A stretch of 64,000 nt of DNA from Ptychodera flava (lineage: Eukaryota; Hemichordata; Enteropneusta; Ptychoderidae), in the NCBI RefSeq assembly GCF_041260155.1, contig NC_091941.1:26885247-26949246 (forward strand). Reading direction: 5' to 3'. The translations under genes were made by a program, and so were the position numbers. The notes beneath the pieces were generated by a model. It saw nothing but the letters and a program-made list of their open reading frames with translations. It was not told the origin of the DNA and searched no databases. This document shows, in pieces, positions 1-64,000 of the stretch (the first letter of the stretch is position 1; every line of letters begins with the position of its first letter).

Positions 1-727
1 TTTGGTGGTTGTTGTTGTTTGTATTGTTTTTTATGTTTATGGTTTAAAACCGATCTTACTGACCAAAAGATCAATATTTGGGTGGGAAATTAACAAATCA
101 TTAAAGTATTCATGTATCTGCTGATAGGAATGGTAATGTATTGGTGCAGTTTGCGGAGCTGTCTGAAGGTTGGGCAGGTACGAAAGTTTTGCCAGCTTGG
201 GACACACACACGGAGAAAAAATTGCAAATCATAGACACCACCTGTACATTATCATTTCAAGATAGGCGAGCCACTTTTGATATTTGTTACTGTTGCATAT
301 GCAGACTTTTAAACAACAACACATCTTGAAATTTTAAACAATCTGATATACTGTATTTTGCATTGGCCTGGAAAATTACAGCACCATGGACGTATACAAG
401 ACAATGAGAATTCTTGAGATTGTTTATGTAAATGCTAAAAGGGTGATAAAGTGTTGACTCTTTGGGTATACATAAGGATACTAGAACCCAGTCGGAAAAA
501 AGGTGTCAAATGCTATACCCTCTGTTTCAGAAATTTGTTAACTGGAGACACACGAAACCGAGACGAGGTGCCAATGACTGACTGAGTCATGCTTTGCAAA
601 AATGCTATCGTACCTTCTTATCAGCAATTCAGTTTCAAAAATCTACATAGTGCGACACTTTTTCTCTTTCTGGCCTTTGTGTCGTGAGTCGGGTTCGTAC
701 AGGGCTTTACACAGTGAGTATACTTAA
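1..727. other. Non-coding flank, no gene seen
   Basis: Low-complexity GT/AT-rich start followed by unremarkable sequence. Open frames are short and show no family resemblance, splice context or repeat structure. Confidence 0.5.
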
Positions 728-1634
728 CCACAGTCCCTCGTGGGCTATTCAGCTCTGGGACTATTCGCCCCATAGACGAGTGTACAGAAGCGAGAAACGA
801 CCAAAGTCTGGAAACAGAATGGCTATAAAAACCACGCCATGTCACATTCCGTGTCCGATTCCACTGTGAAAATTAGCAAGTTCATCTCTCATGTAACAGT
901 CGATAGTTCTCTATCATTCTCAAAATTCATACCTGGTACTTAATTAGCTTCAACAACGCTCGTTTCGTGTGATTTTCGGCCGAATGCGACGGACTCATCG
1001 TCAAAACATAAGCGTGAACAACATTCCGGGCACCTCTTGGGTACCTCCGCTTTACTGACGTTGGCGCCGCCTACCCATGAGGGATGAACTGGAATGTTGC
1101 TCAGTGCTCACGCTTATGTGTTGGCGAGGTGTCTCTCGAAGTCGGCCGAAAATCACACGAAATAAACATTTTGTAAGCAGGATGAAGTATCAGGTATGAA
1201 ATTTCGTGTGATTTTATGCCGAGTTCAGAAGACACCTCGCCAAAACATAAGGCATGAACAACCTGCAGTCACCCCTCATGGGTACGCGGCGCTAATGTCA
1301 GTAAAATGGAGGTGCCCAACGTCCACTGTGAGGTGACCGGAATGTTGCTCATGCTTATGTTTTAGCGATGTGTCCGTGGAAATCGGCCGAAAATCACACG
1401 AAACGAGCGTTTTTGAAGCAAATTAAGTACCAGGTATGAATTTTGAGAATGATAGGGAACGGTCGACGGTTACATGATAGATGAACTTACTACTTTTCAC
1501 GGTAAGATGACATGGTGGCACAATCCCTATACGAAATAGCCATTTCATTTCCTGACCTGGGTTGTTTCTCGCTTGTGTACACTCGTCTATGGGGCGAATA
1601 GTCCCACAGCTGAATAGTCCACGAGGGACTGTGG
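728..1634. mobile_element. Long foldback element (907 bp) with inverted arms of ~450 bp
   Basis: The left end starts CCACAGTCCCTCGTGG and the right end is its near-perfect reverse complement (CCACGAGGGACTGTGG, ending at 1634). The arms stay alignable towards a centre near 1185: the block with GGGGCGAATAGTCCCA pairs left and right, and sub-blocks with TCGTGTGATTTTCGGCCGA recur on both sides. Internal sub-repeats carry GTTGCTCATGCTTATG-like tracts. No transposase is seen, so this is a non-autonomous foldback/MITE-like element. No convincing target duplication was found, so the superfamily is open. Confidence 0.75.
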
Positions 1635-1734
1635 TCCAGAGCTTTGAGATCTCTGCTACTACTGCTGGGCATAACAGCATCCTTCCCTGTGCGTGGAGTA
1701 GCGCCCGATGCTAACTCAACAAAATCACACAAAA

Positions 1735-3640
1735 CACTGGCTTAAATGACTTCTCTTCCAATCAGAAGCTACGTTTGCACACGAACAAAACCTTAAGCCA
1801 ATGACATACAATATCTTGCTCATTATGATTGCCCAATCTGCATATTAATATCCCTACTGAATATCATCTTCATACTAATACTGCCAAGTTGGCAAAAACA
1901 ACTGTCAGAAGAAGTGATAAATTACTACACACTCTAAGACAAAGAGACGCATTGGAATGCAGTCCAGTCATGTCATTGATATGTCTACTGACCTTTTAAG
2001 TGCATGTACCAAGGACAGTACGCAACTCGCTACTATAATTAAACGTAAACACAACAATTAACAGGCACTTAACTAATTAAGAAACCATAACAAAGACGAT
2101 TACACATCCAGAAACGTCACAAATAGCATAAGATTAGTTTAAGTTGATCTCTCCCTAATGAAACCGTTTGTGGATAGGAAATATGCAGTAACGTGGCTAA
2201 AGAAATGATCAAAAATTACTTTTTCGTAGACTTTACTGAGCAGTGAAAGAAGGGAAACTACTTGTCTACAATTGGCTACATCACATTACACTACTTTTAA
2301 AAGCCACTTTAGAACCACGTTATCTTGAAGAGAACTAAAGATAATTGACCATGGTTGGCAAGTTGGTCTGAATACTTTTATGTTATCAGGACTCATGTAC
2401 CTATAGGTCTATCGGTGCAAGTCATTCAAGATGTCCGAGAATAATATTTAGAACATCTGTACACGGATACTAACATTACACGTCGTTGATGACATCAAAA
2501 AGCAGGAAAATTTCAATATAACCGTCTTTATCGAAAACTGACTAAAATAATATATCAAATAAATCCGCAATATTCTTAGGGTTACACTGAAACATCATAC
2601 AGCGGATAGAATTGAGGACTGATTTCGTTTTATTTGTTTATATTTTGTGGCCCAGAAGCGTTTAATGCTACTGTGTATACCAAACTCAGTATCAGAATTA
2701 TTATCTTGGCATTTGCTCCAGCTGCATGAGCTTCAGTAAATTTAGAATAAGAATTAACCCGAAGAACAAATAATGTCATTATTGAACCGAACTGATCTCC
2801 TGTCTATGATCAAACCAATGAGGAAACTTTTACTTGCCTGCATTACCCCTTTGAATACAGTGAATGACAGATCAATACTCCCATCAATACCATCTTTGTC
2901 TTCTTTACTACACCATAGCATTATATAAGCGTTTGATTGACACGGCTTAAATTTACTATGCATTACTTAAATAAAACTCTCTTCGATCATAGTGGAACAC
3001 TTGCAACACAAGTTACAAACGGTTCACGCACTGCATGCAGCCTTATGAAAGGGTTAATCAATTGATCAACACATTTTACGGTTTTGTGATACAGATAACG
3101 TCTGAATTTTTTTATCACAGATGACGTCCTGGACAAACTGCAAGACGACCATGATATTTATTTTACGGAAAATAAAATCTCCAGAGTGAAGAATAACATC
3201 CTGTCATGCTGGCATTCTCACATTATTCATTATTTCATTTTGTCAGTGCATCATTTCAATGAATTCATTCTCATGCATCTCATCGCGTAGAAGGCATTCT
3301 ACGCCATACAATGCGCAATGATATAGAAGCATTTACCGTGCCAGAAGTCTTGCTGCCTGAACCCGCTTAGCCTGAAGATAGCATTTGCATGTTCGTCGAG
3401 TATAATTTGAGTGCTCTCCGTTCAGTAAACATCACAACACCGTGAAAATACAACTATACAGTAACCTAGTTACTGTGCCAAAGGTCTTGCTGCCTGCTGC
3501 CGATGAGATTTCTGCGATGGTGCATTTAGTAGTGGTATCACAATCTGAAAAATATAACGGTAAAGCAGCATTTAGGGGTGGATGCATTGATATACTTGAG
3601 GTCTGGAAGTTTTTAGTCCCCACGAACACCGTCCGGAGGG
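1735..3640. other. Intergenic sequence, no gene seen
   Basis: AT-rich unique-looking sequence without exon-like frames. The only feature noticed is a short direct repeat (GTCTTGCTGCCTG near 3345 and 3483). Confidence 0.45.
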
Positions 3641-3659
3641 GGCTTATAGATTTGGTCAT

Positions 3660-5765
3660 GTCCGTGCGTGCGTGCGTCTGTCCGTCCGTTCATGCTGATA
3701 TCTCAGAGATGCCTGGAGCGATTTCATTCAAACTTGGTACTAGCATTACTTCATATGTTATACAGATGCACGTCGATTTGTTTTGTGATACGATCCAATA
3801 TGGCCGCCAGGCAGCCATGTTATTACGATTTTTTCATGTACAGCACTATAACTCAGACATGTTTCAACCAATTTTATTCAAAGTTGGTACAAGGACATTG
3901 ACCAATGTCATAGATATGCACATCAATTTGTTTTGTGATACGATGCGATGTGGCTGCCGTGCGGCCATTTTGTTACGACTTTTTCATGTACAGAGCCATA
4001 ACTCAGGCATATCTCAACCGATTTTATTCAAAGTTGGTACAAGGACATTGACAAATGTCATACATATGCACGTCGATTTGTTTTGTGATACGATCCAATA
4101 TGGCCGCCAGGCGGCCATTTTTTTACGATTTTTTCATGTAGAGAGCCATAACTCAGACATGTTTCAACCGATTTTATTTAAAGTTGGTACAAGGACATTG
4201 ACCAATGTCATAGATATGCACATCAATTTGTTTTGTGATACGATGCATATTGCTGCCTTGCGGCCATTTTGTTATGACTTTTTCATGTACAGAGCCATAA
4301 CTCAGGCATATCTCAACTGATTTTATTCAAAGTTGGCACAAGGACATTGACGCATGCCATACATATGCACGTCAATTTGTTTTGTGATACGATGCAATAT
4401 GGCTGCCGTGCGGCCATTTTGTTACGACTTTTTCATGTACAGAGCCATAACTCAGGCATATCTCAACTGATTTTATTCAAAGTTGGTACAAGGACATTGA
4501 CGCATGCCATACATATGCACGTTGATTTGTTTTGTGATACGATCAAATATGGCGCCAGGCGGCCATTTTTTTACGATTTTTTTCATGTATAGCGCCATAA
4601 CTCAGACATGTTTCAACCGATTTTATTTAAAGTTGGTACTAGGACATTGACCAATGTCATAGATATGCACATCAATTTGTTTTGTGATACGATGCAATAT
4701 TGCTGCCGTGCGGCCATTTTGTTATGACTTTTTCATGTACAGAGCCAAACTCAGGCATATCTCAAATGATTTTATTCAAAGTTGGTACAAGGACATTGAC
4801 GCCTGCCAGCACGTCAATTTGTTTTGTGATACGATGCAATATGGCTGACATGCGGCCATTTTGTTACGACCTTTTCATGTACAGAGCCATAACTCAGGCA
4901 TATCTCAACTGATTTTATTCAAAGTTGGTACAAGGACATTGACGCATGCCATACATATGCACGTCGATTTGTTTTGTGATACGATCAAATATGGCGCCAG
5001 GCGGCCATTTTTTACGATTTTTTTCATGTATAGCGCCATAACTCAGGCATATCTCAACTGATTTTATTCAAAGTTGGTACAAGGACATTGACCAATGTCA
5101 TAGATATGCACATCAATTTGTTTTGTGATACGATGCAATATGGCTGCCGTGCGGCCATTTTGTTACGACTTTTTCATGTACAGAGCCATAACTCAGGCAT
5201 ATCTCAACCGATTTTATTCAAAGTTGGTACAAGGACATTGACCTATGCCATACATATGCACGTCTATTTGTTTTGTGATACAATCCAATATCACAGGCTC
5301 TTGACTCAAAGCAGGCGAACCGCTAGCCGTCATTGATTTTTATTGTATCAGTGACGGCTAGCGGTTCGCCTGCATTGAGTCAAGAGCCTGTGTCCAATAT
5401 GGCTGCTGTGCGGCCATTTTATTAAGATTTTTCATGTACAGAAAATAACTCAAACATGTTTCAACCGATTTAATCAAAGTTGGTACAAGGACATGACCAA
5501 TATCATAGATATGCATATCAATTTGTTTTATGATACGATCTAATATGGCCGCCGTGTGGCCATTTTTTACGTTTTTTTTCATGTCCGGAACCATAACTCA
5601 GACATACATGTATCAAGCGAATTTAATCAAAGTTGGTACAAGGAGATTGACTGCGTGTTGATTCTTAAACAGTCAGATCAAATATTGCTGCGTCTGCGTG
5701 GCAGGAATTTCGTTTCGATTTTCTCCTGTACAGAGCCATATCGGCACCAATCTCCAATAAATGTT
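3660..5765. repeat. 150-bp tandem satellite, about 13 units, with trimeric higher-order pattern
   Basis: The landmark TTGTTTTGTGATACGAT recurs at about 3777, 3927, 4077, 4227, 4376, 4526, 4676, 4816, 4968, 5118 and 5268, and in degenerate form near 5522, giving a 150-bp period. Each unit holds a short hairpin around the GGCCGCC/GGCGGCC block, and the phrase CATAACTCAGRCATRTYTCA. Units come as type a (GATCMAATATGG, CGTCGATTTG) and type b (GATGCAATATGG, CATCAATTTG or CGTCAATTTG). From about 4077 the order is a-b1-b2-a-b1-b2-a-b1, a ~450-bp higher-order repeat. Because 150 is divisible by three, an open frame runs through several units. I do not regard it as a gene. Confidence 0.9.
5292..5392. 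mobile_element. 101-bp palindromic MITE inserted in the satellite, 8-bp target duplication
   Basis: Two ~41-bp arms (CACAGGCTCTTGACTC... and its reverse complement ...GAGTCAAGAGCCTGTG) flank a ~19-bp AT-rich loop. The satellite motif TCCAATAT is present on both sides (5284-5291 and 5393-5400), and the satellite resumes exactly after it, so this is a precise insertion. An 8-bp duplication is typical of hAT-superfamily elements, but the ends do not prove that assignment. Confidence 0.88.
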
Positions 5766-5769
5766 TGCT

Positions 5770-7030
5770 GAACTCTTTTTCTACTATTTTGAAACAAAAC
5801 ATTTGCTATACAATTTCACAAGGGTTAGATAAGGGCAAAATCATTCGCCCTCAAATAAACCAACCTAATTAAATGTCTTAATATGCTTATTTCCTTATTA
5901 CTTTTGTCTTTCAAAACAGGCCCATTTATTTCTTAATTAAATCTGGATTCCAAAATTAATGGTTACACTGAATTTGAATCCATGTATCACAAAGTGTACA
6001 TTTTAAAACTTTAAAAATCCTAAACATTTCTGCAGCATGTATAGGCACTGACGAAGGGGTGTTCAAAATTTTTCCAAATAAAAACTGCGGTTTTTCAATA
6101 GAATTTTTCACAACTAGGATTATTCATTGTCCGCCTCTGTTGACAAGCTAAATATAGGAAATCATTTTGCGAATATAATTTTGAGTCTTTATGAAAACTA
6201 CATGTTTAAAACACTCTAAAATGGCCGCCAACTTTGTGCTGCTGTACATTTATTTTCCGATACATTTTTTTTTGTTATGTCATAGACAGGAGAAGCGAGC
6301 TTCTATAGTCTATGTTTAATGTTAAGTATAAAGAAAAACATCTCAACCAAAAGAAAATAGTTGTAAGGCACGCGCGCGGAAAACCCCCTGAGAGGGAAAT
6401 CAAAAGTCCGTTGCAAATATTGGCCAAGTTAAAAAAAAATGATTCCAAGTGAAACAGTGAGAAAAAAATAAAGCTCCCCAGTCACCATCCAGACCCCTAC
6501 CCTTAAAAATCAGGATATCAAATACCAACCGTGTCAAATGTCTTCAGTACTGGCAGCTACCCGCGGAAAACAGTATTGCCACGGGTGAAGCATCGTCCGC
6601 TCGCACGGTCCGTTACTTCGACTACATTCTCCATTGATTTCGGGGAGCATCCAGCTGCCCAAACAAGCGAAGATGCGGTTTCCATTATGTTTTGATTTGG
6701 GTACAAAATTCAAAAAATCCCTGGCCTTCAACATTTGATAGAGAATATCAAGGTAACTGGTTTCAGAAATGTCACCGTAGTGCCGAGTTGACGCGAGGTG
6801 TTGAATTCATGTTGTGCCCGGTTTTCCTGACAACGAGCCACCAGGCAAGTCAACAGTTGTGTTATTTGTCATTGCCAGATGTCACAAACACAAATTACTA
6901 GACGTCGCTAGGTGCTTTTGGATTTAGGATTCATTATTTACGGCCTGGGGGTCGGAGGAATGTGAGGGTGTCACTCAAAATATTGAAAAATTCAAGGGGG
7001 TTACTCAAAATGTAGAGGGGGCTAACTCAA
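5770..7030. other. Intergenic sequence, no gene seen
   Basis: AT-rich sequence with isolated fragments resembling the neighbouring satellite (for example AAAATGGCCGCC near 6220). No exon-like frame was recognised. Confidence 0.45.
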
Positions 7031-7039
7031 GTTTTTGTG

Positions 7040-7800
7040 CGAAATAAACTGAAACACTTCTCAGATTGCACCATTGCACTCATCAATTTCTCAAAATTTT
7101 CGATGCGAGAGGGGGGTACCCCCTCTCAAGCTCTCCCCGTGGGGTGTCCTACAGTTTTACTAGTAAAAGACAAATTGAAAAACAACTCTGAGATATCACC
7201 AGACTGCGCCATTGCACACATCAATTTCTCAAATTTCTAACAGGATCTAGAGGTCCTGGGATCTAGGACAAGACTGAACTGTTGTGAATTCATCCTTTAT
7301 TATAATTGACTTCAGTTTAATAACCATTTTGACAACTAACCATACTGTAAAGGGGTTTTCATTAGAAGCTGGCGGCTGGAGAAATAACACAATAAGGTCA
7401 CAAATTTTTCTTCAATCTCTGGCAAACTGAGAACTGTTTTTCACAAAATATATTTTCATTGTTTGGTTGTTGAATATTTTGACTCAAACGCTGACCATGC
7501 AAAGAATGTTATAAAAATATCAGTGTTCAATGTCATTTTCAAACAATTTTATCGAGTGCAAAATAAATTGAAACACCTCTCAGATTGGAATATTACACAC
7601 ATAAATTTCTCAAAATTTTAAATACGAGAGGGGAGATCCCCCTCTCGTGCTCTCTCCCCTTCGGATGTTTTAATAGTTTAGAAAAAAAAATAAAAACACC
7701 TCTCAGATTGCACCAGACTGCAGCATTGCACACATCAATTTCTCAAATATCCCATGCAAGATAGGGACAGCCCCCTCTGACGCCTTCCCCTCAGCATTTC
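7040..7800. repeat. Degenerate dispersed repeat, four partial copies
   Basis: Copies near 7040-7165, 7170-7240, 7558-7690 and 7692-7800 share the order: CTCAGATTGCACCA, CATCAATTTCTCAAA, then a CCCCTCTC/GAGAGGGG hairpin. They are spaced irregularly, so this is a cluster of related decayed copies and not a clean tandem array. Confidence 0.6.
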
Positions 7801-8399
7801 ACATGGTCTCCCCGTGTACTTTCAAATTCTACCCTGTGAGACATCCTAGTGAAAACCCTGTCATGATACACATCCAAATTAACAATATTACATGGTTAGA
7901 TAATGGTTATAGCGTGTGAGCTTTTGTATCTCTATTTTGTTGTCACTTTATGCTGTATTTTTGTAAATTTTACAAATACGAGTATTGGTATTTAACTTTT
8001 CCGAGTGGGGTTGGCAGGGGGTACTCGAAATTTTGGAGTTTCCGATGAAATTCCTCCGGACACCCCATGCCGTAAATAATGACAGCTCCCTTATCATATA
8101 CCCTGTACTGCTCATCCTCGTGTAAAACGCTCTGATGAATACGCTGCACAGGGGGACAGGGCGTTAATAGTTGTAGCAAGAGTAAAAAATTTTGTAGATT
8201 TATGAAATTTAATACTGTTGATAAAACTTTAATATTTCTGTCAATATCCAATACTCACTAAAATACCCTACTGCACTCGAATTCTGAATAACGATTAGTT
8301 TTCATGCCAAATTCACGTAGTTTTACTAGTACAGACCCTGGTATTAAAAGAGTTATGATTATGAATATACTTTTGTCATTATTGTATATATGTCTTGTA

Positions 8400-8600
8400 T
8401 ATCAAAGTCATGCACAGGAAGGGCGTGCTGAAAAATGTCTGATATATTAAAGTAATGCGCTCGAAGAGCATGCTGAAAAATATTGAACATACAGATATCT
8501 CTGATATATGTATGCCTGATATGTTAAAGTTGGGCGTGCTGAAAAATATGTCTGATTAATTAAAGTTACGCGCATGAAGGGCGCACCGAAAAATGCAACT
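8400..8600. repeat. Minisatellite, ~55-60-bp unit, about four copies
   Basis: The phrase GGGCGTGCTGAAAAATGTCTGATATATTAAAG recurs with drift (as GAGCATGCTGAAAAAT, GGGCGTGCTGAAAAAT and GGGCGCACCGAAAAAT). Unit length varies because of indels. Confidence 0.6.
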
Positions 8601-8689
8601 GAATGATGATATTTGAGGCTTACACGATGCATTTTAGGCGATGATGAGCCTGTGTCGAAATTCAAAAACACACTAATCCTCTCTATAGG

Positions 8690-9460
8690 GCATTTCAACG
8701 ACATAGTGACCCTCCTATCACCAAAGTCAAAAACAGGGTGAACCCCCATGAATCCACCGCCCCCCCAGGCCGAAGAAACTGACCAGTCCCTTATGTACTC
8801 TTGATTATTGATATTGGTGTACATGATTAGACTAGGGCGATTACATGGTCATGTGTGAGCAAGAAATTTGATTTTGGAATTTCACCAAAATGTTGATTCT
8901 CTATACTTTGTGGTCTGTGAGGAAACTTTGAATATTTTTTTATAATACAAAACTAGTTATTAAAAGCTGTGTTTTAAAAAAGTTTGACAATTGATATAAA
9001 TGTACGTGACGAGAATATTATATTTGAAAGAGCAGATCTGAAAAACAATATGATATTGGAATTTCACCCAGTGATTATTTGTAAAGTTCAAAACGGATTC
9101 TTTGAAAGTTCAAAGGTCAAATGGGAAATTATAAGTTAATTAAGATATTATTGATACGGACTGTGACATCTGGGGAGGGTCGCTATTTTTTTTATGCATA
9201 AAAATTCGGGTGGGTAACTCTTTTTCTGGCAAACACTTTTGAAGGGCCTAATTTTTCAGTCCAGGGCCATAGGTTGCGAAGGGTTACTGAATCAAATATG
9301 ATGATTTTCTTTGGAGGGGGTGTCAAATTTTACAATTAATGAATTGGGGGGTCAAATTTTAGAAATTTGATTTGAAGGGGGGTCGCTTTTTACATTTCAT
9401 TTGTCGCTCAAGTTCCACCGACCCTCCCCTCCCCTTAAAAAATGAATGCTCCCTAAGTAG
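8690..9460. repeat. Dispersed repeat family, copy 1
   Basis: Starts with a GGGTGAACCCCC/CCGCCCCCCAGG segment and CCGAAGAAACTGACCAGTCC (near 8770-8790). It continues with a core containing TTTGATTTTGGAATTTCACC and ends in GGGGGGTCAAATTTTA tracts and AATGAATGCTCCCTAA. The same modules recur at 14340-14920, with the core inverted relative to the flanking CTGACCAGTCCCT segment. A third core fragment lies near 22490-22530. No coding capacity seen; family unknown. Confidence 0.65.
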
Positions 9461-9622
9461 CAACAAGCCTGCCAATAAGCTTATATTACTCCTGATAATT
9501 GCCCAGCGCATGAAACAGACTCTAGAGTAACCATAACAAGTTCCACGCCTAGCAATACCTTTACCTTTGCCCTGCGGAAGAAGCATCGAGCACCATACGT
9601 TGCTTGAATTGACATCAAGCTA

Positions 9623-12419
9623 CACTGTAAAAATAGCGGACGCTAGACGCGTCTTTACGCGTTCAAAATGTAGATGTCGGTGTTCAAATTTGAACGCCAA
9701 GTGTTCATATTGTTAACGTTAGTGTTCATATTATTAACAGTGGTGTTCTAAAGCTGAACACGAAGTGTTAACAACCATCTCCTTCAAGTGTTCAAATACT
9801 TAGCATTACAGAAATTTTACAATACTGTAAAACAATTAACAATCTTTAGTGTTTTTTTACTTTACTATGGCTATATTAAATTTACTACTGCCTCGCTGTC
9901 CGGCAAACGTACACGGATTTTGATGTAACGAATTTGCCACAAAGTGAAAAATATCTCCGGTCTAAAATTGCTGAAAGCATGTTTTTTCGAAAAAAGGAAG
10001 TATACAAAATAATTTTACACGTTTATTACGGGTTGAAATTTTGAAATTTTGAAAAGAAAATCAGATAACCACCATGAACGTTTTAATTTTAACATCGGCG
10101 TGCAAGAGGCGTTCTACTCCTAAACACTAGGTGTTCAAGTTTGGTGCCTTTTCTTATCCCGTCATGCATCAAAACGGAAGTTGCGACATTTTTCTTGTAA
10201 ACGCACGCTGAAGTCGTGATCGTGCGGAAGCAAGACCAGAAAGGGTAAGTTTTCTCTCCAAAATAGTAAAAGGTGTTAAATTTTGAAGCACCTGTATTAT
10301 TATGCTTTGAAATTATTTGTATAGTACTTTGGAATAGTTAAAATACGAGAAGAAACCTTTTTTTCTTTCAGTGGCTGGTATACCATACACTAGGTGAATA
10401 TGCAGCGGTGTTTTGGGCCGTGGTTTATCGATCGCACTCGGGTCAAGGGTCATGCCGCTGCGTAATCACAGCTAACACATGTCTTTTGGTAATCACAATC
10501 GCATGTAAAACATTAGTTAAACATCGCAGAGTGTACACTCTATTGTTTCAGCATTTGAGAGTTGGCTTTTTCACTTTTCATCAGTTGATGACAAGAAGAA
10601 GCCAATATTTTGTAACAGTATCGAAAAGAGGCACTGTATACCAAAGTCACCTCTTTTCCTTAACCTAATAAGGCCACCTTGTCTTTTATTTAAAGTCTCA
10701 TGTCGCTATATTACCTATAATTGAATTATTTTCAGGATGTGAAAAGTTGGATTTACCTGGTTATCGAAGAGTTATTACAGAAGCTGACGGTACAGAAATT
10801 GACGATGATGAGTGTACAGGTAGCTGTCTGGAAACAAGCTTGAGAATCTCAGTTCATCTCTAGTGTAGATTTAAACTTTCGAGGGTCAGTAACTGAATTT
10901 TGATAAGTTTCTGTATTTTTGTTCTGAATTTATCTAAGCTTTGGTAGAACGCTATGATGAACTAAATGTTACTGGAGAATAAGCTTTCAAATACGTGTAG
11001 TCTCCCTTATCAGATGCAAGAATGGAATGAAGAATTAAAGCAGAAATCGACAGAAATTCAGAGTGAAAAATGTACACTCTGAATTTATGAATTTTATGAA
11101 ATTTTCACTCAGAATTTTCTGTCGCTTTCTGCTTCAATTCTTCTTTACACCCTTGCATCTGATGAAGGAGACTTCACGTCTACAAAGGCTTATGCTCCAA
11201 TTAAATTTAGTTGATCATAGCCTACCAAATCTTAGATTATTTTGTATTGCAGATCAACACGTTTTTTGTTCTCGATTTGTTACTGTTTTTAGCTTTTCTG
11301 TTAGCGACGCAGAGCTTATCTAATAGGTGAATGTGTGGTATCGTCCTCAAATTTTTACATCCAAGCTTTTTTAAAAAACGGCCAGTACAATTTCTTTAAT
11401 ATTTACCTTTATTTAAAGATATTACAAACAAACAAGCTTTTTCGTTTATGAATTACTTTGTTGGACAAGGAAATAGGTTTTACACTGCTAAGGACCCACT
11501 TTACCCACTTTCTAATGTTGTGCCTTACTGTGACAACTTGACATGTTGTGTTTACTTTAGTGTGGACAACTATGTAGCATGTGCATCAGAGAAGCCTTGG
11601 CTAACGTTTTTCCAAATTTACAATTGTCTATACAAAAGGAAATTTCTGTAAGAAACCGTCTTACAAAAATGGAGTATGCAATTCATACATATACGTGTTT
11701 TCAAAACAATAAGCCAAATTTTGAGCTTTTTCAAAACAGATATTTTTGTACGGTTTTACAACTATGAACATATGACGTAATCCACAATATTTAAGTAAAA
11801 CCTGTTTTGTCATTACTTTGTTCATGTCGTTTGAAAACAATCTACAGTGTGTTATTTGGATTTTCTTTTGTTAATGTTGTGATGAGGTGTTTACACCGTT
11901 GATGTTTTCCTCTGACAAACTTTACAAAGTGGCCATGTTTATTTGCCCATTTTATACTAAATTATTGTATTTTACGCAAGAATTTTTTTGTGTATTTTTA
12001 GAATAAAATAATTTTACTGAATATCAATGGTCTGCTTTGTTATTTCAAGGCTTGAACACCCCCTGAACGCCCAAAATGAAAGGTGTTCAACAAGTGCATA
12101 TCATGTGTTCTAGCCTTTAACACACTCATCGTTGAACGGCGTCCATGCGTTCAAAAAGTGTTACAGCCCTTTGAACGCGTAAATGCGTTCAATTTTTTGA
12201 ACACATTTCATGTGCAATGCGTGTTCAGTCATGGAACACTATGGTGTTCAATATATGTCTGATGAACACGTAATGTTCAAAATTCGAACACGTGTGTTAA
12301 AAAATTGAACGTTGGTTGAACACGTAGTGTTAAATTTCTGAACGTCTAGACGCGTTCAAAAAGTGTTACAAAAAGGCGTTTAATTGGTGTTCTATCCTTG
12401 AACACTTAACTTTACAGTG
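9623..12419 (+). mobile_element. DNA transposon copy A (2.8 kb), CACTGTAAA ends, TA target site
   Basis: The left end reads CACTGTAAAAATAG, and the right end is the inverted TTTACAGTG (ending 12419). Both ends are flanked by TA (9621-9622 and 12420-12421), consistent with a TA duplication. The subterminal 150-350 bp at each end are packed with GAACAC/GTGTTC and GTCTAGACGCGTTCAAAA motifs in both orientations. A second copy in opposite orientation lies at 16873-21437. No DDE transposase was recognised, so both look non-autonomous. The interior holds exon-like pieces (10200-10236 ending in GTAAGT, and 10736-10819). Superfamily unresolved: a TA site is used by Tc1/mariner-type and some other elements. 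Confidence 0.82.
10736..10819 (+). CDS. Exon-like CIDE-N-type fragment carried inside transposon copy A
   Basis: An 84-nt open segment sits between a good acceptor (TTATTTTCAG) and a donor-like GTAGCT, phase 1 on both sides. It encodes CEKLDLPGYRRVITEADGTE followed by IDDDECT. The pattern C..L.LP....V..EDGTxxDDD resembles the end of the CIDE-N (DFF/CAD regulatory) domain as I remember it, for example LVLAEDGTIVDDDD in DFF45; this is memory, not a search. Copy B has the same segment near 20318-20400, altered. Upstream in copy A an ETS-like CGGAAGT and a GTAAGT donor (10237) look like a host promoter and first exon. I infer a captured host gene piece. It could also be a chance frame. Confidence 0.4.
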
Positions 12420-12429
12420 TATTGTTTAT

Positions 12430-12458
12430 AAATATAATATATATATATATACATATAC

Positions 12459-12535
<77 letters not shown>
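12430..12535. repeat. (AT)n microsatellite
   Basis: Nearly uninterrupted AT dinucleotides, with a few CAT interruptions at the left. Confidence 0.95.
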
Positions 12536-12537
<2 letters not shown>

Positions 12538-12549
12538 CAGGTCATTCAT

Positions 12550-14160
12550 ATTAAGTATTATCAGTTCTTGCACAACTTTTATATCGCAGAAAATCTGTCT
12601 CCTGTTTTTCATACTACATATTCGAAAAGGTCGGTGACCTTCAAAGAGTGCATGTCATTCATAGGTGGTGCCTTTACACACGGTCCCTCCTCTGTGGAGG
12701 GACCGTGCTTTACATGTGCAGTCATTATGCACTTGTTTGTTTTTACACAGCCATAACGGGAAATCATTCTGTGTCGGTATACTTTTGAGTTTTCAACTCC
12801 CCCATAACCTCTCCGGAGTCACGGGAGTAAACGTGTCACTTCAGATCATATAATTGCACTCCCTATCTGAATTGTGTAGTTCTTCAAAAGCTTAGTGGGG
12901 TTGTATCACATGAATGTAGCCTACTAACTAGAACAACCTTAATCACCAACAGTGATTGTGATTCTTTTACAGACTGAGTCCTGGATGACTTATTTTTCCC
13001 ATCTGTATATCTTTAGTACAGTTTGCTTCTGTTCTCTTTCCAACTTTCCTGTCTCCTGAGGCAGATGTTGTATACCTTTAGGTCAATCTCAACTTTTGCT
13101 ACTATACATTTCTCTCCCATTTCACTTTTGTCATTCCGTGCAAAGAAAATCATCGTAACCAAAAGAAACAGCAGTGAAGAAATTGTGAGTCATTTGAAGG
13201 CCTGTGCACTGCTTGGATGCCAAGAGTTGGCCCCTTCCTGAAATTTGCTGTTTAGAGAGACTGACCAGGCAGTACTATGAGCGCGCATCAAGTAACTGCA
13301 ATGCTACAGCTGTAACTATAATATTGACAATATTTCTGAGGGTCTGTACTACAACTGCGTGAATTTGGCATAAATACCGATCATCATTCAGGATTCTAAT
13401 GCAGTTGGGTACTTTTGCAAGTACATCAGAGATATCAGGATGTTCATATTTTTCTCTGCGCCCTTCGGGCGCCATACTTTATAAATCAGAGATATTTGCC
13501 ACAGATATCTTGATGTTTGCTAAGTGAAAGTGTACCGTTATGAAATCTGCATTTCATATGATAAGTAAGACAAATTCCTGATACTTTTCTGTTCTCTTTA
13601 TAAGAATTCAGTATGAGAAAGCAACATGCACAAATATTTCACAATATATATTTGATACAGTGACTTATTTTAGAGATAGAAAAATGACAAGATATCTTTC
13701 ATTCTCATTGATGCAACTGTTTTCCTTTATGTCTCAGGTTTTCTGTAGACATGCTTTTTTATGACCAAAATAACAGTTAAAAAAGGCAATTTTTGTCATT
13801 ATTAGCTGTGCTTTTATGGTTTCAATGTTACAAGAAAAGGTCATCTCAGACACGGCACACACTGATCAGATTTGGCTAAAATGCCTCTGTATGGCTCCTT
13901 AGGAGATTTAATTGGATGGCTAGCAAGTCTTAACACCAATCAAAATTTTGATTTACTGCTTTTTCCTCTTTGATATTAATGATTGACATCCATTTTTGTA
14001 CAACAGCCTGAGTTCAGGACATCTGGTTAAGCGTAGAAAGTGTGAAATACATTCACAGCTCATTTAAAACTTTCAGATTGACACTTTGAAATTCCTATCT
14101 TACAACTGACATGTCAACAATTTCTTTAAAACACAGAATAACGGTTAAAATTTAAATGTA
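12550..14160. other. Spacer between inverted transposon copies, no gene seen
   Basis: AT-rich sequence between microsatellites. The one clear structure is the hairpin at 12680-12706. No exon with family resemblance was found on either strand. Confidence 0.5.
12680..12706. repeat. Short perfect stem-loop, ACGGTCCCTCC type
   Basis: ACGGTCCCTCC, a 5-base loop, then GGAGGGACCGT: an 11-bp perfect stem. Related half-sites occur at the ends of the 728-1634 foldback, near 22850 (GGAGGGACTGT) and near 23043 (CTCCCTCC with AGGGACTGTGT). Confidence 0.75.
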
Positions 14161-14165
14161 TGTAA

Positions 14166-14167
<2 letters not shown>

Positions 14168-14242
<75 letters not shown>

Positions 14243-14277
14243 CACAAAATGTATACAATGTGCCCTCCCGGTTATCA

Positions 14278-14337
<60 letters not shown>
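14168..14337. repeat. Two (AT)n microsatellites
   Basis: AT runs at about 14168-14233 and 14280-14337, separated by ~45 bp of non-repeat sequence. Confidence 0.95.
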
Positions 14338-14339
<2 letters not shown>

Positions 14340-14341
<2 letters not shown>

Positions 14342-14920
14342 ACCTTTTGTTTTACAGTTGTCGCCGGGGGGGTCACCCTGTTTTCAAAATTTGGAATGGG
14401 GGGGTCAGCCACTTTTTGACGTCGGCAAAAAATGATCCACCGTGGCCCCCCGGCCGAAGAAACTGACCAGTCCCTAAATACGTAGATTTACCAAGTTTTG
14501 TATTGAAAAAAATTATTCATAGTTTCCTCATAGACAAGACAGTGAATCAACATTTTGGTGAAATTCCAAAATCAAATTTCTTGCTCACACATGCACCGGT
14601 AACTACCCTAGCCAGATCAAGTACACTAATATCAATAATCAAGAGTCTGTAAACACAAAGATTTAGCTAGTTTTGTATTTAAAAGAAATTATTCATAGTT
14701 TCCTCATATACTCATAGATTATGTATGGAGGATCAAGCAACATTTCGGTGAAATTCCAAAGTCAATGTTTTTCCATAACTCCATACAAACCTCTGTAAAA
14801 TTTGACCCCCTTCCAATCATTGATTGTAAAATTTGACCCCCCCCCCTACAAACGATTTTGTAAAAGTCAACCATCCTGATTTCCACCAACACCCCCTGTA
14901 AAAAACGAATGCTCCCTTAA
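14340..14920. repeat. Dispersed repeat family, copy 2 (rearranged)
   Basis: Carries CCGAAGAAACTGACCAGTCC near 14453 in the same orientation as copy 1. The core GGTGAAATTCCAAAATCAAA is the reverse complement of the copy-1 core and is partly duplicated (near 14555 and 14750). It ends with AAATTTGACCCCCC tracts and GAATGCTCCCTTA. The mixed orientation suggests the family has inverted ends. Confidence 0.6.
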
Positions 14921-14974
14921 TCTTCCTATTTGCATACACACCTGGCACTATATATACGTATTAAGTTCTACGCC

Positions 14975-14976
<2 letters not shown>

Positions 14977-15054
<78 letters not shown>
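14977..15054. repeat. (AT)n microsatellite
   Basis: About 78 bp of AT dinucleotides followed by ATACATACATAC and ATGTATGT tracts. Confidence 0.95.
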
Positions 15055-15057
<3 letters not shown>

Positions 15058-15059
15058 CA

Positions 15060-15720
15060 TACATACATATATATATATTTGTATGTATGTATATATGTAT
15101 GTAATCACTGAACACTGAATGATAAAGGTGAGTATGGATCACCAGTAAGGAAGATTATCATATACCTAGATTCACATACCCACGTAAACCTATGGGAAAA
15201 GGCGCTGTTACAGGTGTGTAATAAGTTGCCGTATCACGCCCAGGCACACTTTGCCCAAATAAGGTAGTGTGCGCGCTTTTTCGAACTTTTTCGTTGTCGT
15301 TGCTACGCGCGTTGCTATCCACGTACATTCCATTCGAAAGCACGTCAGCGCGAGATTCGAACCCGTTTCTATGCGCTTCGCTCGTAGTTTTGAAGCAAAT
15401 TGAAGACAGTTCGAATCTTATTCCGATCAAAATTGGTTTAAAACAAGTGCTTGATAGTCTCCTCTCAATGTTTTGCTGAGAAAGTGTATTTTAACGAGCA
15501 GGATCAACTACTCATCTGTGCTCATTCTGTAGTGACATTGGCGTTCGCATAGAACAAGCTCGTGACGCGTTCCACAACAGAACAAATGACAACATCGTAC
15601 ATATTAATCCGCAAAGTTGCGTGGCTCATGTTTTTTTTAATTTACGCCCATAACTTTAACAAAATTTTATTGATAAATACTGAAACATATCACAACCGTT
15701 CAATAAGGTATATGATAAAA
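15060..15720. other. Non-coding, GC-richer patch at 15240-15430
   Basis: 15240-15430 is noticeably richer in CpG (GCGCGC, CGCGCG) than its surroundings. Frames there show no recognisable protein. The rest is AT-rich spacer. Confidence 0.4.
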
Positions 15721-15721
15721 C

Positions 15722-15839
15722 CTTTACGGCCCAGATACGGGTTTTGCGGACCTCGGTCGTACGGCGTACGGGCCCTCGCACGCTCGGGCCCTTCCGCCGT
15801 ACAACCTCGGTCCGCAAAACCCGTATCAGGGCCGTAAAG
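15722..15839. repeat. GC-rich imperfect palindrome, ~118 bp
   Basis: The left arm begins CTTTACGGCCCAGATACGGG and the right arm ends CCCGTATCAGGGCCGTAAAG. Inner parts GTTTTGCGGACC/GGTCCGCAAAAC and GTACGGCG/CGCCGTAC also pair. It is strikingly GC-rich inside AT-rich DNA. It may be a small foldback element or a cruciform-forming site. No target duplication was seen. Confidence 0.75.
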
Positions 15840-16129
15840 AAGAACTTTACATGTTACAAACATTCATGACCCTAGTGATGTACTGTTATGCAGTAGATCT
15901 TTTGAAAATGCATATCACAAATTTGAGTGTTCAGTTTAAATAAAAAGCATACTCTATGTAAGAAGAAAATTTTTATTTGCTTTTGTCGATCTGATTTCCC
16001 AAAGTTTTCTATCACGAATGCATTCATCATCTTTATATCCCTTTAAAATCAATCAATGAGTACACCAGAAGTGCTTATTGAAAATGGGCGGGGTAGTGGA
16101 GGTTCATGAAGGCGCGACTTTGCACAATT

Positions 16130-16870
16130 TTTAGATATCGGATATTTACAATCTAGTATCGAAGTTTGACATATCGACGATTTCGGAACTAGTATCGATA
16201 CTAGATGATACTAGAATGAACTGCGGTTGTCCCATGGGAAGCCGCGTCTCTGAAATCTCCGATATTTACCCGATATTTATCGGCAATTTGGGGACTCTAA
16301 ATCGATACAAGACGATACTAGAATGACTTGCCCTGTGCCTCGGCACGCCGGATCTGTGAAATCTCCGATATTCACACGATATTATCGGCGATTTGGTGAC
16401 TCTAATATCGATACTAGACGATACTAGAACTACTTGCCTTGTGTCTCAGCACGCAGGATCTGTGAAATCTCCGATATTTACACGATATTTATAAGCGATT
16501 TCGGAACTCTAATATCAATACTAGACGATACTAGATTCAGTCAATCGCGCGTAAATATCCGATCGGAGATTTCACCACCTCACAGTTCTGGGCAGGCCAA
16601 CCCGACTTCCAAGGACTGACTCTAGCTTCGATACTAGACGATACTGGATTCAGTGAAATCGCAAGTAAATATCCGATATATATGGAGATTTCACGACCTC
16701 AGAGTTCTGGCCAAACCCGACTTCCAAGCACTGACTCTAGCGTCGATGCTAGACGATACTACATTCATTCAAATCGCAAGTAAATATCAGCCTATATCGG
16801 AGATTTCACCACCTCACAGTTCTGGGCAAACCCGATACTAGACGATACTAGAATGACTACTAGACAATAC
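16130..16870. repeat. ~107-112-bp satellite, left part (split by transposon copy B)
   Basis: Units are joined at GATACTAGACGATACTAGA. Two unit types occur: X, containing GATCTGTGAAATCTCCGATA, and Y, containing TATCGGAGATTTCACCACCT with CCCGACTTCCAAGGACTGAC. Part of Y is the reverse complement of part of X. About six units are present. The array stops exactly at the transposon end (16873) and resumes after it. Confidence 0.88.
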
Positions 16871-18099
16871 TACACTGTAAGGTTGAGTGTTAAAGGATAG
16901 AAGATCAATTAAACGCCTTTTTGTAACACTTTTTGAACGCGTCTAGACGTTCAGAAATTTAACACTACGTGTTGAACCAACGTTCAATTTTTGAACACTC
17001 GTGTGCAGATTTTGAACGCTACGTGTTCATCAGACATTATATTGAACACAATGGTGTTCCATATCTGAACACACGTTTTACGTTGCACATGAAATGTGTT
17101 CAAAAAAATTGAACGCATTTACGCGTTCAAAGGGCTGTAACACTTTTTGAACGCATGGACGCCGTTCAACGATAAGTGTGTTAAAGGCTAGAACACATGA
17201 TGCGCGCTTGTTGAACACCTTTAATTTTGGGCGTTCAGGGGGTGTTCAAGCCTTGAAATAACATTACAGACCACTGATATTCAGTAACATTATTTTATTC
17301 TAAAAATACACAAAGCATTTCTAGAGTAAAATACAATAATTTACTGTAAAATGGGCAAATAAACATTGCCAATTTGTATGTAAAGTTTGTCAAAGGAAAA
17401 TACCAACGGTGTTAACACCCTTCTATCAAAAACATCAAAAATACGAACAAAGTAATGACAAAACAGGTTTTACTTGAATATTGTGGATACGTTTTAAGGT
17501 TCATACTTGTTTAAAATGTACAAAAAATCATCTAAAAAAGCTCAAAATTTGGCTTACTTATTATGTTGAAAACACGTGTATGTATGGAATGCATACTTCA
17601 TTGTTATAGATGGTTTCTTAAAGACATTTCCTCTTGTATAGACAATTGTAAAATTTGAAGAAAAAAAAAGTTAGTCAAGGCTTCTGTAGTGCACTATAGT
17701 GCACATGGTATATAGTTGTCCACATTAAAGTAAACACAACATATCAAGTTGTCAAAGTGTCACAGTAAGGCACAACATGCAGAAAGAGGGAAAAGTTGGT
17801 CCTTGGCAGGGTAAAACCTATTTCCTTGTCCTTCATGAACCAAAGGCATTGTTTTTAGTAATATCTTAAATAAACAATGAAATAAATCAGTGACATTTCA
17901 AAAATCTACTTCTCAGAAATTAAAAACACATTCGTAAAGACCTTTCAAATTCTGGTGTACCTTGCTATTAATTTTTATACAAATGTTTTTACCAAAAGTT
18001 GTAAAAATCACCTTAAACCAAAAGTTGTAAAAATCACCCTTAAAATAAAAACATGTAGATTTCATCATAATGTGAATATATCACATTCTGGTAATCCCT

Positions 18100-19303
18100 G
18101 TAACCTCCACAAATGTAATAATCTCCACAAATGTAATATCAACCACAATTGTAATAAAATGCACCCATAAATGTAATATCGCCCATAAATGTAACAAAAA
18201 TCAACCATAAATGTAATAAAAACACCAACCACAAATGTAATAAATGGTAACCATAAATGTAATAAAAAAACACCCATAAATGTAATACTTATCAACCATA
18301 AATGTAATAAATCTTTTTTGTCGTTGCAATTGAGGAATTAGCCTTTAAATATTTATCTATGTAATAAAGAAAAGCAACTCAAGACATTGTTCATATCTTA
18401 GATTGCTGCGTATAGTGTGTTTTGTGTATTTTGAAAGTGTATTTTACGTTTCACTGTTTTGTGTATAGAACTGATTGGCCACGGCGAGACACAGCTGTAA
18501 TATGAATGTCAGTGCAGTCTCTACTCCAGAGTGGGGAAGACTGTATAACACTACGATCCTTTAATGCCGTTTTTTCGAAAATTGCCGTACTTTCTTAATC
18601 GATTGCCTCAAATTCGTCTTCAGTGGATAAATTGTGTGGAATAATCGATAGATTGTCTGTATTCCTATGTTGTCCCACTTGAAGTTTGTTCCTTCACTAG
18701 GGATGCCAGGATGTCTAATTTTGTTCTACTGTGTTCAAGGTAGTGTTCGTATTGTTTTTTACTAGATTGAAATATATGTTCTCGTCAACATGTTTTGTGT
18801 CGTAAGTTTCTGTTATAAGGTTTTATATTTCTCTGTTATTTGTTCTGAGTCATCACTGTCATAAACTTTGTGTGGTATCACTGGTTGACGAGTTATTTTG
18901 ACGCTTCCTTATTATGTAATTATCAGTGTCTAGAACTGCTGTTCCACTTCCATTATCTAACGGTTTGATCAGTACCTCGCAGTTTTCTGATAGCTTTCTC
19001 AAAGTATTCTATTCTGTGTTTCGGAAAGGAAACTAGTTTCAGGAAAGTATGCAATAACATTACACTAGTCTTATAAAGTTATTATTTACTCAGGGCATTG
19101 ATAAACAAATGATTACATATGCAAGTTCAAGTTTATTACATTTATGGTTGAGTTTTATTACATTTATGGTTAATTTGTTTATTACATTTGTGGTTGCGGG
19201 TTGTTACATTTATGGTTGACTATTTTATTACATTTGTGGTTGATTTTATTACAATTGTGGTTGATATTACATTTGTGGAGATTATTACATTTGTGGAGGT
19301 TAC
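18100..19303. mobile_element. Nested element with ~190-bp inverted ends made of ACATTTATGGTT sub-repeats
   Basis: Begins GTAACCTCCACAAATGTAAT and ends with the reverse complement (ATTACATTTGTGGAGGTTAC). AATCCCT flanks it on both sides (18093-18099 and 19304-19310), a 5-7-bp target duplication. Each end is a chain of CATAAATGTAATAAAA-like sub-repeats. The core, minus strand about 18910-19010, encodes CEVLIKPLDNGSGTAVLDTD, which resembles the N-terminal reverse-transcriptase region of Penelope-like elements. That match is from memory, is short, and the frame does not stay open. The element therefore looks like a composite: inverted sub-repeat ends around a retroelement scrap. Confidence 0.6.
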
Positions 19304-20458
19304 AATCCCTCATATCTTAAAAATGTCTGAAATGTCTTTAATGTCTTAAAAATACAAAGTTGCAAATTTCTGCATAATTTGAACAATCTGAAAAAGGCTA
19401 TCAGTAGAGATCTATGTTCTTAATATCAAAGCCGTTCAATTAGCAGTTTTGAAGAAGATTTTTAAGATTTTTTGATCAAAAAGGACACAAATTGCCATAA
19501 AAATTTGAATATTTCATCACAACGGGCACAATTTGACTAAGGTCATTTTTAAGGACATGTTTACCAAATATTGAAGACGTCAGTAAAAGAGAAGAAGATA
19601 TTTGTCCAAAAATAGCAAAACTAGCCTCAAAAATATAAATTTGCATAGTTCATCATAATTTGAATATATGTGATTAGGGTAATCCCTGGGGACCTGTAAT
19701 CCAAATATTAAAGGATTCGTACAGGCTGTTTTGAAGAAAGACCTTGGGATGTACAAATTTGAGGACAATGCTACACATCCACCTATTTAGCTGACGGCAA
19801 AGCTAAAAACCAGTTGCTAAGAACAAGAGACGTGTTGAGTTATAATACAAAATTCTCTAAGGTTTGGTAGCATGCTATATGATCAACTAAATTTTATAAG
19901 GGCATAAGCTTCCAAAGACGTTTTATAAGGGCATAAGCTTCCAAAGACGTGAAGTCTCCTTTATCAGATGCAAGGGGGAATGAAAAATTGAAGCAGAAAG
20001 TGACAGAAAATTCAGAGTGAAATTTCAGAAAATTCAGTAATTCAGAGTGGACATTTTATTTTGAATTTTCCGTCGCTTTCAGCTTTAACTTTTCATTCCA
20101 CCTCGAATCTGATAAAGGAGACTACACGTCTGTGAAAGCTTATTCTCCAGTAACATTTGGTTAATCATAGTGTTCTACCAAAGCTTAGATTAATTCAGAA
20201 AAAAAATAGAGAAACTTATCAAAATTCAGTTACTGAACCTTGAAAGTTTAAATCTACATTAGAGATGAACTGAGGTTATCAAGCTTGTCTCAAGACAGCT
20301 ACCTGTACACTCATCTTCTTCATTATCTGTACCACCAGCTTCTGTAACAACTCTTCGATTTTTCAGTTAAATCCAACTTTTTACATCCTGAAAATAATGC
20401 AACAATAGGTAATATGGCGAGATGAGACTTTAAATGAAAGACAAGTGGCTGTATAATT

Positions 20459-20720
20459 TCAGCATATGAGAGTTTGGCTTTTTCTTGTCATCAACTGATT
20501 AAATAAAAAAGCTAAACTCTCATATGCTGAAATTATACATTGTATACACTTCAATGTTCAATTGATTTTTTACATGCTATTGTCTCTACTAAAAGACATG
20601 TGTCAGCTGTGATTACGCAGCGGTACTATGCAAGGCGTATCGATCGCGCTCAGGTCAAGGGTTATCGCTACAGTTGTGTTGCGATGACCCTTGACCCGAG
20701 TGAGATCGATCGATAGGCCA
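20459..20720. repeat. Two hairpins inside transposon copy B
   Basis: CAGCATATGAGAGTTTGGCT (20459) pairs with AGCTAAACTCTCATATGCTG (ending near 20535). ATCGATCGCGCTCAGGTCAA pairs with TTGACCCGAGTGAGATCGAT (about 20638-20720). Copy A keeps only one arm of the second hairpin (10425-10455), so copies A and B differ by loss or gain of whole hairpin arms. Confidence 0.7.
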
Positions 20721-21439
20721 TGGCCAAAAGTACCACCGCGTATTCACAGCTTGTTGTTGGTATACTAGCCACTGAAAGAAAAAATGTTTCTTCACGTAAT
20801 TAAAGCTAATTTCGAAGGATATTAATACAGATGCTTCAAAATCTAATACCTTTTACTATTTTGGAGAGAAAACTTACCCTTTCTGGTCATGCTTCCGCAC
20901 TATCACGACTTCATGTTGCGCACCAAACTTGATAGAACGCCTCTTGCACGCCGATGTTAAAATTAAAACGTTCATGGTGATTTTCTGATTTTCTTTTCAA
21001 ATTTTCAAAATTTCAACACGTAATAAACGTGTAAAATTATTTTGTATACTTTCTTTTTTAGAAAAAAAATGCTTTCAGCAATTATAGGCCTAGACCGGAA
21101 ATATTTTTTACTTTGTGGGAAATTCTGTACACCAAAGTCCGTGTACGTTTGCCGGACAGCGAGGCAGTAGTAAATTTAATATAGCCATTGTAAAGTAAAA
21201 TAAACAAAAGATTGTTAATTGTTTCTCACATTATTTTAAAATTTCTGTAATGCTGAGTTTTTGAACACTTGAAGGAGATGGTTGTTAACACTACGTGTTC
21301 AGGTTTAGAACATCATTTTTAATAATATGAACACTAGTGTTAACAATATGAACACTAGCCGTTCAAATTTGAACACCGAAACGTACATTTTGAACGCGTA
21401 AAGACGCGTCTAGCGTCCGCTATTTTTACAGACTGAGTA

Positions 21440-21890
21440 TAGAATGACTTGCCTCGTCCCTCGGCACGCCGGATCTGTGAAATCTCGATATTTACCCGAT
21501 ATTTATCTTCGATTTCGGGACTCTAATATCGATATTGGACGATACTTGATTCAGTCAAACACGTGCGTAAATATCCGATATATATCGGAGATTTCACCAC
21601 CTCACAGTTCTGGCCAAACCCGACTTCCAAGGACTGACTCTAGCTAGACGATACTAGATTCAGTCAAATCGCAAGTAAATATCCGATATATATCGGAGAT
21701 TTCACCACCTCACAGTTCTGGTCAAACCCGACTTCCAAGGACTGACTCTAGCTTCGATACTAGACGATACTAGATTCAGTCAAATCGCAAGTAAATATCC
21801 GATATATATCGGAGATTTCAGCCCTTTATAGGTCTGCCTAAGCCAATCTAACTTCGATATTGTATAGTCTAGTAGCCGTAAATATCGGAT
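21440..21890. repeat. ~107-112-bp satellite, right part
   Basis: Resumes with TAGAATGACTTGCC in an X unit followed by three Y units (CACCTCACAGTTCTGG with CCCGACTTCCAAGGACTGAC), then decays near 21830-21890. Confidence 0.88.
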
Positions 21891-21894
21891 ATCA

Positions 21895-22126
21895 TATAAA
21901 AGTGCAATGTTGCGGTTAGCATTACACAATTGGTGGTTACTCATTTTTTTGGTTCCACCTTCGTAAATTTGATAGTAATTGCGAAAGACTAGGGAGAGCA
22001 CAGATATCTACATAGAGAGACAGAGACAGACAGCAAGAGATGCATGACACATACACAGATACATGCATACATACATATATAGACATACATAGATACATAC
22101 ATAGATACATACATACATAGATACAT

Positions 22127-22161
<35 letters not shown>

Positions 22162-23338
22162 GAAATATATCTTGATAAAGATATGTATGTATGTACATAA
22201 GTATGTACTGTTGTATATGTGTACCACTCACAAAGCAGGAGCTTATAAACACTATACTGACACATGTATATCTTATTTTAAACAGTAATCTACTCACAAG
22301 AGCATGGTGATTTAAAGCATATATGTGTACATGTAATTTGATCATTCGGTTTCACTTAAAAGTGTCATTTCACTGTATGCGGTTGCCTACGGTGGAAACT
22401 ATTAACAATATTGACCCCCCAACAAAACTATATATGCTTCTAAATATCTTTGACACTTCACTAGAATATGGTGATTAAGAGGGCATTTCTGTAAGAAAGT
22501 TTGATTTTGGAATTGCCCCCAAAATTGTCATTATACATGGATATCTGCCGCTAATGATGCTCGTTCCCTAATGGCACTCTAGAACCAAACTACCGCATTC
22601 AAGCATTGATGTGTTTCATTTGATTTTTTCAACGACAACGTAATGATAATACCACACGCGCGGGGCGAATTGTAGCAGGCATTGCACGATGGGATTGTAA
22701 GCGATTACTTCTCACAAAATGCATACTCTACCGTCCATAAATCCATGAGTTACACTTACTGTTTATGGATACACACACGGGCATAGTCGTCACGCCAGTG
22801 CAATCCGTGAAACGTCAGCCTGTCTCCTCATGAACTACACATTGTTGGAGGGACTGTATAAAATGATCATAAGTTGTTGTTAGGTCGTCGTCTTTTCTTT
22901 TGAAAACTGGATGTAAACACAACATCAATGAACTTACCCGTTTCCCCGAATAACGACGACGTTGTAAGATTTTTTGATCTGATCAGCTAAAGTTTGCACA
23001 CTATTACATCTGTAAGCTAAGTACGTACGCGTACTGAGCACACTCCCTCCTCTATGTGGATAAAGGGACTGTGTACTGAGCTTATGCATAAGTCACGTTC
23101 CAATGTTGCCAAGGAACATCACGTCAGTATCCACCTTGGATTTCCCCGTATTCTGGCAGTATGTCGTAACTTATTCAATTTTAGAACCACAAGACATTGG
23201 ATCATCCGAATTTTAAATTGAATTTTGTATCATATGCATTTATGTATGCATGTATGTTATATACAAATACACAAAACATACATAGATACATAGTCATACA
23301 TACATACATACATACATACATACATACATACGAATCTG
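21895..23338. other. Intergenic with CATA/CA microsatellites, no gene seen
   Basis: CATA-type repeats at about 22060-22145, followed by (CA)n to 22160, and a second CATA array at 23281-23331. A core fragment of the 8690-9460 repeat family lies near 22490-22530. Around 22850 and 23043 there are AGGGACTGT half-sites. No exon-like frame was recognised. Confidence 0.5.
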
Positions 23339-23860
23339 TGCCAATGATCCAACATTTTAATGCACGCATACGATACAGGTACAAAGAGCACACTTGGTCA
23401 GTAACCCTTTGTGACGATATGCATTGAAGACGTCAATGAAGGATCAATGAAATCATAGTTGTGAATAACGTACACAATACGTGAACCTTACATGACAGCA
23501 TACAATGGTACATGTTTGTTGAGTCATGTATAGTCGAACAACCCTGACCCGGGTCTGTAACAGTACGATCTCTAACAATGCAACTGTTTCACGAAGTAGG
23601 GGGTTTCCAGTATGAAACAATCGTGCTCTTACAGTGATGATATTATAGGCGTGCAACATTCTGAAAACTGATTGAGCTACATTCTATAGTACCATACATT
23701 ACTTTACTTTGCCCAAAATATTAACTTTTATGCTTCAAGTACATGATAATTTCTGGACCAATTGCGAGATTTCGAGGTAATTCGTTTGGATTTTTTTCTT
23801 CACGTTTTCTGTTTTCAGATATCGACATCTGTGTCCACGTTTGCAATATTGATGACTTGT
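23339..23860. repeat. Segmental duplication, upstream block of receptor gene 1
   Basis: Closely matches 34893-35395 in the same orientation, for example TGAAGACGTCAATGAAGGAT, GTGAATAACGTACACAATAC and CACGAAGTAGGGGGTTTCCA. The match starts just after a CATA microsatellite and fades after GCAATATTGATGA. It marks the left edge of the tandem duplication that produced the two receptor genes. Confidence 0.88.
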
Positions 23861-23989
23861 TTAGAAACGCTTCCATAACAGCTAACCTGATTACAAGCAA
23901 ACAAATCAAAGGTGCTTTGATTACAAATGGCCATTTTTGTACGGTTATAATGATTATTGGCTCCTACGTCAGTATTAGAGCTTAAACCA

Positions 23990-25280
23990 GCGCCAAGAAG
24001 TGGCAACATATCCCAATAGATTTTTTGAAAGATATTTCATACTGAAGAGAAGTCAAATTTCGAAGTATCAATGACACTCGTTTCTTCCTTAGAGTTGTGT
24101 GTTCTAATTTCAATGAAACGGGGAAGAAGGTATTTCATGTATCCGGTTGCTCCAAAGTTCTGGGTAAATAAACTTCATCTACGTAATAAGTCAACTACCA
24201 TTTCAATCAGCGACTCCAAATTGTCTAAAACTACCCCATCTTATCGTTGCCTACGATGACTGACCGTCATTCGGCCTACAATGATTCATTCTTCTCAAAT
24301 TAAAGAACCTTTTATCTAAGGTCAATACAGGCCGCACCTCGCACCAAACAATATCAGCGAATGAATCACGCTTCCGTATATATCGGCAATGAAAAATGAG
24401 ATCACGCTTTTCAATGGCTGTGGGTCCATAGCTGTGGTGTTTTCGGACGGGATTTCTGCCTTTTACGGGCTGCTTTTGACTTTGACGTTGTGGCGGGGTT
24501 AAAAACGTAAGGTCCAAACCAGCCCGCAGGAATCCCGTCCGAAAACACCACATCTGTGGACCCATAGCTAGCTTTTTCAATAACACCTTAAATTTACAGC
24601 AGTTCATTGATGGTCAACCCCTGCGGTCGAATAGCCATGACCTTTGCCATTTATACTGATTCTCCAACAATAGCATTTATTGTGTTTTATTTCACATGAA
24701 GTGGTGGGATATTTTCAAACTAAATAAGTGCACTTATACTGTTTTTCCTAAGCAGAGCAATGAACATACGTTTAAAGCCATGTGTTGTGACATCTGTAGC
24801 AGAATCGACAACCAACTTTTTTACCAATAATTCTACTCTTTGTCTACTTTTCAGCAATACGAATAGGGAAATAGTTTTGCAAACAGCCACACATTTGTGA
24901 ACAATTCTAAGCTGCCAGTGAATCCAAAAGTCTTCGAACTCTGATTCCACGCCCACTATAGCTTCGTCAAAATAGAGAGTAGGTGGAAGGCGCGAAATTG
25001 GCAAAGTAGGGGGTGTAAAGTCAAACCGAACTTTTAAAGTTTGGTTCATGTGAAAGTTCGTTTTGCATACATATTTTTGGTGTATTTTGTCCCATAAGGG
25101 TGCCTGACAGAGGTTTAAAGAAAGTGGCGTACACTGGAACTTGGTTCGGAACTTAAACTTTATGGATTGTAATACCTTTAAACTGCAGGCAAAAGAGTTG
25201 CTTAGAGGTATTATGGCGATTACATCATGACGATACCGTATCTATAAGTTTGCCCGTCATCAGCTATAATACTTTGTGTG
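23990..25280. other. Intergenic upstream of receptor gene 1
   Basis: Apart from the foldback at 24421-24564, no gene was recognised. Open frames here lack splice context or similarity. Confidence 0.45.
24421..24564. mobile_element. 144-bp foldback (MITE-like)
   Basis: TGGGTCCATAGCTGTGGTGT at the left pairs with ACACCACATCTGTGGACCCA at the right. The arms are about 40 bp and also include TTTTCGGACGGGATT/AATCCCGTCCGAAAA. The loop is ~60 bp. No clear target duplication. Confidence 0.7.
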
Positions 25281-25293
25281 TCAATCATTCGAA

Positions 25294-25303
25294 GGGGAAT
25301 CCT
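25294..25303 (+). promoter_or_regulatory. kappaB-like site upstream of receptor gene 1
   Basis: GGGGAATCCT, within TCAATCATTCGAAGGGGAAT, which lines up with TCAATCACCGAAGGGGATTC upstream of gene 2 (36605-36624). The consensus GGGRNWYYCC is met except at the last base. No TATA box as good as that of gene 2 was seen, so the transcription start is unknown. Functional use is inference. Confidence 0.4.
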
Positions 25304-25897
25304 ATTTTTTGTACCAATCCGCGTACTTACTTCACACAATTGAGAGGGGGGTAATCATTTCGGTATTTCTTTCTTACCGCAGTATAGCACCACGACCCCG
25401 AGCTAATCTACAGTGCGTGCGAGCTCTTTCAGTCATTTTGACCGTTATTGTAAGATTTGTTAGAAGACGTTCTCTTTACCGTTTCTTTTAATAGGTGATT
25501 TTTGATGACATTATATTTTAAATAATGTCCGAGTTCACTGCTTTTGTATCGGATACATTGTGTACACATTGTATAGGACAGCCGACCAGAAGACAAAATC
25601 TCCACGTTTTTTCGATCGTTCATACGACGTGATGATTACTTGGTGTCATCGTACTGGTTGTCATCCCTGATATATGACTCACCTGTGACCTATGTTCATA
25701 TCGGTGTTTTGCTCCGCCCGTATCCTTACGTTTTGCAATTTTAGAGTTCATAAGATTCGACCTGACGATTGACAATGTGTGTTTTATTTTATTTGTTGTT
25801 TTAAACATTGGTGTTCGACTTTTTAAGTCGTATTTGAAGTAAGTTACGTTAAATTTGTTATCTTTACTGTATTATTTTCTGATCATGTTACAGGTCC

Positions 25898-27982
25898 ATG
25901 GCTTACATATTATTTGTTATCATACTTACCTTCACTCTTGCGAAAGCAGATTGCGGAGATGGATACTTTCCAAATGGCCTTGGAGATTGCATCTCTTGCT
26001 TATACTGTCGTTCCGGAAACCCTCCAAAAGGATGTGAAAAATGTAATTATTTAATGTTAATGACACTGTTGGCAGTAGTAGGCCTATCCTTGTTATATAC
26101 TCTGGCCGTAATTCCACCGCAAATTCAAATCGAGCACCAATTTTCACAGCTGTAACTGATCTAGCGAAGGGAGATTGAAAATGTTTAGCTGCAATAATAT
26201 GCCCACAGATTCTTGTCTCTGTATAGCCATAAGGTTCTGAGAGATTTAGGAACTCATGGGGCTTCAATTATTGCAGCCAGCAAAGCTGAACATTTTCGAA
26301 CAGTTAGAATGTACCCGATACTCTAACAGAGCGATTCCGCAAATTTTTTCACATGATGTGGAAAGTGAAAGTCCAATGCTAACAACTCGATCCCGTTTTA
26401 GTTCGGGACATTTTTGAAGTTGAATAATATCTTATAATTACCCTTATTCTTATTAATAGGCATCAAAGTAGCCACTTCTGGGGAGACAACGTGCAAACAA
26501 GGCCATTTTCCCAACGGTCTAGGGGGATGTGTTCCGTGTTCCTACTGCGGTTCCACAAAGTACCCACCATTAGAATGTGAATTGTGTAAGTCTCTCGTGA
26601 CTCATCATTAGCGCGACCCAGTTTCACATTTTGTTGTCTGCTTTGCTACCGTACGGTTTTGCGCGTGGAAAGGTCCAAGAAAGTAAGAAGTTAATAGTTT
26701 CGAGAGAGCCACCTTACCGTCGTTAAAAAAATGCGTGATGGTGAAGGACCCATGTGCAAACAAACTATCCTTTCCTAAGATTCTCTACTCTGATCGCTCC
26801 AGAGTGTTCCATTAGTAAATTGTGCATATGCTGTAGTTTTGGTGTCCGATACTAACATTTGAATGGCCGCTAATACCTGACTTTATCTTCCTTGACAGGT
26901 AAGCCCACGGGCGGTACAACAAAACCAACTTCCCTACCTTTACATTCAACAGGTGGGGGTGTTATCCAAGGGAATGAACTGAACGATGAAAGCCTCGAGA
27001 AAGGTATAGAGCGTATAACTCGCACGAATTTTTACAAAAACTGATAAAAATAGTGGCGGAAGTAGTAGTTTAGGGCTTCATCAACTTTATTTTGAATCAT
27101 GGGGAAAAGGCGCCAAGCTTGGCGCTTTCATCACGTGATATGACAGGGACCATCTTCTGATGGATATGGCATTGTCATTCACTTTCACACGTTCACACCA
27201 GTCTGTGCGTATTTGCATAACTATTATATTATACAAATACGTACATGTAGCCTGGTGTGAACGTGAGTGAGTGGACAATGCCCTGCTAGCATATATGCTA
27301 AAATCAGCCTTGGTGAACTTCCCCTTTGAATAGTATATCCTACTTTTAAAAACACAATGTCGAATTATATTCTAATTATATTGTGTACACAATTAATGCA
27401 GATGCCGATGTGCAAGTTCCATGGAGGATCTTTGTAGTCATAGCGGTGTCTGCATTAGTTCTGGTGGCTATCATATGTGCTGGAAAGTTAATTCACAATC
27501 GTCACTTTCGAACCGATACGAGGAATGGAGGAAATCCCACCGAAGATGATCACCACAGTCAAAGTAAGAACTTCTGCTGAATATTTCCCTTAAAATTTTG
27601 AATATGAAATCACACGAGAGTGGAACTATCAGGACGGGTCCCACCCGTGCCTCCACTTTTGCATGCGGGAAGTGAAATTGCTTGCAGCATCATGGCATCA
27701 CAATGATGACTTACCGTATTCAAGAGATATGAAATGTACATGTGGTCAATATCAATTTCAGGTGCTATGTTGGGCGACAGAAACACAGAGCTTGATAGTG
27801 TCGTCACCAATTCCAACGACATTCCTGATGGAGGTGATGCTGGGGCAGAAGGTTTTACAGAAGAAGCATGTGCTACAGCGAGCAAATGTCAAAATCGCAG
27901 CCATACACCTGTACAAGTATCAGAGAAAGTCTCTGGAGATACAGACTCAGTTATTATTCAATATGGGCGAAACAAAGTCTAG
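25898..27982 (+). CDS. Fn14/TWEAK-receptor-like TNF receptor family protein with two CRDs (gene 1)
   Basis: Five coding exons, all introns phase 1: 25898-26042, 26460-26585, 26899-27003, 27402-27563, 27762-27982; 252 residues. The ATG lies 4 bases after an acceptor (GTTACAG), so an upstream non-coding exon is expected. Order: signal peptide (1-17, ending AKA), CRD1 (Cys 19, 31, 34, 37, 46, 49), CRD2 (Cys 60, 72, 75, 78, 88, 91), a Gly/Thr/Ser linker, one membrane helix (about 133-156), and a ~96-residue acidic tail with TPVQVS (PVQVS at 229-233), a PxQxS TRAF-type motif. The CRD pattern C-x11-C-x2-C-x2-C-x8/9-C-x2-C is nearly that of human Fn14 (x12-2-2-8-2). The FPNGL before the second Cys recalls the aromatic-D-x-L turn of BCMA/TACI. 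It should act as a type I surface receptor for a TNF-family ligand; ligand unknown. It is the tandem paralogue of 37181-39180. Confidence 0.85.
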
Positions 27983-27999
27983 GCATGTAAATAGCTTAT

Positions 28000-30300
28000 T
28001 TATTTGAAAATTCTGGGCCCAAACTTATACTGATTTTGTTTTCAAAGCGCAAGACGAGCATAAAGAGGGCCCTAATTGACGTAAACAAAATTGAAAATAA
28101 ATAACATACAACTAAATGAAGTAACTGTAAATGCTTCAAACCAACAAATGCCAAGTCTTAATTTGTACAGATAGAGAGGGCAAAAGTAGGTCAATGATCA
28201 TAGAACAATTTTGGAACATATCAGTTCTTGATTGGCCTCCCTAAATTGTTAAAACAGATTTAGGTCTGTTGCTGACCTATGTCACCTGTCAGCCCTCCAG
28301 TATATCTAGTCAACCTGGCTTAGGCCTAAGCTATGCAATTATAGAGATGGCTGAACTTGAAGAGTCACGCTTTGGCATCTAGTCCAACTGTATACCAGAT
28401 CTGCGCCTGGATTTACATATTGTGTACTGTGATGGGTGAAAATATGTCCTTGGTAATCCTTCATTTTGGAGGACAAATTGATTATGTCATTTAAAGTCAA
28501 TCCTCTAGACTTAAAGATCCATTAGCAGTAACGTTGGTCATTTTTTATTTTGTTTGTTTCTGTGTATCATCTGCCGTTTCTGGTATAAATCGATCCCTGA
28601 ACTGTGGAGAAATTCCTAGTATTTAGCTCATAAACATACCTTATATATGCTTATAATCTGCATTGTTATTGTTTAAATTTTGTATTCAGGTCCGGACTAG
28701 AATACATTTATCAACAATAACAATGGTCATTTCATATATGCAGGCTGTGTTGGCAAGCAGGACACCTTGCATTGGTCATGATGATCGGATTATAGTAAAA
28801 TTCTGTAGTTGATACATTGAAACAGAGTAGTGAAAAATTAGTCAACAGTTACAGCTAATGTCCCTTTAAATAGCTGTGGCCTCAATATGAAAATGGCTTG
28901 AAATGGATTGGCCTTTGAAGAAGTCTCAGCTTGCCATGGAAAACAAAGTACTTAATTTTCTGCATCATCTGGAAGCTTTAGGTCACTTGAAAACTCCCAT
29001 GATGATATTTCGTCAACAGAATGTCAGTCAGGTTGTGTGACAAACGATAATATCAGGTGCTGAAGCAAACAGTATGGTCACTGGATTACCATGTATATTT
29101 TGATAAAAAGAGACCTTGTCTGTATCCAATTTGTGAAAAGTTATCTAAATATTTTACAGCCTCATATTCTTATTCAAAACAGTGTCACAATTTGCAGTAA
29201 ACATATAAAAATCAACATTTGATTTTTTTAAAGATTTAAAGAAATTACCTGTACATATTTCACAAAATAATACTCCATTGTCATTTTTCTGACTGAAGCA
29301 ATCAAAAATCATGTCCAGGACTCTACCAAGAGTTGCAGAGATAAACTGAGGGAAGACGAAACATTTGTCTGAATATCAGTTGGCAGCAGCCACTATTTTG
29401 TGTGCAAAAAATCTTCGATCCCAGTCGGGGCTATTTTATGCCACAATAATAAAGTGATGTGTATTTTTAAATTCAATCGAAATTTTCAACAGAATTTTGA
29501 ACAGTATGTATATACATGTATTTTGTTAAAAAGTATTTAATAATTTAAAAGAGAAAACTTTTTTACAGAAAAGAAAATGGCTATTGGTACATTCCTCTTA
29601 CTTATTATTAGCCATTATGAGTTTCGGATTGGATAAGGGTGCTGGTATCAGTCACTGTGTTATGCACACGCAGAGCACGCAACTATGATTACTGCACTTG
29701 TGATTGTGATTGTAAAGAAAAATTCCAAGTTTTTTTTCGACTTTTCAAATTCACTGTAGGCTGAGAATTTACAGATCAATGGTGATTGCAAATATTGAAA
29801 ATAAAGATTTAATCTTACACGAATCTTTTTTTGCTCGAGGAGCTATGATTAGACAATGTTTATTTTCAGTTACAATTTACTTTCTTAATTCTTTGTGAAG
29901 TAGAAAACCTCCTCCATTGAAAAAGCCTTGCAAATTAGACTTGCATTTAACGGTCCATTCCTTGCTATTGCCTGTTTTACTGGCACTTTGAATCTTTTGT
30001 TCCTATACCATAACCTTTTCTAAACTTTCCTGCATTTTTTCAAAAAAATGGACATAATGTAAACATGATACAGACAGCTTGTGAACAGTCCTAATATCAT
30101 CAAAACAAAAATGTTACCTAATTTCTTAATTATCCCTAACACAAGAATGTTTAAGCATCTGTGTCCTCCATGCTTTGCCAATAACTGGTCGAGGGTATGG
30201 GCTGTCTTATTAACAGGCACCATATGCAAAAAATTCCCGGAAAGGAAGACAAAGCAAAATAATCATTCAATGAAAAAGGAACTGAGGCAAAAGAGAAGCA
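28000..30300. other. Gene 1 3' flank/UTR and intergenic sequence
   Basis: Possible polyadenylation signals follow the stop codon (AATAAA near 28098 and near 29802), but the 3' end cannot be fixed. No further coding exon or clear repeat was recognised. Confidence 0.4.
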
Positions 30301-30309
30301 ATGATATGT

Positions 30310-30880
30310 GATGTAAGAGATGGTTTACTAAGGTACACTGAGAAGAATTACAGTTTTGCTGCAGGATTAAAAAACTAGCAATTTGAAAAATCTTCATCAC
30401 AGGATAATAGCTGCACAATATTGTAAACAACATGATCCGATGAATATAAGATGAACAGAAAACAATACACACTATGACACACTATAACTCTTCCTTATCA
30501 CTGTAATACATTTATTTCTGAAAATGTCATATTGTTATAATCTCAAGTATGGTTAGCCATGGGTTAGCAGAAAGAAGTTTATGACATATTTCATGGATGT
30601 GATTCTGCAAAAGCTTCATGCCAGTGTTCAAAGGGGGAAAAAATCCCTTGGCCCCTCCTTGCTAAAACTGCCATCTTCAATAAAAAGGGACGCTTTCCAC
30701 ATATTTACTGAATGACCTAGATGCAGATAAGTGCAAGACTTTCAGAAATGATAATGATAGAATGCTCATCATCATATTGTTTAATTGAAAAGAAAATATA
30801 GATTATTATCATCTGCATATGAATCATCAGCTCCCTCCTGCCAAATTCCTGAAGATTTAAGAAAATTTCTCGCAAATAGA
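30310..30880 (-). pseudogene. Decayed duplicate of the EML gene 3' end
   Basis: 30310-30735 matches the EML 3' untranslated region (about 41270-41730): shared order of ACTAG.AATTTGAAAAA, TAGCTGCAC, ATGATCC.ATGAATAT, CATATTG and CTTCATGCCAG. 30760-30828 matches EML intron sequence (42748-42828, CATCTGCATATGAATCAT). 30829-30853 matches the start of EML exon 14 (CAGCTCCCTCCTGCCAAATTCCTG). The real terminal exon (42484-42612) and most of exon 14 are missing. The junction at GAATCAT/CAGCTCCC looks like a deletion at a CAT microhomology. It carries introns, so it came from DNA duplication and not from a retrocopy. It marks the right edge of the tandem duplication. Confidence 0.8.
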
Positions 30881-30989
30881 GGGGCTCTGAAAATTTTTGT
30901 TAACGTCGGCGAGGGGGAGTGCGAAAAAACTTCGATGATATTTTATCTCCCCCCTTCCATTAATTGTACTCGTTCCCTCAAGATAAGTT

Positions 30990-31548
30990 GATAGGATGAG
31001 ATACTGTAAATGCAAATTTGCCTTTTTGCAGTTCGACGATGACATACCCTAATAACACAAGGTGACTCTATAAGATGCAGTAACGGTAAATGGCAAAGAG
31101 TATGACGGTATCAATTATAAGAAGGAGGTAAGCCGTGGTGACTGTTGTCACAGTCATAGTGCCAAGAATGAATATTTACGCCTAGATCCGATAGTGTACT
31201 CTCTGATACCTATACATTGAAATAAGTTGGTTTAACAAGCGTTTAAATTTGTAAAGAAAACAGCGAAGATTGCAGTTTAACAGTCTTCCCTACCATATGT
31301 CGTTGTCATCTATACAAACTATCAATCAACTTTGACGACGTGTGCGATGACTTTGCCATGCCATAGTAAGCTTATGAAGGCCCCTAAGGGACATTCTGTA
31401 ACGCCAAAAATATATTATATCATGCCACCATGCGCCATTCTGATTGGACGAGAGCTCATTCCACCGATGCTAAAATACTGTTTTAGCAGTGGTAAAACGG
31501 GCCCCTAAACCAGCATTTTTGAAAATTGCCCAGTCGGTGCATTTGAAC
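30990..31548. other. Intergenic, no gene seen
   Basis: Contains a small palindrome (GCTAAAATACTGTTTTAGC, near 31470) and a CCAAT-like GATTGGACGAG. No coding exon recognised. Confidence 0.4.
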
Positions 31549-31560
31549 GTACCGATCTAA

Positions 31561-34401
31561 ACTTTTTTTATTATTATTATTATTCAGAAAAGACAAAAAA
31601 CTACACAAGACAAAAAAGGACAAGAAAACAGAACAGAATCAAACATCCAAAAGAGCGACAAAAGCTCCCCATTTTTTGTATGTTTCTCGTGGTTATCAGT
31701 TGTAAAAGCTATTCGTTTTCGGTCTTGTACACAGAACGGACATAAGATTTAAACCATCGATATTTGGGGAGGTGTTTAAGTATTTACATCGAAAAATATG
31801 AAAACGACCCATTAGAAAAACAAAATCACCAAGTATATTAATTTGGTCACCAATTCCAAGTATACACTGCAGAGCGTTTAGCTTTATCCTAGTACGGTTA
31901 CACTATAAAACCACTCTTTTACACTTTGCCAAAATTTGGCTGTATAAATACAATCCCAAAAACAAGTGAAAATAATCTTCTTCAACCTCCTCGCAAAAAG
32001 TACACATAGGGGAATTAATCAAGCCCTATTTACGAAGCATACGATTTGTTGGTAAAATCCTCATAACCACTTTGTACTGGAAATTTCTCAATTTGGTATC
32101 TATAGTTAGTTTGAAAGGAAGTACAAATAGTTTGTTAGTGGGAATAATAACATCTAAAATATCATGCCAATATCTTATGATGTGTAAAGGAACATCAGCA
32201 GATGAATCTAATTTTAAGAAATAATTGTAGATATCTTGATTAATTTTAACACTAGAGAAGCAATTATTATTCCGACATTTAGGCTTACACACCAATAGTT
32301 TGGAAGATTTTGATTTTTAATCATCTTCTTCCAAGCACTCGGAATAGCATTTAAGATTTGTGTATAATCATAATGCGTACATATATTACCATACATTTCG
32401 GTAAACTTGTCAAAACTATAAAACTTACAATTAACATCCAGTAAGTCATTAATAAATACAACTCCATTCTCATATAGGTTTTTCCATCGAATTGGAAGCC
32501 CATTAATGCGGATTTTAGAATTATAGCAAATAAAAGCTTGACATGCATCGTCAGCGTTATTGACCATGGTATAGTTATACTGCAGCCATGCTAAAAGAAT
32601 TTCTTTGAAAAAACTAGACTTGATATGGTCGAAAGTGGAAAAGTCGCAGTTATTAATATTGGCGTAATAAACAAGGGAACCGCCAGAATCTGAAAGCATG
32701 GAATTATACCACTTGCTGCAAAACATACTGGTATTGCAAACAATTCTTCTAATCCAAGCAGCTTTAAGTGTCCTGTTGAAGACACGTAGATTTGTCAAAT
32801 TAAGGCCGCCCTTTTCATATGAGTTGTAATGGTGTCTCTCTTAATCCGGTCTGGTTTACCATCCCACAAGAAGTTAAAAATAAGGGTCTCATAATTCTTA
32901 AAAAAATCAAACCCAGGTGTTGGGAGGGACATAAATAAGTACGTAAACTGAGAAGTGACCAAAGACTTAATAAGAGCAACTTTCCCATAGAAGGTAAGAC
33001 CGCGTCCCTTCCATGGCTGCAGTATCTTTCTAGCTTTTTCAATGCGAGGACTAAAGTTGAAGTCAAGTAAATCTGCTAAATTACTCGGAATGTGTATACC
33101 CAATACATCCACAGAGCCATCTGTCCATTCTAAGGGACAAGGAGTGTCAATAATGAAATTTGTAAGTTTTAATGAGCCTATGCGCAACACCTTACACTTT
33201 TCATAATTAGGTTTTAAACCAGATATAGAGGAAAAATCCTTCAAAATATTTAGCAAAGCAGAAAAGGAGGTCGGAGTGGCCTGTATTGGAAAATTGGTAT
33301 CGTCAGCATATTGTGAAATTTTACTTTCGATCAAACCTGTATTTAAACCTTTTATAGCTCGACAATCTCTCACCCGAATTGCTAACATCTCAACGGCAAT
33401 AACAAATAAATAAGGCGATAATGGACATCCTTGTCGAACACCGCGTAAAAGATTAAACTTATCAGAAATATGACCATAATTTATAATGCGACTACAGAAT
33501 ATTGTTATACATTACTTTAACCCAAGTAATAAAAGAATGACCAAATTAAAAAATTCTAAAGATTTCAAAATCAAGTCCCATCTCACTTTGTCAAACGCTT
33601 TCTCAAAGTCGGCTATGAAGATCAAACCAGGTTTGTCTCCTCGCTCATAACATTCAATAATCTCTAAGAGCCTACGGATATTGTCAGCAATAAAACGACC
33701 ATGAATAAACCCCGTCTGGTCTTCATGAATGATATCTGAGATTACGCGCTTGACTCGAAGTGCAAGACACTTAGCTAAAATACGGGTGTCACAACAGAGA
33801 AGAGTCAAAGGCCGCCAATTTTTAGAAAAATTGGGTATTTATCATTACCCTGTGCGTCTTGTTTAATAAAAGTGACAATAAACCCTCCCTCTGAGATAGG
33901 GATAATGTCCCAGATTCATAAGAATATTTGAAAACACTGAAGCATGGGAGTACATAACTGTTTAAAGAAAACTTTGTAAACTTCAACTGGGATACCATCC
34001 AAACCGGGAGACTTTCCATGGGAAAGGAATTAATTGCTTTCCAGAGCTCATTGACAGTAATCGGACCTTCACAATAATCTGTTGTCACATCAGACAAACG
34101 ACGATCGTAATTATCAGGGAAAAAGACACCACAGTTCTTATCATTAAGTGGGGTGGTGGAACATCAAAAATCCATTTGTCATTGATAATATCAACTGGGT
34201 TAGAAAGAACAGTACCGTCAGTCTTCATTAACTTTGACACATTCTTACGCGAGTAGTTGCGGTAAATAAGATTGAGAAAATACTTGGTTGGACGTTCACC
34301 AGAGACACCCATCGTGCTCTAGCACGCGTCATAAGGTCAGCAGTTTTTTCACAATACAAATGCTCAAGTTCTTCCATTTTAGTTGCCAACTTTTGAGAAC
34401 C
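31561..34401 (-). mobile_element. 5'-truncated L1/Tx1-like LINE (2.84 kb), 12-bp target duplication
   Basis: The minus strand encodes an ORF2-type reverse transcriptase in several frames. In order: SGERPTKYFLNL (about 34280), HEDQTGFIHGRFIADNIR (about 33710), a DFEKAFDKVRW block (about 33590), the catalytic YADD (33299-33310), the thumb with WKGRGLTFYGKV (about 33000), and a C-terminal CTFCEEVEED...HLF knuckle (about 31990). The N-terminal endonuclease is absent, so it is 5' truncated. The 3' tail is (AAT)n/A-rich (31563-31583). GTACCGATCTAA flanks it at 31549-31560 and 34402-34413, a precise target duplication. At least four frame changes break the reading, so it is inactive. It lies between the two halves of the receptor duplication. 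Confidence 0.9.
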
Positions 34402-34892
34402 GTACCGATCTAACTTAATCCGAAAGTCCGCTTTGTTTCAAAGACCAAAGCCCGTCTCGTCGTAAATTCTAAGTTGTATTTTCTGTGTACGTTATCGATA
34501 TTTTTAATCGTTTGTAAATTGTAAAAGTAGAAAGTCATCAACTTTCTCTACGAATACGATTGGAACTAATTTGGGATAATTGGATCCGCATATTTTTCAA
34601 ATTTCTCAAAACTGTTAGATGCCCTATAGCTGATTGTCGCAATGTTCAAAATTACTCATAAAAACGAGTGTATAACTTAAAAAGAAAAGCAGATATGCCT
34701 ACATTTGCAGCAGAAACCGACATTACTTCACCGTCCAATTATCCCAAATTAGTTCCAATCGCGTTTAACAGTTTAAGTTCTTTACAAACAAAGTACTAAC
34801 AAACCGAACACGTCGATGTAACAAAATAATTCTACCAGATAAATGAGTAGATATGGCAGACACTATCACATGAGCAGCGGGTGACATTTATT

Positions 34893-35395
34893 TGCCAATG
34901 ATTCAACGTTTTAATGCACGATTCAGGTACAAAGAGTACACTCAGTCAGTAACCCTGTTTGACGATATGCATTGAAGACGTCAATGAAGGATCAATGAGA
35001 TCATAGTTGTGAATAACGTACACAATACGTGAACCTTACATGACAGCATATAATAATGGCACATGTTTGCTGAGTCATGTTGTCGAACAACCTTGACCTG
35101 GCTCTGTAACAGTACGATCTATAACAATGCAATTGTTTCACGAAGTAGGGGGTTTCCAATATGAAACAAATGTGCTCTTACAGTGATGATATTATAGGTG
35201 TGCAACATTTCTGAAAACTGCTTGAGCTACATTCCATGGTACCATACATTACTTTACTTTCAGTGCCCAGGATGTTCACTTTTTCCGTTTCAAATTCAAA
35301 TAAGCTTACATGTCTGAATTTTTTCTTCACGTTCTTTGTTTTCAGATTTTTTTGACATCTGTGTGAAGGTTTGCAATGTTGATGATGTCGGCAAT
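34893..35395. repeat. Segmental duplication, upstream block of receptor gene 2
   Basis: Partner of 23339-23860. The right end continues directly into the decayed promoter copy at 35390. About 11.55 kb separates the two left edges, which gives the present length of the duplicated unit (including the LINE inserted later). Confidence 0.88.
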
Positions 35396-35690
35396 TTTCA
35401 ATCGCCGGAAGGATACTCCTCATTCTCCACCTTTATCAGCCTGACGAACCCTACCACTGACCTCACATAAGAGGCAATTATTGCAAAACCGATAACTTTT
35501 CACCAACATTAATTCTCCGAATGTCTTCACGTACGATAGAGGAAGTTGTTGTACTGATTTGAATCATTTCGGCAAAAAGCACTGTGATAAGCTTACTTGT
35601 AAGGGGGTGTTCTTTTTATATTTTATACTGGAGTGGTTTTAAATATTATATTTTATCTGATCCAGACATTATCCATGAAATTCTATTGTC
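35390..35690 (+). promoter_or_regulatory. Diverged copy of the gene 2 promoter and first exon
   Basis: Matches 36595-36870 in order: GCAATTTTCAATC.CCG, CTCATTCTCCACC, CCTCACATAAGAGGCA, ATTCTCCGAAT.TCTTCACGTAC, TTTGAATCA.TTCG, TTTATACTG.AGTGG. The kappaB-like site and the TATA box are both degraded here (GGATACTCCT; TTTATCAG). It may be an old alternative first exon or a dead duplicate. Confidence 0.65.
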
Positions 35691-36615
35691 GGGGTATCTA
35701 AAACAAATCTGTACTGCTGTGAATTATGACCGTTCCGAGGGAAGGTAGCGATTATATGTGTCCCATTTCGTGGAAAGGAAACGCGTTTCTCGTGCGGCTT
35801 CTCCGAACCCTCGCTTCTTGTGTTAATGATTGATTGCAATGCATTGTATGCACCTCTTGTCCTACCACACTGTATAATGACTCAGTCCGATATGTGTAAG
35901 CTCACGCGAATCCACGGCCGGCGTAAGGACAAAGTTTCCTTGGGTCGACATAACAACACGATGAATCGACCGGTGACCATTGTGAGCGGAAGTTTGAACA
36001 AAATGAGTGACGATAAAATACTGTAAACAATGACATGAGTCATCGTTGTGAGAATTCAAGGTAACCGACCCAGAGAACAGTAACATTACATTCTTTAGAG
36101 TGTCACCAGTACTTCGTTCCGTTTCCTTAGTAAAAGCAGAGCGATTTCGAGTCCGTGATCATTTCGACAGCAAAGACATGCAGCCATATGCAATAACTTT
36201 TAAGATTTTTGCGCATATCTAATAAAATCACATCTATGTTAACAATTTGCAGTCAATCGGTTAATACCCGGGGTCGTCGTACTTCTGTTTGTTTAGTATG
36301 CCCGTCTTCAATCCGACCGTAAAGAGAGTTTGCCGAACGAGTGAAATGGGAGGTTTTGTTGTTGAGTTCATCCCAGCGGATGGGATGTTATTTTGTTTTA
36401 TGTATAAATATCTTTGGCAGTTATCATTGGGCCAGCGGAATTAACTTAAAAGTTACGGTTATATATCTGAAATTGTTCGCTTTTGTTTGCTTAAGTTTAT
36501 ACCAAAACCATGGCAGCATATAGTACCTGTAAACACAGGAGTTGTGTAGTGTTTTGTCTGTTTACATCATGACGCGTTACCAAAATGCTTTTGTCAGCAA
36601 TTTTCAATCACCGAA

Positions 36616-36793
36616 GGGGATTCCTCCTTCTCCGCCTATATAAGCCTGTAACGCAAACCTCACATAAGAGGCAGGTATTGCAAAACCTTTAAGTTTCTAT
36701 TCATCGACGTTTCATTCTCCGAATATCTTCACGTACCATAGAGCAAGTTGACGTACACACCGTGCCTGATTTGAATCACTTCGACAAAGCACT
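36616..36793 (+). promoter_or_regulatory. Receptor gene 2 core promoter and probable non-coding exon 1
   Basis: A kappaB-like GGGGATTCCT (36616-36625) is followed 12 bp later by TATATAAG (36637-36644), placing the start of transcription near 36668. A probable untranslated exon then ends at the donor CACT|GTAAGT (36793/36794). The next acceptor, TATAATAG (37169-37176), lies 4 bases before the gene 2 ATG. The whole block is duplicated at 35390-35690, and its upstream part resembles 25285-25305 before gene 1. Use of the site by NF-kappaB is inference. Confidence 0.55.
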
Positions 36794-37180
36794 GTAAGTT
36801 GTTCTTCTTCTCATCTTTTATTTTATACTGTAGTGGCTTTAAATATCATATTTTATCCGATCTTACAGGCATAGGACGTGTTCACATTTGAGCTTAAACC
36901 TAATCATTTACTTTTTCCTATAAATTTAATACCACTGTAGGTTGCTTGCTATCGATGGTCTGCGATTTAATAATGTCTAGATATGTACATTGAAATATAA
37001 ATATTGTCTTTTGTGTCTGCACTCTCCTATTTGTATTTTCAATGTTTCGTTTGTATACTATCAGGCTCGCCGATTGGGTGTATTGGTAACTTGTTGTTTG
37101 GAGGTTGATGATGGGTTTCACTTAAATTTATTTGTGTTGAATGTATAATCTCAAGATATATTTTCTTGTATAATAGGGCC

Positions 37181-39180
37181 ATGATTCCGGCTGCAAGTTT
37201 ACTAGTCATTGCCGTGCTGATCACGGGCTACGTGAAAGCAGACTGCGGAGGGACGTCTTTCCCGGACGGCCTTGGAGGATGTATCCAATGTGCCGTCTGC
37301 AATGCTGAATACCCTCCCAGAGGTTGCGAGAAATGTAAGTCCGATACCGATAGCATTTTTCCCTGTTTAATCACAATACCTCCACAAAACTGTTGTTTGA
37401 TATTATAGATGTGGAAAAAACCAAAATAATGTTTCTTTCAGTCGGAACTTTATGAAAGGACTTCATTCTTTTGTTTCTTGTACTCTTCACAGGTGCTGCA
37501 GCAACCGGTTCAGAGAAGGCAGATTGCGTGGAGGGGACATTTCCTGATAGTTTGGGGGGATGTGTTCCTTGTTCTTACTGCAAATCTGCAAACTCACCGA
37601 TTGGATGTGAGAAATGTAAGTCTATTGCTAATAACATGGCCCGTTTTTGAATTGTACTTTTGGTATGGTGATCTAAAGCTCAAATCAGAACACTGATTTT
37701 TTTTAAAATTTACTATTCACAGGCACAACTATCACACGCCCATCACAAGCGAAGACAAATTGCGGGAACGGAACGTTTCCCGACGGTTTAGGGGACTGTG
37801 TTCCATGCGCTTTCTGTAACTCTGAAAACCCTACAATTGGATGTGAAATGTGTAAGTCCAATATTAATAGGCTCGGGGTAATTAATCTACTCCCAATGAC
37901 CAAACACCGTCGTTGATGGACTTTCTGAGAGAAACGGAAGCATTCCTGATTTCAATCTCGGTTGTCTACACAGTGATTAAAATGGTCCTCAGTCAAAATG
38001 CAAAGTTCAGTGTAACTCCACAGCCTGTATGTGATTTCGAAATCTTTGAAAATGAGTAGGCCTATGGAGTTCAACAAATTTGTAGATAAACAGTAACTAC
38101 CGCCAAACGTTACTGCTCTGAAGTACGGAGAATCGCTTTGCGAGTAATTAAAATTTATAACACTTTTTATTTGTGGTATGAATATTTCCATTGCTAACAA
38201 CAAATATTTTATTTCTATTGACAGGTAAGTCTACCACTAGTAGTGTGGAACCAACTTCCGCAACTTCAACACATGAAAATTTGAATCCCGGAAAGGAAGC
38301 CAAAGAGGAGAAAGGTGAGCCTTTTCTGAAGATAAAATGATTCCGCTGTGCAAATTTCGCTGTACCTTTGCTTCAGTCGGTTCGAACTAACTTGTCTAAA
38401 CAAAGTAACACTGACAGAGTTTTATCATATTTGTTTACTGCAGGCGCTGAGGGAATACCGATTGGTTGGGTGGTATTCGCAGTAGTTGTAGCACTCTTAT
38501 TATTCGCCTTGTTGTTTGTTGTAATCGCTCTCTTCATTGGTCTGTACAAACGTAAATCAAGAAAGGATCCGTCCATCGAAGATGGCGAGAGCAGCCATAG
38601 TAAGGAGGCTTTACTTTTGTTAATTATAAAAAAATTGTTTTGACAGCTTCAAACTGAAATAGGGGAGAGGCAATACGGAATTCATGATATCGAGTTTTGT
38701 GATCTGTTGGTGCCTTAAATCAAATTGAGACTGTCGTGCTTCATTGTCTATGCTTGGATTCCAATTTAAAAGTTTATTTACTGCTGAGACTTTGAAAACA
38801 CGCCTATGATAACATGATTCAACCAACAATCAATCAGAATAACGTCATTAAAATCGTCCGGTTTAAAAACCAGAGCAAAGTGGAAGTAAAGACACTTTTA
38901 ATTTCTACCAATTACAGGAGGAATGTTACGCACAGACGATGAAGATTCACGAGAGAGTGTGACTGTGGACATTTCTCCTGATCCGGGAGGTGGAAGTCAT
39001 GCACAGGAAAATCATCCCTCAATCACGGGGAGTAGTTCTACCGTCGGTGGTTCATCAGACTCGTGTGCTGGTGAGGGCAGAGACTTAAGTGAGGGTCACT
39101 CACCTGTACAAGAATCACTTTTGCAATCAGACGATCAATCAGATCAGGGTGCCACAGATCTAGATTGGAAGGTTTCGTGA
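37181..39180 (+). CDS. Fn14/TWEAK-receptor-like TNF receptor family protein with three CRDs (gene 2)
   Basis: Six coding exons, all introns phase 1: 37181-37334, 37493-37615, 37723-37851, 38225-38314, 38444-38599, 38918-39180; 304 residues. Order: signal peptide (1-20, ending VKA), CRD1 (Cys 22-52), CRD2 (63-93), CRD3 (106-136), a Ser/Thr/Glu linker, a strong membrane helix (174-200) followed by YKRKSRK, and an acidic Ser-rich tail with SPVQES (PVQES at 280-284). PVQES fits the TRAF2/3 core (P/S/T-x-Q/E-E, compare CD40 PVQET). All CRDs read C-x11-C-x2-C-x2-C-x8-C-x2-C with FPDGLG or FPDSLG before the second Cys, closest to Fn14 in spacing and with the D-x-L turn of BAFF/APRIL receptors. Each CRD is one phase-1 exon, and the extra CRD relative to gene 1 is best explained by exon duplication. 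NxT glycosylation site in CRD3 (NGT). A polyadenylation signal candidate is AATAAA at 40572. Confidence 0.88.
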
Positions 39181-39199
39181 TTTAAAAAATTAAAACTCA

Positions 39200-41240
39200 G
39201 TTATTTTAACTTATTTTTTATCGCCTTCCTTGTAAAACTATCCAAAGCAAGTATTCAGTAAAAACCTTTGTGATATGAGAGATTTTCGGCCATTGGAGTA
39301 TTGATGTTTGTTGTAAATCTCCAAGGGGTTGTGGAACAGGGTTATTGCGGCTGCACTATAGGGAAAAAGTGCGTGACTAGGGCGAGAAACTGACGCTTTC
39401 TCGCAATCGGTGAGAATCTGTTCTTATTCTCACTGCTGTCGGTGAGAAAATTTTAATCTCCGCTGGAGATTGGTGAGAAATGCACTCCGTAGCGAGAATC
39501 AAGTGTGAGAACAAATTCTCACCGGTGAGAATGGAAATTCTCACTAAGTACAGCGAGAATTGAAATTCACTGGCGAAAATCATCAAGACTCACCGTTCAT
39601 TGGCGAGAATCATAAAGACTCCAAACGGCGAGTCTTGATGATTCTCGCCAGTGAATTTCAATTCAAACGCTGCAAAGTGATGGCAATTCTTTCTTTCACT
39701 ATAACCAGAACTTTTGAGGACAATTCAAATTTTGAGCTGTAAGGTCAACCAAGTTATAGAAGATTGGAGTATTGTAAAGACTGGTATTTTCAAAAGATCC
39801 CTCTGTATTAATCCTTCATCATATCTTGCGCACAAACAAAGATCTCAGTATAAACCAAACGCCTCTCTACTCCTTCTGACGAAATGCCAGACTATTTATT
39901 TTATTCTTGTAAGTTTCCTGACACCTTCTGGTAGAGTTTTTAATTACTACAGAGAATCACTTTTTGGCAACACAAGTGCTCCAGTTATTTACAATAATCT
40001 CATACTTGTAGCAAAAAGATTTATGCAATGAAAATGAATGACAGAAAACCATTATGTGCTCTGTATTTGTTACAATTAAGCACAACTACCACCTACAGTA
40101 TGAAATTGCTTTGGGAAAAGACAGGTTAGAGACAAGTTATTGTAAATTGATTAAAATACCACCAACGATAAATGATAATTGAGCACTGTAACATCTTTAC
40201 TGTTACAAATGCAAACACAAAAAAAAATATTTATCGAGTCATTCTCCGGGGAATTCCCTTATGAAAGATACGTAGTCTGAAATTTTTAGACCAATAACAA
40301 TTGTCGTACTTTGATCAATTTGCCCAAAAGCATTTTCACACACAGTCTCAAACATTTTGGGTCTTTTATTGGTGTGACTATCAAACAGAGTGTGTTAAAT
40401 GTAAAGGGTCCACTAGCTTTTGGTGCTTAAGTGATTTGCTTCGGGTCACATGTGCCTCGCTGATCAAAACTAACAAATGTGAAAAACAGTATATGAATGC
40501 ATTTTTAATGTGACCAGCAGTCACTGTATATATGTATATATTTGTTAAATTAATTTTTATACTGTTATGTGAATAAAATGCTCAAGTAATGGTGGAATGC
40601 TGATTTTTCTGTTATGTACCTATCTTTCCCTCCTGTGTTCATTTACATGATGATGCATTGGTATCAACTATAGGATAGTAATTTTTGTAGGGTTAAGGTC
40701 CTCTGTTGTGAACATGTGACAAGTCAAGGTTTGGACAAGTGTGAAGAGTGAAAATTATTATTGCCCTGTTTAACCCTAGACCCTGGTTACTGCATCAAAA
40801 TACTTCCAGAATCAATTAAAATACCCATGCCATCATTACCAGATCAAACCATGAGCTTTCCCTCAATATTTCTCATTCAACACTATCCTGTTCGACGATT
40901 AGTGGATTCATGTTCCTATAAAACAACTGTTTTGAATAATTTTGCAGTACGTTTGTTTCAAAAATCGTTTAAAAAATGCTTTGTGGACAGTGTTACGATG
41001 CCAATCCCATGACACATATTTACTTTGCAACTTCAAACCATCAAAGATTGTTTGAAGAATTTGTTTCCAAGAAGGCTCTCTTAAATACTGAGGGAAAGTC
41101 TGGGTTTATATAGCGTTGCACTGTGCTAAACAAGCCATAATATTTGACTTACAGAATAACAAAGACTAAAATTATATATTCAATACTGGTTAAGAGGAAC
41201 TACCATGTCATGAAAGAGAAACACCCTGCATGAAATGAAA
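39200..41240. other. Gene 2 3' UTR/intergenic sequence with GAGAAT-rich patch
   Basis: 39380-39665 is dense in GAGAAT/ATTCTC motifs and ends in a foldback (39557-39664). AATAAA at 40572 may end gene 2 transcripts. Between gene 2 and EML, which converge here, no other gene was recognised. Confidence 0.45.
39557..39664. repeat. Foldback, ~34-bp arms
   Basis: GAATTGAAATTCACTGGCGA at the left pairs with TCGCCAGTGAATTTCAATTC at the right, and AATCATCAAGACT pairs with AGTCTTGATGATT. The loop is ~40 bp. It may be one end of a GAGAAT-rich element covering 39380-39665. Confidence 0.7.
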
Positions 41241-41245
41241 GAAAT

Positions 41246-42483
41246 GTTTTATTCATGTCAATTTAGGGGAATTACAGAGTTTGGAAAAGACTTTGCAAAG
41301 GATTGCAAAACTAGAAATTTGAAAAAACCTTTATTACAGGAAAGTAGCTGCACGATGTTCTTATAAAATTTGTAACCCACATGATCCAATGAATATCACA
41401 TGAAATTTTAATTTGTAAGGGTTTCTATTAGAAACAAGATGAACAGAATATAAAACACGTTATAACATACTGGACTCCCTTGTATTACTGTAATTAAAGC
41501 TATTTCTGGAAATATCATATTGCCATGATCAAGTAAGATTTACTATGGGATAGCAGACACTGAAATTTGTGACATTATCATGATGAGTCTATTCAAGAGG
41601 TTTATGCCAGCTTGCTCTAAGGAAAAACTTATATGGGGCCCCATCTTGCTGAGACAGTTAACCACAAAGACTAGACAGAGTAAATATAGAAACGTCCCAC
41701 ATCTTTCATCAATAATCTAGACACAGCAAAGTGCGTAGCAGATGTGCTAATACTAAACCAGTGGTATATGACAGCTGTCCACTCATGACCTGGGATGCCC
41801 ATCGGCGCAGACAGTTTGTGAACTGTGGCTCTTGTGGTTATCAGAATGAGAAATAATATGTGCATTTAGAAGGAACATTAATAACTATATAGCAAAAATT
41901 TACATAAACATAATTTCACATAAATCTATTTCAATGCTCAAGAAATTGCTCTTATTCTAACAACAACAAAATACAGCAGCAAAAAAGAGTGGATTTCCTG
42001 TACAGTGCAAATCACTTAAGGCAGTGTGTAAAACAAACTCTAAATGTATACATAATACAAACAGCAAACGAAACGGGTAACTTTATAGGTTACAGTACAG
42101 ATAGCAAAAGTTAGAAAATGCACTGTCAGTCTGGTTTCTTTTATAATGGTACATATTATACTTGATTTGACAGCCTTGACATTTGTATTTAACATGAAAA
42201 GGGGGCTGACATTATGATATTTGTAAATTGAGGTTGAGGGGGTTTTGGGGAAAAGTTCAAAGTTCAGTTTGCATTCAGTTAAGTAGTGATAATAAGAATA
42301 AATCAGAGTCTGATAGTTTAATTTTTGTAAATCTATGAACTGGAAGAATTCTGTTCTGGTTGGTGATTAGATTTATGGTACAAACATTCAGTTCTACGTT
42401 GAGATTTCTTTGGCAGTGGATACACACACTCTCTTCTTTGTCTTTTTTCTTCGTCATTTTTAGGGGTTTCATCCTATCGATGA
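41246..42483 (-). other. Probable EML 3' untranslated region
   Basis: Follows the EML stop codon. The first well-placed AATAAA on the minus strand that agrees with the extent of the duplicated copy is near 41246-41253. The left-hand duplicate (30310-30735) preserves this stretch better than the intervening intron. Confidence 0.4.
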
Positions 42484-45400
42484 CTAACTGCACAGTTTCC
42501 ATTGCATAATGCTCATGTCTTTGCCTCCTGTTGAGATGAGTCTGTTATCACTCTTGAGAAACCGTACACACGTCACATGACTGCTGTGTCCGCTGTATGA
42601 ATGACCATGTGACTGTTGGGAGGAAACAGAAAGAGAAAACATTTCAAGGTAACATCAAATCATCAACAAACATGGAAACAATGCAATCAAAACCTGAAAC
42701 ATGTTCTTTTGCTTTCACTGGTAAAAACTTTTGACAAAGTTTTTGAGAGATTGGTCATAATCATATTGTTTATTTAAACAAATGCGTAAAAGAAAGAAAG
42801 ATCATTATCATCTGCATATGAATCATATCTAAAATTGAATATGTATTGATACTTCACCACAGAGTATGACTGCAGTGTAATTGTGATCTACAAGACCAAT
42901 AATTTCTACCTTGGGTTGACAGCATGGATATCTGTACAGATTAACTTTTCCAAAGTCATCTCCGGTGGCAATTACGGTTCGATCATTGGATCTGCACACG
43001 GCATTCACATCGGAACCATCAGCTCCCTCCTGCCAAATTCCTGGAGATTAAAAAACTTCAAACTGTATAAAATTGTTAAGACTCTTTCCTAGCTCTAAAA
43101 TTTTGAAGACTTTGAATTTTAGACCCTAGCTAACACCTGCATCAAATTGTAAACAGTTTGTCAGTGTTTTTCAAGGTGGTCCCATTAATGTTTCGTTACA
43201 AGGATTTCTAATTGATCTAATTGATCCTATTGTTACTTTATTTTTTATAAAAGATTAATACTTTTTTCTAACTTATGATATAAAATAACTAATTTAATTT
43301 TTGCACTGAGTATTGACCCTGTTCCTCTTGTCAGATTAACATTTGGACTATATGGCAGTCAACGTTTTTCCTACATATTCAAGTATACAACTATGATTAA
43401 CAACATAAAAATCAATGGTTATATCTTGATAATGATAATTATCAGGTGACTCATATCATATGTATGTATAAAGGGGAAAATGTATAAAGAGAAAAGGCTT
43501 GATAAATATAGGAATTTTTTATTATAAGCTGTTTTGACTAGAGAAGTAACTACTTTTAAAACAAAAACTGACGTTTGGAATTATTTGTAGTGATTGCACA
43601 TAATGATACTTCCTAATTACTTAATGTTCTCATTTCTTTCTATTAATTAAAGGTCAAGAATCATGTGATATCAAGAATAATGTATGCAATCTATTAAATT
43701 TACAGGCACTTTATGTAAATACTGTATTATGCCAGTAGCCATGTTAGTTAACAGTCAGGGTAGAAGGGGATTCCCAATCTAAAAAAAAACATGATCATAC
43801 CAGGGGTCAAAGTTCACCTCTTTGTAAAGGTTCCTCATGCATTCACAATTCAATAACAAAGACTGAAACACTTATAAACTGATGTGTTGTCATTAAGAGG
43901 GAAAACAAATATTTTAAATAGAGTATGTGAAATACTGTGAATGGGGTGTTCACTGAGAATGAGTCAGGATTATTTCGTACCTACAGTATAGCATTTTGAC
44001 CTACAACCTACAAAATCCTTCAGCAACACTATTAATATATGAATTCTGAGTTTTATACTTATGTAGGTAAAAAGTTATTTACCAATACACATCTAAACCT
44101 AAAATGGAACTTAAATTCTGATGAAGACGCCATTAAACTCAAGAATGTAATATGCCTCCACACATTTTAAATAATCAAATGATATACCTAAACTAATATT
44201 GACACATATTTTAGATACTGATCATATTTCTAATAAAATAAGATGTCAAAGAAACATACCACAAACAGGGAATCCAATTGTACAATGATGGGTGGCCCAG
44301 TCGACATCTCTCATAGTTGAAGACGAGGTTACTTGCCGACAAGATGTAGCGTTCCCTGGTGAACAGTTAAAATATATCGCTTGATGAAATTTGCTGATAT
44401 GGACTATTGCTATTTGATCATTCATAGATGTTCACATATAGCAATTTAATATCATAATTACTCTACTGCAGATTGAAACTGTATACATGATATGTTAACT
44501 TTGAATATTGTTGTGAATTATTTATGCATTACAGCACAGTCTGCGGAGTGACTGTGGTTACAGTGATGTAAACTTTGAATATATTTGCATCACATATCAA
44601 GAAATACAAAAATGTTCTCAATCAGTCTTAAAAACACAGGACAAAAAAAACAAGATGGCACAATTGTATCACATTGAACAAACATTTACTGAGGAGGAAA
44701 AATTTAGGAATTCTTTCATGCACTCTTACACTTTCGTCGGAAAGATTTGTCGCTTCTAGGAAATGAGCAATGATTTCTTTCTTACGAATTACAATGAATG
44801 AACAAGATGTACTTCTTTTTCTATGTGCTGTGACCTTGCTTGTTTCTTTCATTAAAACAAAATGTTTCATTTTAGAAGCATTGTAAAATTTGAAAATGAC
44901 AACGACATACGTCGTAAAGCTTCCTTGGTCTTGGATGATATATCACATATAAAGACAATTTATTGGTGAATGAACATTGAGAAAAAGTTTAAAATTGACA
45001 TCAAATCTAGAAAACTCACAGAAGAGTACTTCATAATCGCCAGAGTTGCTTTGAATGTATTGGGAATCTGATGACCAGTCTAAGTGCGTGATAAAACTTG
45101 TGTGGCCCTGAGAGAAAAAAGGTTATGCAGAGAAATATAATGATAACTTTATTACACTACTATAGTCTGTGGATACAGGATGGTAAAAAATAATAATAAT
45201 AATTTAAATAATTTAAAAAATTAGAATAAAACTAATAAAACACAAGACAGGGAAGAAAAAAAATGATAATTGACAACCACAAGAAAATAAATTTGACACC
45301 ATCGTATTATATAGATTGATCAATAAACTAGTGTTAGTCAGTGGGTTATTGATTCATGGTTAATCATACCATGGCCTCAGTAAAGAGGCCGATGACTTCA

Positions 45401-48400
45401 TCCCTAGAGATTGAGAAACTTTACAGAGATGACTGTACAGGACACTGTATATCATACTCAAACAGATGACTAATCATTGATTGCTACAATTTTAAAAATA
45501 TCATATCCTTTTGGAGTGAAGGACATGTATCCTATTGCATTATATTTATCAAAGCTTAATGCCTTGGTTTGTTCAAGCAAAGGTATCCTTAGTTCAGTAT
45601 TATTAGGTTAAAGTAGGATATCCTTATAATTACAACCTTTCTCTAGGAACTATGACGCAACCCACTAGCATGTTTCCTTATCCTAAATCATTTGATGACA
45701 GCTTTTGATATGTAAAGTCACACAGTTGGCAACTTGTCAGATACTTTATACATGAGCTAAACAAGGGGATTCCCCAATGTCTGGTGTTTTGAAAGCATGT
45801 CACCATAGACGGTGAAGTATCAACAACAGAAACTTTTCAACAGTGTAAGAGCATAATATATTAGATAAATTACTAGATTTTCAGATTTACATTGCAAAAG
45901 CCTTTATGGCCTTTTTGAACTGACACAAAGGATCTTAGGAACCCCTAGACAATGATTTGTTTTTACGATGGTTTGAATGCAATACATATTCACTTTGAAC
46001 ATTACCAGCCTTTTACACTATGCATCTACAAGGCAAATCCTTTAATTTAGGACAATAAAATTGTAGGTTTTACACCTAATTCCACAATAACAGTAATCCC
46101 TATTTGTACAACCATTAAAAGGAATATGACCACACACACACAAAACATCACATGACAATTGTCAAAATTCTGATGGAACAATAAAACAAATTTAATTACC
46201 CAATTAAAAAAAATTTGTCAAAAATTGAAATACTGTGGCACAATTTATATAATTGAATCAACAATTTACTATGATAACTATGATTTTATCTGTTAATCAG
46301 TCATAAACTATTTGATAAAATAATCCATAATAATTTACATCTACACATATTTCATGTCACAACAAGCGTCTGTTGTCAATATAACCAAAGAACAGAGTTT
46401 CACATTGTACCATCCATATCAATGTCCAATGCAATATGGTAAAATGAATAATAAACATTATCAACATGTGAAAAACGACTATGAATTTCTTGTCTGTTTT
46501 GTTTAATAGGTACGATCCACTGAATAAACAAACAAACAAATAAACTAACTAACTAACTGACTGACAAAGCAAAATGTGAATGAGACTTCCTCTTTCCTAC
46601 GATTCTAACATACTAGATTTACGATACAAGCCATTTTGACTATTTTAATGCAAATACATATGATGCTGTTTGAGCACGAGTATATAGTCCTGAAAAATTA
46701 TCACAACATAGTCGTTTACTTAATTTCATTAATGCAAGCACAACTCTGTCAGGTCCAATAGAGAAAACTATAAATACAACAAGGAACCTACTGCATATCA
46801 CGACCATGAATATCTCTAAATACACCTATCAGGAAGTACTAAATAGGGGCATACATAAATAGTCTAAGCCGATTCACAGAGGTGTAACTCATAATAGTTA
46901 AAATCTTCACAATTATTTCACAAACTACAGTCTCTCTCTCTCTTGTGCATACTGTCGAATGAGCAATGAAGAAATTTTAGGGTGAATGACCAAGTGATTG
47001 TACACCAACATAGCACTATGGCTTCAACAGAAAGGAACAGTCATCACCTTTCTCAGTCACCCACGCTATTCTATCAATCGTGTTATCAGGGCTAAAATGG
47101 TAGTAACATTCCTGATTTTATCATCAATGAATGATTCACATACTGGTACCAGCATACCTAGTATGTACTTTGGAGGCAAGGCCACTGATACGTGAAACCA
47201 TAACAAAAAAGTTTACTTCCAGACATTTTTCAAATGTATTCTTTACAAATGATTGCGAGGTGTGGCTCGATTGCAACACACCACCTACACCGAACCCATT
47301 GCAAACACTGCAAATATTTGTCTAATCAACAAACGTTCTTTATTGATGAAATGAATGAAAAACAGAAAAAAGAAATACATGTTGCTGGCAGCATTATTTT
47401 GACTAAAGGGTGGAGTCAATCTATTTGTAAAATTTCTCCTTTGAAAGCTGTAATTTAAGACAAACAGGTCAATGTCACATCTCACAATTAAATCATTTCA
47501 GAAAAATTTCAGATATGCCATTATCATGACTTCAATCACCTCACGCAAACAGTAATCACCTTTTGTCAAATGAAGACAAAACACCCATGTACACGCTACG
47601 ACACACCCACATTTCACACATGTGAGTCAGCATCACTACTGACATCAGTAATCAAAGAAAGGTTATTGTAAAAACTTAACACAACATTTGTTTAAAATGT
47701 AAAATCAGATATAAAAGTTATGTAACTTACATTACATCTGCCCACTTTATTGTATTTGTAGCCATTCTCACTAACTGCATACACATATATGTAATTGTCA
47801 TGGGAACCAATAGCTAGGTAGTTACCATCTGAAAAGGAAATTCAAAAATATTTCAAATTAAAAAATATGTTGTCCTCTTTATATTTCATTGATTAACCCT
47901 TTTGCTGCCAAGTCCATATTTCACCACCAGGTCAAGATGGTTAAAATTAATGAAACACAACATATTCCATGAGGTGTATTTTAACATAATACTGTATATT
48001 GAAAGCTGTTGAAAACATAAATACTGTAAACTTGATTTTTTTGAATAAAGGTGTTATAACAGACCGAGCCAAGTGGGTGAAAATACGTCATGTTTTGGCT
48101 CAATACCGCTTTTTACTGACTTGGCTGATGGGGAAGTGATAGTCTGGCAGGGAATGGGGTTAAAAATAAAGAATCACTTTGCTGAATGATATCTTATTTC
48201 CTTTGTGAAACTTAAAAATTACTAGTATCCTCTTTCCTTTGTGAAACATAAAAATGTTACATATCCATTATGGAAACATAACATTAACTGGCTACCAAAA
48301 ATAATCAGGTTTTACAATTACATATCACAATCTGAAGTAAGCCATGATTTACACTTAGAAACTCTGCAGCAGTGTTAAGTGAGTTTCAATCAACTTCCAT

Positions 48401-51400
48401 CAAAATTATTTTCACAAAGAGGGTTTTGATACATGACCTCTCATACATATTACTATTAATATTCATAAGAATATGTGAACTAATTACAATTTTCTTTTGT
48501 TATTCACTCTGAAATAATGACTTAAAGGCAGCTTTCATACCTGGAGAATATTCCACACAATCATGCTGTTCATTGCCGTCTGTATGAACAGTAACCAGGT
48601 CTCTACTTGACGCATCGATGGCCAGCCATCTTCCTGTCTGAGTTCCTATAGCTATTACTGTACCTGATGGGTGAAATCCGGCTGACTGGCAGCCATCCTG
48701 AGGAGGGAAAAGGGACAATCATTCAAAACAGAGTTCTATATCAAGTCACAGTAGTTGACAGAATGTCAATCACAGGGTATTAGCTACACCATTGGGTCAT
48801 GAAGGTATGATCACTTTCAAACCACTCCTAGCTGATAAATGAAAACACATTGTAACGCCACAGAGAATTTACTCTCCATTGTGATTGGGTGGCATCTCAT
48901 TTACATTAATGTTGTCATAGATACAGGATGATAATTAACCTGTTTGTCCCACTGCCATGTGAGCAAGTCCACATTCGTTGATATAACAATGGGTTTGGAT
49001 CAAACCATGTTGGTGAAACGGTTAACCTCATGGAGGGAGAGTTTAATACTACAAGCAACAAATCATGAAACTTTATATTATCACTGGCACTGTACAGCTC
49101 AGCATATGATTACATCCAATATCTCGACTATCTCCCCCGTATCTGACTTACATTTGACAGACTACAGGCAAAATATATTCAATACATACAGTGACAAATC
49201 TAACTCATGTGATAATTATTTGAAAACTTTTGCCTAGCTCAGGCAACATATGCGATGCAATGTCCTACCTCAATGAGTTTGGTCCACACTTGGGTATGAG
49301 ATGAGCTGTCCCACAAAATTATATGTCTGTCGTAAGCGCATGTGAGGAACTGTTTGGATGACGGATGCACTGCAAGTCCCCACAGCTCATCAGTATGTGA
49401 CTGAACAATACTGTAGAAATCACTGGACAGACTTCCCTGCAGAATTGCATTTTTGGTTGTTCCAACCAGGATCTGGTCGTCTTTGCCTTGGCTTATTGTC
49501 CGTACTGGTCCAGTTCCTTCTGGTATTTCCTTTTCCACACCTGTCTGTATGTACCTCCTGTCCCAGGCCAGCAGTTTCCTGTCTTTGCCACCCCCTGAGA
49601 GTAGTGTACCATCTTTCATGACACACAGTCCAAATATCGGACCTTCATGTGCTGCTGTCACTGCATAGTGGATTCTTGTATTGCCTGAAAAATGACAGAT
49701 GATGGCAGAAGAATTTGTAGTATGGGTTTGCTACATGCATAAACTGATCTTGAGGTTTCAAAGTCCTTCTGCACATGAACAGAAAGCCTGGCAAGCTTCA
49801 TTTTCCAGCAACTTCTTAATTCTGATTCTCGTTTTAAAAACGCATAGCGCCATCAACATATAAGTACTGTAACTGCCTTTGTTTCACTTTCAGGTAATGC
49901 TAATATCTGCTAGAGGGCGCAATTCACAAGAAACGATACACTGATACCAATATCATCCATTCTTACCTTTTCCCCATACAAATATATTGCCATTAGAATC
50001 TCCTGAGATTACGTCACCATTGTCAGCAAAAGCTAAACACAACACATACTTTGGTTTATCATATTTCTGAAAAGAAAGAAGAACAAGTTTTGATGTTCTT
50101 TCACATGGAGTAATTGCCAAAGCAACACTTCAAAGTTGAAAAAATTCTTCATGCAAAGTTAATGGTCATGATGTCTGATGAACACTAACAGTAAAAATTA
50201 ATGATCATATTGTTTGTGTTTACAGATAAAAGTCTCAATCTTCACATGTCACTCTATAAAGTGACTTGGCTTTCATTGTTCCTGAATATCGTAAAATGTG
50301 GTTAAACAACAGAACCTTATTTTAAAGTTTATCAATATTCACAACATTCTTAGGTAAAGGCAACAATTTGAGAGTGGAAATCTCACCTCAAAAATACCAG
50401 ATTTCTTATTGAGTCTGCCGTCTTCCAGAGTCCAAAATGAAATGTGTGATTTGCCACAAGTGACCATCTGTCTGTGGTCCATTGGATGGAACTCTGCCGC
50501 CAGTACAGGTTCTGATGCACTCTGTCAATGATAACAACCATTATTGGCATACTGTAACTTATGTTGACAGTTTTTGACATAAAGTACATAGAATATACAT
50601 TGAATTTGTTGCAAATAGTTACAAAGTGTGTACAACCACTGTACATTTTTAAAATCTTTGCCATGTGAGAAAACTAAGGAGTTCAATTTCTGAGAAATAA
50701 AATTATCACTACAAGTCACAGACTACAAAACTTATGGCAGAATGTATGGTTCATGGGTTTCTCTGCAACACCACAGCAAGTTCCACCTTCCAACTACTTT
50801 CAAGTATAAAGCGTAAAAGTCTTCAACACACAAGTATTTTGTAATTTTTCAACTACATGCAGATGTTTTGCCTGGGTTTTTACATGCATCAGAAGAATAT
50901 GCTAGAGATCAACTTTGAACTATCAGCTGAAAATGTTGTTCACATAAAGTGAGAGACCATTGACAACCACCAAATCTATCAGCTCTATATCCTTGATGGT
51001 GCAGCTAACAAAACTGAAGTGAAGAGCAGAGATAAACTTACCTTTGTGTCAGTGATTTTATGACCTTTTTCTCCTTTGTTCCATTCCCAGACTGATAAGA
51101 CACGATCATTGCTCTCATCAACTGCCAGAAGGTGACTACCACCATCCTGTATTGTTATGAATGGAAAATTGAAGTTGAGTGATACAATCCTGAACCATTG
51201 TGAAGTTAGCGTTGTAAGATACACTTGTATATGATGGTCATTTTCATGTTTTCTTCATGAATACATCTTGCAATTTTATATGGTTATGAATCGATTTGAT
51301 TCAACGCTCTGTCACAGTTAACCAAATTGTCAATGTAACTGATTGTCTGACAAACTTTGCAGTTTTCTTGATGTAAAATGTTGAAGTCTGAACACTGAAC

Positions 51401-54400
51401 ACCAGTTTATAAGGACATGGAGGGATCACAAAACTGAATCAATCCCAAAGTCAGAAGGATAGACTATTCTTTTAGCATACTGATGAGACCATCAGTTTCT
51501 GTGAACCTCATTCCAAATTAATTGTTGTATTTTGGTACCTCTGGCTGTACTATTTCAAATTTGTTGATCTCATCATTGAATATGTACAATGAGTTCGGTG
51601 GATTTCATTCACAGAGTTTCTTTGACACTTCTTGCTCTTCCAGCACTGCACGCACTTGACTTGACTGATGTATATAAATTAACGACTTGAGTACCTACCG
51701 ACTTTGAGAAAGACACACAGCACACCGCTCTGTCAAAATCACCAACACCGATAATGCGTAGTGTCGTCAGGGACACAGAGTCCCAGATTCGAACGTGAGG
51801 CTGGTAGAGAAATTGGAGAAGAAACAGAAAATGAAATGAGAGATCTCTGCAGTATTGACTGGTAACTCTATATCAGCTGATGTGTAATTTTTATTGACAC
51901 CATTACCACTCCTGAATTTGTAATGAAACAAGGTTGTTGATTTAGTCCACGGTGGAGAGAGATACCATTTGTCTGGTGAAAAAGTGTGCAAAATAAATAT
52001 TCTTGGAGGAGAAAAATGTAGTTTCAATGCAAACATTTGACGGTAAAGAGTTCTTGTCAGACAGAAAGACATAATGTAAGAGGCTGATGCATTGAAGAAA
52101 AGAGAGAAAGTGAGAAAATCTGAAAGGAGAAAAGAAAAGGAAAGGAAAGAGCGAGTTTCAAAACTGGTTTCTGAAAAAGATTAGAAGAAGAAAGTTGGAA
52201 AACATGAAATAGGAACACTTGCTTTGTCCACATTTTGAAACTGTAACATTCATTATGATTATTTAACATTTACATTAACATGTTGAGAAAAATCAATGAC
52301 ATCATATGCCTATTGACAAAGCATACCAATAACCCAGCAGTATTTCATAAGACAAAAGATAACTGCTACAGAAACATGGCTAGTTTAAAGATCTTTTAAC
52401 TTTTACCAGATCTGAATCTTCTGTTTTCTTACAGGCAATGCTGGTTTGTCAAAACATTTTGAGACAGATAACCAAGACTTTTCAGAGAACTAGAATATTT
52501 CAAAAATTTATATGGCATAATTTTCCTCATGAAATGGGTATTTACTGTATTTAAAATTACTCATAAAGATACACTGACACAGTAGATGAGGAGCAATAAT
52601 TGTATGGCACTGATATAAGAACTTGCAATTGATGATCAAAGTCCTGAAGATACAACAGCATCTGCTGAAGATACAACAGAATCTGCTGAAAGAGGCAACC
52701 TTGTATATTGGTTGGGGTATTTGACATTGCAGCCTGTAAAGTCAAAGAGAGATGTTATCCAAAGGTTTTGCTATAAATTGATATAAACAGGTGAATTGAA
52801 TTATGACTATAAGTCTAAACACAGATAAAAAATAACACATGCAGAGTTTAGAGGTTGTCTACTTTCATCATGATTTCATGCTTAACCCTTTCATTCATTT
52901 CCTGCTAAACAGGTTGAACCACCCTCCACCCAAAATGGGGGGAAGTTGGACCACAGTATAGCAGTAAAAGGGCTAAATTGGGGGGAGGGTAGTTTGTGGG
53001 TTTAATACCTACCACATAGACTTTGACCTCAGGGATTTCAGTCTCATCATCCATGGATGCTTCAGTACTGGAGCTGGCCGAGCTGGAGTTGGCAGTGCGT
53101 GGGGATTTCTACGGATGGCATAGAGTTACATTGGTGGGGGTGAGCCACCGGAAAACTGACACAAATAGGTAGTAGTGAGATGTGACATGAACACACACCA
53201 GAGTGAACACAAGTTGTGAAGTTAAAGGGAAAAAAACAATACAACCTACACACCATGAAGTTAAGAAGGTTGAATTTTTACTCACTGATTTCCAATGGAT
53301 TTTAAAACCATTATGTAATCAACCCATCACCATTTCTATGACCAGTAAAACCAACCGACGTCATGACATCTCTGACGATGATGGCCACATTGCCCACATT
53401 TAAAACACAATTACACACAACACAACAACATCACTGTATCACAGTTCCTTAACCTGATTAAAGTCATTGAATGCTGAGAAATGGATACTGTACACCTTAT
53501 TTTTTCCCCTTTGCATGCAGGTTTGAATTAATTTTATTTTTTTGTTGCATTAGCAGTTTACAGAGAAAGCATACATTTGCACCTTATACCCGTTCGATTC
53601 AAAAGTCAATGAGATTTATATTTGAAAAGATAAACTGAGAAATTTTGAATTAGTCGTGATTTTGACACGTTATTATCAAAGTGATACCCAACACTGAAAA
53701 TTTACTTCTATGCACCCATCATGCATTGGTGAAGTCATGCAAACGATACGATACATGACAATGAAGACAATGACATTGATTTCACCTGCCTCTGTAGTCG
53801 TAGATCCACCCCTGCACCAGCGCACAGCATTTGCCATTTGTGGTTAAAAGTTTGAGTTTAAATTTATGTGACCTAGTGTTAAAGGGACTTTGATATCCTA
53901 ACTTGCCGCAAGGAAAGCATACTTGCATTGGGAAACATGCCAGTAAAGGGGAGTTTGCTTATTGCTAACTATTTGGAACTCAGGTGACTTACCTTTGCAT
54001 CATTTTTCCTCTCATGGCCAGCCACCTGTCCAGTTGCTATGGTTACTTTATCTGGATGTATTGCTATGCTGTTGAACGAAACAAATCCATCCTTTTGTTT
54101 GTCATTTTTGTTTCCTCTTATTAGTCTCTCATAATCAGTGTTGTAGTGGTCACACTAGAATCTACCCAGCACTACAAACCATGATCAGCTAATCCCATGT
54201 AACACTTTCATAAGTGATTACTGATTTGGTTCTAAATTTTACACTAAAGGCGTACCTTGATATGAAGCTATTCAAAAAGATTATTTTATTTCCATCAAGA
54301 TACAAATACAGTCACTGCATGACATCATCGGCACCGAGAATTACTATTCCTAAAACAGACACTGGACATTTTCAAAACATGCTTTTGAATACTTATCTTT

Positions 54401-57400
54401 TCTATTAACTTCAGAAAATTGTCAGGCAAATTGCTTATTTCGGTCTGTATTTTTTTTCATTGAAGGTCAAACTCACCATTTTACATCGTCTGTGTGTCCT
54501 AGGTAAAACCTCTGCATTTCTTCCTCTATGTTATACATTACAACTACAGCTGCTATAAAATAGACAACTTCCCCCGTGGGTAAAAGATGAAGATTATTCC
54601 TACAGTCTCTTCCTCTGTATCCGTAGCTGTTCAGTAATAGGTCAAGGGTCATTTTCTCTCTGAATAGAATGGCTGGGATGCACAATGATAAGCACTGCTT
54701 ATTATCTCTTTCCAAACCTGGATGTACTGCACAAAATAGTGGCATAATTTGGGTTTTCACCCCTACTTGCAAAGTGTAACAGTCCTGACTTAAATGATTC
54801 TGTCAGAGCTAATACTGAACTTTTTTATAAAGTAAACGGAGGTAAACAGAATCTTTTATATCATCAAGAGAGAATGTGTCTCTCTGTGAATACTCAGCTT
54901 GCCTTGCCAAAAGCTGTAGCCTTTTGTGACAACTGATGAAACACCCTTTCACAGCCTCCACCGATGGGAGAAGAATATGTAGCTACCCAAATAAGACACA
55001 CCAAGAGGTCTTGTCATCAATTTTCCTACTTCTCAAGGGACGTCAGCAGGACAAATAAAAGTGTGATACAACAATGTTGTCATAAAATGTCGACATTGTG
55101 ATGAAATCATGGTTCTGCTGACAATGAAGTAATCTTTGAATTGAATGTGATTTCTAATTTTTGTCAGCTTTGTTCTACTGTCTCACTAGCGATCCACATT
55201 AAAATCACAAGCACCCAGCTAATACATGTAAATACTGCCTGCCTCAGTACAACATCCATTCTTACCATTGTACATGTAATTGTATTAAAGGAAAGATTTC
55301 CACTTTACTTTGATAATACATTGATATATGTTATATATACAGACCAAACGAATGTTCTGACACACACTCTTTGTGAAACCAAAATTGAGAAAACATAAGA
55401 AATAACTTTAACTTTCCTTTCCATGATTGATTCTGTATTTCATGGTATCTGCTAACTTTTTACTGTTTCTATGTTAAGGATACACCCATTCTAACTTGAG
55501 TTTCTCTGTCGGTGCTTGTCCACCTTTGTTTATGGAATAGTTCTTCATGTCTGATGGACTGTACAAGCTGATACCACGCCCTCGCAGGTAGATCTTGACA
55601 ACCCCTTCCTCTGCAAAACGAACCACATCACAGGATGTAAATGTTGTATGGTTTTCAAAAGATAGAACAGCGAAAGTATTTATTTGTGAGTGTATGATAG
55701 TTTGAGACCAAAACCTACTGCCACCCATGGAGCAAGAGCATAAGTTGTGAATTGCCATGGCAACCTGTTTACTGTTCTGTGACCTGTTGGTATTCATTTC
55801 CTAAGACTGCAAACCCACTATCAAGCCATTACTTCAGGTTCTTACACCACTGCAGTACAAATCTACTGCCACCCTATATAGCTGGAGCATAAATGTCAGG
55901 ATTCATAACTGCAGATGGAATCCATTACCATCTGTACAAGGAAAAGCCAGGATTTCCAAATGCAGACCTGTTTCTACCGATGTAGCAAAAGGGTATACAA
56001 GCAACAAATTACGCAGCAAAAGCATGATCACCAAGCCTTTGGAGCTAGGATTGGACTGCTACCAAGCCACCATTCACTGAGATGAGGAAACACAAACCAC
56101 ACCAAAGCTAAAGACTGCTGATCTAGTTCTGTCCATAAAGAAAGGGCAGAGCTGGGTTCAGTGTTTTGCAGTACCATCACCACCAAGAAGCACATACATT
56201 TAACTCATGGGGAAATCCAGAGTCAGGGATTTCAACAAATTTCCAGGTTTGTGTATTAACTGTTTTACTGAATTTTTAATGGAAATATTTGTTAACATAT
56301 CTCTAGATGGAAATCTTTATCCAAGCATTTTACTTTTTTAGCTTCTTTAACAAACATGCCTGGCAGTTAAAAAAGAAACAAGTTCTTGACAGTAGGCAAC
56401 CTAGCCAGAACAAGCTGGAAAAGAAAACAGTTATTAAACTCTACAGGAGAAATTAACAGGTTTCTGAGATATAGAGATTTGAAGAGGATCCTAAACATAG
56501 AAGACCAGATACAGAAACATGCTGTGGAGTGGATAAATTGGGCAGTGAACAAGAAGGGAAGTGAAAGATATTAAATAAAGATGGTTACAGCAACACCCTA
56601 TGATACATTGTAAGATTTTATAAAGCGCCCTCTGTGTTCAACTCAAGAGAAGCTGTGGTGTACCCGAACAAATAGTGAACCGGAACCACTTACCCTTCCT
56701 CACTGACAGAGTACATAGAAAACACATGAAAATGATGGAATAAACACTATAAAATGGCCAAACTAAATTCAATATGAAGTCTAAATGATATACTAGTATA
56801 TTATACTTGTGATAAATACTTCAATAATGTGATATTATGAATACAACTGGATCAAAAAGATAAACATGACTGGTGACTACTTTTTAAAATTCCTGTACAC
56901 CAACTGATTTCACATTTCTTTGGATACATATTCCACACCATGCTAAACTTTACCACACACAGTGAAATCATTTTCCTGTTTGGCAAGCATCAACTACATA
57001 TGCCAAAGAAGCAGCAAGGACACTTCAGTTGAGTCTGATATGTCATCCAATCAATATATTTGTGCAAACGTACACATTCACACTCTGCTGTTCAAAGTTC
57101 CAATGATCTCATTGGCATCAGTAAAGCTGAGTTGGCAGTTTAAAACCTGTACGCATATGAACTATAATGAATACCCATTGGAGTTTTGATAAAAGAAATC
57201 AATTTCAAAAAGATAATTCTCTGATATCTTGAATGCAAACCACAAAATGTGGTCCGATAAAGTGGATTTTTTGTAATCTTTTAAAGACTTTTCACTCTGC
57301 ACGCGTTAGTAAAAATATCTGCAAGGTAGACACTTAATAAAGCTTTCCAGCTAACAAAATAAATCTACGGACCAGAAAAGAAAATAAATCTATGGACCAG

Positions 57401-57447
57401 AGAAGAAAATACACTCACCTCTATTGTAGTATGCTTCTTTGGAAACT
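42484..57447 (-). CDS. EML: Echinoderm microtubule-associated protein-like (EML) gene, HELP + WD-repeat part, 5' incomplete
   Basis: Microtubule-binding EML/EMAP family protein. Exons, 5' to 3': 57419-57447, 55484-55610, 54477-54626, 53993-54068, 51699-51800, 51042-51146, 50387-50521, 49967-50066, 49269-49684, 48541-48697, 47731-47828, 45020-45107, 44260-44355, 42910-43040, 42484-42612. All have GT-AG sites and compatible phases, giving ~645 residues to the stop. The HELP motif lies in the second and third exons (VKIYLRGRG, KLKLEW, YGYRGRDCRNN). The tandem-propeller WD repeats follow: GHTDDVKC, PHVRIWDSVSL, VTCGKSHISFWTLE, SGDSNGNIFVWGKG, SGGGKDRKLLAWD, GHTDELWGLAVHPS, ending STGGKDMSIMQWKLCS. 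Intermediate exons agree closely with vertebrate EML1/2/4 from memory. The N-terminal coiled-coil exons were not found; human members are ~650-980 residues, so either they lie upstream of the window or this gene starts short. Which EML paralogue it matches is not resolved. Confidence 0.93.
49269..49684 (-). CDS. EML: EML exon 9 (416 nt), largest WD-repeat exon
   Basis: Starts GNTRIHYAV (Gly split with the previous exon), then AHEGPIFGLCVMKDGTLLSG, GTGPVRTISQGKDDQILVGT, HTDELWGLAVHPSSKQFLTC and HIILWDSS, ending TKLIE. The donor is GAG|GTAGGA. It covers about three WD blades. No residue loss is seen relative to the family. Confidence 0.95.
53013..53108 (-). CDS. EML: Probable Ser-rich cassette exon of EML (96 nt, 32 codons)
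   Basis: Open segment between acceptor ATCCGTAG and donor GTAGGT, phase 0 on both sides. It lies between exon 4 (ending ...KNDAK, phase 0) and exon 5 (starting PHVRIWD, phase 0). It encodes KSPRTANSSSASSSTEASMD followed by DETEIPEVKVYV. Exon 4 joins exon 5 directly in vertebrate-like form, so this would be optional. It would add an acidic Ser-rich loop between WD blades that I do not recall in vertebrate EMLs. Confidence 0.5.
55484..55610 (-). CDS. EML: EML exon 2, start of HELP motif
   Basis: Encodes EGVVKIYLRGRGISLYSPSD then MKNYSINKGGQAPTEKLKLEW, with the last Val split by the GTATCC donor and completed by exon 3 (C-TAC). Matches the EML hydrophobic HELP motif in order. The preceding 29-nt microexon (57419-57447, VSKEAYYNR) joins it in frame. 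Confidence 0.9.
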
Positions 57448-58397
57448 CTATAGGAAGGGAAAAAAGATATTTAGACTAATTTCACAGTTGCAATGGTTAC
57501 ACATTACATGACAAGGAGGAATGTGAAAGTGATCACCTTTAGGCAAGAACTGTACGGCAGTTTTAGGAAAAGGAACGATTTGATAACATAAACATCATGT
57601 ACTGGATCATAGATCAATGTTACTTGTTAGAATAAAGTACAGTAAATAATTCTTCCCAAAGCGTAAGAGCTGTAAATTATGTTAATTGAATATTAGATTG
57701 TGTTTACATTTTGTAGAGTCTGAAACAACACTCTCAGAAAAACTGGAAATACAAAACTCATCAACTCTCAAGTTCCACGTCTCTCCTTCAGACCACAACA
57801 AACAGTCAATGCTATTACACTCTCAATTCCATCAGGGAGAATGTTCAGCAGCTCTGAACTTACAGCTGATTGGTTAATTGTAATTATTCACAGCAACTTA
57901 AGGAGTCTGAAACTAAGGCCACTGTGCAGCTGATTTGCTACTTTTAAAATGATTAAGTGATGTGAATGATGTTCAGTCAACCAATATGCTACAAGCCTCT
58001 GAGATGCTGCACATTGCAAGTTTCATTACACAAAGCTATGAAATCATGTCCCCCTCATAAATGCTCAAATACACAAACTGAAATTTATAAAGATATAAAG
58101 ATGAACTCTCTAAGAGTGTTTGCTGGCTTGTGATTGTATTCCAAGGGTACTTGGGTAATCACATGTACACGTGATGACCCCTGAGAGGGTCAATGTTGGT
58201 ATTTCATCATTGACATATCTGACTGAGATTTCATTCCAGAGCTGAGCAAAACATGTTTGATTGAGAATTTCAGAATTCCTGTGTTTACTGGTGCACTAGG
58301 TATTTCCAATATATTTAATGTGAAAAATACATGGAGGGATTTATGTAAATGTCATAATTCACAAAACAGACTTTGAAGCATCAAAGATAACACATTA

Positions 58398-59720
58398 CAG
58401 TGACGGCACCAATTATTTTGACGATGAGATACAGCTGGATATTGATACACTACCGAATTAGGTTTGTCAGTTTACTCACAAATTTACCCTTTTAGTGGTC
58501 AACTTTCACAAGTTTGCGCCAACATCAGACAGACTAAAACAGCAGGTGACGCAGCAAGATGTCTGTAAACTAATTTACTATGTAGTATGTTATATCTTTA
58601 CAGCAGCTATCAGTTTCAATGGTGACACACACAGAGACTGGTTGCCAAGTTTTACAAGCAGTTCAAATTCACGGAGAGGTGGTAAAAGAACGACGTTACT
58701 GCAAATTTAGACTCAGAGGACAGTGTTCTTTGTAGTTGAATATCAATAAAGTTCATGACTTCAAAAATAATAGAGTGATGTGTAAAATGAACAAACTTTA
58801 AAAATTCTAAATCCAGCAAATTCTGCCGTATCTCACGCCTATAAATGCTTGGTTTTACACTTTTGTAGTATTCAATATGCTCCAGAACATTTGCAGTCAG
58901 TTTTTTTACCGATGTTCCAGATGATTTGCCTGGCAGGAAACTGCCAGTTTTCAAGTACCGCAAAACAATGTTGTTGGCCGTTTGCTTTGAAACACCACCA
59001 CAACGTTTACCAATTTCTGAAAATAACAGACCGTTTAAATACAACTGAACAATCTTCTCTCTCACTTCAGCTGGTGTCGTCTGGGAGCCATCCATGTTGT
59101 GTTTTTGTCTGGTTCAACGTCTGTTTGTACAAATGTACAGATCATTACGCCAGTGAAACTGATAGCTGCTAATTACGTGTCAGCGTATGTATACAAAGCC
59201 CCACCATGGCTGGCAATACCAGAACATGTCATTGTCTGAGTTTTATTAGACTAGAAAGTTGCTGACTCAAAGCCCTGACTTCCAGACATTGCTATCGCTA
59301 CTCAAACGTTCTGATTCTTTCAGATCGATTTGTGTTGTTAGTTTTAGATTTTTTTGAAGTCATGAATTTTATTGATATTCAACTACAAAGAACACTGTCC
59401 TCTGAGTCTAAATTTGCAGTAACGTCGTTCTTTTACCACCTCTCGGTGAATTTGAACTGCTTGTAAAACTTGGCAACCAGTCTCTGTGTGTGTCACCATT
59501 GAAACTGATAGCTGCTGTAAAGATATAAACATACTACATAGTAAATTAGTTTACAGACATCTTGCTGCGTCACCTGCTGTTTTAGTCTGTCTGATGTTGG
59601 CGCAAACTTGTAAAAGTTGACCACTAAAAGGGTAAATTTGTGAGCAAACTGACAAACCTAATTCGGTAGTGTATCAATATCAGCTGTATGTCATCGTCAA
59701 AATAATTGGTGCCGTCACTG
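58398..59720 (-). mobile_element. Tc1/mariner-like element with ~370-bp terminal inverted repeats
   Basis: Ends CAGTGACGGCACCAATTATT and its reverse complement, each flanked by TA (58396-58397, 59721-59722), the target of the IS630-Tc1-mariner superfamily. The inverted arms run about 58398-58767 and 59350-59720 and are very similar, so the insertion is fairly recent. Total 1323 bp. The space between the arms holds only the N-terminal part of a transposase. It lies upstream of the first EML exon found. Confidence 0.88.
58770..59095 (-). CDS. Transposase N-terminal paired-like HTH fragment inside the Tc1/mariner-like element
   Basis: Starts MDGSQTTPAEVREKIVQLYL. It follows with a first helix-turn-helix (SEIGKRCGGVSKQTANNIV), a GSFLPGKSSG linker, and a second HTH region (KLTANVLEHIEYYKSVKPS, YRREIRQNLL): the paired-type DNA-binding half of Tc1-like transposases. 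The DDE catalytic domain is absent. After REIRQNLL the frame runs on through the left inverted repeat to 58652, giving a non-homologous tail (147 residues in all). This is an internal-deletion derivative. It could bind element ends but cannot transpose by itself. Confidence 0.8.
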
Positions 59721-59722
59721 TA

Positions 59723-61489
59723 CAGTACAGTCCATGCAGACCCGTCACTGGTGCGGGAACAATGCCCGCATAAAAAGTGCATTGTGCGCGCACGAAACGA
59801 GCATCATTGCCAGCAGTATGCGGGCAGATAAAGTGCAGTGTGCCCGCAGTGTGCGGGCACGATTCGGGCATCGTCACTGTGCGGGCATTGTTGCAATGTG
59901 AGGCACATTCACACCTTGACCTTGAATGTATGGCTGAGTTGAACGCTGTTGCATGAGAATGTAAGTTGTAAGAGTTTCATTCTTGCAACAAGTGGACGTA
60001 CAAGTGGCTACTGTAGTGCTGGGTTTTGTCATCGGCTCAGCCGAACTTTGACCCATTGCTGATTGGGTGGGAGTTGCGACGTTTAGTGTCATTTACAAAT
60101 ACTAGTACGATTTTAGGCCGGGGGTAAAGTGAAAACTCTTTACGTACAATGCATGATCTGTTACTGTGAAATTGTTACTCTGACTTGGTGCGCTGTGAAG
60201 ATCGAGTCCGATCGAAAATTATCGAATTTCTCAAATAAAGATGACATTGATCACTGGTTGCGAGACGTGGTGTTGAAGAAACTGAGTGAGGCTGTGATGG
60301 TGACGATAGGTACATGTAAGTTGTTGCCATAACCGTAACGCATCGTAGAAGACAAGTCAACACAACAATAAAATTCTTGATCTGTTTTCTATTTTTCAAA
60401 ATGTGTACTTTATAACAGGAAGACGATTTATCATGGCAGAAGTGAATGCCTGTGAACTTGAATCACTCTAGTCTATACGAGCTCATATTCTTTTTATTCA
60501 ATTGTCAAAAAGACGATTTAGAACTAAAAATGCTGAACTTCTGTGACAGTTTCACGGCTTTCTTCCTCTTTTTCATGCCTAATCGTAATCGTGACTCTCA
60601 TTTTCGGTTCACATTATCATGTTTATGCCATACAATTAAATGAAAGGAGGTCAGAAATTACGTTTCGTTGCTTACTCCCCTGTAGCGCGTCATACTTTCT
60701 CGTTTATATACAGTAATCGCGGTCCCTCTATCACAATGATATTACCGTATGTACATGCAGGTGAGGTTGTTTTGTGTGACGCCTGGAAAGACCAAAATTC
60801 TACAAGACGCATACTCTTATATGGTTTGGTTTTTCCTTTCGATGTACGGAACGATTGAACTGAGAAGCACAAAAATCGCGATTGAGGTTCTGCTTCGTAA
60901 AGCTGTCCTCGTAAATTTCAATGATTTCACAAGCCGAACGTCTCTATCAGCATTTTTTCTAGCCAACTATCACTATTAGTGGCACAAATAAAATGATTAA
61001 TGTGAGTGGAGTAAACTGACCATGTTCGTAAGTAATAACTTGAATTTTCTCCACAGACATGAAAACAAAATATTCGTTTGGGCGACAGCGCTCGACTTGT
61101 TTTCTTGCCGATCATGCCGAAATCTCAATGAAGTTTTGATACGTTCCTCGGATATTCCGTACGAAAAATATTAAATGGACAACATGGTAGTCGATGTAGA
61201 GAAAGTCATGATCATCATACTGCCAACGCAATCATACAAACTACAGTGACGCCGCGTAATTTTTCATCGCCACCGGTGCTTCACGATAAAGTCCAACATT
61301 AAAATTTGTTTCCCGGGTCATTACGACCATCTGAAAAAAAAAACTACAAAAAAATACGGCTTCTGCTTATATTTTACATATGAGCTAATACCCGATAAGG
61401 TCCATTTGTCAAATTGTTCCCATGCACTCCGAACGAAATCGGGGCCAAAAATCTTGAAAAAATATCACGTCTTTTTTGTGATAATGTCA
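59723..61489. other. Upstream of EML: GC-richer patch and unassigned frames
   Basis: 59750-59885 is rich in alternating GCGGGCA/TGCCCGC motifs. An open frame at 60129-60332 (plus strand) ends near a donor-like GTACAT, but I recognise no family. No EML N-terminal coiled-coil exon could be identified here on the minus strand. Confidence 0.4.
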
Positions 61490-61498
61490 GACAATACC

Positions 61499-62048
61499 AC
61501 AGGTGACCCATTAAGTATAACTGAGTTTTTCAGTTTTCTCTATCATTTTCTCTTCTTTCTTCATGCTCTGAATGATCGGAATAAATAAATAAATGGTTTA
61601 TATAACCTAACCTAGCCTCTGTGACTCTTTATTTATTTTACACTCCATTACAAGGACGTATATCTCTCATACACACATGTTGTGATTAATTAGTCAACAC
61701 AACTAATTATGCTAATCCGTGGACTTATCAGGGATTTACGGGTTAGTCAACATCGCGAAAGATAGGAATGGCCTTTTTCATTAACATCACTATCTTTCCG
61801 ATGTTGACTAACCTCTGATAAGTCCACGGATTAGCATAATTAGTTGTGTTGACTAATTAATCACAACATGTGTGTATGAGAGATATACGTCCTTGTAATG
61901 GAGTGTAAATTAAATAAAGAGTCACAGAGGCTAGGTTAGGTTATATAACCATTTATTTTATTTACTCCGATCATTCAGAGCATGAAGAAAGAAGAGAAAA
62001 TGATAGAGAAAACTGTAAAAACTCAGTAATACTTAATGGGTCGCCTGT
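61499..62048. mobile_element. 550-bp palindromic element with 9-bp target duplication (Mutator-like MITE)
   Basis: Arms of about 240-260 bp run 61499-61750 and 61790-62048. The ends are ACAGGTGACCCATTA and TAATGGGTCGCCTGT. GACAATACC is present on both sides (61490-61498 and 62049-62057). Inside, CCTAACCTAGCCTCTGTGAC and its complement pair nearly perfectly, as do CTAATCCGTGGACTTATCAG and its complement. Only ~60 bp of loop separates the arms. A 9-bp duplication and long inverted ends fit MULE-type MITEs. The high arm identity suggests a young copy. Confidence 0.85.
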
Positions 62049-62059
62049 GACAATACCAT

Positions 62060-62587
62060 GCCAAAAAAGTCCAATATTCCAAAACTGTTCCAACCCTAAC
62101 TTTTTAGTGACGAAAACTAAAACACTGTGCCAGTTTCTGATAGTATTTTCCGTTCGAGTCGACACCTGACGAACCGAATTTCAAATGTTTCCCGCCCCAA
62201 CTATTTGCTGCAGAAAAATGTCTTTTTCATGTCGTGTTTTACGTTGATCAAATCAAACTCTGTAAAATACGCGCGGTGCAGTGTGTTCTAAATCGTACTC
62301 CGACTCTGAACGTTATTAGTATATCACAGTGAAGTCTATTACGTCACCACAGGTCTTCAGTGTCGTTTTATTTTGTGACAGACAGTCGTTCGGGCGACGA
62401 CATTCCCTCCACATCGAATAATACATTGAGGTACCAGAAGAACGACATTGTGAACAAAAGCTTGGGGCCGAAACGGGAAGAGTTGCCCGGGAAACACGTC
62501 AAATTTTGCTACACTGTCGTCCAGATGACCTTGAAGACTTGACGTGGGTTGCAATCGCCACCCAGAGCAGACACATTAAGGTGCGGA
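62060..62587. other. Unassigned sequence, no gene recognised
   Basis: GC-richer stretch at 62350-62560 with a 60-codon open frame (plus strand, from 62360). It has no family resemblance I can name and no clear splice pattern. Confidence 0.35.
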
Positions 62588-63320
62588 ATTGTGTTTTTAT
62601 CGTTTTTAGAAAGTTTAGCTGGAAGTTTAGAAAGCTAAATTAGAATTGTCTAAATCAAAATCTAAACTTAGAAAGTTTAGCCAGAAACGATAATTATCGC
62701 TTTCTAAATAGCGTTCTAAATTTAGAAATTAGCTGAAGTTTAGAAAGTCGGGCCTCGGGTGAAAACATTTTTCCAAGGATATATCGGATAAAAACGATAA
62801 TTATCACTTTCTAAATAGCGTTCTAAGTTTAGAAATTAGCTGAAGTTTAGCTGAAGTTTAGAAAGTCGGACCTTAGGTTGAAAATTTTTTTCCAAGGATA
62901 TATCGGATAAAAACGATAATTATCACTTTCTAAATAGCGTTCTAAGTTTAGAAATTAGCTGTAGTTTAGAAAGTCGGGCCTTAGGTTAAAATTTTTTCCC
63001 AAGGATATATCGGATAAAAACGATAATTATCACTTTCTAATAGCGTTCTAAGTTTAGAAATTAGATGAAGTTTAGAAAGTCGGGCCTTGGGTGAAAAATT
63101 TCTTCCAAGGATATATCGGATAAAAACGATAATTATCACTTTCTAATAGCGTTCTAAGTTAGAAATTAGCTGAAGTTTAGAAAGTCGGGCCTTGGCTGAA
63201 AAAATTTGTTCTAGGATATATCGGATAAAAACGATAATTATCACTTTCTAAATAGCGTTCTAAGTTTAGAAATTAGCTGAAGTTTAGAAAATCGGGCCTT
63301 GGGTGAAAAAAATTTGTTCG
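62588..63320. repeat. ~107-119-bp tandem repeat, about six units
   Basis: The landmark TATATCGGATAAAAACGATA recurs near 62781, 62900, 63007, 63115 and 63217. Each unit also carries CACTTTCTAAATAGCGTTCT, AGAAATTAGCTGAAGTTTAG and AAGTCGGGCCTT. The first unit (62588-62760) is diverged. The unit holds a self-complementary AACGATAATTATC core. Confidence 0.88.
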
Positions 63321-63329
63321 AGGATATGT

Positions 63330-64000
63330 CGGATAGAATCAGGAAAAATACTGTATCAGTTTTGCCAAGCGGCAAATCCAAAGCTCAAATGTTTTTTTTC
63401 CATAAACTCGCGAGAAAAGCACCCCTTATTGAATTGACCATTGCAACGGGCAAGAATGAATGTCATGAAGTAGAGAAATGTGGCTCTGAGTGAGCGATGA
63501 CGAAAAATTGTGAATGTTTATTCTTTGACCGTCAAAAACAAAGACTGTCAAATAGCCACCGCTAGTGTTCATGACAAATAAACCAGATGTGTGACGTGAA
63601 GACGAATGTAAATAACCATACTGCCACAATTCGCAGACAATTCGCATGACCAAGGTGTGTTCAGACACAGACAAGAAGAGGGTCAGATAGTTCCACGACA
63701 ATCGTGTCCATTGTGGTGCAAATTAATGCTAATAGCCTTATCAATGCCTCATTAGCATTAACTTGAAGCACAAATTGACGCGCGCGATCGTAATTGAACA
63801 CACCTTGGTCATTAGAACTGTGGTAGTATTGTTCCATTTTTGGTTTATTGGACAAGCTCATTTGAGCTTTGGATTTTAAAACTTACTTCTGGGGGAAACG
63901 GATAGTATTTTCCGGGTTCTACAAGAAAACTCCTACATACTCACACTTTTTACTTTAATAAAAACACTTGGGAATATACAGATGACAACAGAAACGTTGT
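63330..64000. other. Unassigned window end with small inverted repeats
   Basis: ACCAAGGTGTGTTCA (about 63650) and TGAACACACCTTGGT (about 63796) are complementary. Between them TTAATGCTAAT and ATTAGCATTAA also pair, so 63645-63815 could be a small foldback. No gene recognised. Confidence 0.45.

Follow-up and report, generated by a model that had tools for sequence, protein, structure and literature searches.

The 64-kb stretch of Ptychodera flava DNA analysed here (64,000 nucleotides; "the window") carries two spliced genes on the forward strand that we read, with a probability of roughly 0.7, as paralogous type I genes of the TNF-receptor superfamily, which bear CRDs of the BCMA/Fn14 class, signal through TRAF and arose by segmental tandem duplication. 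Gene 1 (25898-27982) specifies a product of 252 aa with two six-cysteine modules from 5 exons, and gene 2 (37181-39180) a product of 304 aa with three such modules from 6 exons. That the modules are BCMA/Fn14-class TNF-receptor CRDs is supported by their Fn14-like cysteine spacing, PDB matches, TNFR_c6 score, predicted fold and BCMA rows in a structural comparison, each line being weak when taken by itself.

Gene structure and six-cysteine modules

The exon joins of both genes, which we infer from the genomic sequence, give the following order:

25898-26042, forward strand: gene 1 exon 1, signal peptide followed by module 1, with an intron splitting the last codon
26460-26585, forward strand: gene 1 exon 2, module 2 (C-x11-C-x2-C-x2-C-x9-C-x2-C)
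26899-27003, forward strand: gene 1 exon 3, linker
27402-27563, forward strand: gene 1 exon 4, membrane helix and beginning of the tail
27762-27982, forward strand: gene 1 exon 5, cytoplasmic tail through the stop
37181-37334, forward strand: gene 2 exon 1, signal peptide followed by module 1 (FPDGL)
37493-37615, forward strand: gene 2 exon 2, module 2 (FPDSL), used for the structure model
37723-37851, forward strand: gene 2 exon 3, module 3 (FPDGL)
38225-38314, forward strand: gene 2 exon 4, linker
38444-38599, forward strand: gene 2 exon 5, membrane helix and beginning of the tail
38918-39180, forward strand: gene 2 exon 6, cytoplasmic tail through the stop

Both genes thus share one architecture: a signal peptide is followed by the modules, each on a phase-1 exon of its own, then by a linker, a membrane helix and a tail. 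All nine internal introns (four in gene 1, five in gene 2) have a GT donor and an AG acceptor and lie in phase 1, and therefore every internal module exon is symmetrical. As judged by hydropathy only, the signal peptide and single helix of each protein give a type I topology. The first-pass annotation had described two complete genes with a signal peptide, two or three modules, a membrane helix and a short tail, and a single cysteine spacing, C-x11-C-x2-C-x2-C-x8-C-x2-C. This description stands except on two points: the tails run to ~99 residues in gene 1 and ~105 in gene 2, and the spacing is found in four of the five modules, with x9 in place of x8 in gene 1 module 2.

A six-frame search of the whole window returned exactly five modules matching the pattern, all within the two genes, compared with one match in total across 100 simulated first-order Markov windows, which excludes chance; neither the pattern search nor tblastn found further copies in the 64 kb. 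The modules are 31-32 residues long and contain every cysteine of the ectodomains (12 in gene 1, 18 in gene 2). In all ten module pairs the third codon position was the most variable, a mark of coding DNA; the single additional codon in gene 1 module 2 had been removed before the count. When the intron preceding it is included, the exon of gene 1 module 2 aligns to gene 2 exon 3 (59%), but the module itself is closer to gene 2 module 2 (59%) than to module 3 (51%). Outside the window, the pattern gave 42 matches in viral contigs, none of them confirmed, and nine in prokaryote genomes, one of which, in a planctomycete contig, was confirmed over 11 residues.

Duplication and surrounding DNA

The gene pair is the product of a tandem duplication, in the course of which the 3' end of an EML1-like neighbour was copied too. 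The features of the flanking and intervening DNA are as follows:

30290-30863, no strand assigned: decayed copy of the EML1-like 3' end, matching 41213-41734, 42724-42826 and 43008-43055
32798-33838, reverse strand: remnant of a reverse-transcriptase element between the genes (RVT_1 on two of three pieces tested)
35386-35662, forward strand: duplicate of the 5' segment of gene 2, 73% to 36592-36862
36592-36862, forward strand: candidate promoter and non-coding first exon of gene 2, with TATATAAG at 36637 and GTAAGT at 36794

The block at 43008-43055 overlaps the EML1-like exon at 42910-43047, and the reverse-transcriptase remnant probably extends beyond 32798-33838 on both sides. In both genes an AG acceptor ends 4 nt 5' of the ATG, an arrangement that points to a non-coding exon further upstream. 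For gene 2, the segment at 36592-36862 likely provides both this exon and the promoter, a role we assign from its sequence; in the copy at 35386-35662, GTGATA stands where this segment has its GTAAGT donor. Sites of the NF-kB pattern lie upstream of gene 1 (GGGGAATCCT at 25294) and of gene 2 (GGGGATTCCT at 36616), and we give them no weight because the pattern occurs 22 times in the 64 kb.

Module identity, tails and alternative readings

Searches against PDB sequences returned Fn14 and BCMA as the best matches of the modules. The Pfam model TNFR_c6 matched two of the five, at best with 16.8 bits against a curated cut-off of 29.4. Because Fn14 itself scores 17.2 bits, also below the cut-off, and BCMA is not listed for this model, the cut-off fails to separate the BCMA/Fn14 class. 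The models for Fn14 (stn_TNFRSF12A), BCMA (BCMA-Tall_bind) and TACI (TACI-CRD2) gave no listed match to any of the five modules at E up to 10, a negative that is limited by the HMMER filters, which drop most matches above E ~0.1. As controls, BCMA matched its own model at 4e-23, and the Fn14 of PDB 2kn0, which we take to be the Xenopus protein, matched stn_TNFRSF12A at 1.4e-7. An unrelated ferredoxin motif (NuoI), included as a negative control, scored equally well on module sequence, and the sequence scores therefore carry limited weight. The ferredoxin-type motif was itself rejected as a candidate: its match covers only ~20 residues and lacks C1 and the C5/C6 pair.

One module of the five, gene 2 module 2, was modelled with AlphaFold and is predicted to form a hairpin and helices. 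In the structural comparison BCMA took the first five of seven rows, spanning 30-34 module residues and formally tied with the last two rows, which are non-TNFR; Fn14 and TACI were absent from the VIA list, an absence without weight for or against either. At the putative ligand contacts, all three gene 2 modules carry D-x-L at C1+7/+9, as in BCMA, and both gene 1 modules carry N-x-L instead. D45, K48 and D62 of Fn14, reported in PMC3648529 as important for TWEAK binding, are identical in both Fn14 sequences compared, and none of the three is found in any of the five modules when positions are assigned by cysteine-anchored alignment. Because the modules have a first loop shorter by one residue, D45 could have its counterpart in the D that gene 2 carries at C2-5. 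Orthology to Fn14 is weakened by the missing TWEAK contacts and the unlisted Fn14 Pfam model.

The first-pass annotation had taken the modules for Fn14/BCMA type, expecting best hits to TNFRSF12A/13/17 modules and agreement of single-CRD structures. The spacing, the PDB matches and the leading BCMA rows bear this out; the unlisted specific Pfam models and the tie with two non-TNFR rows do not. Its likening of FP[N/D]xL to the BCMA/TACI turn holds for the D-x-L of gene 2 and lapses for the N-x-L of gene 1, and its mixture of both signatures persists as Fn14-like spacing with BCMA-like D-x-L in three of five modules, without the TWEAK contacts in any. TACI (TNFRSF13B) has two compact CRDs of the same class and the D-x-L turn, which weakens the claim that a multi-module receptor is lineage-specific. 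The further suggestion of the first-pass annotation, an early form of the TWEAK/BAFF receptor branch, is conjectural.

The cytoplasmic tails contain two motifs, neither of which appears in the first-pass annotation:

27908-27922, forward strand: PVQVS in the gene 1 tail, a weak match of TRAF type (PxQx[ST])
39103-39120, forward strand: gene 2 tail motif PVQESL, TRAF-type, fitting Px(Q/E)E

We consider the tail motif a likely, though putative, docking site for TRAF adaptors. Pfam listed no death domain for either protein, and the tail peptide gave zero matches against PDB.

Several other readings were weighed. A separate lineage of the TNFR superfamily, for instance one closer to Wengen-like receptors or others from invertebrates, in which the compact module was reached or kept early, has only a little less than an even chance. 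The modules match every named family weakly; in a published comparison, certain CRDs from hemichordates, amphioxus and human fall into a group with those of Wengen (PMC11377715), and Grindelwald offers a compact module of similar topology outside vertebrates (PMC8024323). However, BCMA and Fn14 are still the best matches among the PDB sequences compared. Membership of the true TWEAK/BAFF/APRIL receptor branch, by descent from an Fn14/BCMA/TACI ancestor and with a TWEAK- or BAFF-like ligand, seems to us somewhat unlikely. It would account for the Fn14 gaps 2-2-8-2 in four of five modules, the BCMA-like D-x-L in three of five, the L-G-x-C of PDB 2kn0 in all five and the place of BCMA at the head of the structural rows, tied as it is and for a predicted model; it has to contend with the loss of D45, K48 and D62 throughout, with the silence of the Fn14, BCMA and TACI models and with the missing D of D-x-L in gene 1. 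A published attempt at a CRD phylogeny had too low a support (PMC11377715), and modules of 31 residues are hardly suited to a phylogeny of this branch.

A chance resemblance, the proteins being non-TNFR cysteine-rich surface proteins (another six-cysteine module, or an adhesion or TMEM154-like protein), is the least probable reading. The sub-threshold Pfam scores, the equal ferredoxin control and the tied non-TNFR rows would fit it, as would a Pfam match to TMEM154 (E 7e-5); however, this last lies outside the modules in a region without a cysteine module, the ferredoxin match is short and incomplete, Fn14 too draws a weak ferredoxin match (Fer4_2, E 0.35), and the BCMA rows cover 30-34 residues of the module. 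Hardly more probable is a decoy or ligand sink, with at least gene 1 binding ligand without productive signalling. The gene 1 tail has no Px(Q/E)E and the weaker PVQVS, but the two tails still share the PVQ block, and that of gene 1 also contains PTEDDH, a TRAF6-type match found in 4% of shuffles. Overall, we prefer the reading as paralogous, TRAF-signalling receptors with BCMA/Fn14-class CRDs.

Proposed mechanism and comparison with known receptors

If these receptors work as we propose, each module would fold into a short beta-hairpin and a helix-loop-helix held by three disulfides, and the hairpin tip of at least one module (the D-x-L turn in gene 2) would grip a trimeric TNF-family ligand. 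This would cluster the receptors; TRAF2/3-type adaptors would then bind the clustered tails at PVQE(S), with the signal passing via TRAFs and not a death domain. The ligand class, the clustering and the TRAF binding are what we infer; gene structure, module pattern, duplication, predicted fold and motifs were computed. Gene 1 carries N-x-L in both modules and has the weaker tail motif; its ligand, or the strength of its signal, has probably changed.

A bolder version, which we hold to be unlikely, makes the genes a non-vertebrate pair of BAFF/APRIL/TWEAK type, with a D-x-L module repeated for avidity, a CD40-type TRAF2/3 site and a partner changed from D to N. If true, the wiring from TNF ligand to TRAF (perhaps NF-kB) of the B-cell survival branch would exist before or outside the vertebrates. 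Marin 2020 saw at that time no evidence of TNF ligands activating NF-kB in invertebrates (PMC7674686), and Quistad and Traylor-Knowles 2016 named as open which ligands invertebrate TNFRs have and what role falls to those lacking death domains (PMC4979521). Both questions could be tested directly in a single animal by means of a receptor that combines a textbook TRAF2/3 site with BCMA-like ligand turns. The difference between D-x-L and N-x-L in the tandem pair amounts to a natural experiment on how the ligand is chosen. No title or abstract opening among the matches listed from the open-licence literature describes an invertebrate protein in which Fn14/BCMA-like modules are repeated; gene models of this kind may well be present in databases. 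Read as receptors with a likely TRAF docking site, the gene pair would be a good place to test the workings of BCMA/Fn14 immune signalling outside vertebrates.

The ectodomain of CD40 consists of canonical CRDs, unlike the compact modules here. Its tail motif, PVQETL (PMC6125299), is one residue apart from the PVQESL of gene 2. BCMA (TNFRSF17) resembles the modules in the predicted hairpin and helix-loop-helix, in the distance of D-x-L from the first cysteine (gene 2) and in C-V-P-C against C-I-P-C (three of five modules), and differs in its cysteine gaps, 12-2-3-8-3 against 11-2-2-8-2. It also has one module and no classical signal peptide, whereas both window proteins have a signal peptide. 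The disulfides are C3-C5 and C4-C6 in BCMA and C3-C6 and C4-C5 in Fn14. TACI, likened by description, shares the D-x-L turn and the presence of more than one compact CRD, with two modules against three in gene 2; its second CRD is named alongside BCMA and Fn14 in PMC8024323. Fn14 (TNFRSF12A) shares the gaps 2-2-8-2 with four of five modules, L-G-x-C (PDB 2kn0) with all five, a single-pass form without death domain and a similar sub-threshold TNFR_c6 score. It differs in a first loop one residue longer (12-2-2-8-2) and, according to PMC3648529, in having a single module and a short tail, against two or three modules and tails of ~100 residues. Drosophila Grindelwald and Wengen, likened by description, are TNF receptors of an invertebrate and have a compact CRD; we know of no repeated modules in either. 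Grindelwald has been described as similar in topology to Fn14 and BCMA, but it has eight cysteines (X2-C2) and no D-x-L motif (PMC8024323), against the six-cysteine modules of the pair described here.

Gene structure and repeated modules

The window holds two complete spliced gene models, both on the + strand: a two-module TNF-receptor-like gene (gene 1) and its three-module paralogue (gene 2), each module being a six-cysteine unit of the ectodomain.

Features of the receptor locus
25898-27982, + strand: gene 1, 5 coding exons, 252 aa
36592-36793, + strand: candidate non-coding first exon of gene 2, with TATATAAG at 36637 and GTAAGT at 36794
37181-39180, + strand: gene 2, 6 coding exons, 304 aa
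about 42910-54802, - strand: EML1-like gene (microtubule protein; WD40 propeller and HELP motif), adjoining the receptor genes

Every one of the nine internal introns has GT-AG ends and lies in phase 1, one exon encodes one module, and the signal peptide shares the first coding exon in each gene. Because an AG acceptor ends 4 nt upstream of either ATG, the sequence suggests a non-coding first exon for both genes. Gene 2 has its 5' segment in two copies (35386-35662 and 36592-36862, 73% identity), GTAAGT in the downstream copy reading GTGATA in the upstream one. NF-kB-like sites at 25294 (~600 bases upstream of the gene 1 start codon) and 36616 (~565 bases for gene 2) are not above window background (22 in the window). 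An inverted repeat (39557-39664; 41-nt arms, 95% complementary) lies immediately downstream of gene 2.

A six-frame search for the module pattern returned five matches in the window, compared with one in 100 simulated windows summed, which exceeds what chance would give. The modules are 50-62% identical pairwise (tblastn), share 11 invariant columns and contain every ectodomain cysteine (12/12 in gene 1, 18/18 in gene 2); the third codon position is the most divergent in all ten module pairs, a count that leaves out the additional codon in module 2 of gene 1. These results confirm the two and three modules described in the first-pass annotation. Such repetition is not unheard of, because TACI has two compact modules.

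Extent of the duplication

In an alignment of the two genes the modules match, as does, less strongly (E 0.02), the region of the linker exon. The gene 1 module 2 exon with its upstream intron aligns to gene 2 exon 3 (59%), but as protein this module is closer to gene 2 module 2 (59% vs 51%), so either may be its counterpart. Downstream of gene 1, 30290-30863 corresponds to three collinear blocks within 41213-43055, the last of which overlaps an exon of the EML1-like gene (42910-43047, E 6e-17 against 4ci8; segment 49242-49730, E 1e-55; HELP motif, 54476-54802). A receptor gene and the 3' end of EML were thus copied together, and the EML copy then decayed; its remnant at 30290-30863, between the receptor genes, marks the extent of the duplication. 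A reverse-transcriptase element also lies between them (RVT_1 in two of three pieces tested).

Elsewhere in the window are a paired-box-like open frame (58655-59113, - strand; Pfam PAX, E 1e-11), which may be a Pax-related gene or a transposase, and two tandem repeats, at 3719-5291 (150-bp unit, 10.6 copies; three open frames, 304, 104 and 100 codons long, run across it without forming one continuous frame) and 62685-63335 (107-bp unit, six copies).

Family assignment

Searched against 177,635 PDB sequences, the whole gene 2 protein gave 11 matches, six to the membrane helix (best, integrin alpha-IIb, 0.039) and five to modules (Fn14, E 0.12; three BCMA sequences, 0.13 to 0.26; UL144, 6). The module profile gave 14: ten BCMA (0.027 to 0.22), one Fn14 (0.84) and three unrelated, of which one was NuoI of complex I (0.05) and two were TRABID (2.8); gene 2 module 1 alone matched Fn14 (0.78) as well as complex I in three rows. 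As a yardstick, 2kn0 Fn14, presumably from Xenopus, recovered human Fn14 and, up to an E of 10, no BCMA. Because the window modules match both, their sequences suggest a position between Fn14 and BCMA. Shuffling of the non-cysteine columns gave p values of 0.0005 (BCMA), 0.002 (2kn0 Fn14), 0.16 (human Fn14) and 0.0005 (NuoI fragment), which are not clean probabilities because the targets were preselected as best matches. The hhalign values were 94.5 for BCMA plus Fn14, 81.5 for NuoI and 67.4 for Fn14 alone, and Fn14 itself has a weak ferredoxin match (Fer4_2, E 0.35).

With Pfam, only TNFR_c6 was listed for the modules (two of five, best 16.8 bits). Since Fn14 itself scores 17.2 bits and BCMA has no TNFR_c6 listing, so low a score is what this receptor class gives. 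The Fn14-, BCMA- and TACI-specific models were listed for none of the five modules, though they do match the Fn14 and BCMA sequences (TACI-CRD2 on BCMA, 5e-4, is below cut-off). The expectation of best matches to TNFRSF12A/13/17-type modules thus held for the PDB matches but not for these models. Both genes probably belong to the TNF receptor superfamily; by the tests applied here, neither qualifies as a strict member of the Fn14 or BCMA family, and sequence alone does not decide the family question. The pair may belong to the TWEAK/BAFF receptor branch, of which the first-pass annotation took it for a possible early form.

Tails, ligand turn and comparison with known receptors

The predicted cytoplasmic tails, previously called short, comprise 99 (gene 1) and 105 (gene 2) residues, depending on the chosen cut point. 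Pfam listed no TNFR domain and no death domain for either full protein. Close to its C-terminal end, the gene 2 tail carries GHSPVQESLLQSDD; the aligned stretch of the gene 1 tail reads SHTPVQVSEK. An excerpt of PMC6125299 gives PVQETL as the CD40 TRAF2 site and states the rule as Px(Q/E)E with an acidic or polar residue coming next. PxQE arose in 1.7% of shuffled gene 2 tails and PxQx[ST] in both tails at once in 0.12% of paired shuffles, the motif having been picked after being seen. Eighty-five gene 2 tail residues (tblastn) match the gene 1 tail around the PVQ block only (E 0.05). PTEDDH in the gene 1 tail fits the TRAF6-type PxExx[FYWHDE] (4% in shuffles).

According to excerpts of two papers, Fn14, BCMA and TACI grip their ligands chiefly via a hairpin tip whose motif is Asp-x-Leu or Ser-x-Asp-Leu (PMC8024323), and Fn14 D45, K48 and D62 are important for TWEAK binding (PMC3648529). 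All three gene 2 modules, like BCMA, have D at +7 and L at +9 from the first cysteine; both gene 1 modules have N and L. This resemblance calls for caution, as PDG and PNG commonly form turns. Equivalents of D45, K48 and D62 occur in none of the five modules, although they are identical in both Fn14 sequences. The proposed mixture of Fn14 and BCMA signatures survives in the cysteine gaps and the gene 2 turn, but not in the gene 1 asparagine or the missing TWEAK-binding residues.

Overall, the best account of the sequences is that genes 1 and 2 would be a pair of TRAF-type TNF receptors without a death domain. Gene 2 would retain its ligand turns and TRAF docking site, with ligand, TRAF binding and pathway all putative, and gene 1 would have diverged at both ends, in the ligand turn and in the tail docking site. 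The cysteine gaps (11-2-2-8-2 in four modules, 11-2-2-9-2 in one) are those of Fn14, save a first loop one residue shorter. At the turn, the modules are closer to BCMA than to Fn14, because gene 2 places D and L as BCMA does and the TWEAK-binding residues of Fn14 are absent.
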